Below, one piece after another: positions 1 to 64,000 of a stretch of 64,000 nucleotides of DNA; positions within the stretch are counted from its first letter, which is position 1, and every line of letters begins with the position of its first letter. The stretch comes from Fodinibius halophilus. GTDB taxonomy: Bacteria; Bacteroidota; Rhodothermia; Balneolales; Balneolaceae. A model generated the notes under the pieces. That model was given only the letters and a program-made list of their open reading frames with translations, searched no databases and was not told the origin of the DNA. The position numbers and the translations under genes are program-made. Location of the stretch: assembly GCF_011059105.1 (NCBI RefSeq), contig NZ_JAALLS010000003.1, positions 1 to 64,000 on the forward strand. The letters run 5' to 3'.

Positions 1-806
1 ACCGACAGCGAAGACTGCGTAATTCCAATGTCGTTGACGTTCTCTGACATCGTCGTAATCGCATCATCTACGTGACTTATGAACGAACGGAAGTCAGAAG
101 AGTTCGCCGCTGTACCATTCGAGGTCTCAAAGGAGAGCGCCCCACCCGGGTTCGTGGCACCGGATGTTCCGGCAGCAGTCGCTTCAATAGCTGATCCGTC
201 AGCCACCGCACCGTCGCCACTGGAGTTACCCAATTGGGCGGTATTGGTACCGTCAGCAAAGAGTTCACCCACGTTTACCGCATTCAAATCCGCGGTAATC
301 GTATCTGATTCTCGCTCACCAACCTGGAAGGTCAGCTCTAAAGATCCGGACTTGGTCGCCGTTGCGTCATCGCCACTCAACAGATCATAGCCTTGGAAGA
401 CCGTCTGGTTAGCAATATCATTAATGTCGGCGCCGAGCTCTTTAATCTGCTCGCCGATAAAACCTCGCTCATCTTCGCCGAGGGTATCATTGGCCGCCTG
501 GGTGGCCAAACCTTTCATCTCTACGAGACTATCCATAATACTACCGAACCTAGACTCGGCAATATCGAGGACCGACTTCGCATCGCCCACGTTCTGCATC
601 GCCTGGTTCAGCCCGCCGACACGACTGCGCAACTTCGTAGCAATCGAGAAGCCGGCCGAGTCATCTTCCGCGCGGTTAATCCGCTTACCGGTCGACATCT
701 TCAGCTGGTTCTCCGACATCTGCTTGTTGATACTATTCAACGACAGCTGGGAATCCAGCGACTGTATGTTAGTATTTACTCTGTTTAAATCTCCAAAACT
801 CGCCAT
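1..806 (-). CDS. fliC: Flagellin, N-terminal part (runs off window start)
   Basis: This is the filament subunit, exported by the flagellar type III system and polymerised outside the cell. The visible 268 residues hold the conserved D0/D1 N-terminal region: Asn/Gln-rich helix NTNIQSLDSQLSLN, the signature MSTGKRINRAEDDSAGFSIA and the following helix LRSRVGGLNQAMQNVGDAKS. A more variable central domain rich in Gly, Ala, Ser and Thr follows. Translation starts at ATG 806-804, with AACGGAGATA as a good Shine-Dalgarno just upstream. The C-terminal D1/D0 half lies beyond base 1. A sigma-28-like promoter sits 61 bases upstream of the start, and the glycan-modification island ends immediately upstream on the same strand, so this protein is the likely glycan acceptor (inference). 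Family assignment is secure; the symbol fliC/hag is by convention. Confidence 0.93.
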   Translation of the reverse strand, partial: MASFGDLNRVNTNIQSLDSQLSLNSINKQMSENQLKMSTGKRINRAEDDSAGFSIATKLRSRVGGLNQAMQNVGDAKSVLDIAESRFGSIMDSLVEMKGLATQAANDTLGEDERGFIGEQIKELGADINDIANQTVFQGYDLLSGDDATATKSGSLELTFQVGERESDTITADLNAVNVGELFADGTNTAQLGNSSGDGAVADGSAIEATAAGTSGATNPGGALSFETSNGTAANSSDFRSFISHVDDAITTMSENVNDIGITQSSLS

Positions 807-866
807 AACTTATCTCCGTTATTTACAATTTAATTTTTCACTTTTTTACCTGCGTGACATGGCTAG

Positions 867-892
867 TTATCGTTATGGGAATTCCGTTCTTA
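867..892 (-). promoter_or_regulatory. Sigma-28-like promoter of flagellin
   Basis: On the minus strand TAAG (892-889) is followed after 14 bases by AACGATAA (874-867). The same TAAG-N14-nnYGATAA layout occurs upstream of fliS, motA and the sensor kinase, and it resembles the sigma-28 consensus TAAA-N15-GCCGATAA. The -10 element here is the weakest of the set in its first two bases. The predicted leader is about 50-55 nt. Confidence 0.5.
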
Positions 893-915
893 AGAATTAT
901 TTTCCACTTTTTTAC

Positions 916-938
916 CAAAAAGGCCCTCACGGCCCCTA
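916..938 (-). terminator. Possible intrinsic terminator of the glycan island
   Basis: Read on the minus strand, AGGGGCC-GTGAG-GGCCTTTTT can form a short GC stem with G-U extensions followed by a run of T. It lies 85-105 bases downstream of the last sulfotransferase stop and just upstream of the flagellin promoter, a sensible place to separate the two transcripts. The stem has only four strong pairs. Confidence 0.4.
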
Positions 939-1021
939 AACAGCATAAATAATCTTAAAAAAAATTAATATAGCTTAATAGAAAGGTGTGAAAGCAAATA
1001 ACAGGGAGAGGATAAGGATCC

Positions 1022-2020
1022 TTAGTTATGATCCTTAACTATTTTTTTAAGTACAACATCAATGACCAAAGCCTCATATCGCTCGACTAACTTTTCATCC
1101 TTTATGTCGAAAACCTCTCGCACCGATACTCTTTCATTATCGTAAACTGGCATTTTTGCAGTTGCAGAAGTATCAATATTATCGTCTAATAAATTGACTC
1201 CATATTTATCTTCCAACCATTTTAAATTCTCTCGGTGGTTTTTCTGAATTAAGGCTTTTACCTCAGGTTGTAATTCGGCTTTATTTACAAAGGGGGGATT
1301 GACATGATGCAGAAGATCGAGATGAGATTTGAATTTATTCTCCTGATTTTGGTATAACATCTTTTGAATTTTCTCCAGCAGCAACATTTGTTCCAACGAC
1401 AGCGAGACATTGCTTTTTTCTTGGGGAACAGTCAGTTGATCATAATTGATCCCAATTTTATCACAGAGAATCTTAGATGAATCTTTTCCGCGTTCATAAC
1501 CGATAACCTCGACATCACAAAATGAACCCCATACTTCAATTACCTCTCTAAATTGATATCGAAATTTCTGAGGCGATGTAAGATACGATCGTGCCTTTAT
1601 CATCTGTTGTTGCCCCGACCGATAAAAATCGTACGGTTTTCTTATAAATACGTAAACAACAATTTCATCGAAGAAACGACTCAGATAATCTATATAGCTG
1701 CGAACATAATCTTTATTAGAAATAAAAAGATACTCTGTGGAAACAATCTGCTCTTCATACTCAGCATTAAAATCATTTTCTAACACAGAAACATAATTTG
1801 CAATCTGGCTTCGCAGCTTATTGCCATCGAGTGACTTAAATTGACGGGGCCAATCTTCAACCGGGGCTTGGGTAGCAAAAAAAGAGAAATGATGATTTAC
1901 TTCGCCACCCGGATAATCATACCCTAGTTGGTTTAAAGTATCCCGATTTTGAAATAGCGTATCCTGTATAGAGGTTGTTCCCGTTTTGTAGGAACCGATA
2001 TGTAAATGTAGTTTCTTCAT
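1022..2020 (-). CDS. Sulfotransferase, PAPS-dependent type (last gene of island)
   Basis: The 332-aa protein begins KKLHLHIGSYKTGTTSIQ, a classical 5'-phosphosulfate-binding loop of PAPS sulfotransferases (residues ~9-19). A second block, VVYVFIRKPYDFYRSGQQQ (residues ~127-145), fits the 3'-phosphate-binding Arg/Ser motif. No signal peptide or membrane segment is visible, so it should act in the cytoplasm, moving sulfate from PAPS to a hydroxyl. The glycosyltransferases and FkbM methyltransferases upstream make a sugar acceptor likely. It follows the other sulfotransferase by 27 bases and is the last gene before flagellin. The acceptor is inferred only; no PAPS-synthesis genes are in the window. 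Confidence 0.82.
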   Translation of the reverse strand: MKKLHLHIGSYKTGTTSIQDTLFQNRDTLNQLGYDYPGGEVNHHFSFFATQAPVEDWPRQFKSLDGNKLRSQIANYVSVLENDFNAEYEEQIVSTEYLFISNKDYVRSYIDYLSRFFDEIVVYVFIRKPYDFYRSGQQQMIKARSYLTSPQKFRYQFREVIEVWGSFCDVEVIGYERGKDSSKILCDKIGINYDQLTVPQEKSNVSLSLEQMLLLEKIQKMLYQNQENKFKSHLDLLHHVNPPFVNKAELQPEVKALIQKNHRENLKWLEDKYGVNLLDDNIDTSATAKMPVYDNERVSVREVFDIKDEKLVERYEALVIDVVLKKIVKDHN

Positions 2021-2047
2021 TTTGATACTGCAATCAACCTAACTAAA

Positions 2048-3103
2048 TTAAAAATCATATGAATGAGGCAATTCAATACCGAGCGTCTTAAGATTTTCAT
2101 TAGCCTCCCGGTAAAGTTTCTTGAGCTTGTCCATAAAAAACGAATCCGCATAGTAGTCGATCGATCGCAGATTCCCGGCATGCTCACGCGCCGCTATTCT
2201 CGCTTCATCAATTGACTTTCGTTTATTTAATAGGCCTGTATGAAGATTCTTCGGTAATGGCACTTGCAGATCATTATTAAAATATGCAGCCATGCGGTGC
2301 CCATTTACAACGCTATAGACAGAACGGCCCAGATCATGCGTCCGCTCTTTATTCAACTGCATTTTGTACTGCAATTCCTGGCCATTTAATGGCCGGTTGT
2401 GGTGACTCAGCCCTGGTTCTTCAAATTCTAGCTCCAACGCATCACACAACCATTTCATAAGAAGAGTATTACCCTGCTCATCTTTTTCAAGACTTCCATT
2501 ATCAGCACGAACATCCTCAATCGGCAAAACCTTTACATTTTCCTTCCCAAAAAGGCGGCTGTATAATTTTATGGTTTGATCATAACAGAAGTCGAGGGCG
2601 AAATTTCGATCCTGGTAGTAAAAGGTATACTCAATGAAATCCTGGAAGGTATGGGGATAGCCGATTTTAATAACCTCTCGGTAGAGACTGCATAGGAGAT
2701 CTACCTGGTTGCGAATCACCATTATGATGGTAGTATCGGTATCAAATATCTCTTTCAGGCGCCGGGCTTTAGTGTGGCTGTCAACATGATCCGGTGAAAA
2801 CTTAAACGATAGCAGTTCACCCGATATCCCAATTACTTGTTTATAGTGCTCACTCTGCTTTTCAACAGACTGCATATAATCATTTATAACCTGCTTACTG
2901 TAGTCCCGGACTTTTTCATATTTCCGTTCATTAGCATAGAGCAGATAATCTTCACAAATCATATTAATTTCATCATTGACATAGCCGATGTTGGAACCTA
3001 CACCAACACCTAGATGATGAATTTGAGAATGCTTGCAAAAAAAATCCCGCTGCAGTGTAGTCGACAGATTTTTGGGATATCCAATATGTATATACTTTCG
3101 CAT
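2048..3103 (-). CDS. Sulfotransferase-like protein
   Basis: This 351-aa protein opens with MRKYIHIGYPKNLSTTLQ, matching the PAPS-binding loop (GYPKNLSTTLQ in place of GxxKTGTT). It carries a second block IIMVIRNQVDLLCSLYREV (from residue ~125) that matches the 3'-phosphate-binding element of the family. It is only distantly similar to the other sulfotransferase in this operon, so the two probably act on different positions or acceptors. No export signal. It lies 11 bases downstream of the beta-propeller glycosidase-fold gene and 27 upstream of the second sulfotransferase. The motif match is good; the substrate is unknown. Confidence 0.72.
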   Translation of the reverse strand: MRKYIHIGYPKNLSTTLQRDFFCKHSQIHHLGVGVGSNIGYVNDEINMICEDYLLYANERKYEKVRDYSKQVINDYMQSVEKQSEHYKQVIGISGELLSFKFSPDHVDSHTKARRLKEIFDTDTTIIMVIRNQVDLLCSLYREVIKIGYPHTFQDFIEYTFYYQDRNFALDFCYDQTIKLYSRLFGKENVKVLPIEDVRADNGSLEKDEQGNTLLMKWLCDALELEFEEPGLSHHNRPLNGQELQYKMQLNKERTHDLGRSVYSVVNGHRMAAYFNNDLQVPLPKNLHTGLLNKRKSIDEARIAAREHAGNLRSIDYYADSFFMDKLKKLYREANENLKTLGIELPHSYDF

Positions 3104-3114
3104 ACTGCTATTTT

Positions 3115-4047
3115 TTATTGATTCAAGATCGCATAACCAAAACCGGTTTCTCCAAAACCGTTTCCGTTGTACACCAGGTATCGTTTACCGTCAAAAACGT
3201 AAGTTGAGCAGTATTCCTGCATAATAGAATCCCACCCGGTATCGCTAAACGATATTCCCATCTGTTCATCTTTGCGTGCCCAGCATACCCCATCTTCCGA
3301 CTCTGCATAACCCAGCCGATAACTCTTGGCAGGATCTTCTCGGTAATTGACCGCATTTCTATAGGAATAAAACATTTTGTAGATGCCGTCCTCCTTAAAC
3401 ACTACAGGCTTGCCTACCGCATCGGTAAAATCGTCATAACCGATACAGGTGACCCCTGTTTTTTTCCAGGTAATCCCATCATCAGAAACAGCATACTTCA
3501 CATCATAATAGGGCTCCGGCCACTCATTAATAACTTCCCAACCGGTACATGAGACGTACCACATTTTCCACTGTCCCTCATCTTTCATAACAAAAGGTGC
3601 CGTATTAAAATAGGGTTCGCTGTTTGCTCGATCGGCAACCGGACCTTCCGACAACTTTTCAAATGTAATCCCCCCGTCATAGCTAACGGCCAACCCAATT
3701 GATAAGCGGTACGAAACCGTTACCTGGGGATTCCAACCAATGTAGTATAATAGCTTTCGATTGCCGTCATCCACAATACTGGAAGGCATAATTCCACTAT
3801 CATCAAAGGTACCGAGAGCCCCTAAATCAAGAATACGCTTATTGTGAATACTGCGTATATTTTCAGGCTTGGCCGGATCAACTTCAATAAAAGTGGGAAT
3901 ACTTCGACCTTGCCCATCCCGATCCGAAAAATAGATTCGCAATGTTGAATCATCGATCAGATCACACACAGGCAATGCCGCATAATTGCTAATCCAGCTA
4001 TCACTATCTTGGGGATTAAAAATCCGCCCTTTCTTCGTCCATTCCAT
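3115..4047 (-). CDS. Five-bladed beta-propeller glycosidase-fold protein
   Basis: The 310-aa protein shows the repeating blades of the GH43/GH32/GH130-type five-bladed propeller: IYFSDRDGQGRS, GTFDDSGIMPSSIVDDGNRKLLYYIG, AVSYDGGITFEK, NTAPFVMKDEGQWKMWYVS, AVSDDGITWKKTG, GYAESEDGVCW. There is no signal peptide, so it is cytoplasmic and unlikely to be a nutrient-degrading enzyme. In sugar-biosynthesis loci such proteins may act as phosphorylases, glycosyl transferases or trimming enzymes (inference). Its start is one base after the stop of the upstream acyltransferase gene, so the two are translationally linked. The exact family cannot be fixed by eye. Confidence 0.6.
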   Translation of the reverse strand: MEWTKKGRIFNPQDSDSWISNYAALPVCDLIDDSTLRIYFSDRDGQGRSIPTFIEVDPAKPENIRSIHNKRILDLGALGTFDDSGIMPSSIVDDGNRKLLYYIGWNPQVTVSYRLSIGLAVSYDGGITFEKLSEGPVADRANSEPYFNTAPFVMKDEGQWKMWYVSCTGWEVINEWPEPYYDVKYAVSDDGITWKKTGVTCIGYDDFTDAVGKPVVFKEDGIYKMFYSYRNAVNYREDPAKSYRLGYAESEDGVCWARKDEQMGISFSDTGWDSIMQEYCSTYVFDGKRYLVYNGNGFGETGFGYAILNQ

Positions 4048-4048
4048 A

Positions 4049-4708
4049 TTAATACACTTCGTAACTTGGTTTTGAACCTTTCCGCTTGGCGGGATTACCT
4101 ACATAAATACCCCACTCTTCGGTTTCTTGTGATACAAGACTAGCCCCCATTGCCAAGAGCGTGCCCTTACGAATGGTCGAGTAATCTCTGATAGCAGCAT
4201 TGACGCCAAAAAAGCAGTTGGATTCGATTACACAATGCCCCGACATTACTACGTGCGAGGTAAAAAAGACATGGTCTTTAATTTCGCCGTGATGACCGAT
4301 ATGATTTCCACTCCAGAGAACTACATTATTTCCGATCTTAGTGAACGGTTGTAATGTGTTATCCTCAAGGATAAAACAGTTTTCTCCTATATCGTTATCA
4401 CAGTATGATACCCGGGAACTCAAATAGGTTACATAATCATACCCTTTTTCTTTGCCTTCCAGGTATACCTTCTCCCGATTCCTATTCATATTGCGCGCTG
4501 TCATAGGGGCAAAAAGACGGAATTTTGACGGAGAAAAGTAATTATTAACTTCCTCAAAGGGTACTACCGGCAGCCCTCTAAATTCCTCATCTCCCATATA
4601 CTCCTCGTGAACTGTAAAACCCACTACATCATGATATGAATCATTCTGCAGATAATAGTGAGCCAGCTCGGCCGTATCTTGTAAACCGAACACTACTACT
4701 TTAGCCAT
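4049..4708 (-). CDS. PglD/NeuD/VioB-like sugar O- or N-acyltransferase
   Basis: This 219-aa protein has an N-terminal Rossmann-like half (MAKVVVFGLQDTAELAHYYL) and a C-terminal left-handed beta-helix with hexapeptide repeats (IGENCFILEDNTLQPFTKIGNN, IKDHVFFTSHVVMSG, IESNCFFGVNAAI). This is the PglD/NeuD plan, in which an acyl group from acyl-CoA goes to an aminosugar nucleotide. His residues in the GNHIGHHGEIKDH stretch are candidate catalytic bases. With the DegT aminotransferase it would complete a make-amine-then-acylate pathway, as VioA/VioB do for flagellin viosamine in Pseudomonas syringae. A 98-base gap separates it from the upstream gene. Confidence 0.72.
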   Translation of the reverse strand: MAKVVVFGLQDTAELAHYYLQNDSYHDVVGFTVHEEYMGDEEFRGLPVVPFEEVNNYFSPSKFRLFAPMTARNMNRNREKVYLEGKEKGYDYVTYLSSRVSYCDNDIGENCFILEDNTLQPFTKIGNNVVLWSGNHIGHHGEIKDHVFFTSHVVMSGHCVIESNCFFGVNAAIRDYSTIRKGTLLAMGASLVSQETEEWGIYVGNPAKRKGSKPSYEVY

Positions 4709-4806
4709 AATAATTATTCAAATTAATGTTTTAGTTATCCTCATAAATATTACAAATATGAGTCCCAACCATATTCGGCCGTTGCCACTCTTTAAGCAAT
4801 CAAGGC

Positions 4807-7551
4807 CTACTCAATATGGTTTGTAATTATTTCTATCAGGCGCTGTGCCTGTTTCTCTACCGTGAATGAATCCAGTACAATCTGTCGGCCTCTTTCAGCC
4901 TTGGCCTGTACCTTTTCCCAATCATCAGTAAAATATTGGATTAGCGAATCTTTTTGCTGATTAATAAGCCCGATCGCCTCGCTGCCAAAGGTTTCTTCAA
5001 GGGCAGGATTATAATCAGATACTACATAACAGCCGTTGGCCATGCCACTGCGCACCCTGCCGTGAATGGTATCCGGATAGGTAGGGTTGCAATTTAACAC
5101 CACCTTGGACCGGGCATACAACCGGTCAAGCTCAGATATTTCCATTTCATTTACCCAGTTGATATTCTTCATATCATCCAAAAAAGGAAGAACCTTTCCT
5201 ACTTTAGAATGAGCCGTAATGGTAATATTAAGGTCATCCGGTAAGGCTGGCAGCATTTTAAGCATCTGCAGGCGTCGTTTTTTGCGGATAGTCCAGTCGA
5301 CTAAACTTAGAACTTTTAACCAACACTTATCCTCATTTGTTTTCGGATTATCAAAAGCATAACGAGAACCATACGCTTGCTTATACGTGCGTTGAAATAT
5401 TTGATATATGGATTCTTCGTAATTGCGCAGGGCTGATTTAAAAAGCTCCATCCCAATTTTTAGTGCAGGTTTCCCAATCACCTTTAGCTTTTCATCCAGC
5501 GTACGCTGATCGCGGTAAAACTTATGGATACCCCAGGGAATCAACATATCTATTGGGCGTTTTGCCAGGGGAACAATATCCTGCGCACCTCCATCTTTCG
5601 GTGACGGCGGTGGTGGATGTTCCGATAGTACGACATCATTATCACCTGAAAAGATCTCATCATATTCCTCTTTCACAGAAGGTAAAGGCGAAACCAAAGT
5701 TGTATTTCCCAGCTGCTCCATCCTATGCCACATAAACTCTGTATAGGGGTGATCTCCCAACAATCCAAATACCGGCACATCCAATAGCTCAAACAGGTTC
5801 CCTGTCACATTAAGCTGAGAGCTTACCGAAAGATCAAACCCCATAATACCGGTATAAAAAACATGCCCTTCATTATGAGAGGCTTCAACGACTTTCTGAA
5901 CAAAGTCAGGACTTTCGCCGGAAATCACACTAACCCCAACACCTTGACGTTCAATTTCAGCAGCGAGTTTATGAGTCCGAGCTTCATGGATGCCGTGCGC
6001 CCCTCCTTTTACTCCCGGAACGGTCAGATAAATATGAGACAATACGGAGTTCTGTCGGTCATTCACCAGACGGCCATTTCTGTTAACCGATAAGTTTGAC
6101 TCTTTTTCGTTCCAAAACCAGCGATTTCTGCTTATTTGACCAACAGCTACCCCCTCTTCCTGTCCATCACTAAGCAGGTAATTTTTCTTCGCCATCAACG
6201 CAACCGCTTCAGGATTGTCTTTCAGAACCTTAATCAACTCTTTTTCCTGTTCGCCGCTCATGTACACAGAGGCATCTTTCATATTGATCCATGCCTCTAC
6301 GGTACGCACAAAAAGCCATTTTGAGAAATCTGTTTGTACTTTGGTTTCATCCTGTTCAGGTAGTGGAGGTAAAAAGGGTAACGAATTTGCAGCCGCTTCC
6401 TCAGCACCTACTGTTTCCATCAATCCCTTTACCATATCAATAGCCTGGGTACGCTTTCCCAATTCATACATACTGCGGGCATAACTCATTGCAGCAGAGA
6501 TCGTCCCATTTCCCTTATTAAATATTTCAATAAGTCGCTGTGCAGCATCTAACATCATAGCCCCTTTACGAGAGCGGGCAGAAGCATCTGCTGATGTTTC
6601 CGGAGATATCTGATTGGCGGCACAAAGAATATTTAATGCTTCCAGGTATTCTCTATGCTGCTCACCAGCTACCTTATCTTCCCAATCTTCAATCTTATTT
6701 TTACTCCACCTGAGATCACCGAGCACTTCTTTCCATTTGTCTTTCCGGGGAATATCAAACGAAACCTCCTCATCAAAAATCCAACCCTTCTTCTTAAACT
6801 CTTCTACACGGTCTTGGTGAATACCAACTATATTCATCAAGTAGGGATCTTCATCGGCTTTGGCCTCATGATCTACAAGCAGTTCAGGACCGGGGATATA
6901 ATCAAACAACCGATAACCTGCTTTCTGCAACTGTTCTTCTATGGCAGCTTGTAAATCCTCTTTTGCATCCAATGATACGAGCACTACAGGTTGTTCTTGG
7001 GTCAGCAACTGTTGGGCTCCCTTCAGAGCTTTATCCTCCATGCCGTTTACATCCAGCTTAATGACATCCACAGAACAGTTCCCTACATAATTCCACCATG
7101 CATCCAAGGTGGTCATAGCAATAGCCTCTTTTCCTTTCTTGTCAACTGTATTCCGTTCTGGCGTATCAGCAATGCGTAGCCGGCCCTTACCAACCTTGTC
7201 ACCCAACGCTTTTTCAACAATTTCAAGCTGGTCAAAATTATTCTTCTGCTTGCTGCTTTCGAGATATTTCCGCGTGGTAGCACTTGGTTCAAAAGCGTAT
7301 ACCATACCATGCTCTCCCACTTCTCGGGCCATAGGTAACGAAAAGGTCCCAAAAGAGGCACCACCGTCAACCACATTCATGCCCGGCTGCAGATATTCAC
7401 GTAAAAAATCCAATTCCTGCTCAAACCAATCCTCTTGCTCTAATAACACCACCGAGGTCATCGTCTGAATATCATCCGGTGTACATACAATAATACCATC
7501 TTTGGTTTCTATTTGATACATATTACGCTCTGGTATTGCTGAGTTGCTCAT
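4807..7551 (-). CDS. FkbM methyltransferase / glycosyltransferase fusion
   Basis: This 914-aa protein has three parts. Residues ~15-225 are an FkbM-type SAM methyltransferase: SAM loop VVDGGASFGTFSLPMA at 60-75, then YAFEPS, then MTTLDAWW and IKLDVNGME at ~146-172. Residues ~250-490 are mainly helical. Residues ~500-914 are a glycosyltransferase-like region ending in a group-1/CgeB-like block (LDRLYARSKVVLNCNPTYPD, HGRVRSGMANGCYVVSDYN). The same three parts occur in the same order in the 2068-aa protein of this operon, which additionally has a GT2 domain inserted; the two are paralogues. It starts two bases after the WbqC stop. Predicted role: transfer and O-methylation of sugars in the flagellin glycan (inference). 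Confidence 0.75.
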   Translation of the reverse strand: MSNSAIPERNMYQIETKDGIIVCTPDDIQTMTSVVLLEQEDWFEQELDFLREYLQPGMNVVDGGASFGTFSLPMAREVGEHGMVYAFEPSATTRKYLESSKQKNNFDQLEIVEKALGDKVGKGRLRIADTPERNTVDKKGKEAIAMTTLDAWWNYVGNCSVDVIKLDVNGMEDKALKGAQQLLTQEQPVVLVSLDAKEDLQAAIEEQLQKAGYRLFDYIPGPELLVDHEAKADEDPYLMNIVGIHQDRVEEFKKKGWIFDEEVSFDIPRKDKWKEVLGDLRWSKNKIEDWEDKVAGEQHREYLEALNILCAANQISPETSADASARSRKGAMMLDAAQRLIEIFNKGNGTISAAMSYARSMYELGKRTQAIDMVKGLMETVGAEEAAANSLPFLPPLPEQDETKVQTDFSKWLFVRTVEAWINMKDASVYMSGEQEKELIKVLKDNPEAVALMAKKNYLLSDGQEEGVAVGQISRNRWFWNEKESNLSVNRNGRLVNDRQNSVLSHIYLTVPGVKGGAHGIHEARTHKLAAEIERQGVGVSVISGESPDFVQKVVEASHNEGHVFYTGIMGFDLSVSSQLNVTGNLFELLDVPVFGLLGDHPYTEFMWHRMEQLGNTTLVSPLPSVKEEYDEIFSGDNDVVLSEHPPPPSPKDGGAQDIVPLAKRPIDMLIPWGIHKFYRDQRTLDEKLKVIGKPALKIGMELFKSALRNYEESIYQIFQRTYKQAYGSRYAFDNPKTNEDKCWLKVLSLVDWTIRKKRRLQMLKMLPALPDDLNITITAHSKVGKVLPFLDDMKNINWVNEMEISELDRLYARSKVVLNCNPTYPDTIHGRVRSGMANGCYVVSDYNPALEETFGSEAIGLINQQKDSLIQYFTDDWEKVQAKAERGRQIVLDSFTVEKQAQRLIEIITNHIE

Positions 7552-7553
7552 TG

Positions 7554-8258
7554 TTAAAGGAGTGTAAAATCATCTAATTTCTCATTAACTTGTTCTTTAG
7601 GCAGGTGTATCAACAGGTCCAAGATAGACAGACCACTGATAAACTCATCTGATGACTGCTTGTACGGGGTCAGGGTAGGGTCTAAAAAATAGAGTTGTAT
7701 CCCCTTTTCATTGAAGTATCCCTTATCATATAACTCTTTACCGCCAATCGCATTGATGTACGTATCAGCACCCTCTTTTTGGGCAATATCGATCAGCCGG
7801 TCTGCTTTATCGAGATCTCTGTTTTGGGGATATGCTTTCGAAGAGATCTTAAAAGAAGTATCCATATTCAAATAGTCAGCTACTAGCTGCACCGATTCTA
7901 TAGCCATCTCTGCAATGGTTTTATTTTCGGGAGATAGCACTTTCTTAAATAGGGCATCTACGGCCTCAAAGTTATCCTGTCCATTGTAAGCGTGGAAAAA
8001 CGTCTTTTTTATCTTTTGCAGTCCCGGGTGCCCGTGATTTACCTCAGTATCTTTAATCAAATCATTTTGACTGGGCTTGACACACGGTATTGAAAAAAGA
8101 AATTTATTTCCCTGTAATAATATATTGTTCCGATTGATCCATCCCCTTTTGATGAAATTCACATCATCATAGAAAATGAAGGTATCTACTGCTTTCACAA
8201 GCTGAAAATACCCTACATAGGGGAAAAAATACGGCTGCATTATTGCAATACGCTTCAC
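7554..8258 (-). CDS. WbqC-like protein of glycan biosynthesis
   Basis: The 234-aa sequence starts KRIAIMQPYFFPYVGYFQLV and contains FYDDVNFIKRGWINRN, both hallmarks of the WbqC family (PF08889), found in O-antigen and flagellar glycan loci. Its enzymology is not settled; it is often next to sugar aminotransferases and is thought to modify or acylate amino sugars. The length is typical. The start overlaps the stop of the DegT gene by four bases, and the next gene starts two bases after its own stop, so it is embedded in the operon. No membrane segment. Confidence 0.8.
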   Translation of the reverse strand: MKRIAIMQPYFFPYVGYFQLVKAVDTFIFYDDVNFIKRGWINRNNILLQGNKFLFSIPCVKPSQNDLIKDTEVNHGHPGLQKIKKTFFHAYNGQDNFEAVDALFKKVLSPENKTIAEMAIESVQLVADYLNMDTSFKISSKAYPQNRDLDKADRLIDIAQKEGADTYINAIGGKELYDKGYFNEKGIQLYFLDPTLTPYKQSSDEFISGLSILDLLIHLPKEQVNEKLDDFTLL

Positions 8259-9343
8259 GATACTTTTGCTAATTCATACTTATTTATAATTCCAATGATC
8301 TGATCTTGCTCTTCTGCTTTTAATCCATGGTACAAGGGAAGACACAAAATACGTTTTGATATGCTTTCGGCATGGGGCGCAGGTTTATACTCCACATAAT
8401 CCAGCTCATTTAAGCTCGGATAGAAATAACGTCGCGGATAGATCTCATTTTCTTCCAGCGATTGTTTAACGTGGAGCAATCGCTCTTCACTTTCAAAAAT
8501 CAGCGGAAAATAGGCATAGTTAAAATGCGCTTTGGGATTGAGCTTTATACCACGGGTATTTTCATTTCTTAACAAAGAAATATATCGCAACCACTGGTTT
8601 TTACGGCGTTCCATTATTTCATCAATATATTTCAGGTTACATAATCCCATTGCGGCATGGTATTCCGAGTTTTTGCCGTTGATTCCTACACCGTCAAACT
8701 CCCCGGGACCATCGTGGCCAAAATTTCGAAGTCTCGATATTTTGTGCTCCAATTCCGGGTCACAGGTTACAAGCCCGCCCCCTTCTGTGGTATGAAAGAG
8801 TTTGGTTGCATGAAAACTTACCACACTAATATCTCCATAATGGAATACCGACTGTCCCTTGTACTGCCCTCCAAAACAATGGGCAGCATCGTATATCACT
8901 TTTAAATCATACTGGTTGGCTATCTTTTCTATAGCTTCAATATCACAGGGGTTTCCATAAACATGGGTAGCCACAATGCCTGTTGTATTGGGCGTTATTG
9001 CCTTTTCAATCGCGGCGGGATTGATATTTAATGTTTCCGGATCGATATCCACAAATACGGGCTTTGCTCCTTCCCACACGATACTGCTGGTGGTTGCCAC
9101 GTACGAAAACGGAGTGGTTATGACCTCACCTTCGAGTCCCAGTGCTTTTATTGCAATCTGTAAGGCCATGGTACCATTGGAGACAAAACGCATATGGTCA
9201 ACTTTCAAATAGTTTTCCAAATCTTTCTCCAAACCCTGGACCAGGGGACCGTTATTCGTCAGATATTCTCGCTGCCAAATACCTTTCAGATATTCTTCGT
9301 ACTCTTTTTGTGGCGGCATAAATGGTTTTGTAATAGGAATCAT
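8255..9343 (-). CDS. DegT/DnrJ/EryC1/StrS sugar aminotransferase (VioA-like)
   Basis: This PLP-dependent enzyme converts a nucleotide-linked keto-sugar to an amino sugar. Visible features, numbered from the upstream GTG: substrate/cofactor loop FVSNGTMALQIAIKAL (~57-72), YDAAH (Asp ~156) and SFHATKLFHTTEGG with the Schiff-base Lys at ~185. I place the start at ATG 9343, because AGAGGTGAATAGCACG puts a Shine-Dalgarno nine bases before it; a GTG at 9355 would add four residues. Closest known functional types are VioA, RffA and PglE-like enzymes. No 4,6-dehydratase or nucleotidyltransferase is present here, so the keto-sugar must come from genes elsewhere. It begins 20 bases after the large glycosyltransferase gene. 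Confidence 0.88.
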   Translation of the reverse strand: MIPITKPFMPPQKEYEEYLKGIWQREYLTNNGPLVQGLEKDLENYLKVDHMRFVSNGTMALQIAIKALGLEGEVITTPFSYVATTSSIVWEGAKPVFVDIDPETLNINPAAIEKAITPNTTGIVATHVYGNPCDIEAIEKIANQYDLKVIYDAAHCFGGQYKGQSVFHYGDISVVSFHATKLFHTTEGGGLVTCDPELEHKISRLRNFGHDGPGEFDGVGINGKNSEYHAAMGLCNLKYIDEIMERRKNQWLRYISLLRNENTRGIKLNPKAHFNYAYFPLIFESEERLLHVKQSLEENEIYPRRYFYPSLNELDYVEYKPAPHAESISKRILCLPLYHGLKAEEQDQIIGIINKYELAKVS

Positions 9344-9362
9344 CGTGCTATTCACCTCTGTA

Positions 9363-12300
9363 TTATATTCGTTGATCCATCTCTTTTAGCAATGCTTTGC
9401 TAAAATCATCCATGGTATATGTGCTATCCATGGTCTCTTTACCTTGGTCAGCAATCTGCTGAAAGGCCTTACTGTTCTCCTTTATCACTGTTGGCAGGTC
9501 GGTCTTATCATTCAGGAACAACAGGTGTTCTCCGTGATTAAATCTCTTGGAGAGTCCGGGTATCCGGTCGGTAATAAGACAACATCCCCATTTCATACTG
9601 TTTTTAACGCGTCCGTGCAGGTAATCGGGATACGTAGGATTACTATTTAGCACTACCTTTGAATTAGAGTACAACCTGTCCAGGTGCTCGGCTGTCACGC
9701 GTCCCTTCCATGTAATATTCTTGTTATTGTAGATTCGTTTAAATCCTTTGACCTGCTCCTGCTTGGCCGTAATGCAAATACTATATTGATTGGGCAAGCC
9801 AGCGAGCTGTTTCAATATTTCGAATCGTCGCCAGTGGCGTATATGCTGATCTACCGTATGTAAGACTTTCATCCACTGATAATCAGTCTGTGTTTTCTGC
9901 CTGTTGAACTGATGTTTACTACCTACAACCTCCTCATAGCATTCTTGAAAAACAGAGAGCACCGAGACGTCATAAATATGTTTCATCTTTTTAAGCAGCA
10001 GTTTTCCTACCAATGCAAAGTTGCCGCCTATCTTAGACAAAGCCTGCTTCACCAGCTGAGTATTGGCATAGTTGCCATTCAGCGACCAGGGAACCAGGAT
10101 ATCTATTTCTCGATCTTCCATTCTGAAACTTGCTTTCTTCTCGTCGATCTCGGTAATGGCAGGAAAGTAATCCATCAAAAATGACTCATTCCCTCCGGGA
10201 CCCAGTACCTCCAGCTCATCGAGCATGGACTGTTCCTGAGCGTAAAAGATCGTTTTCGAGCCCATCTTCTTGAGACGCTGCCACATAAAGTCGGCAAACA
10301 GATGATCACCAAGTGTGGCAAACACCTTAACATCCAACAGGTCAAAAAGGTTAGCACTTTGTACGCGGTCCACTTCCACCCACGAAGGATACCCCATGGT
10401 ACCGGCATGTACCGCGTACCCGTCTTTTTTACTTATCTCAACAATGCGTTTTAAGAAATCCTGATCGGTGAGGTATAAAATGTCCGCAGAAATACCCTCT
10501 TCACGAGTTCTCTCTGCCAGCATTGATGCCCTTTTGTTATGTAACCCGTAGGCCATATCTGAATTCCCGGGCGCCAAATAGATCACCTTTTCCAGATTCT
10601 GGTAGTTTGGCTTGTGCTCTTTTTTTGACCTGCCGTTATTCGTCTCTATAGAAACTTCAGGCCAACTATTAATCACATCCTCTATATGGGGATGCATAGC
10701 ATCGATCAACTTTTTTGAAACACTCAGTAACTTCCCCTTGCGATCCTGGCTTTTGGGTGACTTTATATAATCATGTCGCAAAACAGCATCTGAAAAGTAG
10801 ATCAGCTTTTCTTTTTCATATCCTTTTTGGGCATAACGATAACTCAGTTCCATACCTTCATGATAAACCAGCAGGCTGTCGTTCCATCCCCCTACATCAA
10901 AAAATGCGGCCGGCGAAAAGGAGGTGTTCCCCTCTATAAAACATACCGCAGACTTTGTACTCGTCCCTAGATAATAGTGCCACGGAGTATCACTGCCCTT
11001 TGTTTTAGGTTGGTAAACTCCTCGTGCCACGTACAGATCATGATCTGCATGAATATCTTTATGGGCTTGCAACATCCCTTCTTCCGGAATACCGTCATCA
11101 TCTACAAACATGAAGAGGTCTCCCTTAGAAAACAGGGCTCCAAAATTTCGTGCCATGCAGGCACCGGCATTTTGCTCCAGGTGAATCAAAAGATCTACAT
11201 AATCGGCAATAGAATCTGTCTTTTCCTTGTCGAGACCATTACTCACAAAAATAACTTCTGTATGCTTATCACTCTGCCGATCAATCTCTTTAAGGTTTTT
11301 TATGACCTCCTCATTAACGTTATTACTGACAACAATTACGGAGAGTTCGGGAGAATCAATTTTGTTATTCTTTTCCACACAATCATAGAAATAGGAATAA
11401 AGAGCCTTTTTATGCTCCCAGCTTCTTTTTTCTAACTGAGCCAATAACTCTTCATCAATAGGTTCAGACAGATCAGAGGTGGAGGCCAACAGGGCCTCAA
11501 CCATGAGAAAAAAGGCCATACTATTGGTTCCATCCTGATCTATCTTTGCCTGACATTCTTCAATTATTGTGCCTGTATATTGGGCAAACTCGCCGGAAAC
11601 TATTTTATCGGCAATTTTCAGTGCCCATTCTCCTTTCTGTTCACTAATTGGAGCCTGCCAAAAGTCCTCCGGTATTATCTGTTCCTGTACATTCTGGTTA
11701 CTGCTGGCAGTTTTATTGCTTTCTCCATTTAGACTGGGTGATATTCCATTCTTTTTAGCACTATCAGTCCAAAGTAAGTTTGCATTGCCCCCTACATCTT
11801 TTAAAATCCTTTCCTTTTTTTCATTAGTTAACTCATTACCTTTTTTCAGAGCTAACAGATCCAAACGACGTTCAAACCAATCCGTCACTTCAGGGTTCCC
11901 TTCAAGCACACTCAACATTTTATTCTCGCCACTCATAAATGTAGTAGGATCTTTCAAGACTGCCCAAGCTTCCACAATGCGTACCGTCAACCATTTACCA
12001 AAGTCTGTCTGGATACTGGTACTATCCTGTTGCTTCAGAGGTGGTAAAAACGGCAGATCTACCGTTATCTCATTTCCGGAATTGATCGTCTGCATCAGCT
12101 CTCTTATCATTTCCAGAGCCTGGGCCTGTTTACCAAGCATATTCATAAGCCGCACATAAGTCACTGCTACAGCAATACCGGCTTTGCCATTATTAAAGAG
12201 TGTGATAATCTGCTGTGCAGCAGCCAATAACATCGCTGCCTTCCTGGATCGTGATGAAGAATCATCAATTTCTAACTGCTCGGCTGCACAAATTAAGTTT

Positions 12301-15300
12301 AGCGCCTGCAAGTACTCATCATACTCACCAGAAGAAGTATTAATTTTCCATTCAGCAACCTGCTCATCGGCCCATTCGAGACCGCATAAAACCTTTTCCC
12401 AAGCTACCTGCTCCGGTGCTTCCACTGAAATATCAGCATCAAAAATAAACCCTGACTTTTTTAACTCTTCCTCTCGATCCCCTTTTACAGCGATCAAGTT
12501 CATCATATACGGATCAATCCCAGCTTCGGGATCATGCGCAGCCAAAAGGCCGGGACCGGGAATATATTCATACAGATTGTATCCATATTTCTCGAGTTGC
12601 TGAATGACAGATGCAAAATGTTCTTCGCTCTCTCCAACAGAAATAATAATAACAGGGGAAGTCTCAGAAAGCATCGTTGCTGCTCCTGCCAATACATCCG
12701 ACTCCATGCCATTAACATCTATTTTGAACAGATCTACACCTGGGCGTCCTTCGAAATCCCACCAAGCATCCAGGGTGGTAACAGAAACATCTTCCCCTTC
12801 TGTATTAAGGATGTTAAACTCTGGGTTATCTGCCTTTTCCAGCTCAGCTGTACCTGTTTCGCGCCCAAGCGCACGTTCGATAACCTGAAGCTGAGCAAAA
12901 CTATTCTCTGCTTTACTTTCTTCAAGATAGTGGCGCGCAACCTCCCCGGGCTCAAAAGCATATACCGCTCCGTCGCTGCCAACTTTCTTTGCCATTGGCA
13001 GTGCATAAACCCCGAAAGCAGCACCGGCATCAATAACAGTCATGCCGGGCTGCAGAAATTCACGTGCAAAGTCTAATTCATTCTCAAACCAATCATCCTG
13101 TTCCAACAGTACATAGGCAGTAAGGATATCCAGGCTGGCCGGGGTACATATCGTAGTGCCATCCTTGGTTTCAATCTGAAAACCTTGTGACCGTTTCCCA
13201 TTTTTCTTTAGCTGACCATTGGTGCCATTAACCAATGACTCGAGGTTAGTTTTTCCATTCTTTGCAGTCTTAGAAATGGTATCCAATGCCTCATCAGAAA
13301 CCGTCCCACTTTCAACTGCTTGTCCATTCTCTTTTTGTCCCATAGAATCTACCTTTTCTTGCTTAGCATCACTGTCAGTCTCATTACCTCTACCATCTAC
13401 CGCAATTGGCGGAGTAACTGCAGGACCGTTGGTCAGTTGTTTGGTCTGTTCATCAGTCAATTCATCTACTGCTATATGATCTTGCCATTCATCTTTATTC
13501 TCATTTTGTCCATTTACCCACTGCTTCCACATCTCTCGCAATGCCACAGCCAGATGCGCGCCAAATCGCTTGCCGTCACAAACGGGTGAATTACTAATTT
13601 TTTCTCGCAATGCTTTTCGTGTCTTAGCCAAGGCAGGCAGATCTGCTGCCAGCTCCTTAACTTTTTCAGCATACGCATCCCAGCTGCCCACCACCCACTC
13701 ATCTAAACCAACGTTGAGCAGGTGCGTCATAGAGTGACGTCCGGCAAAAGTGGGCCCCGGCAGCGTAACAACAGGCACGCCCATATAAATTGCTTCGCAT
13801 GTGGTTAACCCACCGGAATAGGGCCATGGGTCGAGTGCAATATCCACCTCATTATATGCTTCCAAGTGCTTATCATGAGGCGTATGTCCTTTAAAAAGTA
13901 CCCGACCCTCAGTAATATCGTGCTCTGTCAACACTCCTGTGATATGATCTCTTACAGATTGAGTATCATACTGATTACTCTTTAATAACAGACGGCTATC
14001 GGGGATCTCATTCATTATCGCGGCCCACTGCTTCAATACCTCATCATTAACTTTCGTCGGGTTATTAAAGCAACCCAAAGTTACATACCCATTTTCAGAA
14101 GCAGGTAATGAATTTACTTCAGGGGCATATGAAGGAGGTGTAAAACTAATATAATCATCCGGCAGGCGGACCAACTTTTCGGTATAATATTCTTCTTCTC
14201 CTTTTGGCGTTTCATACCAATCACTGATCAGGTAGTCAAAGGCGGGCAATCCTGTTGTATTAAACAAGCCTCCTACCCATTTTACCATAACCGGGGCCGG
14301 CTCTTGCGCCATTACATCCAGGCAATTATCTGCGGCATGCCCCGAAAGATCTACTAAAATATCCAGATCATCTTCACGAAGCAGCCCTTCAATCACGCTA
14401 GCATCGTAGCCAACAATGGATCGCCATTCATCAATATTCTTGTGTATGCGCTGAGTAACAAAATCAAACTTATTATTTGTCGTGTAGCAAAAGAGCTCAA
14501 ACTGCTCTTCCGGCAGCTGCTCCAGGGCTCCGGCAATCATCCAGCCCACAGGGTGTTGGCGAAAGCCACCCGACACGAATCCCACTCTCAGACGTTTTTC
14601 AATATCCTTATTTACGGGTATAGGTCTTGTGGGTGCATCCTTGGGCATAAAATCCTGCACAAGACGTTCGTGCTCTTCAAAAATGTGCTCCCTGCTGTTA
14701 TTGGGATTATAGTGCAGGGCCATTAAATAGTTAGAGATGGCTCCCTGGTTCCCCGGCAGGTCTTTAATTGCACGGCGGTAGTTTTTTTCCGACTCTTCAA
14801 AACGGCTTAACTCCTGCAAGCACAGCGCATAGTTTACTCTTAGTATACCGTGGTCAGGACGTTTACTTAGCAACTGCTCATACAGTGAAACCGCCCGATC
14901 GTAATCTCCTTTTGACTTGTATATTTCTGCCTCAGTAACAAGAATGGGTAACTGGCCGCCATGTCGGTCTTTTGCTTCCTTTATATACTCTTCAGCCTCT
15001 TCGTACTTACCTTTCTTTTTCGTGACCTCAGCCTTTTCCAGAATCGCTCTTTTATGGTTTTCGTCCAGTTGTAACGTAATATCAAACAGCTTTAGGGCTT
15101 GGTCCAGATCTCCTTGGTCACGATAAATTTCCCCAATGCGATAAGCTACCCCGGCATTTTTGGGATCCAGTTGGTTAGCCTTTGTATAACATTCCAGGGC
15201 ATCATCCAGCCTCGCCTGTGCCCGATATATCGACCCCAGGTTCAACCATGCCTTTAATAGTTCAGAATTACGTTTCAAGGCTTCATTCGCATATTTTTCG

Positions 15301-15569
15301 GCTTCGCCAAACTGCCCCAGATTAAAATAGTTCACCGAAAGCATATGGTAAGTTTCCGGCGCTTCCGATCCTTTTTCAACAGCAGCGTTTAAATGCTTTA
15401 TCGACGCTTTATGATTCCCATTCTGTGCCAGAGCAGTACCCATCAAATGATGAGCAACCCAAGGCAATGGTCTATTTTTACCATTAAGTATAGGACGCAA
15501 TTCTGCTATGGCCTGTTTAGGCTTATTCCATTCTAAATACTTTCTCGCTTTTTTAATCCGTTTTTTCAC
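9363..15569 (-). CDS. 2068-aa TPR-OGT-FkbM-GT2-GT multidomain glycan synthase
   Basis: First gene of the island, starting at a GTG. Domains in order: TPR repeats (~35-290); O-GlcNAc-transferase-like GT41 catalytic region (~325-690; LRVGFVSGGFRQHPVGWM, ILVDLSGHAADN, LGCFNNPTKVN and the UDP-site block DPWPYSGGLTTCEAIYMGVP at 580-599); low-complexity Asn/Gly/Lys linker (~690-795); FkbM methyltransferase (~798-1030; SAM loop VIDAGAAFGVYALPMA, then FKIDVNGME); helical region (~1050-1390); GT2 family domain (~1405-1620; SVIVVSNN and metal-binding FVDDDG at 1488-1493); C-terminal glycosyltransferase-like region (~1660-2068; LYSNSKVVLNSNPTYPDYLHGRV). No signal peptide or membrane segment. TPR-OGT proteins add the first sugar to Ser/Thr; the other domains would extend and methylate the chain (inference). 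The C-terminal parts are paralogous to the 914-aa protein. Confidence 0.85.
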   Translation of the reverse strand: MKKRIKKARKYLEWNKPKQAIAELRPILNGKNRPLPWVAHHLMGTALAQNGNHKASIKHLNAAVEKGSEAPETYHMLSVNYFNLGQFGEAEKYANEALKRNSELLKAWLNLGSIYRAQARLDDALECYTKANQLDPKNAGVAYRIGEIYRDQGDLDQALKLFDITLQLDENHKRAILEKAEVTKKKGKYEEAEEYIKEAKDRHGGQLPILVTEAEIYKSKGDYDRAVSLYEQLLSKRPDHGILRVNYALCLQELSRFEESEKNYRRAIKDLPGNQGAISNYLMALHYNPNNSREHIFEEHERLVQDFMPKDAPTRPIPVNKDIEKRLRVGFVSGGFRQHPVGWMIAGALEQLPEEQFELFCYTTNNKFDFVTQRIHKNIDEWRSIVGYDASVIEGLLREDDLDILVDLSGHAADNCLDVMAQEPAPVMVKWVGGLFNTTGLPAFDYLISDWYETPKGEEEYYTEKLVRLPDDYISFTPPSYAPEVNSLPASENGYVTLGCFNNPTKVNDEVLKQWAAIMNEIPDSRLLLKSNQYDTQSVRDHITGVLTEHDITEGRVLFKGHTPHDKHLEAYNEVDIALDPWPYSGGLTTCEAIYMGVPVVTLPGPTFAGRHSMTHLLNVGLDEWVVGSWDAYAEKVKELAADLPALAKTRKALREKISNSPVCDGKRFGAHLAVALREMWKQWVNGQNENKDEWQDHIAVDELTDEQTKQLTNGPAVTPPIAVDGRGNETDSDAKQEKVDSMGQKENGQAVESGTVSDEALDTISKTAKNGKTNLESLVNGTNGQLKKNGKRSQGFQIETKDGTTICTPASLDILTAYVLLEQDDWFENELDFAREFLQPGMTVIDAGAAFGVYALPMAKKVGSDGAVYAFEPGEVARHYLEESKAENSFAQLQVIERALGRETGTAELEKADNPEFNILNTEGEDVSVTTLDAWWDFEGRPGVDLFKIDVNGMESDVLAGAATMLSETSPVIIISVGESEEHFASVIQQLEKYGYNLYEYIPGPGLLAAHDPEAGIDPYMMNLIAVKGDREEELKKSGFIFDADISVEAPEQVAWEKVLCGLEWADEQVAEWKINTSSGEYDEYLQALNLICAAEQLEIDDSSSRSRKAAMLLAAAQQIITLFNNGKAGIAVAVTYVRLMNMLGKQAQALEMIRELMQTINSGNEITVDLPFLPPLKQQDSTSIQTDFGKWLTVRIVEAWAVLKDPTTFMSGENKMLSVLEGNPEVTDWFERRLDLLALKKGNELTNEKKERILKDVGGNANLLWTDSAKKNGISPSLNGESNKTASSNQNVQEQIIPEDFWQAPISEQKGEWALKIADKIVSGEFAQYTGTIIEECQAKIDQDGTNSMAFFLMVEALLASTSDLSEPIDEELLAQLEKRSWEHKKALYSYFYDCVEKNNKIDSPELSVIVVSNNVNEEVIKNLKEIDRQSDKHTEVIFVSNGLDKEKTDSIADYVDLLIHLEQNAGACMARNFGALFSKGDLFMFVDDDGIPEEGMLQAHKDIHADHDLYVARGVYQPKTKGSDTPWHYYLGTSTKSAVCFIEGNTSFSPAAFFDVGGWNDSLLVYHEGMELSYRYAQKGYEKEKLIYFSDAVLRHDYIKSPKSQDRKGKLLSVSKKLIDAMHPHIEDVINSWPEVSIETNNGRSKKEHKPNYQNLEKVIYLAPGNSDMAYGLHNKRASMLAERTREEGISADILYLTDQDFLKRIVEISKKDGYAVHAGTMGYPSWVEVDRVQSANLFDLLDVKVFATLGDHLFADFMWQRLKKMGSKTIFYAQEQSMLDELEVLGPGGNESFLMDYFPAITEIDEKKASFRMEDREIDILVPWSLNGNYANTQLVKQALSKIGGNFALVGKLLLKKMKHIYDVSVLSVFQECYEEVVGSKHQFNRQKTQTDYQWMKVLHTVDQHIRHWRRFEILKQLAGLPNQYSICITAKQEQVKGFKRIYNNKNITWKGRVTAEHLDRLYSNSKVVLNSNPTYPDYLHGRVKNSMKWGCCLITDRIPGLSKRFNHGEHLLFLNDKTDLPTVIKENSKAFQQIADQGKETMDSTYTMDDFSKALLKEMDQRI

Positions 15570-15618
15570 AGGCTAACTGTTCATTTACATTTATTTTCGG
15601 TGCTGCACCCTATTAATT

Positions 15619-15635
15619 CGCAAATAAAGTGCCAG
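15619..15635 (-). promoter_or_regulatory. Sigma-54 promoter of the glycan island
   Basis: The minus-strand sequence CTGGCACTTTATTTGCG has GG and GC exactly ten bases apart, with TGGCAC at -24 and TTTGC at -12. This is an almost perfect match to the sigma-54 consensus (TGGCAC-N5-TTGC). It lies about 50 bases before the GTG of the large glycosyltransferase gene, giving a short leader of about 40 nt. Confidence 0.75.
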
Positions 15636-15918
15636 TAACTCGTATCACCAACTTATACCCCATATTGGGGGTTCGGGGCATTATTTTCTTCCCGGCAACG
15701 GAAATTCTTTCTCTTGATTGGGAATAATTGGCAGTTCCGGCTAAGCTTGAACGCAAAATCCGCATTCCCGTAATATTCATTGGCCTTCTCACCCTGAATA
15801 CATTTGCCTACGCATTTGGGCTATAATATGCTGTCTCATCCCATATACACCTTATTGTATGGCTGAAACCGCGCGTCAATCTTTAATACCGCCCCGGCAA
15901 ATCACACGAAATACCGGA

Positions 15919-15936
15919 GTTGGCATATTCTTTGAA
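15919..15936 (+). promoter_or_regulatory. Weak sigma-54-like site upstream of fliS
   Basis: TTGGCATATTCTTTGAA has GG at 15,922-923 and GA ten bases later in place of the usual GC. The -24 half is strong and the -12 half (TTTGA) is off by one base, as at the flgF site. If active it would give fliS a leader of over 200 nt. Confidence 0.3.
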
Positions 15937-16092
15937 TGTATTATTGTGTGAAAACGTAAACCGATAGCGATTTGCATTGCTAGCCGGTAACAAAAATACC
16001 AGGAAAGGAATACCTGAAATGATGATTTTCCTGAAAAAAACAAGCTTTTTGAAGACGACTATAATATTAAAAAAGTCTAACCTTAATGCCTT

Positions 16093-16118
16093 TAAGTTTT
16101 TCAGGAAAGCGTCGATAA
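16093..16118 (+). promoter_or_regulatory. Sigma-28-like promoter of fliS operon
   Basis: TAAG at 16,093-096 and GTCGATAA at 16,111-118 are separated by 14 bases, the same spacing and nearly the same boxes as the motA promoter. The predicted start site is about 40-45 bases before the fliS ATG. Confidence 0.62.
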
Positions 16119-16167
16119 AACAAGATACCTATTACTGTATTTAACTTTTACTGTAATCAAATAACCC

Positions 16168-16494
16168 ATGCAAAACCCACAAAAAGTATATGAGCGGCAA
16201 GCAGTTCTAAATTCCTCACCACTACGACTGGTGGTTAAATTGTATGATTTAGTATTGCAGGCTACATACCGAAAAGATAGAGAACGTATAAAGGAAGTAC
16301 TTTCAACTCTTATCGAAAGCCTAAACTTTGATCACGAGCCGGCCGATGAGCTTTTTGAACTGTATAGATATTGCCAGGATTTGGCACGACAAGAAGAATT
16401 TTCAGAAATAAGAGAAATATTGGAACCTCTGCGAGATGCCTGGGATACAGCTGCCAACAACGAACAAGCTGACCCACAAAATGCAAATGCCTAG
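16168..16494 (+). CDS. fliS: Flagellin-specific export chaperone FliS
   Basis: A 108-aa helical protein beginning QNPQKVYERQAVLNSSPLRLVVKLYDLVLQA, which matches the conserved FliS start (NxYxxxxVxxASPxxLxxxLYD). FliS binds the C-terminal D0 helix of flagellin in the cytoplasm to stop premature polymerisation and deliver it to the export gate. The length is slightly short but normal. It is first in a fliS-fliD-fliT-like-flgM-like operon behind a sigma-28-like promoter, fitting late expression with flagellin. The last ~15 residues are Asn/Ala/Gln-rich and probably disordered. Confidence 0.88.
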   Translation: MQNPQKVYERQAVLNSSPLRLVVKLYDLVLQATYRKDRERIKEVLSTLIESLNFDHEPADELFELYRYCQDLARQEEFSEIREILEPLRDAWDTAANNEQADPQNANA

Positions 16495-16527
16495 ATGTTT
16501 CACCCAAATTAACTAACCCATAGGATT

Positions 16528-17934
16528 ATGCAATCAATAAGCAGTCTTTTAAATCAAGCGAACCCATACGAAAAGTTTGTTCAACAGCTGGTACAACTTG
16601 AAAGCCAAAAGAAGTTTAAGCTTCAGGTTGAAAAGAGTGATATCAGCGACCAACAATCAGCGTTGGGACAGGTAAGTTCTGCGGTATCCAGTTTTACCAA
16701 TAAGATTGAAGAACTGGACAGCCAAACAGAAAATCACTTTAGTCCTCTTAAATCATCTGTAACAGATGAAAGCGTAATCCGCGTTGATTCTATATCCGGT
16801 TTAGACCAACCGAACGATTATGACATCACTGTGAACCAGAAAGCAAAGAAAGATATTATGCTTTCAAATGTGATGGACGGTTCGGGCACTACACTGGTCG
16901 GAGATGGAGATGGATCGGTAGATATTACTATTGGAGACAAAACCGAAACTATTGCGGTCTCTGTTACCAACGATGACGGTACCAATAAAACTGACAAAGA
17001 GATTCTTGAATCTTTCTCCACAGAAATTAATAACCTGTTAGGTGAAGAGGCTGACAGTGATGTGTTTTCGGTGGACGATAGCGGTAATGTGCAACTATCT
17101 ATCAAAAGTGCTAAAACAGGCAATGATGAACGCGTACAGTTTGCTAATGCTACCGGTGCCCTGTCGACGGTAACAACAAATATGACGCACAATACCGATC
17201 CCACTAAACTTGATGCTAAATTTACGATCGACGGGATCAACTTTACTCGAGGTCAAAATAAAGTTGACGATGCTGTTTCGGGCATGACCTTTACTATCTT
17301 AGATGAACCCGGGACGCAAGAACAGATTTCGATAACAAAAGATCTGGATTCTGCTAAAGACAATATTAAGAGTTTCATTACCAAGTATAATGAAATGAAC
17401 AGCAAGATCCGGAACAAGACCTTTATTAATGGGGATACCGGTAAAAAAGGGCCCCTACAGGGTATGCGATCTATCCGAAATTTAAGCATTAACCTGCGTC
17501 AGCTTGCTTTAGGAGATATGGGCTCAGCAGCTGCCGGTGAGCATGATAATCTGGCTGATATTGGAATCGGCTTTAAAAAAGACGGTACCATGAAAGTTGA
17601 AGACAGCGGCATGCTGGAAGACGCCTTAAGCAACAATGCTGATGAAGTTAAGAACCTCTTTACTGCTGATGATTCCCCGGTTCAACAGATGTATGACAGG
17701 GCCGATACCTATACGCAAACCGGTGGAATTATTTCTTCACTGGAAAGTGGGCTGGACCAAAAGATCGATTTTCTTGAAAATCGCATTGAATCCGAAGAAA
17801 AATACCTGAAAAAATATGAAAAACGTCAGCGACAAGAATTCGCTGAGCTCCAACAGATGCAGATGGAGGGCCAGCGACAACTTCAGTCAATCCAGAGTCA
17901 ACAGGGTTCTCTAAGCTTAACCAGTAACTTCTAA
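16528..17934 (+). CDS. fliD: Flagellar filament cap FliD (HAP2)
   Basis: A 468-aa protein with a typical FliD layout. The N-terminal helical D0 segment (LNQANPYEKFVQQLVQLESQ) is followed by a beta-rich middle with LDAKFTIDGINFTRGQNKVDDAVSGMTFT, the conserved FliD_C entry motif. The C-terminal coiled coil contains YTQTGGIISSLESGLDQKID and ends in a Gln-rich helix. It caps the growing filament and folds flagellin at the tip. It lies 34 bases after fliS and six bases before the fliT-like gene. Confidence 0.92.
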   Translation: MQSISSLLNQANPYEKFVQQLVQLESQKKFKLQVEKSDISDQQSALGQVSSAVSSFTNKIEELDSQTENHFSPLKSSVTDESVIRVDSISGLDQPNDYDITVNQKAKKDIMLSNVMDGSGTTLVGDGDGSVDITIGDKTETIAVSVTNDDGTNKTDKEILESFSTEINNLLGEEADSDVFSVDDSGNVQLSIKSAKTGNDERVQFANATGALSTVTTNMTHNTDPTKLDAKFTIDGINFTRGQNKVDDAVSGMTFTILDEPGTQEQISITKDLDSAKDNIKSFITKYNEMNSKIRNKTFINGDTGKKGPLQGMRSIRNLSINLRQLALGDMGSAAAGEHDNLADIGIGFKKDGTMKVEDSGMLEDALSNNADEVKNLFTADDSPVQQMYDRADTYTQTGGIISSLESGLDQKIDFLENRIESEEKYLKKYEKRQRQEFAELQQMQMEGQRQLQSIQSQQGSLSLTSNF

Positions 17935-17939
17935 TATAT

Positions 17940-18278
17940 ATGGAATCACTCGTTTATCACCTTCGCGAAATGATTAAAATCAACACCGAAATGTTAGTCA
18001 AACTTCATAAAGATGACATTTCTGTTGAATACTTACGTGAAGCTTTTGATAACAGAGGAATGCATGTTCAAAAAGTAAACGAGATAGTACCAACGATGGA
18101 TAAAGAAGCTCTTTCTGATGAGGAATCAGCTTCACTAAAGAAACTTTTTGATAAGTTTAACCGACAGGGTGAGAAGATTCAGAAAACACTCGATGAGGTA
18201 ACACAACAATCTCAGGACAAACTAACCGATGCCGTTCAACGGCGAAAAGCAGAAGATGGTTATAGAGTTTTAAAATAA
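17940..18278 (+). CDS. FliT-like small helical export chaperone
   Basis: A 112-aa, highly charged, all-helical protein (MESLVYHLREMIKINTEM to RRKAEDGYRVLK) with no signal or membrane segment. Size, composition and position directly after fliD (five bases between stop and start) are those of FliT, the chaperone of the filament cap. Sequence similarity is too weak to be sure by eye, so the assignment rests largely on context; a generic flagellar chaperone is the alternative. Confidence 0.55.
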   Translation: MESLVYHLREMIKINTEMLVKLHKDDISVEYLREAFDNRGMHVQKVNEIVPTMDKEALSDEESASLKKLFDKFNRQGEKIQKTLDEVTQQSQDKLTDAVQRRKAEDGYRVLK

Positions 18279-18321
18279 CCAGATGATTCGTAACTTTAAT
18301 TACGAACTAATTTAACTGATT

Positions 18322-18675
18322 ATGGATATCAACAAACTAAATAGCAGCGCAAGTAACAGTTTTAACAAGACTGAGGAAACCTCTAAAGGACAAAAACAAT
18401 CCGGAGTCTCCTCTAAACAATCATCACCAAATACAGCCGACAAGGTGTCTATAAGTGATTATAAATTCCGGAAAAATGACCAGCTCTTTGCCAAAGTTGA
18501 GCTTGATAAGTTAAATGACTCAGCCTCCGACGAACTGGTTGAAATGAATAAACAGGTCTCGGAATACCAAAAGGCAAAAGAGGTTTCTCCTGAAGCAGCT
18601 CAAAATACCGAAATTGGTCAGAAGCTTAACGACCCCAATGTTTGGGAAGATATTGCTGGAAAGATGTTGAAATAG
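18322..18675 (+). CDS. Putative FlgM-like anti-sigma-28 factor
   Basis: A 117-aa protein whose first ~45 residues are Ser/Asn/Lys-rich and disordered. This is followed by ADKVSISDYKF, resembling the DKVSLSD block of FlgM proteins, and a helical C-terminus ending in WEDIAGKMLK, like the IAEKML ending of many FlgM. FlgM holds FliA inactive in the cytoplasm until the hook is finished, then is exported. It is last in the fliS-fliD-fliT-like operon, and fliA is in the same cluster, so the role fits. Similarity is weak and the protein is slightly long, so this remains a prediction. Confidence 0.45.
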   Translation: MDINKLNSSASNSFNKTEETSKGQKQSGVSSKQSSPNTADKVSISDYKFRKNDQLFAKVELDKLNDSASDELVEMNKQVSEYQKAKEVSPEAAQNTEIGQKLNDPNVWEDIAGKMLK

Positions 18676-19013
18676 CAGCATCTGTTTTTGTATATAATCA
18701 GTTACTACTGTGTGGGCGGAGATTTATGATGCTTCGCTCACATATACGCATAACCTCCTAACCCCATTCCCCTTTCCAATGGGCTTACGACAGTGGCGTA
18801 CCTATACCTCTCTTTCATCATTGCCTGCAGTTTTTTAGCCCTATATAGCAAAAATACATTTTATTTCTTTTTCAGAGGTATTATCTTTGACCTTTAAGGA
18901 AGAAAATCTTTTAATGAATACTTAGCCAACGCAGGGGGCTAACCATTCTTTTCGGCTCAGGTTTTTCCTCTCATATTTTGTAGTCTACTTCTAACGGATT
19001 TCCATACCCTTTT
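18676..19013 (+). other. Intergenic region before the sigma-54 activator
   Basis: About 340 bases without a gene. TGTGGGCG (near 18,712) pairs with CGCTCACA across a 16-base loop but has no T run, so it is at best a weak terminator for the flgM-like operon. TATCTTTG at 18,882-889 matches the Bacteroidota housekeeping -7 element TAnnTTTG, though I see no clear -33 partner. Nothing else stands out. Confidence 0.35.
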
Positions 19014-20459
19014 ATGAAAGAGCGAGTACTTATAGTTGAAGATGATACAATGTTGCTCGAGTTTTTAGATGAAAACTTGAGCATGAACGGTTATGATACC
19101 AAAGCATTTGAATCACCGGTTGAGGCCAAAGAATACATAGATACTCACGATGTTGATCTGGTACTTACTGATGTAAAAATGGATGAGATGACCGGTGATG
19201 AGATATTGGCCTATGTCACTGAGACCTATCCCGAGACGGGCGTGATTATGATGACCAGCTTTGGCAACATCACGCATGCAGTAAGAGCCCTGCAGAAAGG
19301 CGCATATGATTATATAACCAAACCTTTTAAAGCCAAAGAAATTCTCTTTCGGATTAATCGCTTTTTTGAGGCTGGTGAATCTTTCCATAACAGGAAAAAG
19401 ATTGAAGCCCTGGCCGGCAGCAAAAAAAGAGATCAACAAGATGAGTCGGAGGATGAAGGCGAAGAAGGTGATTCCGATGAAGCCCTAAAGCAGGGCGAAA
19501 AGCGATTTATCGGAGATGATCCCCAGATCAAGAAATTACTGGATATTCTTCCTAATATTGCCCAAAGCAATGCCCCGGTTATGATCCAGGGAGAAAGCGG
19601 AACGGGGAAAGAGGTGTTTGCTAACCTGATCCATCAAAACAGTAACCGCACTGACGAAAATTATGTTAAAATAAACTGTGCCAACCTGCCTAAAGAGCTG
19701 GTTGAAAGCACGCTCTTTGGCCATGTTAAAGGAGCCTTTACTGGTGCTATTTCTGACAAGAAAGGAGCCTTTGAAGAAGCCAATAACGGCACTATACTGC
19801 TTGATGAGATCACCGAAATTGATATTAACATTCAGGCTAAGCTCCTGCGTGTGCTGCAAGAAAATGAGTTTCAACGAGTAGGCGGCCAAAAAACGATCGA
19901 ATGCGATGTACGCGTTATAGCTACCTCAAACAGAAACATAGCAGAGACCATTGCAGACGGTAATTTCAGAGAAGACTTGTACTACCGGCTTAATGTTTTT
20001 CCGATCTCTATTCCTCCTCTTCGAGAACGCAGAGAAGATATCCCCCTGCTGGTCAGCCATTTTGTAGATCGGTATACCAATCAGTATGGGCTAGATAACA
20101 AAGAGGTTTCGGATGAGCTTATGGAATTCTTAAAAAATAAGAAATGGCACGGCAATGTTCGCGAGTTGGAGAATAAAATACACCGCGGGGTCATCCTCTC
20201 AACCAATAACGATGTAATTACGCTGGACCATATCGAGAAAAATATGTTTTCAAAGGTAGATCTGGAGGTCAGTGGCGAGGTCCTATCCGACTTACCGCTG
20301 ATGTCTATTGAAGATATGGAGCTTCAGCTTATTAAAAAGGCTTTGGAACATACCGAAGGAAATCAAAAAGAGGCGGCTAAAATCTTAGGTATTACCGATC
20401 GTACCATCCGTAATAAGTTGAAAAAAGCCACATCTGATTCTGAAGACGAAGAAGAATAA
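19014..20459 (+). CDS. NtrC-family sigma-54 activator (FlrC/FlgR-like)
   Basis: A 481-aa response regulator in three parts. Receiver domain ~1-120: acidic pair D10/D11, phospho-acceptor D53 in LVLTDVKMDEMTGDE, Lys in YITKPFK. A highly acidic linker lies at ~138-160. The AAA+ domain at ~163-395 has Walker A GESGTGKE and the sigma-54-contacting GAFTGA loop (VKGAFTGAISDKKGAF). The C-terminal Fis-type HTH contains NQKEAAKILGITDRTIRNKL. It should hydrolyse ATP to open sigma-54 promoters; the sigma-54 sites before flgB, flgF and the glycan island are its likely targets. Its kinase partner is probably the orphan kinase at about 59.7 kb. Regulator type is secure; the flagellar role is inferred from context. 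Confidence 0.9.
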   Translation: MKERVLIVEDDTMLLEFLDENLSMNGYDTKAFESPVEAKEYIDTHDVDLVLTDVKMDEMTGDEILAYVTETYPETGVIMMTSFGNITHAVRALQKGAYDYITKPFKAKEILFRINRFFEAGESFHNRKKIEALAGSKKRDQQDESEDEGEEGDSDEALKQGEKRFIGDDPQIKKLLDILPNIAQSNAPVMIQGESGTGKEVFANLIHQNSNRTDENYVKINCANLPKELVESTLFGHVKGAFTGAISDKKGAFEEANNGTILLDEITEIDINIQAKLLRVLQENEFQRVGGQKTIECDVRVIATSNRNIAETIADGNFREDLYYRLNVFPISIPPLRERREDIPLLVSHFVDRYTNQYGLDNKEVSDELMEFLKNKKWHGNVRELENKIHRGVILSTNNDVITLDHIEKNMFSKVDLEVSGEVLSDLPLMSIEDMELQLIKKALEHTEGNQKEAAKILGITDRTIRNKLKKATSDSEDEEE

Positions 20460-20506
20460 TGGGGGAGGCCGGGTCACGAGATCACCCGAATCACCCATAA
20501 GAATGC

Positions 20507-21859
20507 TTACACAATATTAGCGACCATACTTTTGGCTTTATCCAGTCGGTTTGTCTTGGTGAGGGTTACAATGAGTCTTCGTTTGTAGGTTCGATCTTCG
20601 GGATGGGCTTTATGTAACTTCGTATATACTTGCGAGACATAATCATGCCATTTTCTACTCATAAACAAGGTCATTATCTCTCCCAACTCTTCACGGCTTT
20701 CTTCATCCAGGTTCTCCGGCAGCTTATCTCCGAACATGCGTTCAAAAAGATACACAGCCCGCTTGTAATCGTCCAGTTCTACCGACATCACTAATACTTT
20801 TTTAAGCAGTGAACGATCAATATCGCCTCGTTTATAAGAGAATAGTTTGTCAAAATAATTGGCTGCCGCCTTTCTGTCTCCACTCTTTAATGCAACATTA
20901 GCCAAGTTAACCAAGGTCTGTTCTTCGTCAATATTGCGGTCAAAATTAGCACGCGAATATAACGAAAACCGTCGGTAGTATTGACTCAGTGTTTCGTGTG
21001 CCTTTTTCCACTCCTTCTTTAGCTCATATATTCTATACTGAATAAGGTATGGCAAACTCTGTAACGATTCCGCTTTTAGCGACTCTTCGGTCAGTGTCAT
21101 AGCATTTGTCCACTTGTGCTGTTCTGTTAAACAACTGGCAAGGCCGTTAACGGCTGCCAAGCGATCATACGGCAGAAGCTTTTCCATCTTCAGCAATTGT
21201 CGATATTGGGCAGCTGCTCGTATATATTTTTTGTTATTAAAATACCGTTCTCCCTGTACCAAATATAGTTTAGGAGAGTATTCTTTAACCGAAAGCTCTT
21301 CATCAATATCGATATGGCTGATGGGATTGCTCTCTCGTTCAATTATAATAGGATGATTAGAAAGCTCAATATCATGGCCGCGAATATACTGCGTACAATC
21401 AGGCAGATTGCGACCTGAAAATATACTTGCCCCATTTTGGGCGGCGGTATTGATTAAGCGTATCTGATAAAACTGACGACTACGATCTTCTTTCGCTTGG
21501 CGAATGAGCGTTGGAGTCCATGTACGATCACTCAAAGAATGTTTATCCGGAAAACTACTAAGTCGTATGGTTTCATCATCTTCGACAAACAGCACCCAGG
21601 TTTTACACACCTGATTGAGCAGCGTGTTCCAAACCTCTGAACGCACACTATCCTCATCATAGCGATACCAATCCACATCATCCGGTACCCCTTCAGGACG
21701 TTCGGTTTTACCCGCTACCGTTACATGAGAAAACTGTTCGGCCCAATGCGATAGTTTCCTGTTATCTAGATATGCCATATCAGACAAAAACAAAACAACT
21801 TCTGCCCATTCCATACCACTATTATTTTTAGGTGATATTGGTGCTAGTTCATTATTCAT
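20507..21859 (-). CDS. GT2-like / TPR protein at end of flgK-flgL operon
   Basis: A 450-aa protein. The first ~120 residues resemble a reduced GT-A/GT2 fold (VVLFLSDMAYLDNRKL at the start and KTWVLFVEDDETIRLSSFP in place of the usual WVLWLDADE metal-binding element). Residues ~195-450 form TPR-like helical repeats (YLVQGERYFNNKKYIRAAAQY, VNLANVALKSGDRKAAANYFDKL). No export signal. It follows flgL by 59 bases on the same strand. By analogy with TPR-linked GT2 enzymes it could be another flagellar glycosyltransferase, but the catalytic residues are not fully convincing and a scaffold role is possible. The start might instead be Met16 (MEWAEVVL). Confidence 0.5.
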   Translation of the reverse strand: MNNELAPISPKNNSGMEWAEVVLFLSDMAYLDNRKLSHWAEQFSHVTVAGKTERPEGVPDDVDWYRYDEDSVRSEVWNTLLNQVCKTWVLFVEDDETIRLSSFPDKHSLSDRTWTPTLIRQAKEDRSRQFYQIRLINTAAQNGASIFSGRNLPDCTQYIRGHDIELSNHPIIIERESNPISHIDIDEELSVKEYSPKLYLVQGERYFNNKKYIRAAAQYRQLLKMEKLLPYDRLAAVNGLASCLTEQHKWTNAMTLTEESLKAESLQSLPYLIQYRIYELKKEWKKAHETLSQYYRRFSLYSRANFDRNIDEEQTLVNLANVALKSGDRKAAANYFDKLFSYKRGDIDRSLLKKVLVMSVELDDYKRAVYLFERMFGDKLPENLDEESREELGEIMTLFMSRKWHDYVSQVYTKLHKAHPEDRTYKRRLIVTLTKTNRLDKAKSMVANIV

Positions 21860-21918
21860 AGTACACTCCCAGTAGTTAACCGAAAAAAATAAGTGTTCTA
21901 ATCGGTTAGATTATTAAA

Positions 21919-22803
21919 TTATATATAATTAAGTAATGTGTTCTCAAACATCTTGCTATGTACTGCCATTGCCGATTTATATGCAACCTGATTACGTTGA
22001 AGATCTGAAAAAGCCTGGGCATAATTGGTATCAACCAATTCACTAACATCAGACTTTTGTGTAATTTTTGTTGATTCGTACTGCTCAAACATAAAGTTCA
22101 TGCGATTGATATTATCTCCCAATCGAGAGGTTAAGTCAGTAGCATGCTGAATCATATCATCGCTCTCCGACAGAAGATCATTAATACCATCGGTGTCATT
22201 GTTCCGAAAAGCCTGTTCAATATCTTCCATCAGGGTAAACATATCCTGCCCATTCACATCGGCGACCTCTTGACCGGTAATACTGATATTAATTTTTACG
22301 CCATCACCGGCTACAATCTTCGGTGGCTTATTATTACTGTTATTTGTTACCGTAGATCCAGCAAGATCAAAAGGTTTTTCATCACTGTTAGTACCGGCGA
22401 ATAGATATCGATCTCCATAGTCTCTGTTTAAACTATCAACAATATTCTTTCGGATTCCCGATATTTCATTGGCCATATTATCTCGCTCACTATCACCCAC
22501 CGAACTGGAAGCTCCTTTCACCATCACTTCTTTAACCTTCATAAGGTTATCAACAATATCATCCAAAGCTTCCTGGGCAAGCCTGCCCTGGCGTAACCCA
22601 CTTTCCAAATTACTTTGAAACTGGCTGGTTTTTTTAATATTTCCTTCAACAATTCTACTGCTCTGAAACGAAATAGGATCTTGTGACGGTGCCCTAACAG
22701 AGCGTCCGCTGGATAGTGCGGATTGTATTTCAGCCATTTCACTGCGATTCTGATTAACATCCCGCATAAAGCTGCTGAAAATTGTTTTTTGAGTAATTCG
22801 CAT
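21919..22803 (-). CDS. flgL: Hook-filament junction protein FlgL (HAP3)
   Basis: A 294-aa flagellin-like protein. The N-terminus MRITQKTIFSSFMRDVNQNRSEM and SSGRSVRAPSQDPISFQSSRIV are the conserved FlgL D0/D1 segment, and GDRYLFAGTNSDEKPF is the characteristic FlgL middle motif. The C-terminal helix DTNYAQAFSDLQRNQVAYKSA completes the coiled coil. It joins hook to filament together with FlgK. It follows flgK by 12 bases. The final residues ENTLLNYI correspond to the usual SLLDYL ending. Confidence 0.93.
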   Translation of the reverse strand: MRITQKTIFSSFMRDVNQNRSEMAEIQSALSSGRSVRAPSQDPISFQSSRIVEGNIKKTSQFQSNLESGLRQGRLAQEALDDIVDNLMKVKEVMVKGASSSVGDSERDNMANEISGIRKNIVDSLNRDYGDRYLFAGTNSDEKPFDLAGSTVTNNSNNKPPKIVAGDGVKINISITGQEVADVNGQDMFTLMEDIEQAFRNNDTDGINDLLSESDDMIQHATDLTSRLGDNINRMNFMFEQYESTKITQKSDVSELVDTNYAQAFSDLQRNQVAYKSAMAVHSKMFENTLLNYI

Positions 22804-22815
22804 AATATTTATCTA

Positions 22816-24183
22816 TTAAACAATACCTATTAATGTGTCATACATCCGTTGAGCAGAACTCATAACCTTTGCTGCCCCTTGGTATGCATTTTGAAATTTT
22901 ATCATTTTACTTAATTCCTCGTCCACATTTACCCCGGCCGTTTCTTCCTGCTGCTGTTTCAGCATCTGAATTTCGGAATCTCGGGCCGCAATGGTCGAAT
23001 CAATACTATTGACCTTCACACCGGGTTCACTGATTACGCCCACCGTATAATCATTCAACCGCTGGTTGGTAGCATTATCTCCAATGATTTCTTCGTTCCG
23101 CATAGCGGCAATTTCCGCGGCTATTTCACCATTTCCGGCTTCGCCGGCAGCCGACGAAGCGGCTATGTTATTGGTATTATCAACTATAGATTGATTTACC
23201 TTAATGGTCTGTGCCGTAGTACCGGAACCATCAAAGAAATTACGTTGAACATTATCGTCCAGCCCATAGCCGTTACTATGGAGAGCGTTGAATTTCTCTA
23301 CGACCGTTTTGGCAATCTTATCTAACTTGTCTTTTAGAGCCGGGATATTTTTTTCATACATCTCAATTTCTCCACCAATACGTCCGCCCTTAGGCTCAAT
23401 AACATGGCCACTTTCCATCCGCAGCCGATATTTTTTATTAACATCATCAACTTCGGATTTTATCTGATAGGATTGGTTTTCATCTACCACATTATGACCA
23501 CCGATCTGAATTTGAACAGCACCGGTCTTGGTAAGACGACTTTCAAAATCAACAAGTTCTGACAGCTCGTTCATCTTTGCTACCCGCATATCCAAACTGG
23601 TATGATCTGGCTGGCCCTTAGATTGTCCCTGCTGTATCGATGTATTCAGTTCATTGATATCACTCAACAAAGAGTTTATAGAATCAACTGTTTTACCGGC
23701 CAACGTACGAACCTGGTCGCTGGTCTCATCAATATTATTGGCGGTTCCACGCATCTTTGCTGAAAATTGCTGAGCTTCACTCACCAGGTTATTTCGAACA
23801 CTTACATCCTGGGGGTCACTTGCCATTTCAGAAAAGTTATTGAAGATTACACTTACCTGGCTATCCAGATCTTTACCGGAATCAGAAACCATAATAGACT
23901 CCAGCTTTTCATAGATATCTCCCTTTTTCTGAAGATACCCCATGTCTTGCTGTTTTTTATTTAGCAAGGTGTCATTAATGCTGTCGCGCAGTCGCGTTAC
24001 CTCCTGCACATTAACGCCTAGTCCAACATGGTGACCATCTTTCTGCATGCCATTCGGGACATTTTCGACACGCTGTCGACTATATCCCGGCGTATCAGCA
24101 TTAATAATATTATTGGATGTTACCGATAATGAACGTTGTGAACTTCGTAGCCCACTTTTTGCAATTTCAAATATTGACTTCAT
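22816..24183 (-). CDS. flgK: Hook-filament junction protein FlgK (HAP1)
   Basis: A 455-aa protein, somewhat shorter than enterobacterial FlgK. It starts SIFEIAKSGLRSSQRSLSVTSNNIINADTPGYSRQRV, including the rod/hook family motif SNNIxNxxTPGYSRQ. It ends MIKFQNAYQGAAKVMSSAQRMYDTLIGIV, the standard C-terminal helix. Exported by the flagellar type III system; it forms the first junction ring. It lies one base after flgN, whose product is its chaperone, and 12 bases before flgL. Confidence 0.94.
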   Translation of the reverse strand: MKSIFEIAKSGLRSSQRSLSVTSNNIINADTPGYSRQRVENVPNGMQKDGHHVGLGVNVQEVTRLRDSINDTLLNKKQQDMGYLQKKGDIYEKLESIMVSDSGKDLDSQVSVIFNNFSEMASDPQDVSVRNNLVSEAQQFSAKMRGTANNIDETSDQVRTLAGKTVDSINSLLSDINELNTSIQQGQSKGQPDHTSLDMRVAKMNELSELVDFESRLTKTGAVQIQIGGHNVVDENQSYQIKSEVDDVNKKYRLRMESGHVIEPKGGRIGGEIEMYEKNIPALKDKLDKIAKTVVEKFNALHSNGYGLDDNVQRNFFDGSGTTAQTIKVNQSIVDNTNNIAASSAAGEAGNGEIAAEIAAMRNEEIIGDNATNQRLNDYTVGVISEPGVKVNSIDSTIAARDSEIQMLKQQQEETAGVNVDEELSKMIKFQNAYQGAAKVMSSAQRMYDTLIGIV

Positions 24184-24184
24184 A

Positions 24185-24676
24185 TTATGCTTCTTTATTT
24201 ACTGCTATTCCGGATGCAATTTCCTTTTTATCACCGCCTGAGCTATAATGCATGTTCTTCTGGTTATGCAAACTATAAATCGAATGCATGAGCTCAACAT
24301 TTCGGCTCAGTGCAAACTCCAAAAGCTCGTTTAGTTTCTGGTGCTTACGTTTTAACAGGCGGGTATGAGTGCCAAGCGACTCTTCCCATTGATCAATCAT
24401 TCCTGCAAATTGAGGAAATGTTTCTTTGAGGTGTTCTAATTTAAGCCTCTCTTCTTTGGAAGGAACCATCGCTTGCAGCTGGTCTATAAATTGCTTCTCT
24501 TGCTCTTTAAAAGCCCCCTGCAAAGTGGTGTATCGCTCTGCAAATTCCTCTATTTTCTTATCATTCGAAGCAATTACAGCCTTCGTTTGATTTTCAATGG
24601 TTTTAATCAACTTTTGTGATAAACGTTCTAGTTCTTCTACCGTTTCACCGAACGCATTAAGTTTTTCTTCTTGCAT
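24185..24676 (-). CDS. flgN: FlgN-family chaperone of FlgK/FlgL
   Basis: A 163-aa all-helical protein with long heptad patterns (LERLSQKLIKTIENQTKAV, LKETFPQFAGMIDQW) and no signal or membrane segment. The size and the position immediately before flgK (one base apart) are those of FlgN, which keeps the junction proteins soluble and delivers them to the export gate. Sequence similarity is low, as usual for this family, so the call is mainly structural and positional. Confidence 0.75.
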   Translation of the reverse strand: MQEEKLNAFGETVEELERLSQKLIKTIENQTKAVIASNDKKIEEFAERYTTLQGAFKEQEKQFIDQLQAMVPSKEERLKLEHLKETFPQFAGMIDQWEESLGTHTRLLKRKHQKLNELLEFALSRNVELMHSIYSLHNQKNMHYSSGGDKKEIASGIAVNKEA

Positions 24677-24723
24677 ATTGTCTACCTGCTGAGGTTAATT
24701 AACATTTAATTGCTTTAGCTGTC

Positions 24724-25002
24724 TTATTTATTGTATTTGTTAATAAGGTCTGCCATACCCAGCTTGCGCTGTTCAGCAATTTCAGTTGCCAGCGTATCAA
24801 CTATATGCCGGCGATATAAATTATTAGATTGCCCCATCAGACCTTTGTTATCGCCCATCTTAAATGAATCTTTAGTCATCTCCTTAACCAGGTTTCGAGC
24901 GAAAATTTTTTCGAAATTGGTGGCAACTTCTTCTTTCTTGGCATTTCCACTGTTTCTGCCAATTTCACCTTGAAACGAATTTGCAACTGAACTTATATCC
25001 AT
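24724..25002 (-). CDS. flgJ: FlgJ N-terminal (rod-binding) domain protein
   Basis: A 92-aa protein carrying only the rod-capping domain: ATNFEKIFARNLVKEMTKDSF matches the FlgJ motif A..FE..f...ll..Mr. The family's GLMGQSNNLYRRHIVDTLATEIA helix is also present. The muramidase domain of enterobacterial FlgJ is absent, as in many bacteria, so the peptidoglycan hydrolase needed for rod penetration must be encoded elsewhere. It sits between flgI and flgN, the standard order. Confidence 0.85.
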   Translation of the reverse strand: MDISSVANSFQGEIGRNSGNAKKEEVATNFEKIFARNLVKEMTKDSFKMGDNKGLMGQSNNLYRRHIVDTLATEIAEQRKLGMADLINKYNK

Positions 25003-25050
25003 AGCTGTTATTTCTTTTTATTCTCGTCCTTATAAAATATCCTTGCGGGG

Positions 25051-26196
25051 TTACATTACGATCAGTTCTCCTTGTAAGGCTCCTGCGCGATCCAGTGCCT
25101 GGAAAATGGAGATAATATCTCGTGGATTTAATCCCAGTGAGTTTAATGCTTCTGCCAATTGCTGCACATTGGTATCGGGATCCAGCACTACATTTTGTGC
25201 CGACTCTTCACTAATACCAACCTGGGGTACCGGTACTACCTTGGTTTCGCCCCCACTAAGGGCCGGCGGCTGACTAATCAACGGATTAACCTGCGTTCGA
25301 ACCTGGACACTACCATGCGAAACCATAGCATTATTAATAGTGACATTTCCACCTGCAACAACGGTACCGGTTCTTTCATTAACAACAACACGCGCCGGTT
25401 TATGGAGCTCTACCTTCTGCTCCATAATGGTACTGATAAAAATATTTTTCATACCCTGTTCTTGGAAAGCATCGGGCCATTCAACCTTTATTAATCCCGG
25501 GTTAAAAACGGAAGCAATCTCTTCATCAAAATTCGTATTTATAGCTTCTGTAATACGGCGAGCATTAATATAGCCGGGCTTTTCTAATACCAACCCAAGA
25601 GGCTCATTGGCATTTAACTCAAATACTTCATTATCTTCCACAATTCCCCCGCCGGGCACCCTTGCCGTCAGCGATCCATTGCGCGAAATGCGCGAAGCTC
25701 CGAGTTCACTTTTTACCCCGCCCACTACAAGAGCTCCCTGGGCTTTTGCATACACCTTCTTAGTACCGGGTACTAATAATGGGGTTTCTAGCAATACTCC
25801 TCCTTTAAGACTACTGGCATCTCCCAAAGAAGAAACCGTAACATCAATTTCGCTACCCCTGGCGTGGTAAGGCCCCATATCTGCGGTAACCATGACCGCA
25901 GCTACATTTCGGGTACGAAGCCGCGAAGGATCAACGTTGATTCCAAAATTTTCAAGCATATTGGCAATAGACTGTACAGTAAACTGTGATCCCCGACTAC
26001 TGATCGTACGATCTCCGGTTCGGTCCAGGCCTGCTACCAACCCATAGCCAACAATCTTTTTACCCTGAGCATGCTGCACTTTAACATGGCTGTTGAGGCG
26101 GCCTTGGGCCTGTATTCCAACAGTGACCATCAAGGTCAAAAGCATAGTCGGAACTAAAAACTGTATACAATATTCTTTTTGTTTATAAAATCTCAT
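25051..26196 (-). CDS. flgI: Flagellar P-ring protein FlgI
   Basis: A 381-aa periplasmic protein. A Sec signal peptide lies at residues ~10-31 (PTMLLTLMVTVGIQAQG). Conserved FlgI segments follow: KKIVGYGLVAGLDRTGD, TRNVAAVMVTADMGP, GSEIDVTVSSLGDASSLKGG, VVNERTGTVVAGGNV, and the C-terminal DIISIFQALDRAGALQGELIVM. It forms the ring around the rod in the peptidoglycan layer. It follows flgH by 17 bases. Confidence 0.96.
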   Translation of the reverse strand: MRFYKQKEYCIQFLVPTMLLTLMVTVGIQAQGRLNSHVKVQHAQGKKIVGYGLVAGLDRTGDRTISSRGSQFTVQSIANMLENFGINVDPSRLRTRNVAAVMVTADMGPYHARGSEIDVTVSSLGDASSLKGGVLLETPLLVPGTKKVYAKAQGALVVGGVKSELGASRISRNGSLTARVPGGGIVEDNEVFELNANEPLGLVLEKPGYINARRITEAINTNFDEEIASVFNPGLIKVEWPDAFQEQGMKNIFISTIMEQKVELHKPARVVVNERTGTVVAGGNVTINNAMVSHGSVQVRTQVNPLISQPPALSGGETKVVPVPQVGISEESAQNVVLDPDTNVQQLAEALNSLGLNPRDIISIFQALDRAGALQGELIVM

Positions 26197-26213
26197 AAGA
26201 CAATGCGTATATA

Positions 26214-26837
26214 TTAGTTCATTGCTTTCATCACGGCTGCAGCACCTAGGGCAATACCAACGCCTGTTAACACTGCTTTCTTTATAAATCCTTCTTTCTT
26301 TTTTATCCGGTCGAGCCCACCTTCTTTTTCGTAGTTGATCTTTGCGTTACCCACCCGATAAGAAAGCACTTGGTTTCTGCCATTAATATCTTTGGGGCGT
26401 ACCATTCCGGTTAAATCGATCATATGTTTCTCTCCATTAATTTCTGTTGACCGGCTACCTTTAATAATCAGATTTCCGGCATCCGTCATATCGGTTATTT
26501 CTACGCTCATATAACCATTCAATAATTGTCCCTGATTTGTTTGGTTCCGCTCGTCAGAATCATAATTCACCTCTACATCGGAGCCGAACGTTGGCTGAAA
26601 GGGCATAAAGTTACCACCCATAGATCCCCCGGCTCCGGCTTTCGCATTGTTTGCATTTTGCGCATCAGAGCTGGTGCTTCCTGATATATTCTCTTGCAGT
26701 ACGACCGTAATAATATCACCCACTTGTTGGGCCTTATTATCTTGGTACATTGAGCCTTGCGCCTGTACCGAAACGGTAGCACCCCAAATTAAAAGTAGTG
26801 CAAATCCTATGTTAGATATCAAAGTGTATTTTTCCAT
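26214..26837 (-). CDS. flgH: Flagellar L-ring protein FlgH, without lipobox
   Basis: A 207-aa outer-membrane ring protein. After an N-terminal signal peptide (ALLLIWGATVSVQAQG) come GDIITVVLQENISGS, MSVEITDMTDAGNLIIKGS and GMVRPKDINGRNQVLS, all FlgH hallmarks. FlgH is normally a lipoprotein with a Cys right after the signal; here the signal ends AQA/G and there is no Cys at all. A hydrophobic C-terminal helix (AVLTGVGIALGAAAVMKAM) is present and could replace the lipid anchor (inference). The gene overlaps the flgA end by 19 bases. Confidence 0.92.
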   Translation of the reverse strand: MEKYTLISNIGFALLLIWGATVSVQAQGSMYQDNKAQQVGDIITVVLQENISGSTSSDAQNANNAKAGAGGSMGGNFMPFQPTFGSDVEVNYDSDERNQTNQGQLLNGYMSVEITDMTDAGNLIIKGSRSTEINGEKHMIDLTGMVRPKDINGRNQVLSYRVGNAKINYEKEGGLDRIKKKEGFIKKAVLTGVGIALGAAAVMKAMN

Positions 26838-27559
26838 AATATTAGTCCCGGACGAACAATTTCGCCCACATATTTTTTTCTCGTTTCTTTGCTGTAAATT
26901 CTGATTTTATCTCCTTTGGCTCCATTTTCGCGGGCTTCTCCCGCTACCTGAACCCGGATCCCTTTCTTCTGTATCAAGACCCGGACCTGGTCGCCGGCTT
27001 CTACAATATATTCTCTGCTTACAAACGTACGGCGAACCGGCTGTCCAGACAGTAGGGTTCTGCGCAAGGTTTTACCGACCAAGGCATCCATATCCTCTAT
27101 TAACTCATCTTTATTCCGGGATAACGATACCCATTGTTTTTTCAGGTCTTGTTTTGTGATTTTGCTTCCCGATCGCAGGCGACGCGTTACCACCGGTACT
27201 TTTTTCTCTACATCTACTGCTAATTGGATCTGTATGCTTCTTTTCTTCTGACGACCTTGATAAAAAACATCGAAGTTGGTATAACGGCGTACATTTCCAT
27301 CCAGTTTCACCCCAATAATACTCTGGGAGCCCGCCTCTAATAGTCGCCGGGGAATCCAGCGGGCTTTAATTTCGAACCGATATATATCGCCCGAAAAATG
27401 TTGACTCAACTGCTCTTTGGCTTTTTTGAGGATGATCTGCTTCGTATCAATATCACGCTCAACAAACATAGCTGAGCTCTCAGAAGGCTTCGCTGTACCC
27501 GTGGACACAAATACGGCCGTACAAAAAACCAATATCGATATGAAAAGTCGGGTATTCAC
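26819..27559 (-). CDS. flgA: FlgA, P-ring assembly chaperone
   Basis: A 246-aa periplasmic protein with a Sec signal peptide (LFISILVFCTAVFVSTGTA) and a C-terminal SAF domain: VTRRLRSGSKITKQDLKKQWV, LVGKTLRRTLLSGQPVRRTF, VEAGDQVRVLIQKKGIRVQVAGEA. FlgA helps FlgI assemble the P ring. It lies 18 bases after flgG and overlaps flgH. Confidence 0.92.
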   Translation of the reverse strand: MNTRLFISILVFCTAVFVSTGTAKPSESSAMFVERDIDTKQIILKKAKEQLSQHFSGDIYRFEIKARWIPRRLLEAGSQSIIGVKLDGNVRRYTNFDVFYQGRQKKRSIQIQLAVDVEKKVPVVTRRLRSGSKITKQDLKKQWVSLSRNKDELIEDMDALVGKTLRRTLLSGQPVRRTFVSREYIVEAGDQVRVLIQKKGIRVQVAGEARENGAKGDKIRIYSKETRKKYVGEIVRPGLILWKNTL

Positions 27560-27577
27560 TGTATTCTTATATTAAGA

Positions 27578-28372
27578 TTAACGTTTAATAGAATTGGTTA
27601 CCGACATCATATCTTCGGCAGATTTCACCATTTTCGAGTTAGTCTCATACGCCCGCTGGGCTTCAATAAGCTGTACCATCTCTGTTACTACATCCACATT
27701 AGATTGCTCAAGAAACCCTTGCCGAACAACTCCAAACCCTTCTGAGCCGGGGCGATCGACAAATGCCATTCCTGAAGCTTCTGTTTCTTTATATACGTTT
27801 CCACCTTTAGCCTGTAGGCCGGCCGGGTTCGAAAAGCGAGCAATTTCTATCTGTCCAAGTTCTACTTTTTGGTTATCTCCCATAAGGGCCGTAACGGTTC
27901 CACTCTGGCTAACTTCAATAGCTTGGGCCTCCATTGGCACTTCGATCTGCTCGGCCAGGGGCAGCCCGGAATTGTTTATCAACATTCCCGAAGAATCACG
28001 GCTGAAGTTTCCATCACGGGTATAACCGATAGATCCATCCGGCATTTCAACTCGGAAGAATCCATTTCCACTGATTCCCATATCTAGGGGGTTGCCCGTT
28101 TCCGACATCGAGCCCTGCATAAAGTTCCGGATCGTTGAAACGGCTTGTGAACCATGGCCGATCTGCAATCGCGGGCTGTCATCAGAAATTCTGTTAGAAG
28201 CCCCACCGGGTTTTGAAACCGAAATATCCTCATAGAATAGATCTTGAAAAGCAATCGTGCTTCGTTTATATCCTGTTGTTCCAACATTTGCTAAGTTATT
28301 AGCAATGTTGTCGACCGACTTTTGTTGGGCACTCATACCAAGTGCTGCCGTTGTTAAAGCTCTAAAAGGCAT
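27578..28372 (-). CDS. flgG: Distal rod protein FlgG
   Basis: A 264-aa rod protein. It begins FRALTTAALGMSAQQKSVDNIANNLANVGTTGYKRS, with the axial-protein motif NNLANVxTxGYK. It contains LQIGHGSQAVSTIRNFMQGSM and MGISGNGFFRV, and ends EMVQLIEAQRAYETNSKMVK-like as FlgG does. Exported by the type III system to form the distal rod through the P and L rings. It follows flgF by 20 bases. Confidence 0.95.
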   Translation of the reverse strand: MPFRALTTAALGMSAQQKSVDNIANNLANVGTTGYKRSTIAFQDLFYEDISVSKPGGASNRISDDSPRLQIGHGSQAVSTIRNFMQGSMSETGNPLDMGISGNGFFRVEMPDGSIGYTRDGNFSRDSSGMLINNSGLPLAEQIEVPMEAQAIEVSQSGTVTALMGDNQKVELGQIEIARFSNPAGLQAKGGNVYKETEASGMAFVDRPGSEGFGVVRQGFLEQSNVDVVTEMVQLIEAQRAYETNSKMVKSAEDMMSVTNSIKR

Positions 28373-28392
28373 AATGGTGTAATAATTTTAGA

Positions 28393-29130
28393 TTAAAATT
28401 TCCCCAACTTGGACGTAACCTGTCCAAGCATTTCGTCTGTAGTTCTAATTGCTCGTTGCTGCGTTTCAAACATTTTCGTAGTCTGCATCATATCTACCAT
28501 TTCGTTAAGCGGGCTTACATTACCCGACTCATAATACCCTTGCCTTACTCTGCTGGCATTATCATCAATCATCGCACTCTGCTGTACTGCAAAGTAATTA
28601 CTTCCCTGGCGATCCAGCTGAGAGGTATCTTCTACCTTTACAATCTTCAATTTATCCAACACCTCACTATTCAACCTAATAGTACCATCATCAGCCAGTT
28701 CAACCTTAGCCGGTTCTCCATTATTACCGCCGGCCTGCAAGTACTGGGGCATATAAATAGGTCCGGAATCGCCCATAACCTTTGCGCCGCGTCCATCAAC
28801 CAGGTAACCGTCAGAGCTTACGTGCATTCGGCCATCACGGGTTAACTTCTGGCTGTTCTCACCCTGAACTACAAAAAAGCCTTTTCCTTTTATACCAAAG
28901 TCAAGGTCGTTACCTGTAGGCTCCAGTACACCTTGACTCATATCAACTTGCTGCTGAGGCATCGGTCGAGTAACAGATTCACCATTAACTTCTTCCTGAA
29001 CCATCCGATAAAATACCTTACTTCCTTTAAATCCAGGCGTATTGATATTTGCTAAATTATTAGCAGTAACATCTTGTGCTTTTCTAAGCATCTGCATAGC
29101 CTGCATTTGAGCTTGTATACTATCAGTCAT
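28393..29130 (-). CDS. flgF: Proximal rod protein FlgF
   Basis: A 245-aa axial protein and first gene of the minus-strand flgF-G-A-H-I-J-N-K-L operon. The N-terminus has TANNLANINTPGFKGSKVFYR, then LEPTGNDLDFGIKGKGFFVVQGE. The C-terminus ends SPLNEMVDMMQTTKMFETQQ, the rod-protein helix. It resembles FlgG, as expected for the neighbouring rod subunit; FlgF is chosen for its order and length. Confidence 0.9.
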   Translation of the reverse strand: MTDSIQAQMQAMQMLRKAQDVTANNLANINTPGFKGSKVFYRMVQEEVNGESVTRPMPQQQVDMSQGVLEPTGNDLDFGIKGKGFFVVQGENSQKLTRDGRMHVSSDGYLVDGRGAKVMGDSGPIYMPQYLQAGGNNGEPAKVELADDGTIRLNSEVLDKLKIVKVEDTSQLDRQGSNYFAVQQSAMIDDNASRVRQGYYESGNVSPLNEMVDMMQTTKMFETQQRAIRTTDEMLGQVTSKLGKF

Positions 29131-29524
29131 AAGATCCTCTACAATACTTCTTTGTTACGTTAGTAAAACTTCGGTTAGTACCGATTAAGATCTATATACC
29201 TTCAAATTCTGTGCCACCTCTCTTTTCCCGGAAAGATTTAATAAATAAAAGAAGCTGTTGTATAGAATCAGAAGCTACCGATATCCCTATATAATAAAGT
29301 ATAGGTCTACCGTAAGGGGGTATTGGGATCTTCTATTTTACAGTAGGTTAAGCCCTGGCTCTATTTTACATTTCTTGCCCGATCTACAGTCTTTTTCCCG
29401 GATTCCGGGAAATGTTTTCCGTATGAGTGGAGCTTTTCTCCCTCCTCTTTATATAAACAAGTGCAGAGGGGGATTTAACTGGCGGGTTTGTCTTGTGGTA
29501 CTGTATTTGATGTAATATAGCCTT
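29131..29524. other. Divergent regulatory region flgF / flhB
   Basis: About 390 bases between two divergent flagellar operons. It contains the flgF sigma-54-like site. For flhB I see no convincing sigma-54 or sigma-28 element: several GG-N10-GC pairs exist but with poor flanks. TGTATTTG at about 29,502-29,509 is a one-off match to the Bacteroidota -7 box. No gene. Confidence 0.4.
29201..29217 (-). promoter_or_regulatory. Sigma-54-like promoter of flgF operon
   Basis: Minus-strand GTGGCACAGAATTTGAA carries a full -24 box (TGGCAC) and TTTGA ten bases later where TTTGC is expected. It lies about 70 bases before the flgF ATG, in the only gap of this operon. Confidence 0.42.
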
Positions 29525-30598
29525 ATGTCAGATCAAAACTCGGCTCAAGAAAAAACGGAAGACCCCACACAACAGAGGCTTGAAAAAGCTCGTGAAGAGG
29601 GGAATGTCAGTGTCAGTAAAGAGGTCTCCTCTGTTGTAATTATGGTTGTATCGTTATTTACCATCATGAGTTCCGGCGAATTCATATATGGAAAATTTGT
29701 TCGCCTCTTCGAAACTTTTTTCCTCAACTCCGGGGCCCCCATCGAAAACCAAGACCAAGCTCTTGCCTATTTAAAAGAGGCTTTATTCTATGGCCTCGAG
29801 GCGATGACTCCCCTGATAATTGTATTGCTCGTTACCGCCCTCTTAGTAAACGCTATCCAAACAAAAATGGCTTTTTCAATAAAAGCCCTAGAACCCAAAT
29901 TCAGCAATCTGAACCCTATTGAGGGGATTAAGAATATTTTTTCGAAGAAAGGATTGATGGAATTGGCAAAGGGTGTAGTAAAGCTCACCGCAGTGGTAAC
30001 CATCGCACGATCCACTGTCACCAACAACATTAACACCTTCCTTTCATTTTCGGTAATGCCCTTGGAACACGACCTCCAAGAGGCCGCATCTTATATTCTC
30101 ATTTTTTTAGGCAAAGTTTTTGTAGCTCTATTTGTACTGTCCGTTGTTGATGCACTTTACCAGCAGTACCAACACAAAGAGGACCTGAAAATGAGTAAGA
30201 AAGAAGTTAAAGATGAACGTAAAGAATCTGAAGGTGACCCCCAGATGAAGGGAAAACGGAAGCAGATGGGGCAGGCCCTCCGCAGTAAACGTATGGACCA
30301 TGCCGTATTAGAGTCCGATGTGGTGGTGACTAACCCCACGCACTATGCAGTAGCGCTGCAATATGACCCGGAAGAAAACAGTGCTCCCTTGGTTATGGCT
30401 AAGGGACAGCGCTATAAAGCACAAAAAATTAAAAAATTGGCCCGTGAGTTGGATGTGCCGATTGTGGAAAACAAACCGGTGGCACAAGCGCTTTTTGCCT
30501 CTGCAGAAGTTGACCAACATATCCCGGAAGATATGTACCGGGCAGTAGCCGAAATTTTAGCATACGTCTATAAACTTAAGAATAAACATAACATTTAA
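29525..30598 (+). CDS. flhB: Flagellar export switch protein FlhB
   Basis: A 357-aa inner-membrane protein with four transmembrane helices in the first ~210 residues. A charged cytoplasmic tail follows, with the self-cleaving VVTNPTHYAVAL motif (Asn-Pro at ~268-269), then DPEENSAPLVMAKG and IVENKPVAQALFASAEVDQ. Cleavage at NPTH switches the export gate from hook to filament substrates. Start ATG 29,525 is preceded by little Shine-Dalgarno. First gene of flhB-flhA-flhF-x-fliA. Confidence 0.96.
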   Translation: MSDQNSAQEKTEDPTQQRLEKAREEGNVSVSKEVSSVVIMVVSLFTIMSSGEFIYGKFVRLFETFFLNSGAPIENQDQALAYLKEALFYGLEAMTPLIIVLLVTALLVNAIQTKMAFSIKALEPKFSNLNPIEGIKNIFSKKGLMELAKGVVKLTAVVTIARSTVTNNINTFLSFSVMPLEHDLQEAASYILIFLGKVFVALFVLSVVDALYQQYQHKEDLKMSKKEVKDERKESEGDPQMKGKRKQMGQALRSKRMDHAVLESDVVVTNPTHYAVALQYDPEENSAPLVMAKGQRYKAQKIKKLARELDVPIVENKPVAQALFASAEVDQHIPEDMYRAVAEILAYVYKLKNKHNI

Positions 30599-30607
30599 TA
30601 GTAACGA

Positions 30608-32716
30608 ATGCCTTTTGCTAATATAAGTACAAGCCAGCTGAAGGATCGGTTCATGAGAACCGACGTCCTTATTTCTTCGAGTATCATTGTCATACTTTTG
30701 ATAATGATTATTCCGTTTCCCCCAATGCTTATGGATTTCTTCCTGGCATTGAATATCTCATTATCTATTGTGGTTATGCTGGTAGCCTTTTATACCCTCA
30801 AACCACTGGAATTCTCGGTATTTCCCGGAATGCTGCTCATCCTGACTCTTTTCAGGCTGGCCCTGAACATTGCCTCTACCCGATTGATTTTAAGTGAAGG
30901 TTATGCCGGATCGGTTATTGAATCGTTCGGTGGCTTTATTGTACAGGGCAACTATGTGATAGGGATTATCATCTTTGCCGTACTCATTATTATTAACTTT
31001 GTAGTTATTACCAAGGGTGCAACCCGTATTGCAGAGGTAGGAGCACGTTTTACCCTTGATGCGATGCCCGGTAAGCAGATGTCTATCGACGCCGACTTAA
31101 GTGCCGGCCTTATTACCGACCAGCAAGCAAAAGAACGACGTGAAGAGATTGCCCAAGAGGCCGACTTTTACGGTGCAATGGATGGTGCCAGTAAGTTTGT
31201 GCGCGGTGATGTTATTGCCGGTTTACTTATTACTTGTATTAATATTGTTGGCGGACTCGTTATCGGAACCGTTCAGCTTGGTATGCCGATGGGAGAAGCA
31301 GCTAAGCTATATACCCTGATGACTATTGGTGATGGGCTTGTCTCTCAGATTCCGGCCCTTCTTATTTCAACATCTGCCGGTATTATCGTATCGCGCGCCG
31401 CCTCTGACGGAAATTTAAGTGATGACCTTACCAATCAGCTTTTGGGTGATCCCAAGACCCTTACCATGGGTTCAGCCTTTGTATTCTTTATTGGTCTTAT
31501 GCCAGGCCTCCCTGTCGTTCCATTTTGGTCTATTTCCGGTCTTTTTCTCTTTCTTGCATACAGGAGACATCAAACCGAAGAGAAAGAAAGACAGCTCGAA
31601 GAAAAACAACAGGATGAACTTCCCGAAGGTCAACAAGAAGAAGACCGCGTGGAAGATTACCTGCTGCTCGATACCCTGGAGCTGGAAATTGGATACAGCC
31701 TTATTTCTATGGTCGAGGAACAACAAGGCGGCGACCTCTTAGATCGTATTACGTCTCTTAGAAAACAGCTGGCCGCAGAACTCGGAATCATTATTCCTTC
31801 TGTACGCATTCGAGATAATGTTCAGCTGGATGCCAACCACTATATAATAAAGATGCGCGGCATTGATCAGGGAGAAGGTGAACTGCTACCGGACTACCAT
31901 TTGGCCCTTATCCCATCAGATTTTGATGCAAATATTCAAGGTATTGAAACAACCGACCCCACCTTTGGCATGGATGCGATCTGGGTAAGCGGAAAAAATA
32001 AATCACAGGCGGAAAAATTTGGCCTTTCCGTGATTGAAGCCGGGGCTGTTATCACTACCCACTTAATGGAAGTTCTGAAAAAGAATGCCCATAAGTTGAT
32101 CGACCGTCAAATGGTTAAACGACTGGTTGACAATATCGAAGAAAAATCTCCTGCACTGGTAGAAGAATTAGTTCCGGAAGGCATGCAGATTGGACAGATA
32201 CAAAAAGTGCTCAAGCGATTGCTTCGTGAGCGTATACCTATTAACAACCTTATTACCATACTTGAGACCCTGGCCGACTATTGCCATCAAACAACGAATG
32301 TCGACGTTCTGACGGAGTATTGCCGTGCTTCACTGTCTGAGACCATTACCAAAAAGTTTGTCTCTGAAGACAACGAAGTGGTTGTAGTAATGATGGATTC
32401 TTCGCTGGAGTCACGCCTTATTGAAAAGGCCCAACAGGGAGGACTCAATTCCAACACCTTGGGACTTGATCCTAATACCGTCGAGATGCTGTATAAAAGT
32501 TCATCCAAGATATTCGAAAGTATGATTCGCCAGGGATATGATCCGGTACTGTTAACATCACCGGTACTCCGTAACACACTTTTTGAATTTCTGGCACCAA
32601 TTTTGCCTGATATAAATGTGTTGTCATACAATGACATTAGTCAAAATGTTCAGTTTAAAACCTTTGATCGACTGAGCATCCAACATGCTGAATTAAATGA
32701 ACCCGCATCGGTATGA
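30608..32716 (+). CDS. flhA: Flagellar export gate protein FlhA
   Basis: A 702-aa protein. The N-terminal half has about eight transmembrane helices and the FHIPEP signature LFRLALNIASTRLILSEG. The conserved cytoplasmic loop contains RIAEVGARFTLDAMPGKQMSIDADL. The C-terminal cytoplasmic domain forms the nine-subunit docking ring. A charged Gln/Glu-rich linker (KEERQLEEKQQDE-like, ~325-345) joins the two. Length is standard. Its stop overlaps the flhF start by four bases (ATGA). Confidence 0.97.
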   Translation: MPFANISTSQLKDRFMRTDVLISSSIIVILLIMIIPFPPMLMDFFLALNISLSIVVMLVAFYTLKPLEFSVFPGMLLILTLFRLALNIASTRLILSEGYAGSVIESFGGFIVQGNYVIGIIIFAVLIIINFVVITKGATRIAEVGARFTLDAMPGKQMSIDADLSAGLITDQQAKERREEIAQEADFYGAMDGASKFVRGDVIAGLLITCINIVGGLVIGTVQLGMPMGEAAKLYTLMTIGDGLVSQIPALLISTSAGIIVSRAASDGNLSDDLTNQLLGDPKTLTMGSAFVFFIGLMPGLPVVPFWSISGLFLFLAYRRHQTEEKERQLEEKQQDELPEGQQEEDRVEDYLLLDTLELEIGYSLISMVEEQQGGDLLDRITSLRKQLAAELGIIIPSVRIRDNVQLDANHYIIKMRGIDQGEGELLPDYHLALIPSDFDANIQGIETTDPTFGMDAIWVSGKNKSQAEKFGLSVIEAGAVITTHLMEVLKKNAHKLIDRQMVKRLVDNIEEKSPALVEELVPEGMQIGQIQKVLKRLLRERIPINNLITILETLADYCHQTTNVDVLTEYCRASLSETITKKFVSEDNEVVVVMMDSSLESRLIEKAQQGGLNSNTLGLDPNTVEMLYKSSSKIFESMIRQGYDPVLLTSPVLRNTLFEFLAPILPDINVLSYNDISQNVQFKTFDRLSIQHAELNEPASV

Positions 32717-34152
32717 TACTGAATAAATTTTTAGATAAAACGGTAGAAGCTGCAAAGGAAAGTGCTCGGCAAATTTATGCTGACGACTATTCGAAGCTGA
32801 AGAGCATCACCTCCGAGAAGGGGGATGACAACGGGCAAGGGTCGCCTGAGCAAGACCAGCAAAACAGCAGCCGTCGCGAAAAAAAAGAAACAACCTCTAA
32901 AGATGGCGTTGTATTTGAGCGGTCTGGCACAACAAAGCCTGCGGCAAATGAAAAATCAAAAGACATTAACTCTAAGTTAGCCTCTATCCGCAAATATGCA
33001 GCACAACAAACCAATGAGCAGATAGATGACGGGAATGAGTGGGAATCTAGTCCTGATAAGAAGGAACTTAAAGAAAGTTTGAGTGATCCTGCTCCCAAAA
33101 AGGCTACCCCTTTGTATAGCCGCAAAGATATCAGGCCCAAGCCCAAGCCCAAACCAGCAGATGACAAAAAGAAACAAGAACCATCTGCTTCTGATGCGCA
33201 AAAGGCCAAGAAGTCTACCGATCCGGATCAGTTGATGGATCAGCCTGTTAGCAAATTACCGAATGATGGTCCGGAAGAATCTGAAGCATCAGCGGAAAAG
33301 AATCGCGATGCGGATTTACATAAACGCCTGGACAGGCTCGAATCACTAATGCACCTGAGCTTGTCTTCGGGATATGCACAATTTTCAAACCACCCCTTAT
33401 TCCACAAACTGTTACACAAAGGGGTACCACAGAAATTAGTTAACAACTGGTTCGACACTCTTAGCCAGCAGGGTATTGATCCTGATTTCAGAGGCCAACT
33501 TTTTCGTTCTAAACTGGCGCTTCTCATCCAAGATCTGTTAGAGGCTTCCAAAGCAAAAGCACCCAATGAGGTACTACTCTTTTGCGGACGATCAGGTACC
33601 GGCAAAACACAATTGATAATGAAATTATGCCAGCATTCATCATTCTTTACCAATAAGAAGATTGCTGTAGCCAACTTTAACCCGATGCCAAACAAACAGT
33701 ACTATTACAATGTACTGGCTCCATTTTGTGGAGATAATGGCATCGACTACTACCAAGTGTCCGGCGCAAAAGAAGTTAAGAATTTAATAAACAGGTGGGA
33801 TGGCTATGATCACATCCTTATCGATACCCCGGCTATTGAAGTAGAAGGCCAGCGTCGCATGGAAAAGATTTTAGCAATAAAAGAAACGTTAGCCCCTCAC
33901 CGGGAAATTGAAACACAATATTTAATAAACACCGCAGTAAATGGAAATGCTTTTAATGATCCTTTGGGTGTTGAGGTAGAAGCAGATCATATAGCACTAA
34001 CACATATAGATCAATCGATAAAGTGGGGCAAAACCATGCAGCTGATCTCGAATACAGATTATAGGTTGCGCTATCTAAGCAGTGGTCCTACTATCGCCGG
34101 CAGTCTTCTCCCTTTCGACCCGGAGAAGTTTGCTCAAAAACTAATACGGTAA
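32713..34152 (+). CDS. flhF: Divergent FlhF-type SRP-like GTPase
   Basis: A 479-aa protein. Residues ~35-205 are long, charged and low-complexity (Lys/Asp/Ser/Pro), much longer than in most FlhF. A helical N domain (~215-280) precedes the G domain with P-loop GRSGTGKT at 292-299. The G3 box reads LIDTPA (D371) where FlhF/FtsY have DTAG, and the G4 box reads THID (D433) where TKLD is usual. FlhF places the flagellum at the pole. Context (right after flhA, before fliA) supports FlhF; the altered G3/G4 boxes suggest changed nucleotide binding or hydrolysis. The start overlaps the flhA stop. Confidence 0.78.
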   Translation: MILNKFLDKTVEAAKESARQIYADDYSKLKSITSEKGDDNGQGSPEQDQQNSSRREKKETTSKDGVVFERSGTTKPAANEKSKDINSKLASIRKYAAQQTNEQIDDGNEWESSPDKKELKESLSDPAPKKATPLYSRKDIRPKPKPKPADDKKKQEPSASDAQKAKKSTDPDQLMDQPVSKLPNDGPEESEASAEKNRDADLHKRLDRLESLMHLSLSSGYAQFSNHPLFHKLLHKGVPQKLVNNWFDTLSQQGIDPDFRGQLFRSKLALLIQDLLEASKAKAPNEVLLFCGRSGTGKTQLIMKLCQHSSFFTNKKIAVANFNPMPNKQYYYNVLAPFCGDNGIDYYQVSGAKEVKNLINRWDGYDHILIDTPAIEVEGQRRMEKILAIKETLAPHREIETQYLINTAVNGNAFNDPLGVEVEADHIALTHIDQSIKWGKTMQLISNTDYRLRYLSSGPTIAGSLLPFDPEKFAQKLIR

Positions 34153-34195
34153 CCACAAATGCTTCTGCATTTAAACTAACTATGGATTAATACAA

Positions 34196-34450
34196 ATGAA
34201 ATTATCGAACGCTATGCTATTACGAATTATTACGGTTATATCACTTATCCAGTTTTTGTTATTGATGGTTTCCGGCGCTAGTGTAAATATTGCGCTTTAT
34301 CGAAGCCTTCTGGTTTTCTTGATCCTCTTTTCACTGGTTTATATCTCGATGTTTTTATTGAACATCATCCAGGAGAACAGCTCAAAAGCAGTGTCAAGTA
34401 AATCGGCTGCAACTGAAAGCAACAATTCACAAAATAACAGTGGGGAATAA
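34196..34450 (+). CDS. Small two-helix membrane protein between flhF and fliA
   Basis: An 84-aa protein, not recognised. Two transmembrane helices (LLRIITVISLIQFLLLMVSG at ~8-27 and SLLVFLILFSLVYISMFLL at ~37-55) are followed by a Ser/Asn-rich cytoplasmic-looking tail. Its stop overlaps the fliA start (TAATG), so expression is coupled. The place is normally held by flhG (MinD-like), which is missing here. Function unknown; a membrane partner for FlhF or FliA is only a guess from position. Confidence 0.6.
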   Translation: MKLSNAMLLRIITVISLIQFLLLMVSGASVNIALYRSLLVFLILFSLVYISMFLLNIIQENSSKAVSSKSAATESNNSQNNSGE

Positions 34451-35223
34451 TGATGTCTGAGAAAACACTACAAGAACTTGCCGAATTATTTTGCAAGAAC
34501 CCTTCGGATGGTCTTCGCGATGCAATCATAAGCAAATCTATGCCGCTGATACGCAGCATTATCGGAAAAATAAATATTCCCGATCAGCCGCTGACCCAGC
34601 AGGAAGATATCGAAAGCGCCGGCATCAGCGGACTCATACAGGCCATGGATTCGTATGACTGTGAACGAAATATCAAGTTTAACACCTTTGTTTACTATCG
34701 CATTCGCGGTAATATCATCGATTACTTGCGTAAGATTGATCAGCTTCCGCGTAAGAAGCGTAAAGATTACGGAGAGGTTAAGAGAACGATACAAGAGCTA
34801 TCACAACAGCTTGGGCGCCAACCCAGCGACGAAGAGGTAGCCAATGCCCTGGATATGAGTATCGACCGATACCGTAGTCTTCTCTCGAATGTGCAAACTC
34901 GCAATGCACTTTCTCTTGATAGCAGCTTGGGTAACAGCGGTGATGATTCCGGATCATTCTACGATATCCATGAAAATCCGAATGTAGAGCTCCCGGACCA
35001 AGACCTGGTCAACAAAGAGCGTACTCAAATACTGAAGAAAAAGATCGGAAATCTTAATGAACGAGATCGACTTATCCTTACGCTCTATTATTATGAGGAT
35101 ATGACGATGCAAGAGGTCGCGCTTTTGCTGGAGCTTTCAGAGGCTCGTATCTCACAAATAATCGGAAGAATTTTACTTCAGCTTAAAGAAGATTTGGTTG
35201 GCGAAAAGGTAACTGTTAGCTAA
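34450..35223 (+). CDS. fliA: Flagellar sigma factor FliA (sigma-28)
   Basis: A 257-aa sigma-70-family factor. Region 2: IESAGISGLIQAMDSYDCER and FNTFVYYRIRGNIIDYLRK. Region 3: EVKRTIQELSQQLGRQPSDEEVA. Region 4: NLNERDRLILTLYYYEDMTM with HTH LLLELSEARISQI. This is the FliA/WhiG arrangement. It should read the TAAG-N14-nnYGATAA promoters before flagellin, fliS, motA and the kinase gene, and be held by the FlgM-like protein. Start at ATG 34,450 overlapping the previous stop; a second ATG follows directly. Confidence 0.95.
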   Translation: MMSEKTLQELAELFCKNPSDGLRDAIISKSMPLIRSIIGKINIPDQPLTQQEDIESAGISGLIQAMDSYDCERNIKFNTFVYYRIRGNIIDYLRKIDQLPRKKRKDYGEVKRTIQELSQQLGRQPSDEEVANALDMSIDRYRSLLSNVQTRNALSLDSSLGNSGDDSGSFYDIHENPNVELPDQDLVNKERTQILKKKIGNLNERDRLILTLYYYEDMTMQEVALLLELSEARISQIIGRILLQLKEDLVGEKVTVS

Positions 35224-35257
35224 AAAACAGCACTTGGCCTATACCCCGGGTATGTGC

Positions 35258-35282
35258 CAGATGGTTTTAGCAAAACCATCTG
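35258..35282 (+). terminator. Hairpin downstream of fliA
   Basis: A perfect 11-bp inverted repeat CAGATGGTTTT / AAAACCATCTG around a 3-base loop, 35 bases after the fliA stop. The T run after it is poor, so termination efficiency is uncertain. It is the only strong hairpin at the end of the flhB-fliA operon. Confidence 0.5.
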
Positions 35283-35524
35283 ATGTTACATTTCCACACC
35301 GGAGGTAATGGTTCTATATGTCCGGCCAGCATCTTTTTGAGCAGGCAGTATGCAGACATCACCCCACTATTATGTTCTGCCTGATCGATTATTGAGCTAG
35401 CCGGTGGCCACCGGGCATGCCACCTAACCTCAGACCACCTATCCGCTCACCTACCTTCTCAGACCTTGGGAAGCATCTCTTCAGAATATCCAAGAGCAGG
35501 TTCTCTAAGGCAAGTACCCCACCC

Positions 35525-35555
35525 TCGTCGGACGGCTGGGTCCGCCGTCCGACGA
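35525..35555. repeat. Perfect 12-bp inverted repeat
   Basis: TCGTCGGACGGC at 35,525-536 is exactly complementary to GCCGTCCGACGA at 35,544-555, with a 7-base loop. It is GC-rich in an otherwise AT-rich region. No T run follows on the plus strand, so it is more like a palindromic repeat or protein site than a terminator. Confidence 0.6.
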
Positions 35556-35581
35556 ATGAAAAAAGCACCCCATTCGCCACT

Positions 35582-35685
35582 TAAAAAATCTTGCCATCCT
35601 GAACTTGTGCTGCGAAGCCATACCTACTCTCACAGGTTTTAGCAGGTTTTACCTTTGCGTAGTAGTCACTTGTTTCAGGATCTCT
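35582..35685 (+). repeat. Repeat R1 (~103 bp, direct copy of R2)
   Basis: This stretch is about 90% identical to 40,288-40,389 in the same orientation. Its ends are complementary (ATCCTGAA near the left, TTCAGGAT at the right). Shared inner words include AAGCCATACCTACT and TTTTACCTTTGCGTAGTAG. With R2 it brackets the accessory block. Confidence 0.75.
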
Positions 35686-36129
35686 GGGAATAGGTTCTTG
35701 AAGGTGTGTAATAGGACTTAAAGGGGCACCCTTAATATATCAGCCAGTTACCCCAGGGAGATCACCACCTTTCGTTTCACTCCACTCACCCGTCAAACGG
35801 GGCACCGCGCGATGACAAATATTTATAAGGCAAAAAAAGTCAAAGCATTTTATTAGACTAACCTACTGAGTTGAGATGTGCAAAAAGATCTCTCATATTT
35901 AACAATACCCATCACGGCGGGAGACTGGAATTACTGCCCAAAAATGGACAGTGAGTTAAACCAGATCATACAGCCAGTTCTTGTTATTATGTTAAATAAC
36001 CTTGCATTTCCCCGGCTTACAATAGTCCAGCTTAGAATGCAAGCACTGACGATTATACCAGATCTCTATAAATTGAAAAATAACTCCTCGCAATTCTTGG
36101 TATCCGAAGCGCTTAGGTTCTATCAGTAG

Positions 36130-36560
36130 CTCTAATTAATAGGCTTTAAAGAAACCTCGGACGGAGCATTGTCCCAGCAGTTTCCTTGCAGCTCTTGCTT
36201 TGGCAGACCAGTGGTTGGATTTTCAGTAATTTACTAAACTCTTGGCAGGCATATTGGATACCTCGGTTAGAGTGAAAGAACAGCTCTCGACCTATGGAGC
36301 GTTGCCGAATACCCTCTTTCCAAACCAGTATAATGTTCTTAGTAGCATTCATGCCTTCTGAGAACGACCATCCCAGGATCTGGCGGTCGGACAGATCCAT
36401 AACGGTAGTCAGGTACAATCAACCTTGACTGCTGGGGATATAGGTAATTTCGCTTATCCAAACCTCCCCTAATCAGTTTGGGGCAAATTCTCGAACCAAC
36501 AGATTCGAGACTACTGGCAACTGGTGCTGCGAATCGGTAGTAGCTACCCATTAGGGACGA
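36130..36560 (-). pseudogene. Decayed IS3-family transposase (OrfB) fragment
   Basis: Read on the minus strand, pieces of an IS3-type rve integrase core are clear: NLLVREFAP, VWISEITYIPSSQG, LYLTTVMDLSDRQILGW, ELFFHSNRGIQYACQEF and GNCWDNAPSE. Two in-frame TGA codons interrupt it (after REFAPN and after PSSQG, where Trp is expected), and a frameshift precedes GNCWDNAP. The second catalytic Asp of the DDE triad is replaced by Asn (HSNRG for HSDRG). Both ends are lost and no terminal repeats were identified. Not functional. Confidence 0.85.
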
Positions 36561-36840
36561 AGAAGATGTTGAGCTTACTACATCACTAAACTCAAAGAAT
36601 ATTGGAAAACTTTTATGGTGATCGAGCCACTGTAAAAAAACTTTTAATAGAAAAAACATCTAGAAGAAGTATTCGGAAATTAAATACCTGCTAATATAAC
36701 ACTCGCACTAAGTATACCCTGCCTTGCCGTTAGCTGCCGATTTTATTTTTTTAATTTACTTATTATTTTAAAAGTTAATGTGGCTTTGCACGCCTCTTAC
36801 GCAGAGTCTCTTATACGAAACTAAAAACATTTGGAGAGCT

Positions 36841-37080
36841 ATGGATGTTAAAAATAACTACACTCCCGAGTATGTTAAAGCGCTTAAAAAGCTTACATAT
36901 AGTGAAATTAAAGTCCTCGATAAAGTAGCGGAGGGATATACAAGTAAAGAGATAGCAAAAATATTAAACAATAGTCCTCGTACTATTGAAAAGCATCGAG
37001 AAAATATTAACAAAAAGCTAAACCTCAAACACAATGGCAACCTGTTTCAATGGTGCGAAGAATATGTAAATGAAAGATAG
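36841..37080 (+). CDS. Stand-alone LuxR/GerE-type HTH protein
   Basis: A 79-aa protein that is little more than a DNA-binding domain: KKLTYSEIKVLDKVAEGYTSKEIAKILNNSPRTIEKHRENINKKL is a textbook LuxR/GerE HTH (recognition helix around SPRTIEKHRENI). I start it at ATG 36,841, preceded by GGAGAG at 36,833-838, rather than at an upstream ATG that would add 21 unrelated residues. No receiver or sensor domain. It is AT-rich, lies just upstream of the two peptide genes on the same strand, and may regulate them (inference). Confidence 0.75.
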   Translation: MDVKNNYTPEYVKALKKLTYSEIKVLDKVAEGYTSKEIAKILNNSPRTIEKHRENINKKLNLKHNGNLFQWCEEYVNER

Positions 37081-37101
37081 AAACACGTACAAAGTTACGT
37101 A

Positions 37102-37130
37102 TTGACAAGTTAAATTGGGTTTGGTAATTA
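37102..37130 (+). promoter_or_regulatory. Possible promoter of the peptide genes
   Basis: TTGACA (37,102-107) is followed after 17 bases by TAATTA (37,125-130), about 55 bases before the first peptide gene. It resembles an E. coli-type sigma-70 promoter; Bacteroidota promoters usually differ, so this is tentative. Confidence 0.25.
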
Positions 37131-37183
37131 ATAATCTAATCAAATTTTTTAACTACATAGAAACTCAAGACGAGGTATGCACA

Positions 37184-37447
37184 ATGAAAAAACTAATTGC
37201 CACAGTAAGTACTATATTAATGTTTGGGCTATTCAACCCTGTACTTCCATGTAAAGCTGGTGGAGAAGGATCAAACTCTTGTTCATATATAGCAACCACT
37301 ACCTTTTTGGGCATCGCTATATATACGGAAGACCATAATACTTCATGTCCTGACGAGGATAAATATGCTTGCTGTACAGAAAATGGTGCTGGATGTGAAT
37401 ATTCAGAACCAACAATTACTCAAGGTGAAGATGATGGATGGTTTTAA
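37184..37447 (+). CDS. Small Cys-rich secreted peptide 1
   Basis: An 87-aa protein with an N-terminal Sec signal (KKLIATVSTILMFGLFNPVLP) followed by CKAGGEGSNSCS and, near the end, CPDEDKYACCTENGAGCEY. Start ATG 37,184 has GAGG about nine bases upstream. It shares the layout Pro-Cys-x3-GGxGSxSCS ... YACCxxxGAxC with the next gene. Such Cys-rich peptides next to six-bladed propeller lipoproteins recall the NVEALA-type peptides of Bacteroidota; function unknown. The mature part is acidic with eight Cys, probably disulfide-linked. Confidence 0.65.
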   Translation: MKKLIATVSTILMFGLFNPVLPCKAGGEGSNSCSYIATTTFLGIAIYTEDHNTSCPDEDKYACCTENGAGCEYSEPTITQGEDDGWF

Positions 37448-37574
37448 AAAATCAAGTGTAAAATTTAAAATGCTTAGTGCATCCGCCTTATATGCTCTTA
37501 CAGCAAATACACACCTTAATTATAAACATTTTAGATTGAATTATTATTTAAATTTCTAACGTAAACTTAATACA

Positions 37575-37865
37575 ATGAAGAAGCTCAAAAAACTTATATG
37601 TACAATCTCTTTTATTCTTTTCGCAGGATTAGTAAGTCCGCTATATCCATGTGAAAGTGGAGGACAGGGATCATCGAGTTGTTCAGAGACACATTACGAA
37701 ACACATTATTTTATCATTACTGTTGAATATACTCATTCTACATCGTGTGGTGATGGGTATTATGCTTGCTGTGACAGTACTGGTGCAACCTGTGTTGAAG
37801 ATGGGGAGTCCGAACCTGATAGGGTAGATTCAGATCATCCTGTATTAGCTGCAAATTCTTCTTAA
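37575..37865 (+). CDS. Small Cys-rich secreted peptide 2 (paralogue)
   Basis: A 96-aa protein with a signal peptide (LKKLICTISFILFAGLVSPLYP), then CESGGQGSSSCS and CGDGYYACCDSTGATCVE, and an acidic C-terminal tail. It is a clear paralogue of the previous gene, conserved mainly in the Gly/Ser/Cys motif and the YACC block and variable in between. No obvious Shine-Dalgarno. It is 68 bases before the propeller lipoprotein gene, suggesting one transcript. Function unknown. Confidence 0.65.
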   Translation: MKKLKKLICTISFILFAGLVSPLYPCESGGQGSSSCSETHYETHYFIITVEYTHSTSCGDGYYACCDSTGATCVEDGESEPDRVDSDHPVLAANSS

Positions 37866-37932
37866 AAGAGCAAATTGGTTTCCCATTTTTGAGATTATCA
37901 CATCACTGTATTTCAAATCCATCAAATTCTTT

Positions 37933-39126
37933 ATGTTGAATAAATTAGAATTTTTACTACTTATTGTTGTATTAGTAGCAGGTTGTAATAATTCAAATGA
38001 AAATTCATTAGAAGTTAAATATGCCGATGGAGTTTATGCTCACCGAATAGACCCAGAGCGAAGTATAAACATCACATCCGAACATTTAAAAAATATCAAA
38101 TTCATTCCCTTAGAAGCAACACAATCTTCTTTGGTTGGTAATATTCTAAAATTGGAAAAAGATTCCACAACAGGATACTGGTATATACTTTCAGTTGAAA
38201 ATCCTTACAAAATATTTGTTTTTGATAACGATGGTAACTTTGTTAATGACATACAGCATCATGGCAATGGTCCTGGAGAATATACAGGTGTAAGTGATTT
38301 CTATCTATCAGATGGAGAATGGATTGAAATATTTGACAACAAGAAACACCATCTTGTGAGATATGACTTGACAGCTGATACACTTCTTGCAGAAAAAAAA
38401 CTTCCTTTTCACGCATATAAATATACCTATCTAGATAACGGAAATTATGTTTTTTATAAAAACGTCCAAGCCAAAAATTTCGAAGATGAAAAGTACTTCC
38501 ACAAGATATTAGTGCTAGATTCAACAATGAGTATTAGGCAAAAAGCTTTTCCATTTAAGTTGAAAGATGGTGGAGTTAATGTTTCCGTTTCAAATCCTAG
38601 TGGATTATTTAAAACTGAAAGGGGGGTTATTTTCAATGATTTTAATGCTGACTCCATTTACTTAATAAGTTCCGAAAACATTCGCCCTCTTCATACTTTA
38701 GATTTTGGCAAATATACTGTGCCAGAACCAAAAGGTATAGATTTTTCATCTTCTCAAGAACTAGCACATTATTACACTAAAAATAAAAAAAGTATAACAG
38801 GAGCGAAACAGTTAATAAATACCCCTGAATTCTTTAGTTTTCTATTTATCTACAACGATGATTTATATTTTTACATGCACAAAAAACATCAAAAAAAAGC
38901 TTATATAATTGATAATATTAAATTTGGCAGAAAGGAAGCTTTTTTTCCACCTCCTGTTGAACGTATTGATTCGATGTTTGTATCAACATATACCCCAGTA
39001 ATGCTAAATCAAAAAATATCGATTAATAACTTTAAACAAGATAGTGATATCTACAATGCCATTCTTGAAGGAAAAGAAAACCAAAACCCCATTTTAGTTT
39101 TATATCAGTTCAATCTACAACAATAG
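37933..39126 (+). CDS. Six-bladed beta-propeller lipoprotein
   Basis: A 397-aa protein with a lipoprotein signal (lipobox LVAGC, Cys18). The body has the Bacteroidota six-bladed propeller look (PF17170-like): LKNIKFIPLEATQSSLVGNI, KIFVFDNDGNFVNDI, the hallmark HGNGPGEYTGVSDFYL and WIEIFDNKKHHLVRYD. It is probably surface- or periplasm-anchored. Genes of this family commonly sit next to small peptides of the NVEALA type, as here; ligand and role are unknown. It is visibly more AT-rich than the flagellar genes around it. Confidence 0.75.
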   Translation: MLNKLEFLLLIVVLVAGCNNSNENSLEVKYADGVYAHRIDPERSINITSEHLKNIKFIPLEATQSSLVGNILKLEKDSTTGYWYILSVENPYKIFVFDNDGNFVNDIQHHGNGPGEYTGVSDFYLSDGEWIEIFDNKKHHLVRYDLTADTLLAEKKLPFHAYKYTYLDNGNYVFYKNVQAKNFEDEKYFHKILVLDSTMSIRQKAFPFKLKDGGVNVSVSNPSGLFKTERGVIFNDFNADSIYLISSENIRPLHTLDFGKYTVPEPKGIDFSSSQELAHYYTKNKKSITGAKQLINTPEFFSFLFIYNDDLYFYMHKKHQKKAYIIDNIKFGRKEAFFPPPVERIDSMFVSTYTPVMLNQKISINNFKQDSDIYNAILEGKENQNPILVLYQFNLQQ

Positions 39127-39127
39127 T

Positions 39128-39886
39128 ATGAAAAAAATACTGGTCTTATTTTCTATATCAATATTTATTTTTTATTGCAACAGTAAAGAAAAAAAAGCAC
39201 AAGAAAAGACTTTTTTTGAAAGTAACTTAACTGCTGATTCTACATTTTTTAATTTAAAGGGAGACTATTATAGTGCGAAATTAAGCTCGGCTAGTCAAAA
39301 TCGAAGAGGTAAAGCAGATGGGGAAACCATGTTACAGAGAATTGGAAGCTTCTCTTATATTCTATCTGAACTCTATCAAGAACCAATTAAACTGTTAAAT
39401 AACCCTTATTCTCGATCTCATTATGAACTTGACATAAAATGGAGCAGAGAAACAACGTTTGATAAAGTACAGCAAAAAGTCCTTAAAAAAATACAAGAAG
39501 AATTTAAATATAAGGTCAATACAGATACACTCAAGCAACAACGCTTTATTCTTTATATAGAAGATAATGCGAAATTACAGAAAGCAAAATCTTCAGCAAA
39601 TTCAGATATCTTTTATAGAAGTTCATTAGAAGGAGGAGTATGGGAAATCCAAGCAAACTTAGAAAAATTTGCGAATAAATTGGGAGAATTGTCAGACCGG
39701 AAAGTAGTTTTTAAAAAGAATAATAAAACTATATACAAATTTACACTGTTCACAATCGGAGGATTCAATAATATTATCAAACAATTACAACAAGATTACG
39801 GGTTAGCACTTAAAGAGAAAAATGTACCTGTAAAACATTATATTGTTAATTTCAAAAATGGTGATAGAATTACACATGAAAAGTAG
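39128..39886 (+). CDS. Putative lipoprotein, DUF3738/TIGR03435-like
   Basis: A 252-aa protein starting one base after the propeller gene. The N-terminus KKILVLFSISIFIFYCNSK looks like a lipoprotein signal with a non-ideal lipobox (FYC, Cys17). The rest recalls DUF3738: a YELDIKWSRETTFDKVQQKV segment, EFKYKVNTDTLKQQRFILYI, a VWEIQANLEKFANKLGELSDRKV segment and the ending LQQDYGLALKEKNVPVKHYIV, which parallels the family's LGLKLE..K.PVEVLVI end. Function unknown. It is translationally coupled to the propeller, so the two probably act together in the envelope. Confidence 0.55.
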   Translation: MKKILVLFSISIFIFYCNSKEKKAQEKTFFESNLTADSTFFNLKGDYYSAKLSSASQNRRGKADGETMLQRIGSFSYILSELYQEPIKLLNNPYSRSHYELDIKWSRETTFDKVQQKVLKKIQEEFKYKVNTDTLKQQRFILYIEDNAKLQKAKSSANSDIFYRSSLEGGVWEIQANLEKFANKLGELSDRKVVFKKNNKTIYKFTLFTIGGFNNIIKQLQQDYGLALKEKNVPVKHYIVNFKNGDRITHEK

Positions 39887-40783
39887 TCCTCGACGCATAA
39901 GAGACCTCGATGTGTTTTAAATTTAAATCATTCTTGTTATATGAAAGGGGTTGATTAAAACTTGGAAAGCTCTAAATATCTAAAACTTCCGTATACGCAG
40001 CGCATTTATTAACCTACCCTACCCCGTTGAGATGTGTATTTGTTATAGATACTACAACTCCCATCCCTAGCAGCTTTTCCTGACCATTGACACTCAAAAG
40101 ATACAATAACCTGCTGGTGGCTTCCTCACAGGGAATACAGCTAGATGCGATCCTATATGACGATGATCGTACATTTACATTTGACAAACCATCATTACAA
40201 GCGGTTATCCCGCTACAAACACCGCAAACTTGATGAGGGGAAGCCGTAGCTGGTAAGCACCATCAGAAAGAACCTCTTCTGACCACGTAAAAACCTTCTC
40301 ATCCTGGACTTGTGCTACGAAGCCATACCTACTCCAATAGGTTTTAGCAGATTTTACCTTTGCGTAGTAGTACTTGTTTCAGGGTCTCTATTAAGAGATT
40401 CGCAAAGTATCTGAAAAGCTAGAAAAAGTACCATCTTGTAGTATTAGTGCATAGGGGGACTATCAAAAAACCAAAGCAGGGGCAGGAGGATATCAGACAG
40501 CTTTAAGGATTTTTTATAACCCTGCGAGTTAAAGCAGATCCCTTTCTTCAACTCAGCATACGGTCAGACCGTGATAGAGTATCGTACCTGGACCTCCTGT
40601 ATTGAACTGTTAGATCTATCGCATGAGCGAGGCGCTCGCGCTATCTGCTTAATCACAAGCAGCAAACTACGCTACAGTCCATTTACTTGCGGTATAGCTC
40701 TACCCATTAACAACGTTCGGCAAATGGCAATCGAAATACCCATCTCAAGGACAGATACCTTATTGACTACAAATAGAAAGCTA
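39887..40783. other. Gene-poor region before fliR with repeat R2
   Basis: About 900 bases with no convincing gene. It holds repeat R2 and, near 40,011, TAACCTACCCTACCCCGTTGAGATGTG, which resembles TAACCTACTGAGTTGAGATGTG near 35,859 on the other side of the accessory block. The rest reads as decayed sequence with many stops; I could not name a parent element. Confidence 0.5.
40288..40389 (+). repeat. Repeat R2 (direct copy of R1)
   Basis: Second copy of the ~103-bp repeat, same orientation as R1 and 4.7 kb away. Differences from R1 are scattered single bases plus two single-base gaps. Together the copies flank the IS3 remnant and the peptide/propeller genes. Confidence 0.75.
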
Positions 40784-41560
40784 CTAAGACATCACCCCTA
40801 ACACCTTCACCAAATACTGGAACAGCTGGTCAAAAGTTGAACTAAACGCATCCGGCAAGTAAGGTAAGATCCAAGACAAGAGGGTAAAACCCAGTAGTAA
40901 CTTTATGGGTATGGCAATAAACATAATATTAGCCTGCGGCATAACACGCGCAAAAATGGCCAAAGAAAGGTCCAGTATAAATAGGACAATCAAGAAAGGA
41001 GCAGCTATCTGAACGGCAATTCTAAATAGGTAATTTGCCACCTCCAGCATAAACGGACCAGCATATTGCAGCTCGGCCTGGTTGAGAGGAATCACCTCAA
41101 AACTTCTTGCCAATCCCTGGATATATATTTTCTCTCCATCCATCGCCAGAAACACCAACACTGCCAACATACCAAATATATTACCCACAAGATCACTCTT
41201 CTGCTGCGTCATCGTATTAACGATCTGGGCAAAACTCAGAGTTATTTTCAAACTTATCAGCTGACCCGCCATCTCAATTCCGGCAAAGACAAGCTGCCCT
41301 ACCAATCCCATAGCAATACCCACCAACGCTTCGAGAACCACCGCTGTAACCAAAAACGATAGCGTAGGCTCAACCTGGCCAATAACACTTTCCGAGGGAA
41401 TTACAAAGGTAAGTAAAAAACTTGTTATCAGGGCCAGAAATATTTTAACCTTCTTGGGAAAAGCCGCCGAATTAAAATAGGGGGCAGTCATAATCAAGCT
41501 ACCTACCCTTACAAAAATAAGGAATACTGCCAATATGTAGCTTGTAGAAAAAAGAGACAT
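40784..41560 (-). CDS. fliR: Flagellar export gate protein FliR
   Basis: A 258-aa membrane protein with about six transmembrane helices (FLIFVRVGSLIMTAPYFNSAAFPKKVK at the start, with the conserved R-x-G-x3-x-P-F pattern). The segment EALVGIAMGLVGQLVFAGIEMAGQLI is typical of FliR. It forms the FliPQR export channel. Last gene of the motA-to-fliR operon, 23 bases after fliQ; the accessory block begins just downstream. Confidence 0.95.
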   Translation of the reverse strand: MSLFSTSYILAVFLIFVRVGSLIMTAPYFNSAAFPKKVKIFLALITSFLLTFVIPSESVIGQVEPTLSFLVTAVVLEALVGIAMGLVGQLVFAGIEMAGQLISLKITLSFAQIVNTMTQQKSDLVGNIFGMLAVLVFLAMDGEKIYIQGLARSFEVIPLNQAELQYAGPFMLEVANYLFRIAVQIAAPFLIVLFILDLSLAIFARVMPQANIMFIAIPIKLLLGFTLLSWILPYLPDAFSSTFDQLFQYLVKVLGVMS

Positions 41561-41583
41561 GCGAGTGAATTAAATACTTACTA

Positions 41584-41853
41584 TTATTTAGCAAGTTCAG
41601 GTATCATTTCGAATATACTCTGGGTAAACCCAACCGCATACTGCAACATAAAACCAAAAGAGAAAAATAAAATTATCGCAACAACCATCATTTTAGGGAT
41701 ATAACTAAGTGTCATCTCCTGAATTGATGTTGCAGCCTGAAAAATAGCCACAGCCAATCCTATTACCAGGGCTCCAATCATCGGTGGTGCCGAGAGGGTA
41801 ACAACAGCTGTCAACATTTCTTGTAACCAATGTAAAGCAGTTTCAACATTCAT
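41584..41853 (-). CDS. fliQ: Flagellar export gate protein FliQ
   Basis: An 89-aa protein with two transmembrane helices (LSAPPMIGALVIGLAVAIFQAATSIQEMTLSYIPK overlaps the conserved FliQ block). The Pro and the QAxTxIxExTLxxxPK pattern are intact. Part of the FliPQR channel. It lies 14 bases after fliP. Confidence 0.96.
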   Translation of the reverse strand: MNVETALHWLQEMLTAVVTLSAPPMIGALVIGLAVAIFQAATSIQEMTLSYIPKMMVVAIILFFSFGFMLQYAVGFTQSIFEMIPELAK

Positions 41854-41867
41854 TGTATTCTATATTA

Positions 41868-42626
41868 TTAATTAAAGCTTTCTACTAGGGACTGGACCAG
41901 CAAATACCAGCCATCAGTCAAAACAAACACCAAAATTTTAAACGGCAGCGATACCAATACGGGAGGCAAAAACATAATACCCATTGATAACAGTACCGAA
42001 GCTACCACGAGATCTATCACTACAAATGGCAGGTAAATCATAAAACCAATCTGGAAAGCAATCCGCAGCTCACTCATTATAAATGAAGGAACCACCACAT
42101 AGAATGGAATATCCTCAAAGTTCTGTACGGTTTCGACCTCTACCAAGTCCATGAAGAAAAGGAGTTCCTTTTCGCGTGTTTGTTTTACCATAAATTCCTT
42201 AATGGGTACCGAAGCCTCACCTAAAGCCTCCATCTGGGTAATTTCATCATTTAAATACGGCTGCACAGCCGCTTCATTCACAGCTTTAAAGGTGGGCATC
42301 ATAATAAATATCGTCAGAAACAGTGCCAGCCCAATCAGCACCTTATTAGGAGGAGACTGCTGCGTACCGAGCCCCATCCGCAAGAAAAAGAACACCACAA
42401 CGATACGGGTAAAGCTGGTCATCATCGTAATAAATGCAGACCCGAAAGATAGGATAGTTACCAGTATAAGCGCCTGGACGGCTACCGAAAGGTCTCCATC
42501 CTCCATGCCAAGGTCTATGGGGGTAGAGCCGGCAGCTTGAGCGAATGAGCTCAAAGGCAGCAGTAATAGCAATAGCCCTATTACTGCTACAACCTTGGCC
42601 CAAGGGTATTTCTTTAGCGTTATCAT
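41868..42626 (-). CDS. fliP: Flagellar export gate protein FliP
   Basis: A 252-aa protein with a cleavable-looking signal peptide ([13 protein letters not shown]) and four transmembrane helices. Conserved segments: [31 protein letters not shown] and [27 protein letters not shown]-like. It is the main channel subunit of FliPQR. The start overlaps the fliO stop by four bases. Confidence 0.96.
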   Translation of the reverse strand: [252 protein letters not shown]

Positions 42627-43180
42627 AAATTGTTTTTGAATAACTTTGCGAATATTTCGTTTCCGGCCGTTTCCTGTTCAGGCATCTGCTCAACCCATTC
42701 TACCTGCGAGTAGCGATGCAACAGGTTTACCGAACTTGACGTAACCCCTAACACCCAGATCTCGTTATTGACCTCTACAATTTGAAGCTGAGCACCTTCT
42801 CCTAACACCTGGTTGTCGATTTCACGTTGTATAACCTGGGTAGTGCTGTTGTTATCTTTTTTGTCAATCCAAAACCATATGCCCACCAGAATAAGTAACA
42901 ATACCGTAAAAGTGACCATGCCATTCGTAAAAATGCTGGATGATTCCTGCTCTTCGGCACGAGCCTTGTGAGCAGGCAATCCTGTTGCTTTTACAACTGC
43001 AGTAGTATCGGTGGCCTGCTTGCTTTTAAGATACTTAGAGGCACTGGGATCAGCGTCATAATCGATATATGAAAGGGTAAACACCCAGATTAACAATAAT
43101 ACCGCCGACAGGCCTAATACAATCTTCAGTACTTTTTTAGGCGGTACATTTAAAGACGATAGTTTATTACGAAGATCCAT
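42623..43180 (-). CDS. fliO: FliO-like export assembly protein
   Basis: A 185-aa protein with two hydrophobic helices (VLKIVLGLSAVLLLIWVFTL at ~18-37 and MVTFTVLLLILVGIWFWI at ~88-105) and a cytoplasmic end containing LQIVEVNNEIWVLGVTSSSVNLLHR, the typical FliO domain (I-V-E-V...-LLGVT...-I-L). FliO helps assemble FliP. An extra N-terminal helix makes it longer than most FliO. It overlaps fliN by 14 bases and fliP by four. Confidence 0.85.
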   Translation of the reverse strand: MDLRNKLSSLNVPPKKVLKIVLGLSAVLLLIWVFTLSYIDYDADPSASKYLKSKQATDTTAVVKATGLPAHKARAEEQESSSIFTNGMVTFTVLLLILVGIWFWIDKKDNNSTTQVIQREIDNQVLGEGAQLQIVEVNNEIWVLGVTSSSVNLLHRYSQVEWVEQMPEQETAGNEIFAKLFKNNL

Positions 43181-44156
43181 TTTTTAGTTTTGCTAAACGT
43201 TTTTTAGTTGTAACGAGACTCGATATCCGAACTCCGAAATGTTCATCGATAACAACCACCTCGCCCAAAGCAATACGGTTGCCGTTTACCAACACATCTA
43301 CCGGCTCACCGGCTAACTTCTCGAGTTCGATAACTGACCCCTTTGCCAACTCTAACACCTTTCCTAATGGCAGCTCAATGCGTCCCAACTCAACCGACAC
43401 ATCCAACTCTACATCTTTTAGCAGATCCATTTGGTGCGCACCTTCGTTTGTGCTTCCATTTTCTTCCGAAAATTCTGCAAACTCAATATGGCGGGCAGAA
43501 ACAACTTCCTGCTTGTGACCTTTTTTCGACTGAGAGCCTGAATCTGATTCGGATAGCCCGCTATCATCTTCGTCATCGTCTTCCAGAGAGCTTATCTCAT
43601 TTACTGCTCCATCAGCCTCTTCTTCGGGCTCTTCTTCAATTTCTTCTTTTACAATTTCGGTAGCCGGATCTCCCAGCAAGAACTCTGCCCGAACTGCTTC
43701 ATCAGCAATTCCTTCGATCTCCATTTTGGTCCAGTAATATTCTTCGTGCATGAGCTCTTCTTGCATCTCTTCTTTGGAGAGCACTTGCACCTCATTGAAC
43801 TCAAATTCTAAATCACGCTCTTTAGCCTCTTCAATAATAACCTTCGAGAGGTCATCAGAGAACTCTTCTAACAGCCCTATCGTCTGCTCATTTTTCTCTT
43901 TCTCTTCGACGCCAAGCATAATACTTGAAAGGAGGCCAAACCACTCTTTATCGAGTACTACGACCACATCAGAACTGCTGTTTACCTCTCGTGTATAGAG
44001 ATATATATCAGTATCAGCTGAATTTTCGAGTGACGATTCATTTTCTACCCGTTCAAAGTCATCAATCTCAATATCTGTTTCTTCAAACATTAATGAGGTT
44101 AAAAACTCTTCTACAGTAGGTAGATACTGCTCTAGTGTATCTTTTGGGATATCCAT
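43167..44156 (-). CDS. fliN: FliN/FliY-type switch protein with long N-terminal extension
   Basis: A 329-aa protein, about 2.5 times the size of plain FliN. Residues ~240-325 form the SpoA/FliN C-terminal domain (DVELDVSVELGRIELPLGKVLELAKGSVIEL, then VDVLVNGNRIALGEVVVIDEHFGVRI). The N-terminal ~160 residues form a separate domain that may be related to the CheC-like part of FliY (SSIMLGVEE), joined by a very acidic linker (~170-215). Part of the C-ring, binding FliM/FliG and the export ATPase. The extension could take over CheY binding, since FliM here lacks its usual motif (inference). Confidence 0.85.
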   Translation of the reverse strand: MDIPKDTLEQYLPTVEEFLTSLMFEETDIEIDDFERVENESSLENSADTDIYLYTREVNSSSDVVVVLDKEWFGLLSSIMLGVEEKEKNEQTIGLLEEFSDDLSKVIIEEAKERDLEFEFNEVQVLSKEEMQEELMHEEYYWTKMEIEGIADEAVRAEFLLGDPATEIVKEEIEEEPEEEADGAVNEISSLEDDDEDDSGLSESDSGSQSKKGHKQEVVSARHIEFAEFSEENGSTNEGAHQMDLLKDVELDVSVELGRIELPLGKVLELAKGSVIELEKLAGEPVDVLVNGNRIALGEVVVIDEHFGVRISSLVTTKKRLAKLKNGSS

Positions 44157-44163
44157 AATTAAA

Positions 44164-45099
44164 TTATATAACTTCCTGTTCGTTAATTTCTTCTATCATT
44201 TCAAATATTTTTACCGCTCGTCGGCCACGTAGCACACCGGGGTAACCCGACATTTTATGCACATTATTGACAAGGATCTCTAGTGGCTGGTCGGTACGTT
44301 GGTTAAGAGGGATCAGATCCCCTTCTTCAAGATCCATGATGTCCTTAATTGAAAGTTTCGTAGAGCCTAATAACGGCTTGATGTTTACACCAGCGTTTGA
44401 AAGGGTGTACTTATATGACTCTAACTGTTCTTCCGTTAACTTCTCAGTTTCGGTCTTCTTCCCTTTTTTCAAGACCGAATTATTCATAGCCTCTTTGAGT
44501 AAGCTGTACGGATAAGAGAGATGCACTTTAATGCTGTGGTCTTCAAATCCGATACGCAATTTCACAACAATAGTCGGATCTACAGACGCCAAATGAATAT
44601 TTTCGGGTTTGCTCTCGTATGTTGCTGAGTCGATATCAAATTCCATGTACGGCTCCCAGGCAACCATTATTTCATCGTTGACCCTGTTTACAATACGGGA
44701 AATGATCTTTTCTTCAATAGTGGTAAGCGTCCTTCTTTCTGAAATATCACCTCCGTACCCACCACTTTGTCGCTCGACCAGGTGGATACAAAAAGCGGGC
44801 GGAATAACCATTATTATATTTCCCGCAAACTTCTCTACAGAAAGAAGATATATTGCGCTTGGGCTTTTTATCTTATTGAGAAATTTGTTCGCAGAAAGCT
44901 GATCAATTTTCTGTAGCGAAACATCTACCTTTTGTCGGAGTGCACTACCAAAAATCCGGCTTAAACTACGAGCAAACATATCATGGAGAGAGCGAAGATT
45001 TCGCATAATCTCCTTACTAAAAAGCTTGGGCTGCTTAAAGTCGTAAGACTCTACATATTTTACATTATTAAGCTTTTGCTCAGATTGCTGGGTTTCCAT
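44164..45099 (-). CDS. fliM: Flagellar switch protein FliM without N-terminal CheY-binding motif
   Basis: A 311-aa C-ring protein. It contains YDFKQPKLFSKEIMRNLRSLHDMFARSLS, the VERQSGGYGGDISERRTLTTIEEKI block with the GGxGG motif, and a C-terminal SpoA domain (IPLNQRTDQPLEILVNNVHKMSGYPGV). FliM usually begins with an LSQxEIDALL peptide that binds phospho-CheY; here only ~17 unrelated residues precede the YDFKQP block. Reading further upstream in frame gives no start before a stop codon, so the loss is not a start-site error. It sits between fliL and fliN. Confidence 0.92.
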   Translation of the reverse strand: METQQSEQKLNNVKYVESYDFKQPKLFSKEIMRNLRSLHDMFARSLSRIFGSALRQKVDVSLQKIDQLSANKFLNKIKSPSAIYLLSVEKFAGNIIMVIPPAFCIHLVERQSGGYGGDISERRTLTTIEEKIISRIVNRVNDEIMVAWEPYMEFDIDSATYESKPENIHLASVDPTIVVKLRIGFEDHSIKVHLSYPYSLLKEAMNNSVLKKGKKTETEKLTEEQLESYKYTLSNAGVNIKPLLGSTKLSIKDIMDLEEGDLIPLNQRTDQPLEILVNNVHKMSGYPGVLRGRRAVKIFEMIEEINEQEVI

Positions 45100-45130
45100 A
45101 AAATTGGGACCGCTCGGGTATTCATTAATA

Positions 45131-45628
45131 TCATTGCATTACGTACTTAGAGTAATACAAATTGCGTACCGAACGCTTGCCAATTGCTTGATTTATTATT
45201 TGAACCAGCTCAAACCGTAACTCCTCTTTACCCTCTATGCCCTGCAGTTCTGATACAGAACGGGCCGAAAGGTATTTAATAAGGTCGTTACGAATCTTTG
45301 ACTTGTTCTCTTTGATGAGCATAACTTCCTCCTTTTTAACCAGTTCAAGGGATAATTTGACCAAAAAGTACCGTTTTCCGTTGGTATTAGCCGGATTAAC
45401 GATAATCTGCTCTAGCTGATATTCCCCAGATTCAGGAGGAAAAAAACCATCTATATAGCTATAAATGGCTTCATAATTATTTGAAATGATATAGTAAGAA
45501 AGAAAGGCTTGTCCGCCGATTAGTAATACAATCAGGAAATATTTTCCAATTGTTCGAAATTTTGACGCTTTTGCCTTCCGCTTCTTACTGTCAACAGAAG
45601 TGTTTTTATCTTTTTTACCTTTACCCAT
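45131..45628 (-). CDS. fliL: FliL, stator-associated membrane protein
   Basis: A 165-aa protein with a Lys-rich N-terminus, one transmembrane helix (YFLIVLLIGGQAFLSYYII) and a periplasmic domain. This domain contains YQLEQIIVNPANTNGKRYFLVKLSLEL, the hallmark FliL segment, and IRNDLIKYLSARSVSELQGIEG. FliL surrounds MotB and stabilises the stator under load. It lies between motB and fliM. Confidence 0.92.
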   Translation of the reverse strand: MGKGKKDKNTSVDSKKRKAKASKFRTIGKYFLIVLLIGGQAFLSYYIISNNYEAIYSYIDGFFPPESGEYQLEQIIVNPANTNGKRYFLVKLSLELVKKEEVMLIKENKSKIRNDLIKYLSARSVSELQGIEGKEELRFELVQIINQAIGKRSVRNLYYSKYVMQ

Positions 45629-45684
45629 AACAATTCATTTTAACTCATTTACGATATTGCTATCTATTTCAGCAATAATTTCTA

Positions 45685-46383
45685 TCATCTGCCCGTGGCA
45701 GTCGTCATTTTCGAAGGCACGTCTTCATAATACCTGACGTATATTTCAACTCTTCTATTTTTTCGCCTGCCTTCTTCGGTATCATTTGTTGTAACCGGTT
45801 TATACTCACCAAAACTACTGGCCTCAAATTTTCCCGGGGCCAGGGGAGCTTCTTTACTCATAAATTGGACAACAGAAACCGCTCTTGCAGCTCCAAGGTG
45901 CCAGTTCGAACGATACATCGAGCTACTGGCAATAGGCACATTATCGGTGTGCCCCTGCGTTTTAACCTCTCGTACTTCTCTGTTCATCACATCACTAATT
46001 TTGCCTATCACATCTTTTGCCCGCGGCAACAGCTTGGCCGAACCACTGTTAAACGTCAGCGAATCGCTGAGCGTAATCTTTACCCCATCTTCTATGCGTT
46101 GTATTTCAACTTCAGAGGAAAGCCCTTCCTCTTCCAAATACTTCTTAATCTGCTCCCATTCTTCGCGCAAGGTGTTATTACTCTGCTGCTTGCGAGAAGC
46201 ATTATTTTCATTAATAACGCTTACCGACGACTGGAAGTGAGAAATAAAATTGTTGAATGTGGACTGATCGATACCGGGCGTAAGCACATACAGTAACACA
46301 AAGAACACTAATAAAAGTGTTACCAGGTCGCTGTAGGTTACGAGCCAGTTTCCATTTCCAGATTCTTGTTCAGGGTCTCCCAT
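45685..46383 (-). CDS. motB: Stator protein MotB
   Basis: A 232-aa protein. A short cytoplasmic N-terminus precedes the single transmembrane helix WLVTYSDLVTLLLVFFVLL, whose Asp (D18, the equivalent of E. coli D32) carries the driving ion. The C-terminal OmpA-like peptidoglycan-binding domain contains VKTQGHTDNVPI, NWHLGAARAVSVVQFM and EGRRKNRRVEIYV. The N-terminus is shorter than usual. Its start overlaps the end of motA by 46 bases. Proton or sodium use cannot be decided here. Confidence 0.95.
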   Translation of the reverse strand: MGDPEQESGNGNWLVTYSDLVTLLLVFFVLLYVLTPGIDQSTFNNFISHFQSSVSVINENNASRKQQSNNTLREEWEQIKKYLEEEGLSSEVEIQRIEDGVKITLSDSLTFNSGSAKLLPRAKDVIGKISDVMNREVREVKTQGHTDNVPIASSSMYRSNWHLGAARAVSVVQFMSKEAPLAPGKFEASSFGEYKPVTTNDTEEGRRKNRRVEIYVRYYEDVPSKMTTATGR

Positions 46384-47225
46384 TCTTCATCCTGTATTTC
46401 AATCCATTGGTCATATAGTTTTTTATCTCTGTCGTTTCCGATCGAGAGTTCTTCATGGAACTTTTTATACTCGGCTCTGCTCTTAGGATCAACATGTATT
46501 AACATCTTTTTTTCCATGATACGAGGATTTTCGCCCTCCACCATTGAAAGAATACCTACTCGAAACATTTCCTTTCTATTCAGATCAAGCTTACTCAAAT
46601 ACTGTAGCTTGCCGGCCAAAGGCCCCAGCAGCATGTTGGCAAAGACTGTTCCATATAAGGTTGTAATTAATGCCACTGACAAGCCGGCTCCCAGCGATTC
46701 GGGATCCGATATATTTTGAAGCATCAGCACCATACCTATTACTGTTCCAATCATTCCAAAGGCCGGTGCGTACTCTGCCATCGAATCTAATACCTTAACA
46801 GATACCTTCAGCTGCCGCTCCTGGGCCTGTATCTCATCTCTGAGAATGTTAGCAAGGCTTTCCTGGTTAAATCCATCTACGGCTAACTGCATGCCATTTT
46901 TCAAAAATTCATCTTCAATATTTGCCACATCCGAATCAATTGCCAACAGACCGTCAGTCCGAATTTTTCGGGCAAACATACGCATAAGCTCCATATCTGT
47001 TCGCAGGTCTACCGACTTTGCGCTCATCATCTTTTTAATCGTTTCAAAACTGTTCTTTATGTCTTCGAAACTATAGTTAATCATGGTTGCTGCCACAATA
47101 CCACCAGAAACCATCAAAAAAGATGAAAAGCTTGCAAATATGACAATATCACCCTGCAATACAATGGCTCCGATAATCAGAGTGAACCCAAGTATAAAAC
47201 CGATATTTGTTGATCTATCTAACAT
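46338..47225 (-). CDS. motA: Stator protein MotA
   Basis: A 295-aa protein with four transmembrane helices. It starts MLDRSTNIGFILGFTLIIGA (PomA/MotA-type entry); EYAPAFGMIGTVIGMVLML and ALITTLYGTVFANMLLGPLA carry the conserved Pro and pore residues. The cytoplasmic loop interacts with FliG. The ATG at 47,225 lies only about eight bases after the -10 box of a strong sigma-28-like promoter and lacks a Shine-Dalgarno, so the message is predicted to be leaderless. Confidence 0.95.
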   Translation of the reverse strand: MLDRSTNIGFILGFTLIIGAIVLQGDIVIFASFSSFLMVSGGIVAATMINYSFEDIKNSFETIKKMMSAKSVDLRTDMELMRMFARKIRTDGLLAIDSDVANIEDEFLKNGMQLAVDGFNQESLANILRDEIQAQERQLKVSVKVLDSMAEYAPAFGMIGTVIGMVLMLQNISDPESLGAGLSVALITTLYGTVFANMLLGPLAGKLQYLSKLDLNRKEMFRVGILSMVEGENPRIMEKKMLIHVDPKSRAEYKKFHEELSIGNDRDKKLYDQWIEIQDEEWETLNKNLEMETGS

Positions 47226-47232
47226 GTGCTTA

Positions 47233-47258
47233 TTATCGACATGTACGACTAAAACTTA
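47233..47258 (-). promoter_or_regulatory. Sigma-28-like promoter of motA operon
   Basis: On the minus strand TAAG (47,258-255), then 14 bases, then GTCGATAA (47,240-233). The -10 box is identical to that of fliS and the spacing matches all four sites of this type. The start codon follows within eight bases. Confidence 0.65.
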
Positions 47259-47411
47259 ACAGTGAAATTTATTTTCACGAGATACCCCAGATAGAGTACT
47301 TGGAGCGAAGTTTTGGTCAACAAAAAAGGGAGGGACTCATCATTTCTAACCCAATATTTTAAAACCAGGCTAGTCGTTAAGGTCGGGATTTATAACTTAT
47401 CAGTCTACTTT

Positions 47412-47479
47412 ACATAAAAAAGAGACGCCCCGAACTTATATCTAATAACAAGGTTATCGAATATAAGAACGAGGCGCCT
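47412..47479 (-). terminator. Strong intrinsic terminator after flgE
   Basis: Read on the minus strand, AGGCGCCTCGTTCTTATAT (47,479-461) pairs with ATATAAGTTCGGGGCGTCT (47,441-423) over 19 positions with two mismatches and two G-U pairs, then CTTTTTT. The loop itself contains a second small hairpin (GATAAC-CTT-GTTATT). It ends the flgB-to-flgE transcript and isolates motA. Confidence 0.88.
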
Positions 47480-47508
47480 GCTTATGGGGATTTTTTACCG
47501 TCTGCTAA

Positions 47509-49137
47509 TTATCGTTTCAAGTTCACTGCCTCCGTAAGCATCTCATCTGAAGTACTTATCACTCGTGCACTGGACTGATAAGCACGCTGGGCAGTAATCA
47601 TCTCAGTAAACTCCTGTGCAAGGTCTACATTGGACCCTTCAAGAGCACCGGAACTAATATCCGTATTCGAAAAATTAGCTGCTGAGTCTACAAAAACTTC
47701 TCCTGCAGCAGAAGTTGCCTGAAACAGACCTCCGCCTACCATTTCCAAGCCGCCTTCGTTCTGTACATCAGCAAGAGCAATCTGGGCAAGATCTTTATTC
47801 TGTCCATTATCATAAACACCCTGCACACGCCCCTCACCATTAATACGCACATCAACGAGTGAACCTTGCGTATAGCCGTCTTGGCTTAGAACCTTTGCCG
47901 TATTACTACCGGCATATTGGGTAAACGAAGTCCCTTCGCTATTGCCTAACTTACCTTCAAAGCTCATAGTGCCGGCTCCATTTCCGGGCTCAAACTCGAT
48001 ATTAAAGGTATCCCCGGATGTGACTTGTCCCATTTCATCAAATGTTACCGTCCCGGTAGCGCCGCTATTTATAGTTTCACCATCAGCAAACTGCGCATCA
48101 TACTCCCAGGTATTCTCGGCAGTTTGTGTAAAATCAAGCAACAGAGAATGCTCTTGACCTAGATCATCGTACACGGTGGTACTCATGGTCTGCGTCTTGG
48201 TATTCCCTTCCTGTGAAATCTGGAAGCCGGGGAAATTGAATGTACCCGAACCACCACTCACTGATACCGAATCGATATTCAGATCGCTGTCTCCCAGGTT
48301 ATCAGACTTGAGTTCGAGCATACCGTCAACAAGACGCAACTGTCCATCAAGGTCGGCGTCAGAATCAATAGCTGAATTAAGACCACTAAGCATATCACCT
48401 ACACTATCTCCCGATGAGTAACTATAACTAACCGAGGTAGTGGTAGAACCACCATTTGAAGTCATGTTCAATGTTACGGTCTCACCACCGGTTAACCCTG
48501 AGGTTTGGCTAAGATCTGAAATATCCGTACTCGTTTCGGCGAGGTCACCGCTACTATCCGTAAAGGCACTTTGTGCCGTAATTGTTTGTCTGGTACTGGT
48601 ATCGGCATTCAGGTTCCCGCCCAAGTTCACTTCCGAGGTCTTTTGAGGAGCCAGAGCATTTTCAAAGTCAATCTGCACATTATCAGTAGCTCCTCCACCC
48701 AGAATATTACCGGACTTGTTCGCATTATACCCCTGTACATAATTACCAGAGGAATCAACCAGGTTCCCATTCTTATTAAAGGTAAAGTTACCGGCTCGGG
48801 TCATCAGATCCTGACCTCCGGAGTTAACTAAAAAATATCCATCACCCTGGAGCGCCAGATCAGTAGCTTTTCCGGTATTTTGAATAGTACCCTGGCTAAA
48901 ATCACGATCTACAGAAGCAACACTAACGCCCAACCCTACTTGGTTGCTTAACGAAGGTGCGGAATCTCCCCCACTGGACCCTCCAATATTTTCGTTCATA
49001 AGCTCCGAAAATGTAACATTTGAAGATTTAAAACCGGTCGTATCAACATTCGCAATGTTATTACCGATTGTATCCATTTTGGTTTGAAATCCCTTCAAAC
49101 CACTTACCCCTGCATTTAAAGACTTAATTAAAGACAT
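47509..49137 (-). CDS. flgE: Flagellar hook protein FlgE
   Basis: A 542-aa axial protein. It begins SLIKSLNAGVSGLKGFQTKMDTIGNNIANVDTTGFKSS with the NNIANVxTxGFK motif. The middle is long, Ser/Thr/Gly/Asp-rich and variable; MSTTVYDDLGQEHSLLLDF is the conserved hook-domain entry. It ends DLAQEFTEMITAQRAYQSSARVISTSDEML. Longer than enterobacterial FlgE (about 400 aa) but within the range seen elsewhere. A good Shine-Dalgarno (AAGGAGT) precedes the ATG. Last gene of the flgB operon. Confidence 0.95.
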   Translation of the reverse strand: MSLIKSLNAGVSGLKGFQTKMDTIGNNIANVDTTGFKSSNVTFSELMNENIGGSSGGDSAPSLSNQVGLGVSVASVDRDFSQGTIQNTGKATDLALQGDGYFLVNSGGQDLMTRAGNFTFNKNGNLVDSSGNYVQGYNANKSGNILGGGATDNVQIDFENALAPQKTSEVNLGGNLNADTSTRQTITAQSAFTDSSGDLAETSTDISDLSQTSGLTGGETVTLNMTSNGGSTTTSVSYSYSSGDSVGDMLSGLNSAIDSDADLDGQLRLVDGMLELKSDNLGDSDLNIDSVSVSGGSGTFNFPGFQISQEGNTKTQTMSTTVYDDLGQEHSLLLDFTQTAENTWEYDAQFADGETINSGATGTVTFDEMGQVTSGDTFNIEFEPGNGAGTMSFEGKLGNSEGTSFTQYAGSNTAKVLSQDGYTQGSLVDVRINGEGRVQGVYDNGQNKDLAQIALADVQNEGGLEMVGGGLFQATSAAGEVFVDSAANFSNTDISSGALEGSNVDLAQEFTEMITAQRAYQSSARVISTSDEMLTEAVNLKR

Positions 49138-49226
49138 ATTGTACTCCTTATTTGGTTATAAGTGGCAGCCTAAAAACGTCCACTGCCTTATTTATTAAAT
49201 TGATTATTTGTATTACTCATTTATGA

Positions 49227-49907
49227 TTAAGAACTCTGGTTCCCTACGGTTTCGATATTACCAATAGGCACTTCTACTCCATCAACTGATATCAGTACAC
49301 CATCACCGCTAAATCGAATTCTATTTGCAGTACCTTCGGTAAACATCCGTGATTTCACACTATTATCACCGTTAGTGGCTTTGATCTCAACGTTGTACTG
49401 GCCTTCAGCTACACTGCGGCCGTCGTTATCTCGGCCGTCCCAGGTCCAACTATTCTCGCCGCTCGATCCGCCATTCAAACTTTCTGTTCTAACGGTACTG
49501 CCTGATGCATCTTTGACGACAATCTCAACATTCTCTGCATTGTTATTCAATTCAAAATTAACATCCGCACTGCCACCGGCATCGAGATTAACTTTGTTAC
49601 TTAAGGCCCGCACATTTTTACCCGTCAGGGAAGCGGCCATAGAGTTTGTCATTTCAACCCGCATCATTTCCTGGGTATCTTTTAATGATGAGATCCCTTT
49701 GTTAACTCCTACCAGCTGCTCTACAGAGTTAAACTCTGCCAGCTGTGAAGCAAACTCTTTACCGTCCATTGGATTAATTGGGTCTTGGTTTTTCATCTGG
49801 GCAACCAACAGTTTCAAGAACTGGTCTTGCCCCAGCTTTTTATTACCGCCTGCTGATTGTTCTTGCCCTATAAATGATGATTGGGCACCTAATTGACTTA
49901 CATCCAT
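49227..49907 (-). CDS. flgD: Hook cap / scaffolding protein FlgD
   Basis: A 226-aa protein with GQDQFLKLLVAQMKNQDPINPMDGKEFASQLAEFNSVEQL, the defining FlgD N-terminal block. A Tudor/fibronectin-like C-terminal pair of domains follows (SWTWDGRDNDGRSVAEGQYNVEI). Caps the growing hook and is discarded at completion. It lies 22 bases after fliK. Confidence 0.95.
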   Translation of the reverse strand: MDVSQLGAQSSFIGQEQSAGGNKKLGQDQFLKLLVAQMKNQDPINPMDGKEFASQLAEFNSVEQLVGVNKGISSLKDTQEMMRVEMTNSMAASLTGKNVRALSNKVNLDAGGSADVNFELNNNAENVEIVVKDASGSTVRTESLNGGSSGENSWTWDGRDNDGRSVAEGQYNVEIKATNGDNSVKSRMFTEGTANRIRFSGDGVLISVDGVEVPIGNIETVGNQSS

Positions 49908-49929
49908 AACTATTTACCTCTATTGTTTT

Positions 49930-52332
49930 TTAAGCTGTCCATTCCATTTTGTTGTAACCAAAATTCCGGACAGAGTTCAGAGTTACCTGCTCGGCCTTTT
50001 CTGATGTCAATTCATTGTTTGAAAAATTATTCTGATAGCCCTTTTTGTTATTTGAAGAACTGGAATCTCCTGAAAACTCTGAAGAGTTTTCACCTTCATT
50101 ACTTTCGAACTGCAGATCAATCTCAGTACCAAACTCCTGCTTCAGATGTTCACGAATCTGTTGCAAATTTTGCTGTAGCAACTTACTCAAATCCATATTC
50201 AATGATCCCATCCTCACTTGTAATACCCCTTTCGATTCACGAACCGAAAGTTGAATTTTTTTACCGTCATCAAGCATAAAATTATGCTTCTGCCACTGCT
50301 GTGGGGTTTTCTTAGCTTCTGATGCGGCTTTCATTACGCTTTTCGTTAATCCCGATACAATATTTTTACGAAGCGATGCATTAGCAATTGGCATCTGGTT
50401 TAACCGCATGGTCGCAGTATTAGCAGCCTTTTTACTGCCTTCTTCATCTTCCTTCCCACCTACCGATTTACCGCTTTTCTGCTCTTCCCACATAATCTGT
50501 TGGCTATCAAAAGAGAAAGAAGAATCAGTCGAACTTACAGTTGAAGGGTCCGTAACTGCAGAGGGAGCATCAGCTGCTGCTGAACTACCCATTCGTCCCA
50601 TCCCCATTCGCATAGTACTACCGGGATCAGGAAGACGTTCATTTTTCAAATTTTTAGAGCCGGATTTATCCTTTTTGCTCATTTTCTCTACCTGCATACT
50701 CTTCATCTCAAATCCTTTTTCAGAAATACCGCCTGCTGTGTTTTGCTGAAAAAAGTTATTAATCAGCTTTCTCTGCTTCTCAGTCAGCTGAACCTTATTA
50801 TCTTTGTTACCAGATTCAGCAGCCTGTTTAGGCTCTTGCCCTGTAGCAGTAGATTCTTTCTTACTTTTTGGGGAATTCTGATCTTGCCCCATTGAAGCTT
50901 TTTGAGCAGTCTTTATATTCTGGTCCTGTCCCAAAGGAGTTTTTTGAGCAGTCTTTAAATTTTGCTCCTTCCCGGCAACTGATGATTCTTCCTTGGTATT
51001 CTTGGGAACCTGCTCATTTACAACCTTCCCATTTTCTCCGGTAGACTTCTCCTGTTGCTTTGTTAAGCCAATATTAGACTCAACAACTTTTGCATTCTTT
51101 TGTCCCCCGTCATTCTTAAACGTGGCCGTATCATTCGTAGCAATACGGTTTGCGTCACTTTTTTCAGCCGCTGTCGTTACTGTCTTTGGAGACTTTCCAG
51201 CTTCGTCAGAATCATTATTTTGTGGAACCGGCTGACTATTATTTGTTTTAGTTTCAGTTCCCTTTTGTGGTTTAATATCGCTTGCCACTTTACCTTCTGC
51301 CTTAACAGAAGTACGGTTCGAAGCAGCTTTATTCTCACCGGAAGCCTCTTTCGATTTAGAAGCTTCTGCTTCTGAATCTACTTGCTTGGCTTCTGCCCGA
51401 GTTTCTACTTCCTTTGTAGTAGCATTTTGCTTGGTTGAGGCCCTCGCCTGTTTTAATTTACTTTTGCCAGTATCAGAAACTTCCTGCGAGGTTTGGGTAT
51501 CACCGCCTTTATTCGGCAATACCTTGGCAGACTTCTTCTCAGCAGTTTCTTTTGAGCTGCTACTTTCAGTCGAACTTCCTGCTGCTACTGTTTTACCAGT
51601 ATCACTTCCTAATTGCTGAACCCTATTCTTAGCACTGTCTGTGGTACTACTTTGCGATTCTCCTTTTTCGCTACCTGCCGAGGTTAATTCCTTATTAGTA
51701 GTAGTATTTTCTGCTTTACTGCTGTCGGTTGTTTTCTCTTTGTTATTTTCTGCAATTTCTTTGAGCTCTGATACAGGCTCACTCACTTTCTTATTGGAGT
51801 CCGCCTTTTGGGCTTTGCCTTCTGTATTCTGTGTATTCTCGTTGTTTATTTTGGCTTTATCACCTGTATGCTGGGCATTCTCACTATCTGTTTTGGCTTC
51901 CGCCGTCGCTTTCCCATCACTATCTAACACCACCTGTTGCCCTTGCCCCCCTTCTGGGGTATTCTCAGAACCTGAGGATTCTACCTTTTGTCCACTTCCG
52001 GGAACTTGTTTCTCGGTAGCCGTAATTATGGGACCACCCTTCAGTAACTGTGCTTTATCTGCTGGGCCACTCTCGGTGTTAACAGTAGAGAATGAACCTC
52101 CAAGAATATGTCGTACACCGGTCTGCTTCGAGTTTCGTTTAGAACTATCGCCGTTGGCAGCAACGCTCAACAGGTTCTGCTTCTTGCCGCCCGAACCATT
52201 TGATTGTAAAGACTGCAGCAACGACTTAAACATCTTAGGTGATGCGGTTTTACCTCCATCGGCATTACTTTCTGATGTTTGTGATGCCGCTTCTTTACCG
52301 TTAGCCGACTGTGAAATTAATTTACTTATCAT
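49930..52332 (-). CDS. fliK: Hook-length control protein FliK, unusually long
   Basis: An 800-aa protein, about twice the Salmonella length. Most of it (~15-520) is disordered and rich in Lys, Ser, Thr, Glu, Asn and Gln, with loose internal repeats (AQKTPLGQDQN / AQKASMGQDQN and ENAQHTGDKAK / ENTQNTEGKAQ). The C-terminal ~120 residues hold the Flg_hook domain: KIQLSVRESKGVLQVRMGSLN and LLQQNLQQIREHLKQEFG. FliK measures the hook as it is exported and signals FlhB to switch. Position between the ylxF-like gene and flgD is standard. Few aromatic residues in the ruler part. Confidence 0.88.
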   Translation of the reverse strand: MISKLISQSANGKEAASQTSESNADGGKTASPKMFKSLLQSLQSNGSGGKKQNLLSVAANGDSSKRNSKQTGVRHILGGSFSTVNTESGPADKAQLLKGGPIITATEKQVPGSGQKVESSGSENTPEGGQGQQVVLDSDGKATAEAKTDSENAQHTGDKAKINNENTQNTEGKAQKADSNKKVSEPVSELKEIAENNKEKTTDSSKAENTTTNKELTSAGSEKGESQSSTTDSAKNRVQQLGSDTGKTVAAGSSTESSSSKETAEKKSAKVLPNKGGDTQTSQEVSDTGKSKLKQARASTKQNATTKEVETRAEAKQVDSEAEASKSKEASGENKAASNRTSVKAEGKVASDIKPQKGTETKTNNSQPVPQNNDSDEAGKSPKTVTTAAEKSDANRIATNDTATFKNDGGQKNAKVVESNIGLTKQQEKSTGENGKVVNEQVPKNTKEESSVAGKEQNLKTAQKTPLGQDQNIKTAQKASMGQDQNSPKSKKESTATGQEPKQAAESGNKDNKVQLTEKQRKLINNFFQQNTAGGISEKGFEMKSMQVEKMSKKDKSGSKNLKNERLPDPGSTMRMGMGRMGSSAAADAPSAVTDPSTVSSTDSSFSFDSQQIMWEEQKSGKSVGGKEDEEGSKKAANTATMRLNQMPIANASLRKNIVSGLTKSVMKAASEAKKTPQQWQKHNFMLDDGKKIQLSVRESKGVLQVRMGSLNMDLSKLLQQNLQQIREHLKQEFGTEIDLQFESNEGENSSEFSGDSSSSNNKKGYQNNFSNNELTSEKAEQVTLNSVRNFGYNKMEWTA

Positions 52333-52334
52333 TA

Positions 52335-52964
52335 TTACATAACCTCCGTCATAAGTTTAGCAGCACGCTTAGATTGCAATGTGCGCAATAATTTTTTCCG
52401 TTGTCGCGAACTTCCGCCCTGATAAAGGCGAACCAGCTCATTATCACTCAATTCATTTATGATAGGTGCTAAATTTTCATCGTCTAAACTCAATAAGCTC
52501 TTTACATTTTCTGCAAACTCTTTGCCACTTATTGCATCTTCCTCCGATTTTTCTGATTGCGCCTCGGCGATACTGTCTTGCAGTGCCAGTTCTTGCCGTA
52601 ACAGCTGAAGACTATCATCCTTTGTAGTTAATAGGGTCTTCAAAGAATCGTTTTCGATAGTCAGTGAATCAATTTTACCCTTTAATAAGGCAATAGTGGT
52701 TGTATCTGCTTTTGATCTCTCATTTAACATTTGAGAATCTTTGCCGATACTATCTATATCATCGTTGATGTCATTTGTCGAATTAGCACTAACAGGATTA
52801 TCGGAAGCACTGCTATCAATAATTGCCGGTGTATCCTTATACTTTTCGGCAATTTCTTCGTACTGCTGCTCATTGATATAGGGGAACAAGAAATAGATAA
52901 CCACCATCAACGGTATTATCGGCCCAAGAATAAAAGCAGCTATTTTAAGTATCTTCTTTACCAT
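52335..52964 (-). CDS. YlxF/MotE-like protein (MgtE-N type C-terminus)
   Basis: A 209-aa protein with an N-terminal transmembrane helix (IAAFILGPIIPLMVVIYFLF). A periplasmic Ser/Asp-rich segment follows, then a coiled coil (~85-130; LLKGKIDSLTIENDSLKTLL). The C-terminal helical domain resembles MgtE-N (VKSLLSLDDENLAPIINELS, LVRLYQGGSSRQRKKLLRTL). This is the plan of YlxF/MotE proteins, which sit between fliJ and fliK in Bacillus and are linked to stator or export function. Same order here. Start is two bases after... the fliJ-side gene boundary, with three bases to fliK. Confidence 0.65.
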   Translation of the reverse strand: MVKKILKIAAFILGPIIPLMVVIYFLFPYINEQQYEEIAEKYKDTPAIIDSSASDNPVSANSTNDINDDIDSIGKDSQMLNERSKADTTTIALLKGKIDSLTIENDSLKTLLTTKDDSLQLLRQELALQDSIAEAQSEKSEEDAISGKEFAENVKSLLSLDDENLAPIINELSDNELVRLYQGGSSRQRKKLLRTLQSKRAAKLMTEVM

Positions 52965-52972
52965 CGGTACAA

Positions 52973-53401
52973 TTATTTACTATAAGATTGCGTAGCGATT
53001 TCATCCATCATCTTTCGCTGTTGCCTAGAAAGCTTCTCCAGGAATAACTCATGCTCTTCTTCCTTAATTTTTTCCATAATGTGTCGCTTCTTGTGCACCT
53101 CAGCTAATTTGTCTCGCTGTTGCTCTATCGCATTTTCAACAATTCTTAAATTGCCATTCAGCTTTTCTACCTCTTTATGTATAGAGTTTATATATCGGCG
53201 GTGCCTTTTCAGATCATGGAGATTATGAAAATCTTTACTGTCTGCAGTACCCAGGTGAGCTTGTAACTTTTCTTTCAGCTCTTGCTTCTTTTTAGCAATA
53301 ATCTTTTTCTGGGATAACTTCTCAGCAAGCTTCTGCTTCTGAATCTTTTCTTCATGTTTCCGGACTTTTAATACCGGCTCTAAGGAAAAATCAAATTTCA
53401 T
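52973..53401 (-). CDS. fliJ: FliJ, export ATPase stalk protein
   Basis: A 142-aa coiled-coil protein (FDFSLEPVLKVRKHEEKIQK at the start, the usual FliJ entry; long Lys/Glu/Gln heptads through the middle; RQQRKMMDEIATQSY near the end). It links the FliI hexamer to FlhA and recycles chaperones. It lies 17 bases after fliI. Sequence is weakly conserved, but length, composition and order agree. Confidence 0.88.
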   Translation of the reverse strand: MKFDFSLEPVLKVRKHEEKIQKQKLAEKLSQKKIIAKKKQELKEKLQAHLGTADSKDFHNLHDLKRHRRYINSIHKEVEKLNGNLRIVENAIEQQRDKLAEVHKKRHIMEKIKEEEHELFLEKLSRQQRKMMDEIATQSYSK

Positions 53402-53418
53402 ATTCTTAAATACCTCTT

Positions 53419-54753
53419 CTATTCAACGATCTTTTTAATTGCGTTCCACAAATCAATTTCGAAGTCCACTTCTGTTATATCTTGTATCAAAAATGATTCC
53501 AAATCTTCTCTTTTCGCAATTGCTTTATCAATTTTGGGATTTGACCCTTCCACATAAGCCCCGATATTGATCAGATTTTCAGCCTCTCGGTAAGTCGTTA
53601 TCAGGTCACGAACCTGACCGGCCAAATCGCGTTGTTCTTTTGTTACAATACTGGGCATAACACGCGAAATACTTTCTGGAACATCAATAGCAGGATAGTG
53701 ATTCTTATGGGCTAATCGCCTTGAGAGCACGATATGGCCATCTAAAATCGACCTAACAGCATCAGCAATAGGCTCATTCATATCGTCACTATCCACCAGT
53801 ACTGTATATATTCCTGTGATACTTCCACTGCCTGTTTTACCTACTCGTTCCAGGAATTTTGGGAGCATAGAAAACACACTCGGGGTGTATCCTTTGGTTG
53901 TTGGGGGCTCCCCTGTAGCAAGCCCAACTTCTCTTTGAGCCATTGCCACACGCGTTACGGAATCCATCATCAAAAGGACATTTTTTCCTTGCTCACGGAA
54001 ATATTCCGCAATTGAAGTAGCTGTATAGGCTGCTTTAATTCTGCTCATTGCAGACTTATCTGATGTTTCTGCCACTACTATTGACCGTTCCAGCAGCTCG
54101 TCATCAAGTGTTTCATCCAAAAACTCCTGTACCTCACGCCCACGCTCACCAATAAGTGCAATAACATTGATATCCGCATCAGAATGCTTGGCAATCATTC
54201 CTAAGAGCACACTCTTACCCACCCCGGAACCGGCAAAAAGCCCTACACGCTGCCCTTTTCCAATGGTGTTCAATCCGTCTATAGCTCTAATACCGGTAGC
54301 CATGATCTCATCAATAGGCTCCCGTTCTACCGGAGAGGGGGGATCATTATGCACGGGCTGATGATCGCTACACAGCATAGGTCCCTTTTGGTCAATAGGG
54401 TCGCCGTTGGCATCCACTACTCGACCTAACATTTCCGGACCTACCGATACCGTTAGCGATTGCCCCATATATTCCACCTTACATCCCGATCGCATTCCTT
54501 TGATCTGATCGTAAGGCATTAATAATGCTTTATGGTCTTTCAGCCCTACTACTTCGGCCGGAATAACAGTGCCCATAATCGTTTCTATGCCGTAAACTTC
54601 TCCCACACTGGCATGCAAGCCCGTACACTCGATAATGGTACCTACGATAGAGGCTACTTTGCCATACCGCTTACTTTTATGGGGATGGTCACGAAGCTCT
54701 TCGCGAATACGTCCAATATGGTTTGATATTTGATCGACAGAATTCATTTCCAT
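53419..54753 (-). CDS. fliI: Flagellar export ATPase FliI
   Basis: A 444-aa F1-beta-like ATPase. P-loop FAGSGVGKS at ~173-181, GERGREVQEF, Walker B LLMMDSVTRVAMAQREV, and the export-ATPase signature ATGEPPTTKGYTPSVFSMLP. The C-terminal helix region (YREAENLINIGAYVEGSNPKIDKA) matches FliI. Powers loading of export substrates together with FliH and FliJ. The start overlaps fliH by ten bases. Confidence 0.97.
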   Translation of the reverse strand: MEMNSVDQISNHIGRIREELRDHPHKSKRYGKVASIVGTIIECTGLHASVGEVYGIETIMGTVIPAEVVGLKDHKALLMPYDQIKGMRSGCKVEYMGQSLTVSVGPEMLGRVVDANGDPIDQKGPMLCSDHQPVHNDPPSPVEREPIDEIMATGIRAIDGLNTIGKGQRVGLFAGSGVGKSVLLGMIAKHSDADINVIALIGERGREVQEFLDETLDDELLERSIVVAETSDKSAMSRIKAAYTATSIAEYFREQGKNVLLMMDSVTRVAMAQREVGLATGEPPTTKGYTPSVFSMLPKFLERVGKTGSGSITGIYTVLVDSDDMNEPIADAVRSILDGHIVLSRRLAHKNHYPAIDVPESISRVMPSIVTKEQRDLAGQVRDLITTYREAENLINIGAYVEGSNPKIDKAIAKREDLESFLIQDITEVDFEIDLWNAIKKIVE

Positions 54754-55460
54754 GAGGGCAGTGATAAGTTTTCTCTGAAATCATTTAACATCTCTTTAAA
54801 TCGATATACGACCATCTTTTTATCCGTTTCAAACTCAAACTCCCCCGGATTGCAATCTTCACTAACCCGAATAGTTAAGGTGGCTTCGGGTGCATACTTT
54901 TCTACCAATTCTTCTACAAATTTGTAATCACTTTCGCTTACACGAACAAGAGGCTTAATCTCTTCTTCGGCACCATGCAATAACACTGAGAGTTCCTCTT
55001 CCAGTGATTCTCTTATTGCAGGGTTTTCAACGGGCAACCCTACAATCTCTTCCACAATCTCGAACACGAGATCGAGCAAACCGGGATTTAACGCTTCGTG
55101 CCTGGCATGCCACTCCATATGAGCTTTTTCAAACATCATTTCAAGCTGCTGTTCTTTCTGCTTGAACTCTTTTTCGGCCTGCTCATACCCCTGTTGTTTT
55201 CCTTGTTCTACTCCTTTAGAAAAAGCAGCAGCCCGCGATTTTTTTATTCGCTCTTTCCATTTCTGGTCACGTTCCCGGAGCAACTCTTTAACATCGACCT
55301 GTTGCTGCTGGGGTTCATCAGTTTCGTTTACACCCTCTTGTACCAACGGGTCTGTTTTAAAACTTTCGGCTTCCTCAAAGGCAACCTGGTAATCCAGCTG
55401 ATTGTCATCATCTTCATACCAGCTAACCTGGTCGGTATTAAATATTTTTTGGTCTTCCAT
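54744..55460 (-). CDS. fliH: FliH, export ATPase regulator
   Basis: A 238-aa protein. The acidic N-terminus leads to a long charged coiled coil (~65-120; LRERDQKWKERIKKSRAAAF, KQQGYEQAEKEFKQKEQQLE) and a C-terminal V-type ATPase E-subunit-like domain (LDLVFEIVEEIVGLPVENPA, LTIRVSEDCNPGEFEFETD). FliH dimers bind FliI and anchor it to the C-ring. It sits three bases after fliG and overlaps fliI. Confidence 0.9.
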   Translation of the reverse strand: MEDQKIFNTDQVSWYEDDDNQLDYQVAFEEAESFKTDPLVQEGVNETDEPQQQQVDVKELLRERDQKWKERIKKSRAAAFSKGVEQGKQQGYEQAEKEFKQKEQQLEMMFEKAHMEWHARHEALNPGLLDLVFEIVEEIVGLPVENPAIRESLEEELSVLLHGAEEEIKPLVRVSESDYKFVEELVEKYAPEATLTIRVSEDCNPGEFEFETDKKMVVYRFKEMLNDFRENLSLPSWK

Positions 55461-55463
55461 AAA

Positions 55464-56504
55464 TTACTCGACAATCTCTTCTTCAGACATTTTCCGCGTA
55501 GTAATCTGGCCATCTTCCTCGAGCTGTTTGATCTTCCTTATAATCTGTGTTTGGGCTTCCTTAACATCCTTAAGCGGCACTGGGCCTAAAGCATCCATAT
55601 CTTCCTGCAGCATACCGCCGGCACGGTCAGACATGTTATTGAGGAACTTGTTTTTGACCTCGTCATCAACACCTTTAAGCCCCATAACAAGATCGCTTTT
55701 TTCCATCTCGTTAATAATAACCTGGACAGTACGGTCGTCGAAGTGAACGATATCTTCGAAGAGGAACATCTGTTGCTTAATATCATCGGCCATTTGCGCA
55801 TCTTTGCCTTCAATAAAGCCTAGCACATGGCGCTCTACCGAGATATCAGCTTCATTAAGAATTTGAGCCACAGCACCTGTTCCACTCCTAAGCCTGTCAC
55901 CAGCGGCATACATACCTCCCATCTGCTCTTTAATAACTTCCTCAATCTCTTCAATCACCTCGGTTGATATTTTTTCCATAGACGACAGACGATATACCAC
56001 CTCGGCCTGTAGTTCTTCATCAAGATGTCCCAATACTTCGGCGGTCTTCTGCTCTTCGAGCTGTGAAAAAATAAGGGCAACTACCTGGGGATGTTCCTTT
56101 TCAAGGAAGGAGGTAATCTGTGAAATCTTACTTTCCTGAAAATCGGCAAAAGCTGTTGAGTTTGAAGTTGCTTTCAACTTTTGACGAACCTTCTCAGAAT
56201 CTACACTGTCACCCAGTTCTTCTAATAATTGGTTGGCATAGTCGGCTCCGCCTTCGAGCATAAATGAATCTCTCGTCATGATCCGATAATACTCACTCAT
56301 CACCGAATCAACAACGATAGGCTTAATATTCTCCATGTTGGCTATAGCCAGTGTAATAGATTCAATCTCATCTTCTTTGAGATATTTCATCATTTCACCG
56401 GCCGTTTTCGTGCCAATATTGGTGATAAATATCGCCGCTTTCTGGGCACCCGTTAGCTCGTCGGGATCGTCAATAACGGGGCCATCTTTTTTTGCTTTAG
56501 CCAT
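55464..56504 (-). CDS. fliG: Flagellar switch protein FliG
   Basis: A 346-aa rotor protein with the usual three armadillo-like domains. N-terminal: LTGAQKAAIFITNIGTKTAGEMMKYL. Middle: FLEKEHPQVVALIFSQLEEQKTAEVL (the EHPQ motif). C-terminal: the torque helix DRTVQVIINEMEKSDLVMGLKGVDDEVKNKFLNNMS with the conserved charged residues for MotA. It lies six bases after fliF and is of normal length. Confidence 0.97.
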   Translation of the reverse strand: MAKAKKDGPVIDDPDELTGAQKAAIFITNIGTKTAGEMMKYLKEDEIESITLAIANMENIKPIVVDSVMSEYYRIMTRDSFMLEGGADYANQLLEELGDSVDSEKVRQKLKATSNSTAFADFQESKISQITSFLEKEHPQVVALIFSQLEEQKTAEVLGHLDEELQAEVVYRLSSMEKISTEVIEEIEEVIKEQMGGMYAAGDRLRSGTGAVAQILNEADISVERHVLGFIEGKDAQMADDIKQQMFLFEDIVHFDDRTVQVIINEMEKSDLVMGLKGVDDEVKNKFLNNMSDRAGGMLQEDMDALGPVPLKDVKEAQTQIIRKIKQLEEDGQITTRKMSEEEIVE

Positions 56505-56510
56505 AACTTG

Positions 56511-58148
56511 CTATTCTTCGTCGTTCAAAATTAACATTGCACGTACCACTTTCGCTGCCTTGGAAGGTTTTAATTCTACCATATTCACTATCTCTTCCAG
56601 GTCATAGTTACTCTCTTCGAGAGCGGGTACTTCTTCATTTTCCTCACTGTCAATAAGATCCTGCAGTTCCTCTTTGCTCATACCTTCAACCTGTTCTTCA
56701 TTGGAGTTGCCTGTTACCACCTCTGGTCCAGCGCCGGTCGTTGAACCCAGAATCAGGTTTTGCTTACCGGTAGCTTGTTTACGGAGACTATTCAACAGCC
56801 AAACAACAATTCCAAGAGCAATCAGTATCAATCCCCACCTAAAGGTTCTGCTCCATGGCCAAGGGTTCTGTACACCGCCACCGGGTGATAAGTTATTGGG
56901 ATTCCAAAATTCAACCTGCTTTATAGTAATATTATCACCTCTTTTTGCTTGAAGACCTAAAGCAGACTTCAACACTTCTCTAAACTCGTTTAATTCTTCC
57001 TCGCTGTAGGGTTTGCTTTCCCAAACGGTTTCACCTTCTTCTGTTTCTGTTTTTACCCTTTTATGATTTAATAGCACCGAGGCACTGATGTTACTTATTT
57101 CGCCTTTGGCTTTCTTATACACTTCTTTGGTTTTACTAACCTCATAATTTCGTGTTCGTGAGGATACTTCGTCCTCATTTGTTGATGTCACTGCTGTTTC
57201 TCCCCGATCTTCAACGGGCGTAAACTCATCAATTGGAACAACCTCAGAGCCTTCCTGAGTGTGGACCTCCTCATTCTTCTGCTCAGAAATCAGCGTTCGA
57301 CTCTCCGGATCAATATTGTTGGATTCGCGAACCAAGCTGTCAAAGTTCTGTTCCACAGCTACACGCAAAATGCTATTGCCGGGGCCTAGTACTCTATCCA
57401 ACATCGACTGTCCGCGTTCGGTAAGATAATTTTCTGTTTTCCGTTCCGACTTCAACCAACTGTCTTCTGCAGCTGCCCCGTTTTCCCCTTTCGCATCTGT
57501 GGTAAGACGATTTCCAGCATGATCTACAATAGTCACATCAGCGGCCTTAAGACCTACAACACTTCCTGATATTAATGATGTAATACCATCTACCCGTTGC
57601 TTGGTAAGCTTTTCTCCGCTTCGAAGAGTAAGCAATACCGATGCCGATGCTTTCACGGTCGTTTCTTCAAAGGGAGATCGTTCGGGCAACACCAAGTGAA
57701 CCCGGGAAGACTCAACCTGTTTTAGCGAATTAACAGATTTCGACAACTCTCCCTCCAGGGCCCGCCTGTTATTAAGCTGTTGCATATAATCGGTCATTCC
57801 CAAAGAGTTCGAATCAAAAAGCTCATACCCCTTCATATCTGACTGGGGAGCTCCCAGGGGAGCTAATTCAAGACGAAGCTTGTCAACCTTGTCGTTTTCG
57901 ACATAGATCGACTGCCCGCCATTTTCGAGCTTATACTGTACCCCGCGCTCATCAAGCGACTGTGTGATTTCTTGGGCGGCATCTTGCTTGAGCGATCCGA
58001 ATAAAAGGGTGTAGCTTGGACGCAGGGTCCAATAAAATAATGTCCCCACAAGTACAAGAATAGACACTGCTAACCCAAAGAAAAGGGTACGCTGAGCCGG
58101 ACTTAGTGGATCGAGAAACTCTTTTATTTTGTCTGTGATAGAATTCAT
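56511..58148 (-). CDS. fliF: MS-ring protein FliF
   Basis: A 545-aa protein with an N-terminal transmembrane helix (TLFFGLAVSILVLVGTLFYW). Periplasmic ring-building motifs follow: IYVENDKVDKLRLELAPLGAPQ, NNRRALEGELSKSVNSLKQV, RVHLVLPERSPFEETTVKASA. A second transmembrane helix lies near residue ~435 (WGLILIALGIVVWLLNSL), and the C-terminal FliG-binding tail is acidic (LEEIVNMVELKPSKAAKVVRAML). It forms the base on which rotor and export gate are built. Confidence 0.97.
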   Translation of the reverse strand: MNSITDKIKEFLDPLSPAQRTLFFGLAVSILVLVGTLFYWTLRPSYTLLFGSLKQDAAQEITQSLDERGVQYKLENGGQSIYVENDKVDKLRLELAPLGAPQSDMKGYELFDSNSLGMTDYMQQLNNRRALEGELSKSVNSLKQVESSRVHLVLPERSPFEETTVKASASVLLTLRSGEKLTKQRVDGITSLISGSVVGLKAADVTIVDHAGNRLTTDAKGENGAAAEDSWLKSERKTENYLTERGQSMLDRVLGPGNSILRVAVEQNFDSLVRESNNIDPESRTLISEQKNEEVHTQEGSEVVPIDEFTPVEDRGETAVTSTNEDEVSSRTRNYEVSKTKEVYKKAKGEISNISASVLLNHKRVKTETEEGETVWESKPYSEEELNEFREVLKSALGLQAKRGDNITIKQVEFWNPNNLSPGGGVQNPWPWSRTFRWGLILIALGIVVWLLNSLRKQATGKQNLILGSTTGAGPEVVTGNSNEEQVEGMSKEELQDLIDSEENEEVPALEESNYDLEEIVNMVELKPSKAAKVVRAMLILNDEE

Positions 58149-58162
58149 TTATTCCTAATACC

Positions 58163-58480
58163 TTATATTTGCATGCGACTTACTTCCTGATAGGTCTCAA
58201 CAGCCTTGTTTCGAACCTCTACCATAAGGTCGAAACTTAGCTTGGCACGCTGCATAGAAATCATAACATCATGCACATTATCCGACTCCCCGGAGATAAA
58301 TTTTTGCACCTCCTTGTCTGAAGTCTTCATGGTCTCATCAACACTGTTAATAGCATCAGTTAACACATTAGCAAATGATGCCTTATCACCCTTTTCGGTC
58401 TGGATCTCTTGGCGTTCCGGTGACAGCTCAATCTCATTTGCTTGCTTAATTATTTCACTAGCTTGTATACCTTCAATCAT
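58163..58480 (-). CDS. fliE: MS ring-rod junction protein FliE
   Basis: A 105-aa protein with the FliE C-terminal half: FANVLTDAINSVDETMKTSD, then VHDVMISMQRAKLSFDLMVEVRNKAVETYQEVSRMQI, the family's most conserved region. Exported early to seat the rod on FliF. It lies 14 bases before fliF and 73 after flgC. Confidence 0.95.
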   Translation of the reverse strand: MIEGIQASEIIKQANEIELSPERQEIQTEKGDKASFANVLTDAINSVDETMKTSDKEVQKFISGESDNVHDVMISMQRAKLSFDLMVEVRNKAVETYQEVSRMQI

Positions 58481-58553
58481 ACTATCTGGAAATTATCTGG
58501 GTTCACATTTCATCTTTTATTGGATACAGAAAACTATGTGCCGACAACTGAAT

Positions 58554-59048
58554 TTATATTCGCATTGAACGTTTCATAATCTGCTTTTCCGCTTCAATAC
58601 TGCTTAGGTTCGCCTCATACAACCTGTTGGCACTTACCATATTGGTCATCTGCTCAATCATGTCGATATCGGGATATTGAACCATCCCATCTTTATCGGC
58701 ATCAGGATGCTGGGGATCATACTCAGATCGAAAGCTATTACTCTCGGCTACCTCATATGATGGACCTAAACCTTGTGGCGTTTGTTGTTGCCTCGAAGGC
58801 ATTGCCGCTGATAAATGGCGGCCATCTGTTTTCCGCATGGAACTGACACTATTACGTAATACATTTTTAAAATTAGTGGGCTCTGGCCCTCGTGCCCGTA
58901 CCGTCTGTGGACGATAACTGGCACCATTCTTAGTAGAACTGGAGTTAATATTTGCGATATTTCGTGATGCAACATTAATACGCTCGCGCTGCATCGAAAG
59001 GCCTTGAGCCGCTGTCTGAAATGCTGTTGAAATTCTATCGGGTAACAT
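58554..59048 (-). CDS. flgC: Proximal rod protein FlgC
   Basis: A 164-aa rod subunit. It begins RISTAFQTAAQGLSMQRERINVASRNIANINSSSTKNG, with the SxNIANxxT-type motif, and contains YDPQHPDADKDGMVQYPDIDMIEQMTNMVSANRLYEAN, the diagnostic FlgC segment. Follows flgB by 18 bases. Confidence 0.95.
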   Translation of the reverse strand: MLPDRISTAFQTAAQGLSMQRERINVASRNIANINSSSTKNGASYRPQTVRARGPEPTNFKNVLRNSVSSMRKTDGRHLSAAMPSRQQQTPQGLGPSYEVAESNSFRSEYDPQHPDADKDGMVQYPDIDMIEQMTNMVSANRLYEANLSSIEAEKQIMKRSMRI

Positions 59049-59066
59049 AATTCTAATACTTTATGA

Positions 59067-59405
59067 TTAACGTGTAGTACTTGTAATACCTGTTTTTAAC
59101 ATATCGTAATGGTGGCGAAGAGAACGAGTAACAAGCTGTACCCTCATTTGGGTATCAGCCATCTCTATTAATTCATTCTCGAGCACAACGTCGTCTCCGG
59201 TATCTCTGATGGTGGGCGTCATATTATTAACATCCGCACCTTTTGCTCGTACTTGGCGCAACTCCTCTTCGAAAGGCACCTCGTGCCGGCTATAGCCGGG
59301 AGAATCGATATTGGCAATATTCGAAGATGTAACACGCTGTCGCAGCGTATAACTGTCCATCGCTTGGGCCAATAATTGACTATGTCCACTATCAATTAAA
59401 TTCAT
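59067..59405 (-). CDS. flgB: Proximal rod protein FlgB
   Basis: A 112-aa rod subunit. LLAQAMDSYTLRQRVTSSNIANIDSPGYSRHEVPFEEEL has the NIANxDTPGY-type motif (here NIANIDSPGY), and the C-terminus contains ELIEMADTQMRVQLVTRSLRHHYDMLKTGI. First gene of the 12-gene minus-strand operon ending at flgE, behind a sigma-54 promoter. Confidence 0.95.
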   Translation of the reverse strand: MNLIDSGHSQLLAQAMDSYTLRQRVTSSNIANIDSPGYSRHEVPFEEELRQVRAKGADVNNMTPTIRDTGDDVVLENELIEMADTQMRVQLVTRSLRHHYDMLKTGITSTTR

Positions 59406-59507
59406 ATGGAACTCATTAAATTGATTGTTGCTGTTTTTACTTAACTAGTTAATTTTTTTTCGGAACATTTTTCGTCACACAATAGTATTAGTGTGTGTTA
59501 TACAGTA

Positions 59508-59524
59508 GGCAATAGCTATGCCAG
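59508..59524 (-). promoter_or_regulatory. Sigma-54 promoter of the flgB operon
   Basis: Minus-strand CTGGCATAGCTATTGCC has GG and GC ten bases apart, with TGGCAT at -24 and ATTGC at -12. It sits about 105 bases before flgB, the first gene of the rod/MS-ring/hook operon. Confidence 0.62.
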
Positions 59525-59650
59525 ATCATTATTTCACACCAATCGCTATCTGACGGGCTTTAGAATCGTTGGATTTTCACAAAGTAGGGGCAGAAATAAC
59601 CGTTCGGCAGGTAAATTTTTCCTGACTGGTATTTTTCCAACTATTCTATT

Positions 59651-59676
59651 TAAGATTTGCATAACCTCGCTGATAA
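59651..59676 (+). promoter_or_regulatory. Sigma-28-like promoter of the sensor kinase gene
   Basis: TAAG (59,651-654), 14 bases, GCTGATAA (59,669-676): the same spacing as the other sigma-28-like sites and one base off the GCCGATAA consensus. It lies about 57 bases before the predicted ATG. Confidence 0.45.
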
Positions 59677-59733
59677 TAGAAAAGGATAAAATGTAGCCCC
59701 TCAGATAACTTATAAAATGAGATTTCCATTGGC

Positions 59734-60753
59734 ATGGAGATCTCAACTAGATTTAATATTATGGTCCAAACACAAAATGCTATCGAACTATCAGGCTTGA
59801 TGGAAGAAACTGATAATAATGAGCCTAGCTTTATTATTGATATCGACAATAGAAAGGTTTGCGAGGTCAACGATAAAGCTATTGCACTATGTAATAATCA
59901 TAACCCTGTTGGGGAAAAGCTTAACTCGATCCTTCACATTGATAAAGCAATAGGTCGAGATACATCTCCGGCCTTTTTTAATGGCGAATGGTTTTGCCTG
60001 GAACAAGAAACCTTGTTGTGGAATGGCAGCCCGCATATTAAAGTACTTTTAAAAGAGCGTGAGGAGATCCCCAGTATTGAAGCCATGCAATCTTTGAAAA
60101 AGATGGTTGGGTTTTTATTACATCGCATTCGTTCTCCCCTGACCGGGATCCAAGGCTACACCGGGATGATAGCCAATCAAGTTGAACAACAGCAGAATCA
60201 ACGATATCTAAATCAAGTTGATAAAGGAATTGATCAACTCTTTGACATTCTGGATGAACTTGAATCGCTGGAAGAAATTTCACTTGATCCGGTAGCATTG
60301 GACAACCATTCTTCGAATCCCGAAAAGGTGATAAATGATATCTTATCAGGATACTCCGAAGCACGTAGAGATAAAATCACATTTGCTGCATCATCAACTA
60401 ATAACGTACGCTGTAACCCGGGCGATTTGCAACGTATTCTTTCCATTCTGATTTCAAATGCTGTTGAACACGCCCCTATTGAGAAACACCGTATTTCAAT
60501 TTCACAGCCTTCTGCCCACTCAATAAAGATTTCTCACAACGGTAATCCCATTCCAAAATCGATTGCAAAAGAGTTGTTTCACCCGTTTGTAACAACAAAA
60601 GCACAAAAGATGGGTATTGGTCTTACCATGGCCATGTTATATGCCAAGCGATACCGGGGCTCAATCTTTTTAACAGATAACAATCCATTCCGCGAAGTTT
60701 CATTTACCCTTTGTTTGCCACCTACCTCGGCACCATATAAAGTTTCTTTGTAA
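59734..60753 (+). CDS. Soluble PAS-like sensor histidine kinase (FlrB/FleS-like)
   Basis: A 339-aa kinase without transmembrane segments. The N-terminal PAS-like region (~30-110; PSFIIDIDNRKVCEVNDKAI) is followed by an H-box MVGFLLHRIRSPLTGIQGY (phospho-acceptor His130). The HATPase domain has an N-box (ILISNAVEHAP, Asn242), a degenerate G1 (SHNGNPIP instead of DNGxGIP) and a G2 (KMGIGLTMAM). This is the layout of the kinases that feed NtrC-type flagellar regulators such as FlrC/FleR. The regulator here is 40 kb away, divergent from the flgB operon. Start may be ATG 59,734 or 59,761. Confidence 0.82.
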   Translation: MEISTRFNIMVQTQNAIELSGLMEETDNNEPSFIIDIDNRKVCEVNDKAIALCNNHNPVGEKLNSILHIDKAIGRDTSPAFFNGEWFCLEQETLLWNGSPHIKVLLKEREEIPSIEAMQSLKKMVGFLLHRIRSPLTGIQGYTGMIANQVEQQQNQRYLNQVDKGIDQLFDILDELESLEEISLDPVALDNHSSNPEKVINDILSGYSEARRDKITFAASSTNNVRCNPGDLQRILSILISNAVEHAPIEKHRISISQPSAHSIKISHNGNPIPKSIAKELFHPFVTTKAQKMGIGLTMAMLYAKRYRGSIFLTDNNPFREVSFTLCLPPTSAPYKVSL

Positions 60754-61535
60754 GATCAGACCATCAGCCCTTGGGCTGGCAACTTTCTTTTGATTACAAA
60801 AACCTCTTGCCTATCCAGTAAGAGGTTTTTTATGAGCCATACATATTAAATAACATCAGATTGTCCTGCAGCAGTCAGCAGTTCAATGATAAGTACTGGC
60901 TCCTCCTCCGTAAAAAAAGTTTACCCAACAATACTATCAGAGCTTGGTATTTAGGAGTCATGATTTATCCTATCCGGAGACATCCTTTATTTATGCCCCG
61001 TTGTGATGGTAAATACACGGTTCAAATTTGTTGTTGATAACAAAGATATACTTTTCTCTCCTCGGACTGGCCGTTTGGGCGAATAGCTACGGGGTACCCG
61101 CTGAAAATCCTACTTATGCGATACTTGTCTCCCCGGTAGCTTATTTTCTTACATCCACTCTTTATTGCTGGTAATCGATCAACGAAACCTCTCCCTTAAA
61201 GTCCAATTGCAAGAATTGATTTAGATGAACCTATTCAAACCACTTGTGACTCGTCTGTCTGTTGAACACCAGGAGCGGCGCCCAACAGATTCTGGCCATA
61301 GAGAATTTGGGGTATGGTCGACGGGACAGGCAATTGCTCAACAGAAAGCCCGAAGGGATCATCACTGGTCTTATTACAAAGATATCAGTACAACTTACGT
61401 CTGCCCCAGCCGGAGAACGGTGTCCCCCCCCCGGATAATAGCAAATTCGATATGCATCTTAGTTTCCTTCGGTGAGTGGTGGGGACAGACAATATATAAT
61501 GTAAACAAGCCCAATGGTACCGAGCTCGTATTTAT
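60754..61535. other. Intergenic region between kinase and CheY genes
   Basis: About 780 bases. The first part has a CAGCCC-TT-GGGCTG palindrome near 60,766 and a clear terminator at 60,798-831. The rest shows no recognised gene, RNA or repeat. A 104-codon frame at 61,225-61,539 overlaps the cheY stop region and has no family features. Confidence 0.5.
60798..60831 (+). terminator. Intrinsic terminator after the kinase gene
   Basis: AAAAACCTCTT (60,798-808) and AAGAGGTTTTT (60,820-830) form a perfect 11-bp stem around an 11-base loop, ending in a T run. The A/T-symmetric arms mean it can also work on the other strand. Confidence 0.85.
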
Positions 61536-61928
61536 CTAAGGCTTTGTACTTTCTCCCAGCATTTTAGCAATCTGGTCTTTTAGCAACAGGTGGGTAAGTG
61601 GTTTGGGGACAAAGCCCAGGCCTTGTCGCAGAATAGCATCAATACGCTGTTCATCGTTCTCAGTTGAAACCACAATAGCAGGAATATGCTGAAAGTCGGG
61701 GTGGTCATGGACATAGTCTAACATATCCAGGCCGTCCATTACCGGCATATAGATGTCTACCAGCATCAGGTCTACATCTTTTTTCTCGAGTACTTTGATG
61801 CCCTCCTTGCCATTTTCAGCTTCGTAAATTTCATTAACTTTGAAATCCATCTCAACAGACAGTACCGTATTTTTAAGTACCACCCGCATGGTAGGATCGT
61901 CTTCAACTATTAGGACATTAATATCCAT
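61536..61928 (-). CDS. CheY-like single-domain response regulator
   Basis: A 130-aa receiver domain only: acidic pair D10/D11 (LIVEDDPTMR), phospho-acceptor D58 (LMLVDIYMPVMDGLDML), Ser/Thr at 88-89 (IVVSTEND) and Lys109 (FVPKPL). No output domain. It is a candidate CheY for this motor, lying near a chemoreceptor gene. It should bind the switch complex when phosphorylated; since FliM lacks the usual CheY-binding peptide, the docking site is unclear. Could also be a general single-domain regulator. Confidence 0.85.
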   Translation of the reverse strand: MDINVLIVEDDPTMRVVLKNTVLSVEMDFKVNEIYEAENGKEGIKVLEKKDVDLMLVDIYMPVMDGLDMLDYVHDHPDFQHIPAIVVSTENDEQRIDAILRQGLGFVPKPLTHLLLKDQIAKMLGESTKP

Positions 61929-61977
61929 TACACAGTACCTCGCGTACAGTTATTATTTACATCACAATTCTAAACTA

Positions 61978-62382
61978 CTACAAAAAGAAGGCAACTAACA
62001 GAGCTATTACTGAAATAGCAATAGCACTCCCTGACAAGATAGTAAAAGTATCTCTTCTTTTTTTCTCTGCATACATATCAGATAAAACCGAGGCTACCAG
62101 TGGAAAATTAACGCTAAGCCCTTCAAACTTCTCGGTTGAAAAAAACGTTGTTATCTCTCCCTTTTCATTTTTGTAGCTGTACTTTTTATTAAAGTGATAG
62201 AAGATACGACCAAAAATCATATCCTTTTCAACTCCACAAGCCTCTGCTACTTCTTCGACCTCTATAGGTACGCGTATACGTGCGATCCTATCAGGTTCTT
62301 TTTTAGCGTACCTTCGGAACTCGTCATAATACCTATAGTATATATCTTCGAGTATCTCGAAGTCGGTTGGAATGTTATCCAT
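61978..62382 (-). CDS. Tail-anchored protein of unknown function
   Basis: A 134-aa protein I do not recognise. The first ~110 residues are soluble, charged and Tyr/Phe-rich (YYRYYDEFRRYAKKEPDR). A segment VPIEVEEVAEACGVEKDMIFGRIFYHFN looks like a small winged-helix-type fold. The last ~20 residues are a single hydrophobic helix (GSAIAISVIALLVAFFL) at the very C-terminus, so the soluble part should face the cytoplasm. It lies 49 bases upstream of the CheY-like gene on the same strand. Confidence 0.6.
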   Translation of the reverse strand: MDNIPTDFEILEDIYYRYYDEFRRYAKKEPDRIARIRVPIEVEEVAEACGVEKDMIFGRIFYHFNKKYSYKNEKGEITTFFSTEKFEGLSVNFPLVASVLSDMYAEKKRRDTFTILSGSAIAISVIALLVAFFL

Positions 62383-62536
62383 GTTATTTCATTTTTATTA
62401 TAATTTGTCTTGCTGATATAACAATACCAGCAATTATTCTTTATTACCCGTAAAGAAAAGACAAACACTTGGTGCAACAGTAACACAATTACACCATCCC
62501 AAACTACTATTAATATCAGGGAAAAAAGAGACCTTC

Positions 62537-62956
62537 TTAATTCTCAATTCTGAAGGTAACAGGTAAAGAGTATTTAACTTTTACCGCTTTCCCACCTTGT
62601 TGACCAGGAGTAAACTTAACATCCTTAATAGCATCAATTGCAGCTTCACCACAACCGCCGCCAATACCTTTCAGTACTTTGGGATCCTGAACGTCTCCAT
62701 TTTCATCTACAATAACTTGCAGATAAACACGTCCGGAAATTCCTTTTCTTCGCGCTTCTTTAGGGTAGTCTATTTCTTTATACAGTGCTGGTAGTCCGCC
62801 TTTAATTTCCGGCATCTTATCTACTACGGTATACACCTTATCGTCTTGTGCATTTACCGTTGTAGGATTAATCAGCGACCCCACCAAAAAGAGGGCTACC
62901 CCTAGTATTATACTTATTCCTAATTGTCGTTTGATATTTTTATATGTACTCATCAT
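62537..62956 (-). CDS. TonB C-terminal domain protein
   Basis: About 139 aa from ATG 62,956. An N-terminal hydrophobic segment (LGISIILGVALFLVGSLI), probably a signal peptide ending near VNAQ, precedes a TonB C-terminal domain: YPKEARRKGISGRVYLQVIVDENGDVQDPKVLKG, then AAIDAIKDVKFTPGQQGGKAV and SLPVTFRIEN. The Pro-rich periplasmic spanner of true TonB is missing, so it is a small, possibly secreted TonB-domain protein. A longer frame reaches an ATG at 63,082 overlapping the chemoreceptor stop (TAATG); I prefer the shorter form because it puts the hydrophobic segment at the N-terminus. Confidence 0.75.
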   Translation of the reverse strand: MMSTYKNIKRQLGISIILGVALFLVGSLINPTTVNAQDDKVYTVVDKMPEIKGGLPALYKEIDYPKEARRKGISGRVYLQVIVDENGDVQDPKVLKGIGGGCGEAAIDAIKDVKFTPGQQGGKAVKVKYSLPVTFRIEN

Positions 62957-63081
62957 AACAGTATTTGTTATTTGTTTAAAATTAGCATGTTTAAATTTCT
63001 CCAAAAGGGAGTAAGTTGAAATATTCTTTATTCTCGTTTTTGACTTCGAAAGTTTGTTCGATGGAGTAAACGGCCTCATCA

Positions 63082-64000
63082 TTAGAATCCGTTGAAATTA
63101 GTATCAAAATCCGAATAATCTCCATTACCATTGGCACCGTTCGCTCCATTCGTGTGCTGCTTTTGGGGCTCATCATATCCTGCATCAAAGTCATCATTCA
63201 ATGAACCATTTCCATTATTGCTTCCAGCGGCATCAGAAAAACCATTATCCGACATACCGTCATTATGGTCCATACTAGCTGCTGTCTCTTCCTCAACTCC
63301 GGCCAGCTCTATGAGGCTATCCACAATACTGGTTAACTCATTGGCTTGTGATGAAAGCTGCTCTGCAGAGCTTGCAGACTCTTCGGAACTGGATGCATTA
63401 CTCTGTACATTTTGATCCAGTTCATTCATTACAGAATTCATCTCCTCAATACCTTTCTGCTGTTCCGTAGAAGCCGCAGAAATTTCTGTTACAAACGTAT
63501 TGACGTTATCAACACTTTCCTGGATTTTTTCCAGATTTTCGGATACCTCATTAGCAACCTGGGCTCCACGCTCCGAACTTTCTTGTGAGCTTTCGATAAG
63601 CTCTGAGGTGTTTTTTGCTGCCTCAGCACTGCGTTGGGCCAAATTGCGAACCTCTTCGGCCACTACGGCAAAGCCCTTTCCGGCCTCACCAGCTCGTGCT
63701 GCCTCAACTGCAGCATTTAATGCCAGCAGGTTTGTCTGGAAGGCGATATCATCAATTGTTTTAATAATCTTGGAAGTCTCCAGAGACGATTCTTTAATTT
63801 CTTCCATCGCCTCATCCATACGTTCCATGGCTTCAACACCACTTTGTACACGTGGTTTGGCCTCTTTCATTGCCACCTCAGCCTGCTGCGCATTTTGTGC
63901 AGTTTGCTTAGACTGTGCCGACATCTCTTCAAGCGAAGCGGTGGTTTCTTGTAACCCTGCTGCCTGCTGGTTTGAACTTTCTGCCAACGTCTGACTGGCT
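63082..64000 (-). CDS. Methyl-accepting chemotaxis protein, C-terminal part (runs off window end)
   Basis: The visible ~305 residues hold the cytoplasmic signalling domain: [20 protein letters not shown], the hairpin tip [52 protein letters not shown], and the return helix with methylation-type Glu/Gln pairs ([20 protein letters not shown]). After the helix an unusual ~75-residue tail follows, rich in Asn, Gly, Asp and Ser, ending [11 protein letters not shown]. Sensor and membrane parts lie beyond the window. The frame continues through base 64,000 with no stop. Confidence 0.93.

Follow-up and report, generated by a model that had tools for sequence, protein, structure and literature searches.

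A 2068-residue chain of TPR, GT41, FkbM and further glycosyltransferase modules at a flagellin locus of Fodinibius halophilus: a probable multi-domain flagellin O-glycosyltransferase

The stretch of DNA analysed here (the window) comprises 64,000 nucleotides from Fodinibius halophilus; the genus was formerly named Aliifodinibius and belongs to the Balneolaceae within the Balneolota. On the minus strand of the window, an open frame runs from a GTG start codon at position 15569 to a stop ending at position 9363 and encodes a chain of 2068 amino acids with no internal stop. The gene stands at the head of a minus-strand operon with short intergenic gaps, which carries sugar-modification genes and has flagellin as its last member. 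Proceeding downstream, these encode a DegT/DnrJ sugar aminotransferase (8255–9355; PF01041, 310 bits), a WbqC-family protein (7554–8258; PF08889) and a 914 amino acid paralogue of part of the large chain (4807–7551), in which domain and homology comparison identified an FkbM domain, a helical module and a CgeB domain, with no TPR-GT41 portion. They are followed by a NeuD/VioB-type sugar N-acyltransferase (4049–4708; TIGR03570 at 131 bits, below the cut-off of 161), a protein with weak matches to beta-propeller, mannobiose-phosphorylase-like proteins (3115–4047) and two sulfotransferase-like proteins, one at 2048–3103 (PF00685 at 21.5 bits, against a cut-off of 22) and one at 1022–2020, recognised by its KTGTTSIQ loop as a sequence motif and without a Pfam match. 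The flagellin gene (3–806; PF00669, 113 bits) is truncated by the end of the contig, which begins at window base 1. Divergent from this operon, on the plus strand, lie fliS, for the flagellin chaperone (16168–16494; PF02561), and fliD, for the filament cap (16528–17934; PF07195 and PF02465), with a gene for an NtrC-type sigma-54 activator beyond them (19014–20459; PF00158 and PF00072).

The initial annotation had reported an uninterrupted frame of 2068 codons between 9363 and 15569. This is borne out, with the addition of the strand, which had not been given; a plus-strand reading of the same interval is ruled out by many stops, and the plus-strand open reading frames of 150–200 amino acids within the gene were taken as shadows of the minus-strand gene. 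Mis-assembly of separate genes had also been raised as a concern. The 2068-residue chain is not an assembly error, since two further genomes encode it in its entirety, as homologues of 2052 amino acids (79% identity) and, in Fodinibius roseus, of 2068 amino acids (61% identity). Together with the purifying selection acting on the gene, these full-length homologues exclude both a mis-assembly and a chance frame. When the window was compared with genome G010, pN over the segments of the chain was 0.05–0.26 against a pS of 0.43–0.89 and lay well below pS in each; purifying selection acts on all of them, and evolution is fastest in the linkers.

The initial annotation had placed TPR, GT41, FkbM, GT2 and a second glycosyltransferase in this one polypeptide, and each of these was recovered with a score above the curated Pfam cut-off. 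A region matching Pfam TPR families (residues 1–300; 14670–15569) is followed by a GT41 catalytic domain (residues 310–690; 13500–14642; PF13844, 111 bits), an arrangement shared with the OGT and SPINDLY enzymes of CAZy family GT41. It is the sole GT41 domain encoded in the genome, and the nearest solved structures are SPINDLY (7y4i, 8dtf) and the Thermobaculum terrenum OGT (5djs). A fast-evolving linker (residues 691–800; 13170–13499) leads to an FkbM methyltransferase domain (residues about 801–1010; 12540–13169; PF05050 at 54 bits, cut-off 22.7; TIGR01444), then to a conserved all-helical module (residues about 1011–1235; 11865–12539), which is helical in the structure model and for which neither Pfam nor structure comparison gave a family. 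The module was seen in this order only alongside an FkbM domain, and, apart from the 914 amino acid neighbour (G000, G010), every such FkbM-helical unit found belongs to a TPR-GT41 fusion. After a second fast-evolving linker (residues 1236–1389; 11403–11864) come a GT2 domain (residues 1390–1640; 10650–11402; PF00535 at 45–48 bits, cut-off 23.3) and a C-terminal CgeB-like GT-B domain (residues 1650–2068; 9366–10622; PF13524 at 53–63 bits, cut-off 25). The helical module and the two linkers were absent from the initial annotation.

That annotation had further described the catalytic signatures of the OGT, FkbM and GT2 parts as intact. For GT41 the claim stands, as H339 and K506 align with H495 and K665 of SPINDLY and are invariant in 15 homologues. 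It stands also for FkbM, where the SAM-binding motifs DAGAAFG and AFEP are kept; the AlphaFold model of this domain has a pLDDT of 87.5, and Foldseek matches it to SAM methyltransferases, among them the FkbM structure 2py6. Both domains look sound by sequence. For GT2 the claim is only partly upheld. In GT2 enzymes an ED motif supplies the catalytic base. The DxD motif is present here as VDDDG, but the usual ED is replaced by EG, with HEGMEL in three members of the family and HGGKEL in L062. The domain matches GT2 structures weakly and is modelled with low confidence (pLDDT about 20–42), and a search of solved structures with the GT2-CgeB alignment gave no match. Structure prediction, proposed earlier as a check, thus supports the FkbM and GT-B folds and leaves the GT2 part at low confidence; for the GT-B domain, Foldseek matched the GT4 enzymes BshA, MshA and PimA with a probability of 1.00. 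Glutamate is the usual residue in the CgeB nucleotide-binding motif. It is asparagine in this chain (RVKNSM) and was glutamate only in G005 among six chains. The GT2 and C-terminal GT-B domains, the predicted elongating parts, both deviate at usual catalytic positions.

Upstream of the gene, 50 bp from the start codon, there is an exact match to a sigma-54 (-24/-12) promoter, TGGCACTTTATTTGC (15620–15634, minus strand). Among 31 homologous loci, the 350 bp upstream of the gene contained a site with at most two mismatches in 28 and with at most one in 14, whereas only 14% and 2.6%, respectively, of random windows drawn from these loci did so; 19 of the 28 sites lie 30–60 bp from the start. Since the site is conserved and RpoN is encoded in the genome, the 2068-residue gene is probably transcribed with the flagellar programme.

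A survey of domain order in related genomes, which the initial annotation had suggested, revealed a feature that it had not itself described and that is the newest part of our results: a constant front and exchangeable back ends, the latter matched with the aminotransferase gene. Among the Balneolales relatives the TPR-GT41-FkbM front is constant and the back end varies. The combination of GT2 and CgeB is found in G000, G010 and G011, CgeB without GT2 in G005, G018 and G088, and GT2 with a GT4-like domain in G103, while G120 has a GT4-like back end. A GT2-like domain with a SAM methyltransferase occurs in G004, G009 and G041, a second FkbM domain in seven genomes (G001, G002, G003, G007, G022, G075 and G110) and a WecF-like GT56 in G038, G047 and G048. 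The back end of G021 is an aminoglycoside-phosphotransferase-like kinase, and kinase-bearing tails occur in G020, G023 and G077. Short members consist of TPR-GT41 alone (G095, G096) or of TPR-GT41-FkbM accompanied by a separate TPR-GT56 gene (G039, G040). A tree built from the TPR-GT41 portion requires at least 17 changes of back end. Well-supported sisters with unlike back ends include G041 and G038, G020 and G023, and G003 against G004 and G009; G011 and G005 also differ in their back ends, with 77–78% identity in GT41 and FkbM.

The nature of the back end is mirrored in the sugar supply encoded nearby. A DegT gene lies downstream in all 12 scorable Balneolales loci that have a GT-B or GT56 module, whether as part of the chain or next to it, and in none of the 13 that lack one, in a scoring where weak GT2-like tails were classed as lacking a glycosyltransferase and where the classes were drawn after the tails had been seen. 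Classing those weak tails as glycosyltransferases gives a p value of 2e-5 for the association. Independent pairs on supported branches agree with the rule in five cases out of five, for which the p value of 0.0625 is the lowest reachable. We claim the association for Balneolales only, because DegT was found near just two of the proteobacterial loci, L128 and L144; an extension of the rule beyond the order was dropped for the same reason. In E. coli, WecF (GT56) and WecE (DegT) form a pair for 4-acetamido-4,6-dideoxygalactose. By analogy with this pairing, the donor used by the back end is probably a 4-amino-6-deoxyhexose.

Several lines of evidence connect the family with flagella. In a set of 129 Balneolales genomes, the gene and FlhA occur together in 35, FlhA without the gene in 12, the gene without FlhA in four and neither of them in 78 (Fisher p 5.7e-17, without correction for kinship). 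In every Balneolales locus read except L026, a distant GT41 whose genome lacks FlhA, the gene is adjoined by fliD, flagellin or both, and in many relatives at least one flagellin gene follows directly downstream. Outside the order, conserved GT41 peptides retrieved 53 TPR-GT41 loci, nearly all of them proteobacterial, and a flagellin gene lies within 6 kb in 52 of these. In the flagellin glycosyltransferase FlmG of Caulobacter crescentus, a TPR region binds flagellin and a glycosyltransferase region modifies it in the cytoplasm (PMC7591256).

We consider it probable that the 2068-residue chain glycosylates flagellin in the cytoplasm as a multi-domain O-glycosyltransferase, starting a glycan, methylating it and extending it. 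Flagellin, which the initial annotation had put forward as a substrate, is a well-supported target to infer: the flagellin operon, the adjacent fliS-fliD pair, the conserved sigma-54 promoter and the co-occurrence with flagella all make a flagellin O-glycan the best candidate. The domain order is compatible with initiation, methylation and elongation. By analogy with FlmG, the TPR region would dock flagellin, and GT41 would set the first sugar on serine or threonine, from a donor that cannot be read from the GT41 sequence. FkbM would then methylate this sugar, and GT2, followed by the GT-B domain, would lengthen the glycan while the substrate is held close. At least one later sugar may be an N-acylated 4-amino-6-deoxyhexose supplied by the neighbouring DegT, WbqC and NeuD/VioB-type enzymes, and the detached 914 amino acid paralogue and the sulfotransferase-like proteins might complete the glycan before export. 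We infer the activity of each domain, the identity of the sugars and sequential action within one chain, as well as the order of action, which we base on the domain order and on the existence of members with TPR-GT41 only and TPR-GT41-FkbM. If correct, the family predicts glycosylated flagella in Balneolota, a phylum for which our literature search returned no report on flagellin glycosylation.

A more tentative possibility, which we would hold short of probable, is that the chain acts as a single-chain assembly line, in which flagellin stays on the TPR region while GT41, FkbM, GT2 and GT-B act from the N- to the C-terminus, and that flagellar glycans evolve by the swapping of back-end modules together with donor-sugar genes, in the manner of polyketide or peptide synthase modules. 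Strong purifying selection on all domains and the recurrence of fusions with matched sugar genes speak against a simple fusion of former operon genes, whose domains would work independently with no sequential line and whose GT2 or CgeB parts could be non-catalytic acceptor- or donor-binding modules. Such a fusion is nonetheless a realistic possibility, one that we would hold short of probable, given that the FkbM-helical-CgeB unit also exists in detached form as the 914 amino acid neighbour, that L059 and L064 carry the WecF-like GT56 as a fusion while L067 and L068 carry it as a TPR-GT56 gene of its own, and that the GT2 and CgeB motifs depart from their catalytic forms. Little is understood about how a bacterium determines what an O-glycan on a single protein is made of. 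In this family, close relatives combine a shared front with many different back ends, so that module swaps between such natural variants could test whether domain order writes glycan structure; the family also supplies single-chain enzymes for glycosylating proteins.

The presence of fliD, flgL and flgK in the same cluster raises the alternative that the chain modifies FliD, FlgL, FlgK or another extracellular flagellar protein, or a general set of proteins, in place of flagellin. We regard this as unlikely, as the operon ends in flagellin, flagellin genes directly follow the gene in many relatives and lie close by in nearly all the loci sampled outside the order, and FlmG provides a precedent. 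The main caveat to the reading as a flagellin glycosyltransferase is that published descriptions of Fodinibius species call them non-motile and report their flagellar route as incomplete (PMC9909488). Even so, it is very improbable that the gene is an unexpressed or unused relic of a lost flagellum, with FlhA, FlhB, FliD, FlgK, FlgL, FlgI and FliS all intact in the window, an exact sigma-54 promoter and strong selection in all domains.

The initial annotation had held that a single-chain arrangement of this type would be unusual in bacteria, which was an overstatement. At least 200 residues follow GT41 in 52 of the 53 TPR-GT41 loci from outside the order (median 522), with modules that include FkbM, GT2, GT56, sulfotransferase and SAM methyltransferase domains, and methyltransferase domains have been described in GT41 enzymes of enterobacterial flagellar islands (De Maayer and Cowan, 2016; PMC4875605). 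The kind is thus known in outline, as flagellin-adjacent GT41 chains with extra modules. In the parts of that report available to us, the enterobacterial enzymes likewise have a SPINDLY-type GT41, with methyltransferase domains in all but the GT41-11 type; they come from another phylum, and those parts describe neither a TPR-GT41-FkbM-GT2-GT-B chain nor an exchange of back ends. FlmG shares the TPR and glycosyltransferase regions, cytoplasmic O-glycosylation of flagellin and expression with the flagellar programme, but it transfers pseudaminic acid and has two modules only, without a methyltransferase or further glycosyltransferase (PMC7591256). In Pseudomonas syringae, Fgt1 and Fgt2 with VioA, VioB, VioM and VioT build a flagellin trisaccharide containing an N-acylated, O-methylated 4-amino-4,6-dideoxyhexose (PMC3927599); the aminotransferase and acyltransferase are of the same kinds as in the Fodinibius operon, whereas the methyltransferase and the distal transferase are encoded by individual genes on a distinct viosamine island. 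SPINDLY and the T. terrenum OGT, although closest among solved GT41 structures and, for SPINDLY, aligned at the catalytic histidine and lysine, are single-enzyme TPR-GT41 proteins, and SPINDLY, which comes from plants, has other intracellular proteins as its targets. A TPR-GT41-FkbM-GT chain was not found described in the open-licence literature; as far as that literature shows, what is new is the length and order of the chain, the way close relatives exchange their back ends, and the match of this exchange with donor-sugar genes.

As to the origin of the chain, full-length comparison places the 914 amino acid neighbour of G000 and G010 nearest to the fused unit in G005 (49%). The simplest path would be a fusion of TPR-GT41 to an FkbM-helical-CgeB unit and a later addition of GT2, with a detached copy staying in the operon. 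In the comparison of the window with G010, pS is lower for the back end and the larger part of the operon downstream (0.38–0.53) than for the front (0.54–0.93), which fits a separate history of the glycan cassette and could also reflect codon usage.

The chain exists in split form at two homologous loci, L067 and L068, as a separate TPR-GT56 gene beside a TPR-GT41-FkbM gene. The stand-alone TPR-GT56 gene lies at 3401-5095 in L067 and at 3919-5604 in L068, the position of the latter copy being assigned solely from BLAST and gene order. A detached FkbM-helical-CgeB paralogue (window 4807-7551, minus strand) is found in the same operon as the 2068 aa chain, and its nearest relative is the fused unit of another genome of the order, G005, where it forms part of a TPR-GT41 chain.

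At the contig end a flagellin gene is interrupted (window 1-806), and a flagellin fragment is present on another contig of the same genome (G000:C4:21358-21495). Many relatives carry two to four flagellin copies in tandem, and such an arrangement probably caused the assembly to break here.

Adjoining flgL is a 450 aa TPR protein (window 20507-21859, minus strand), which is kept in most Balneolales loci. Its N-terminal half contains LFVEDDE, similar to the GT2 DxD motif, whilst Pfam and PDB give no support for a glycosyltransferase in that half; the protein is possibly a second flagellar glycosyltransferase.

Published descriptions give Fodinibius as non-motile and its flagellar route as incomplete (PMC9909488), in contrast to the window, where genes for many flagellar parts are intact. 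The window has a second sigma-54-type site, again an exact match, which falls within flhA and close to where flhF begins (window 32592-32606, plus strand).
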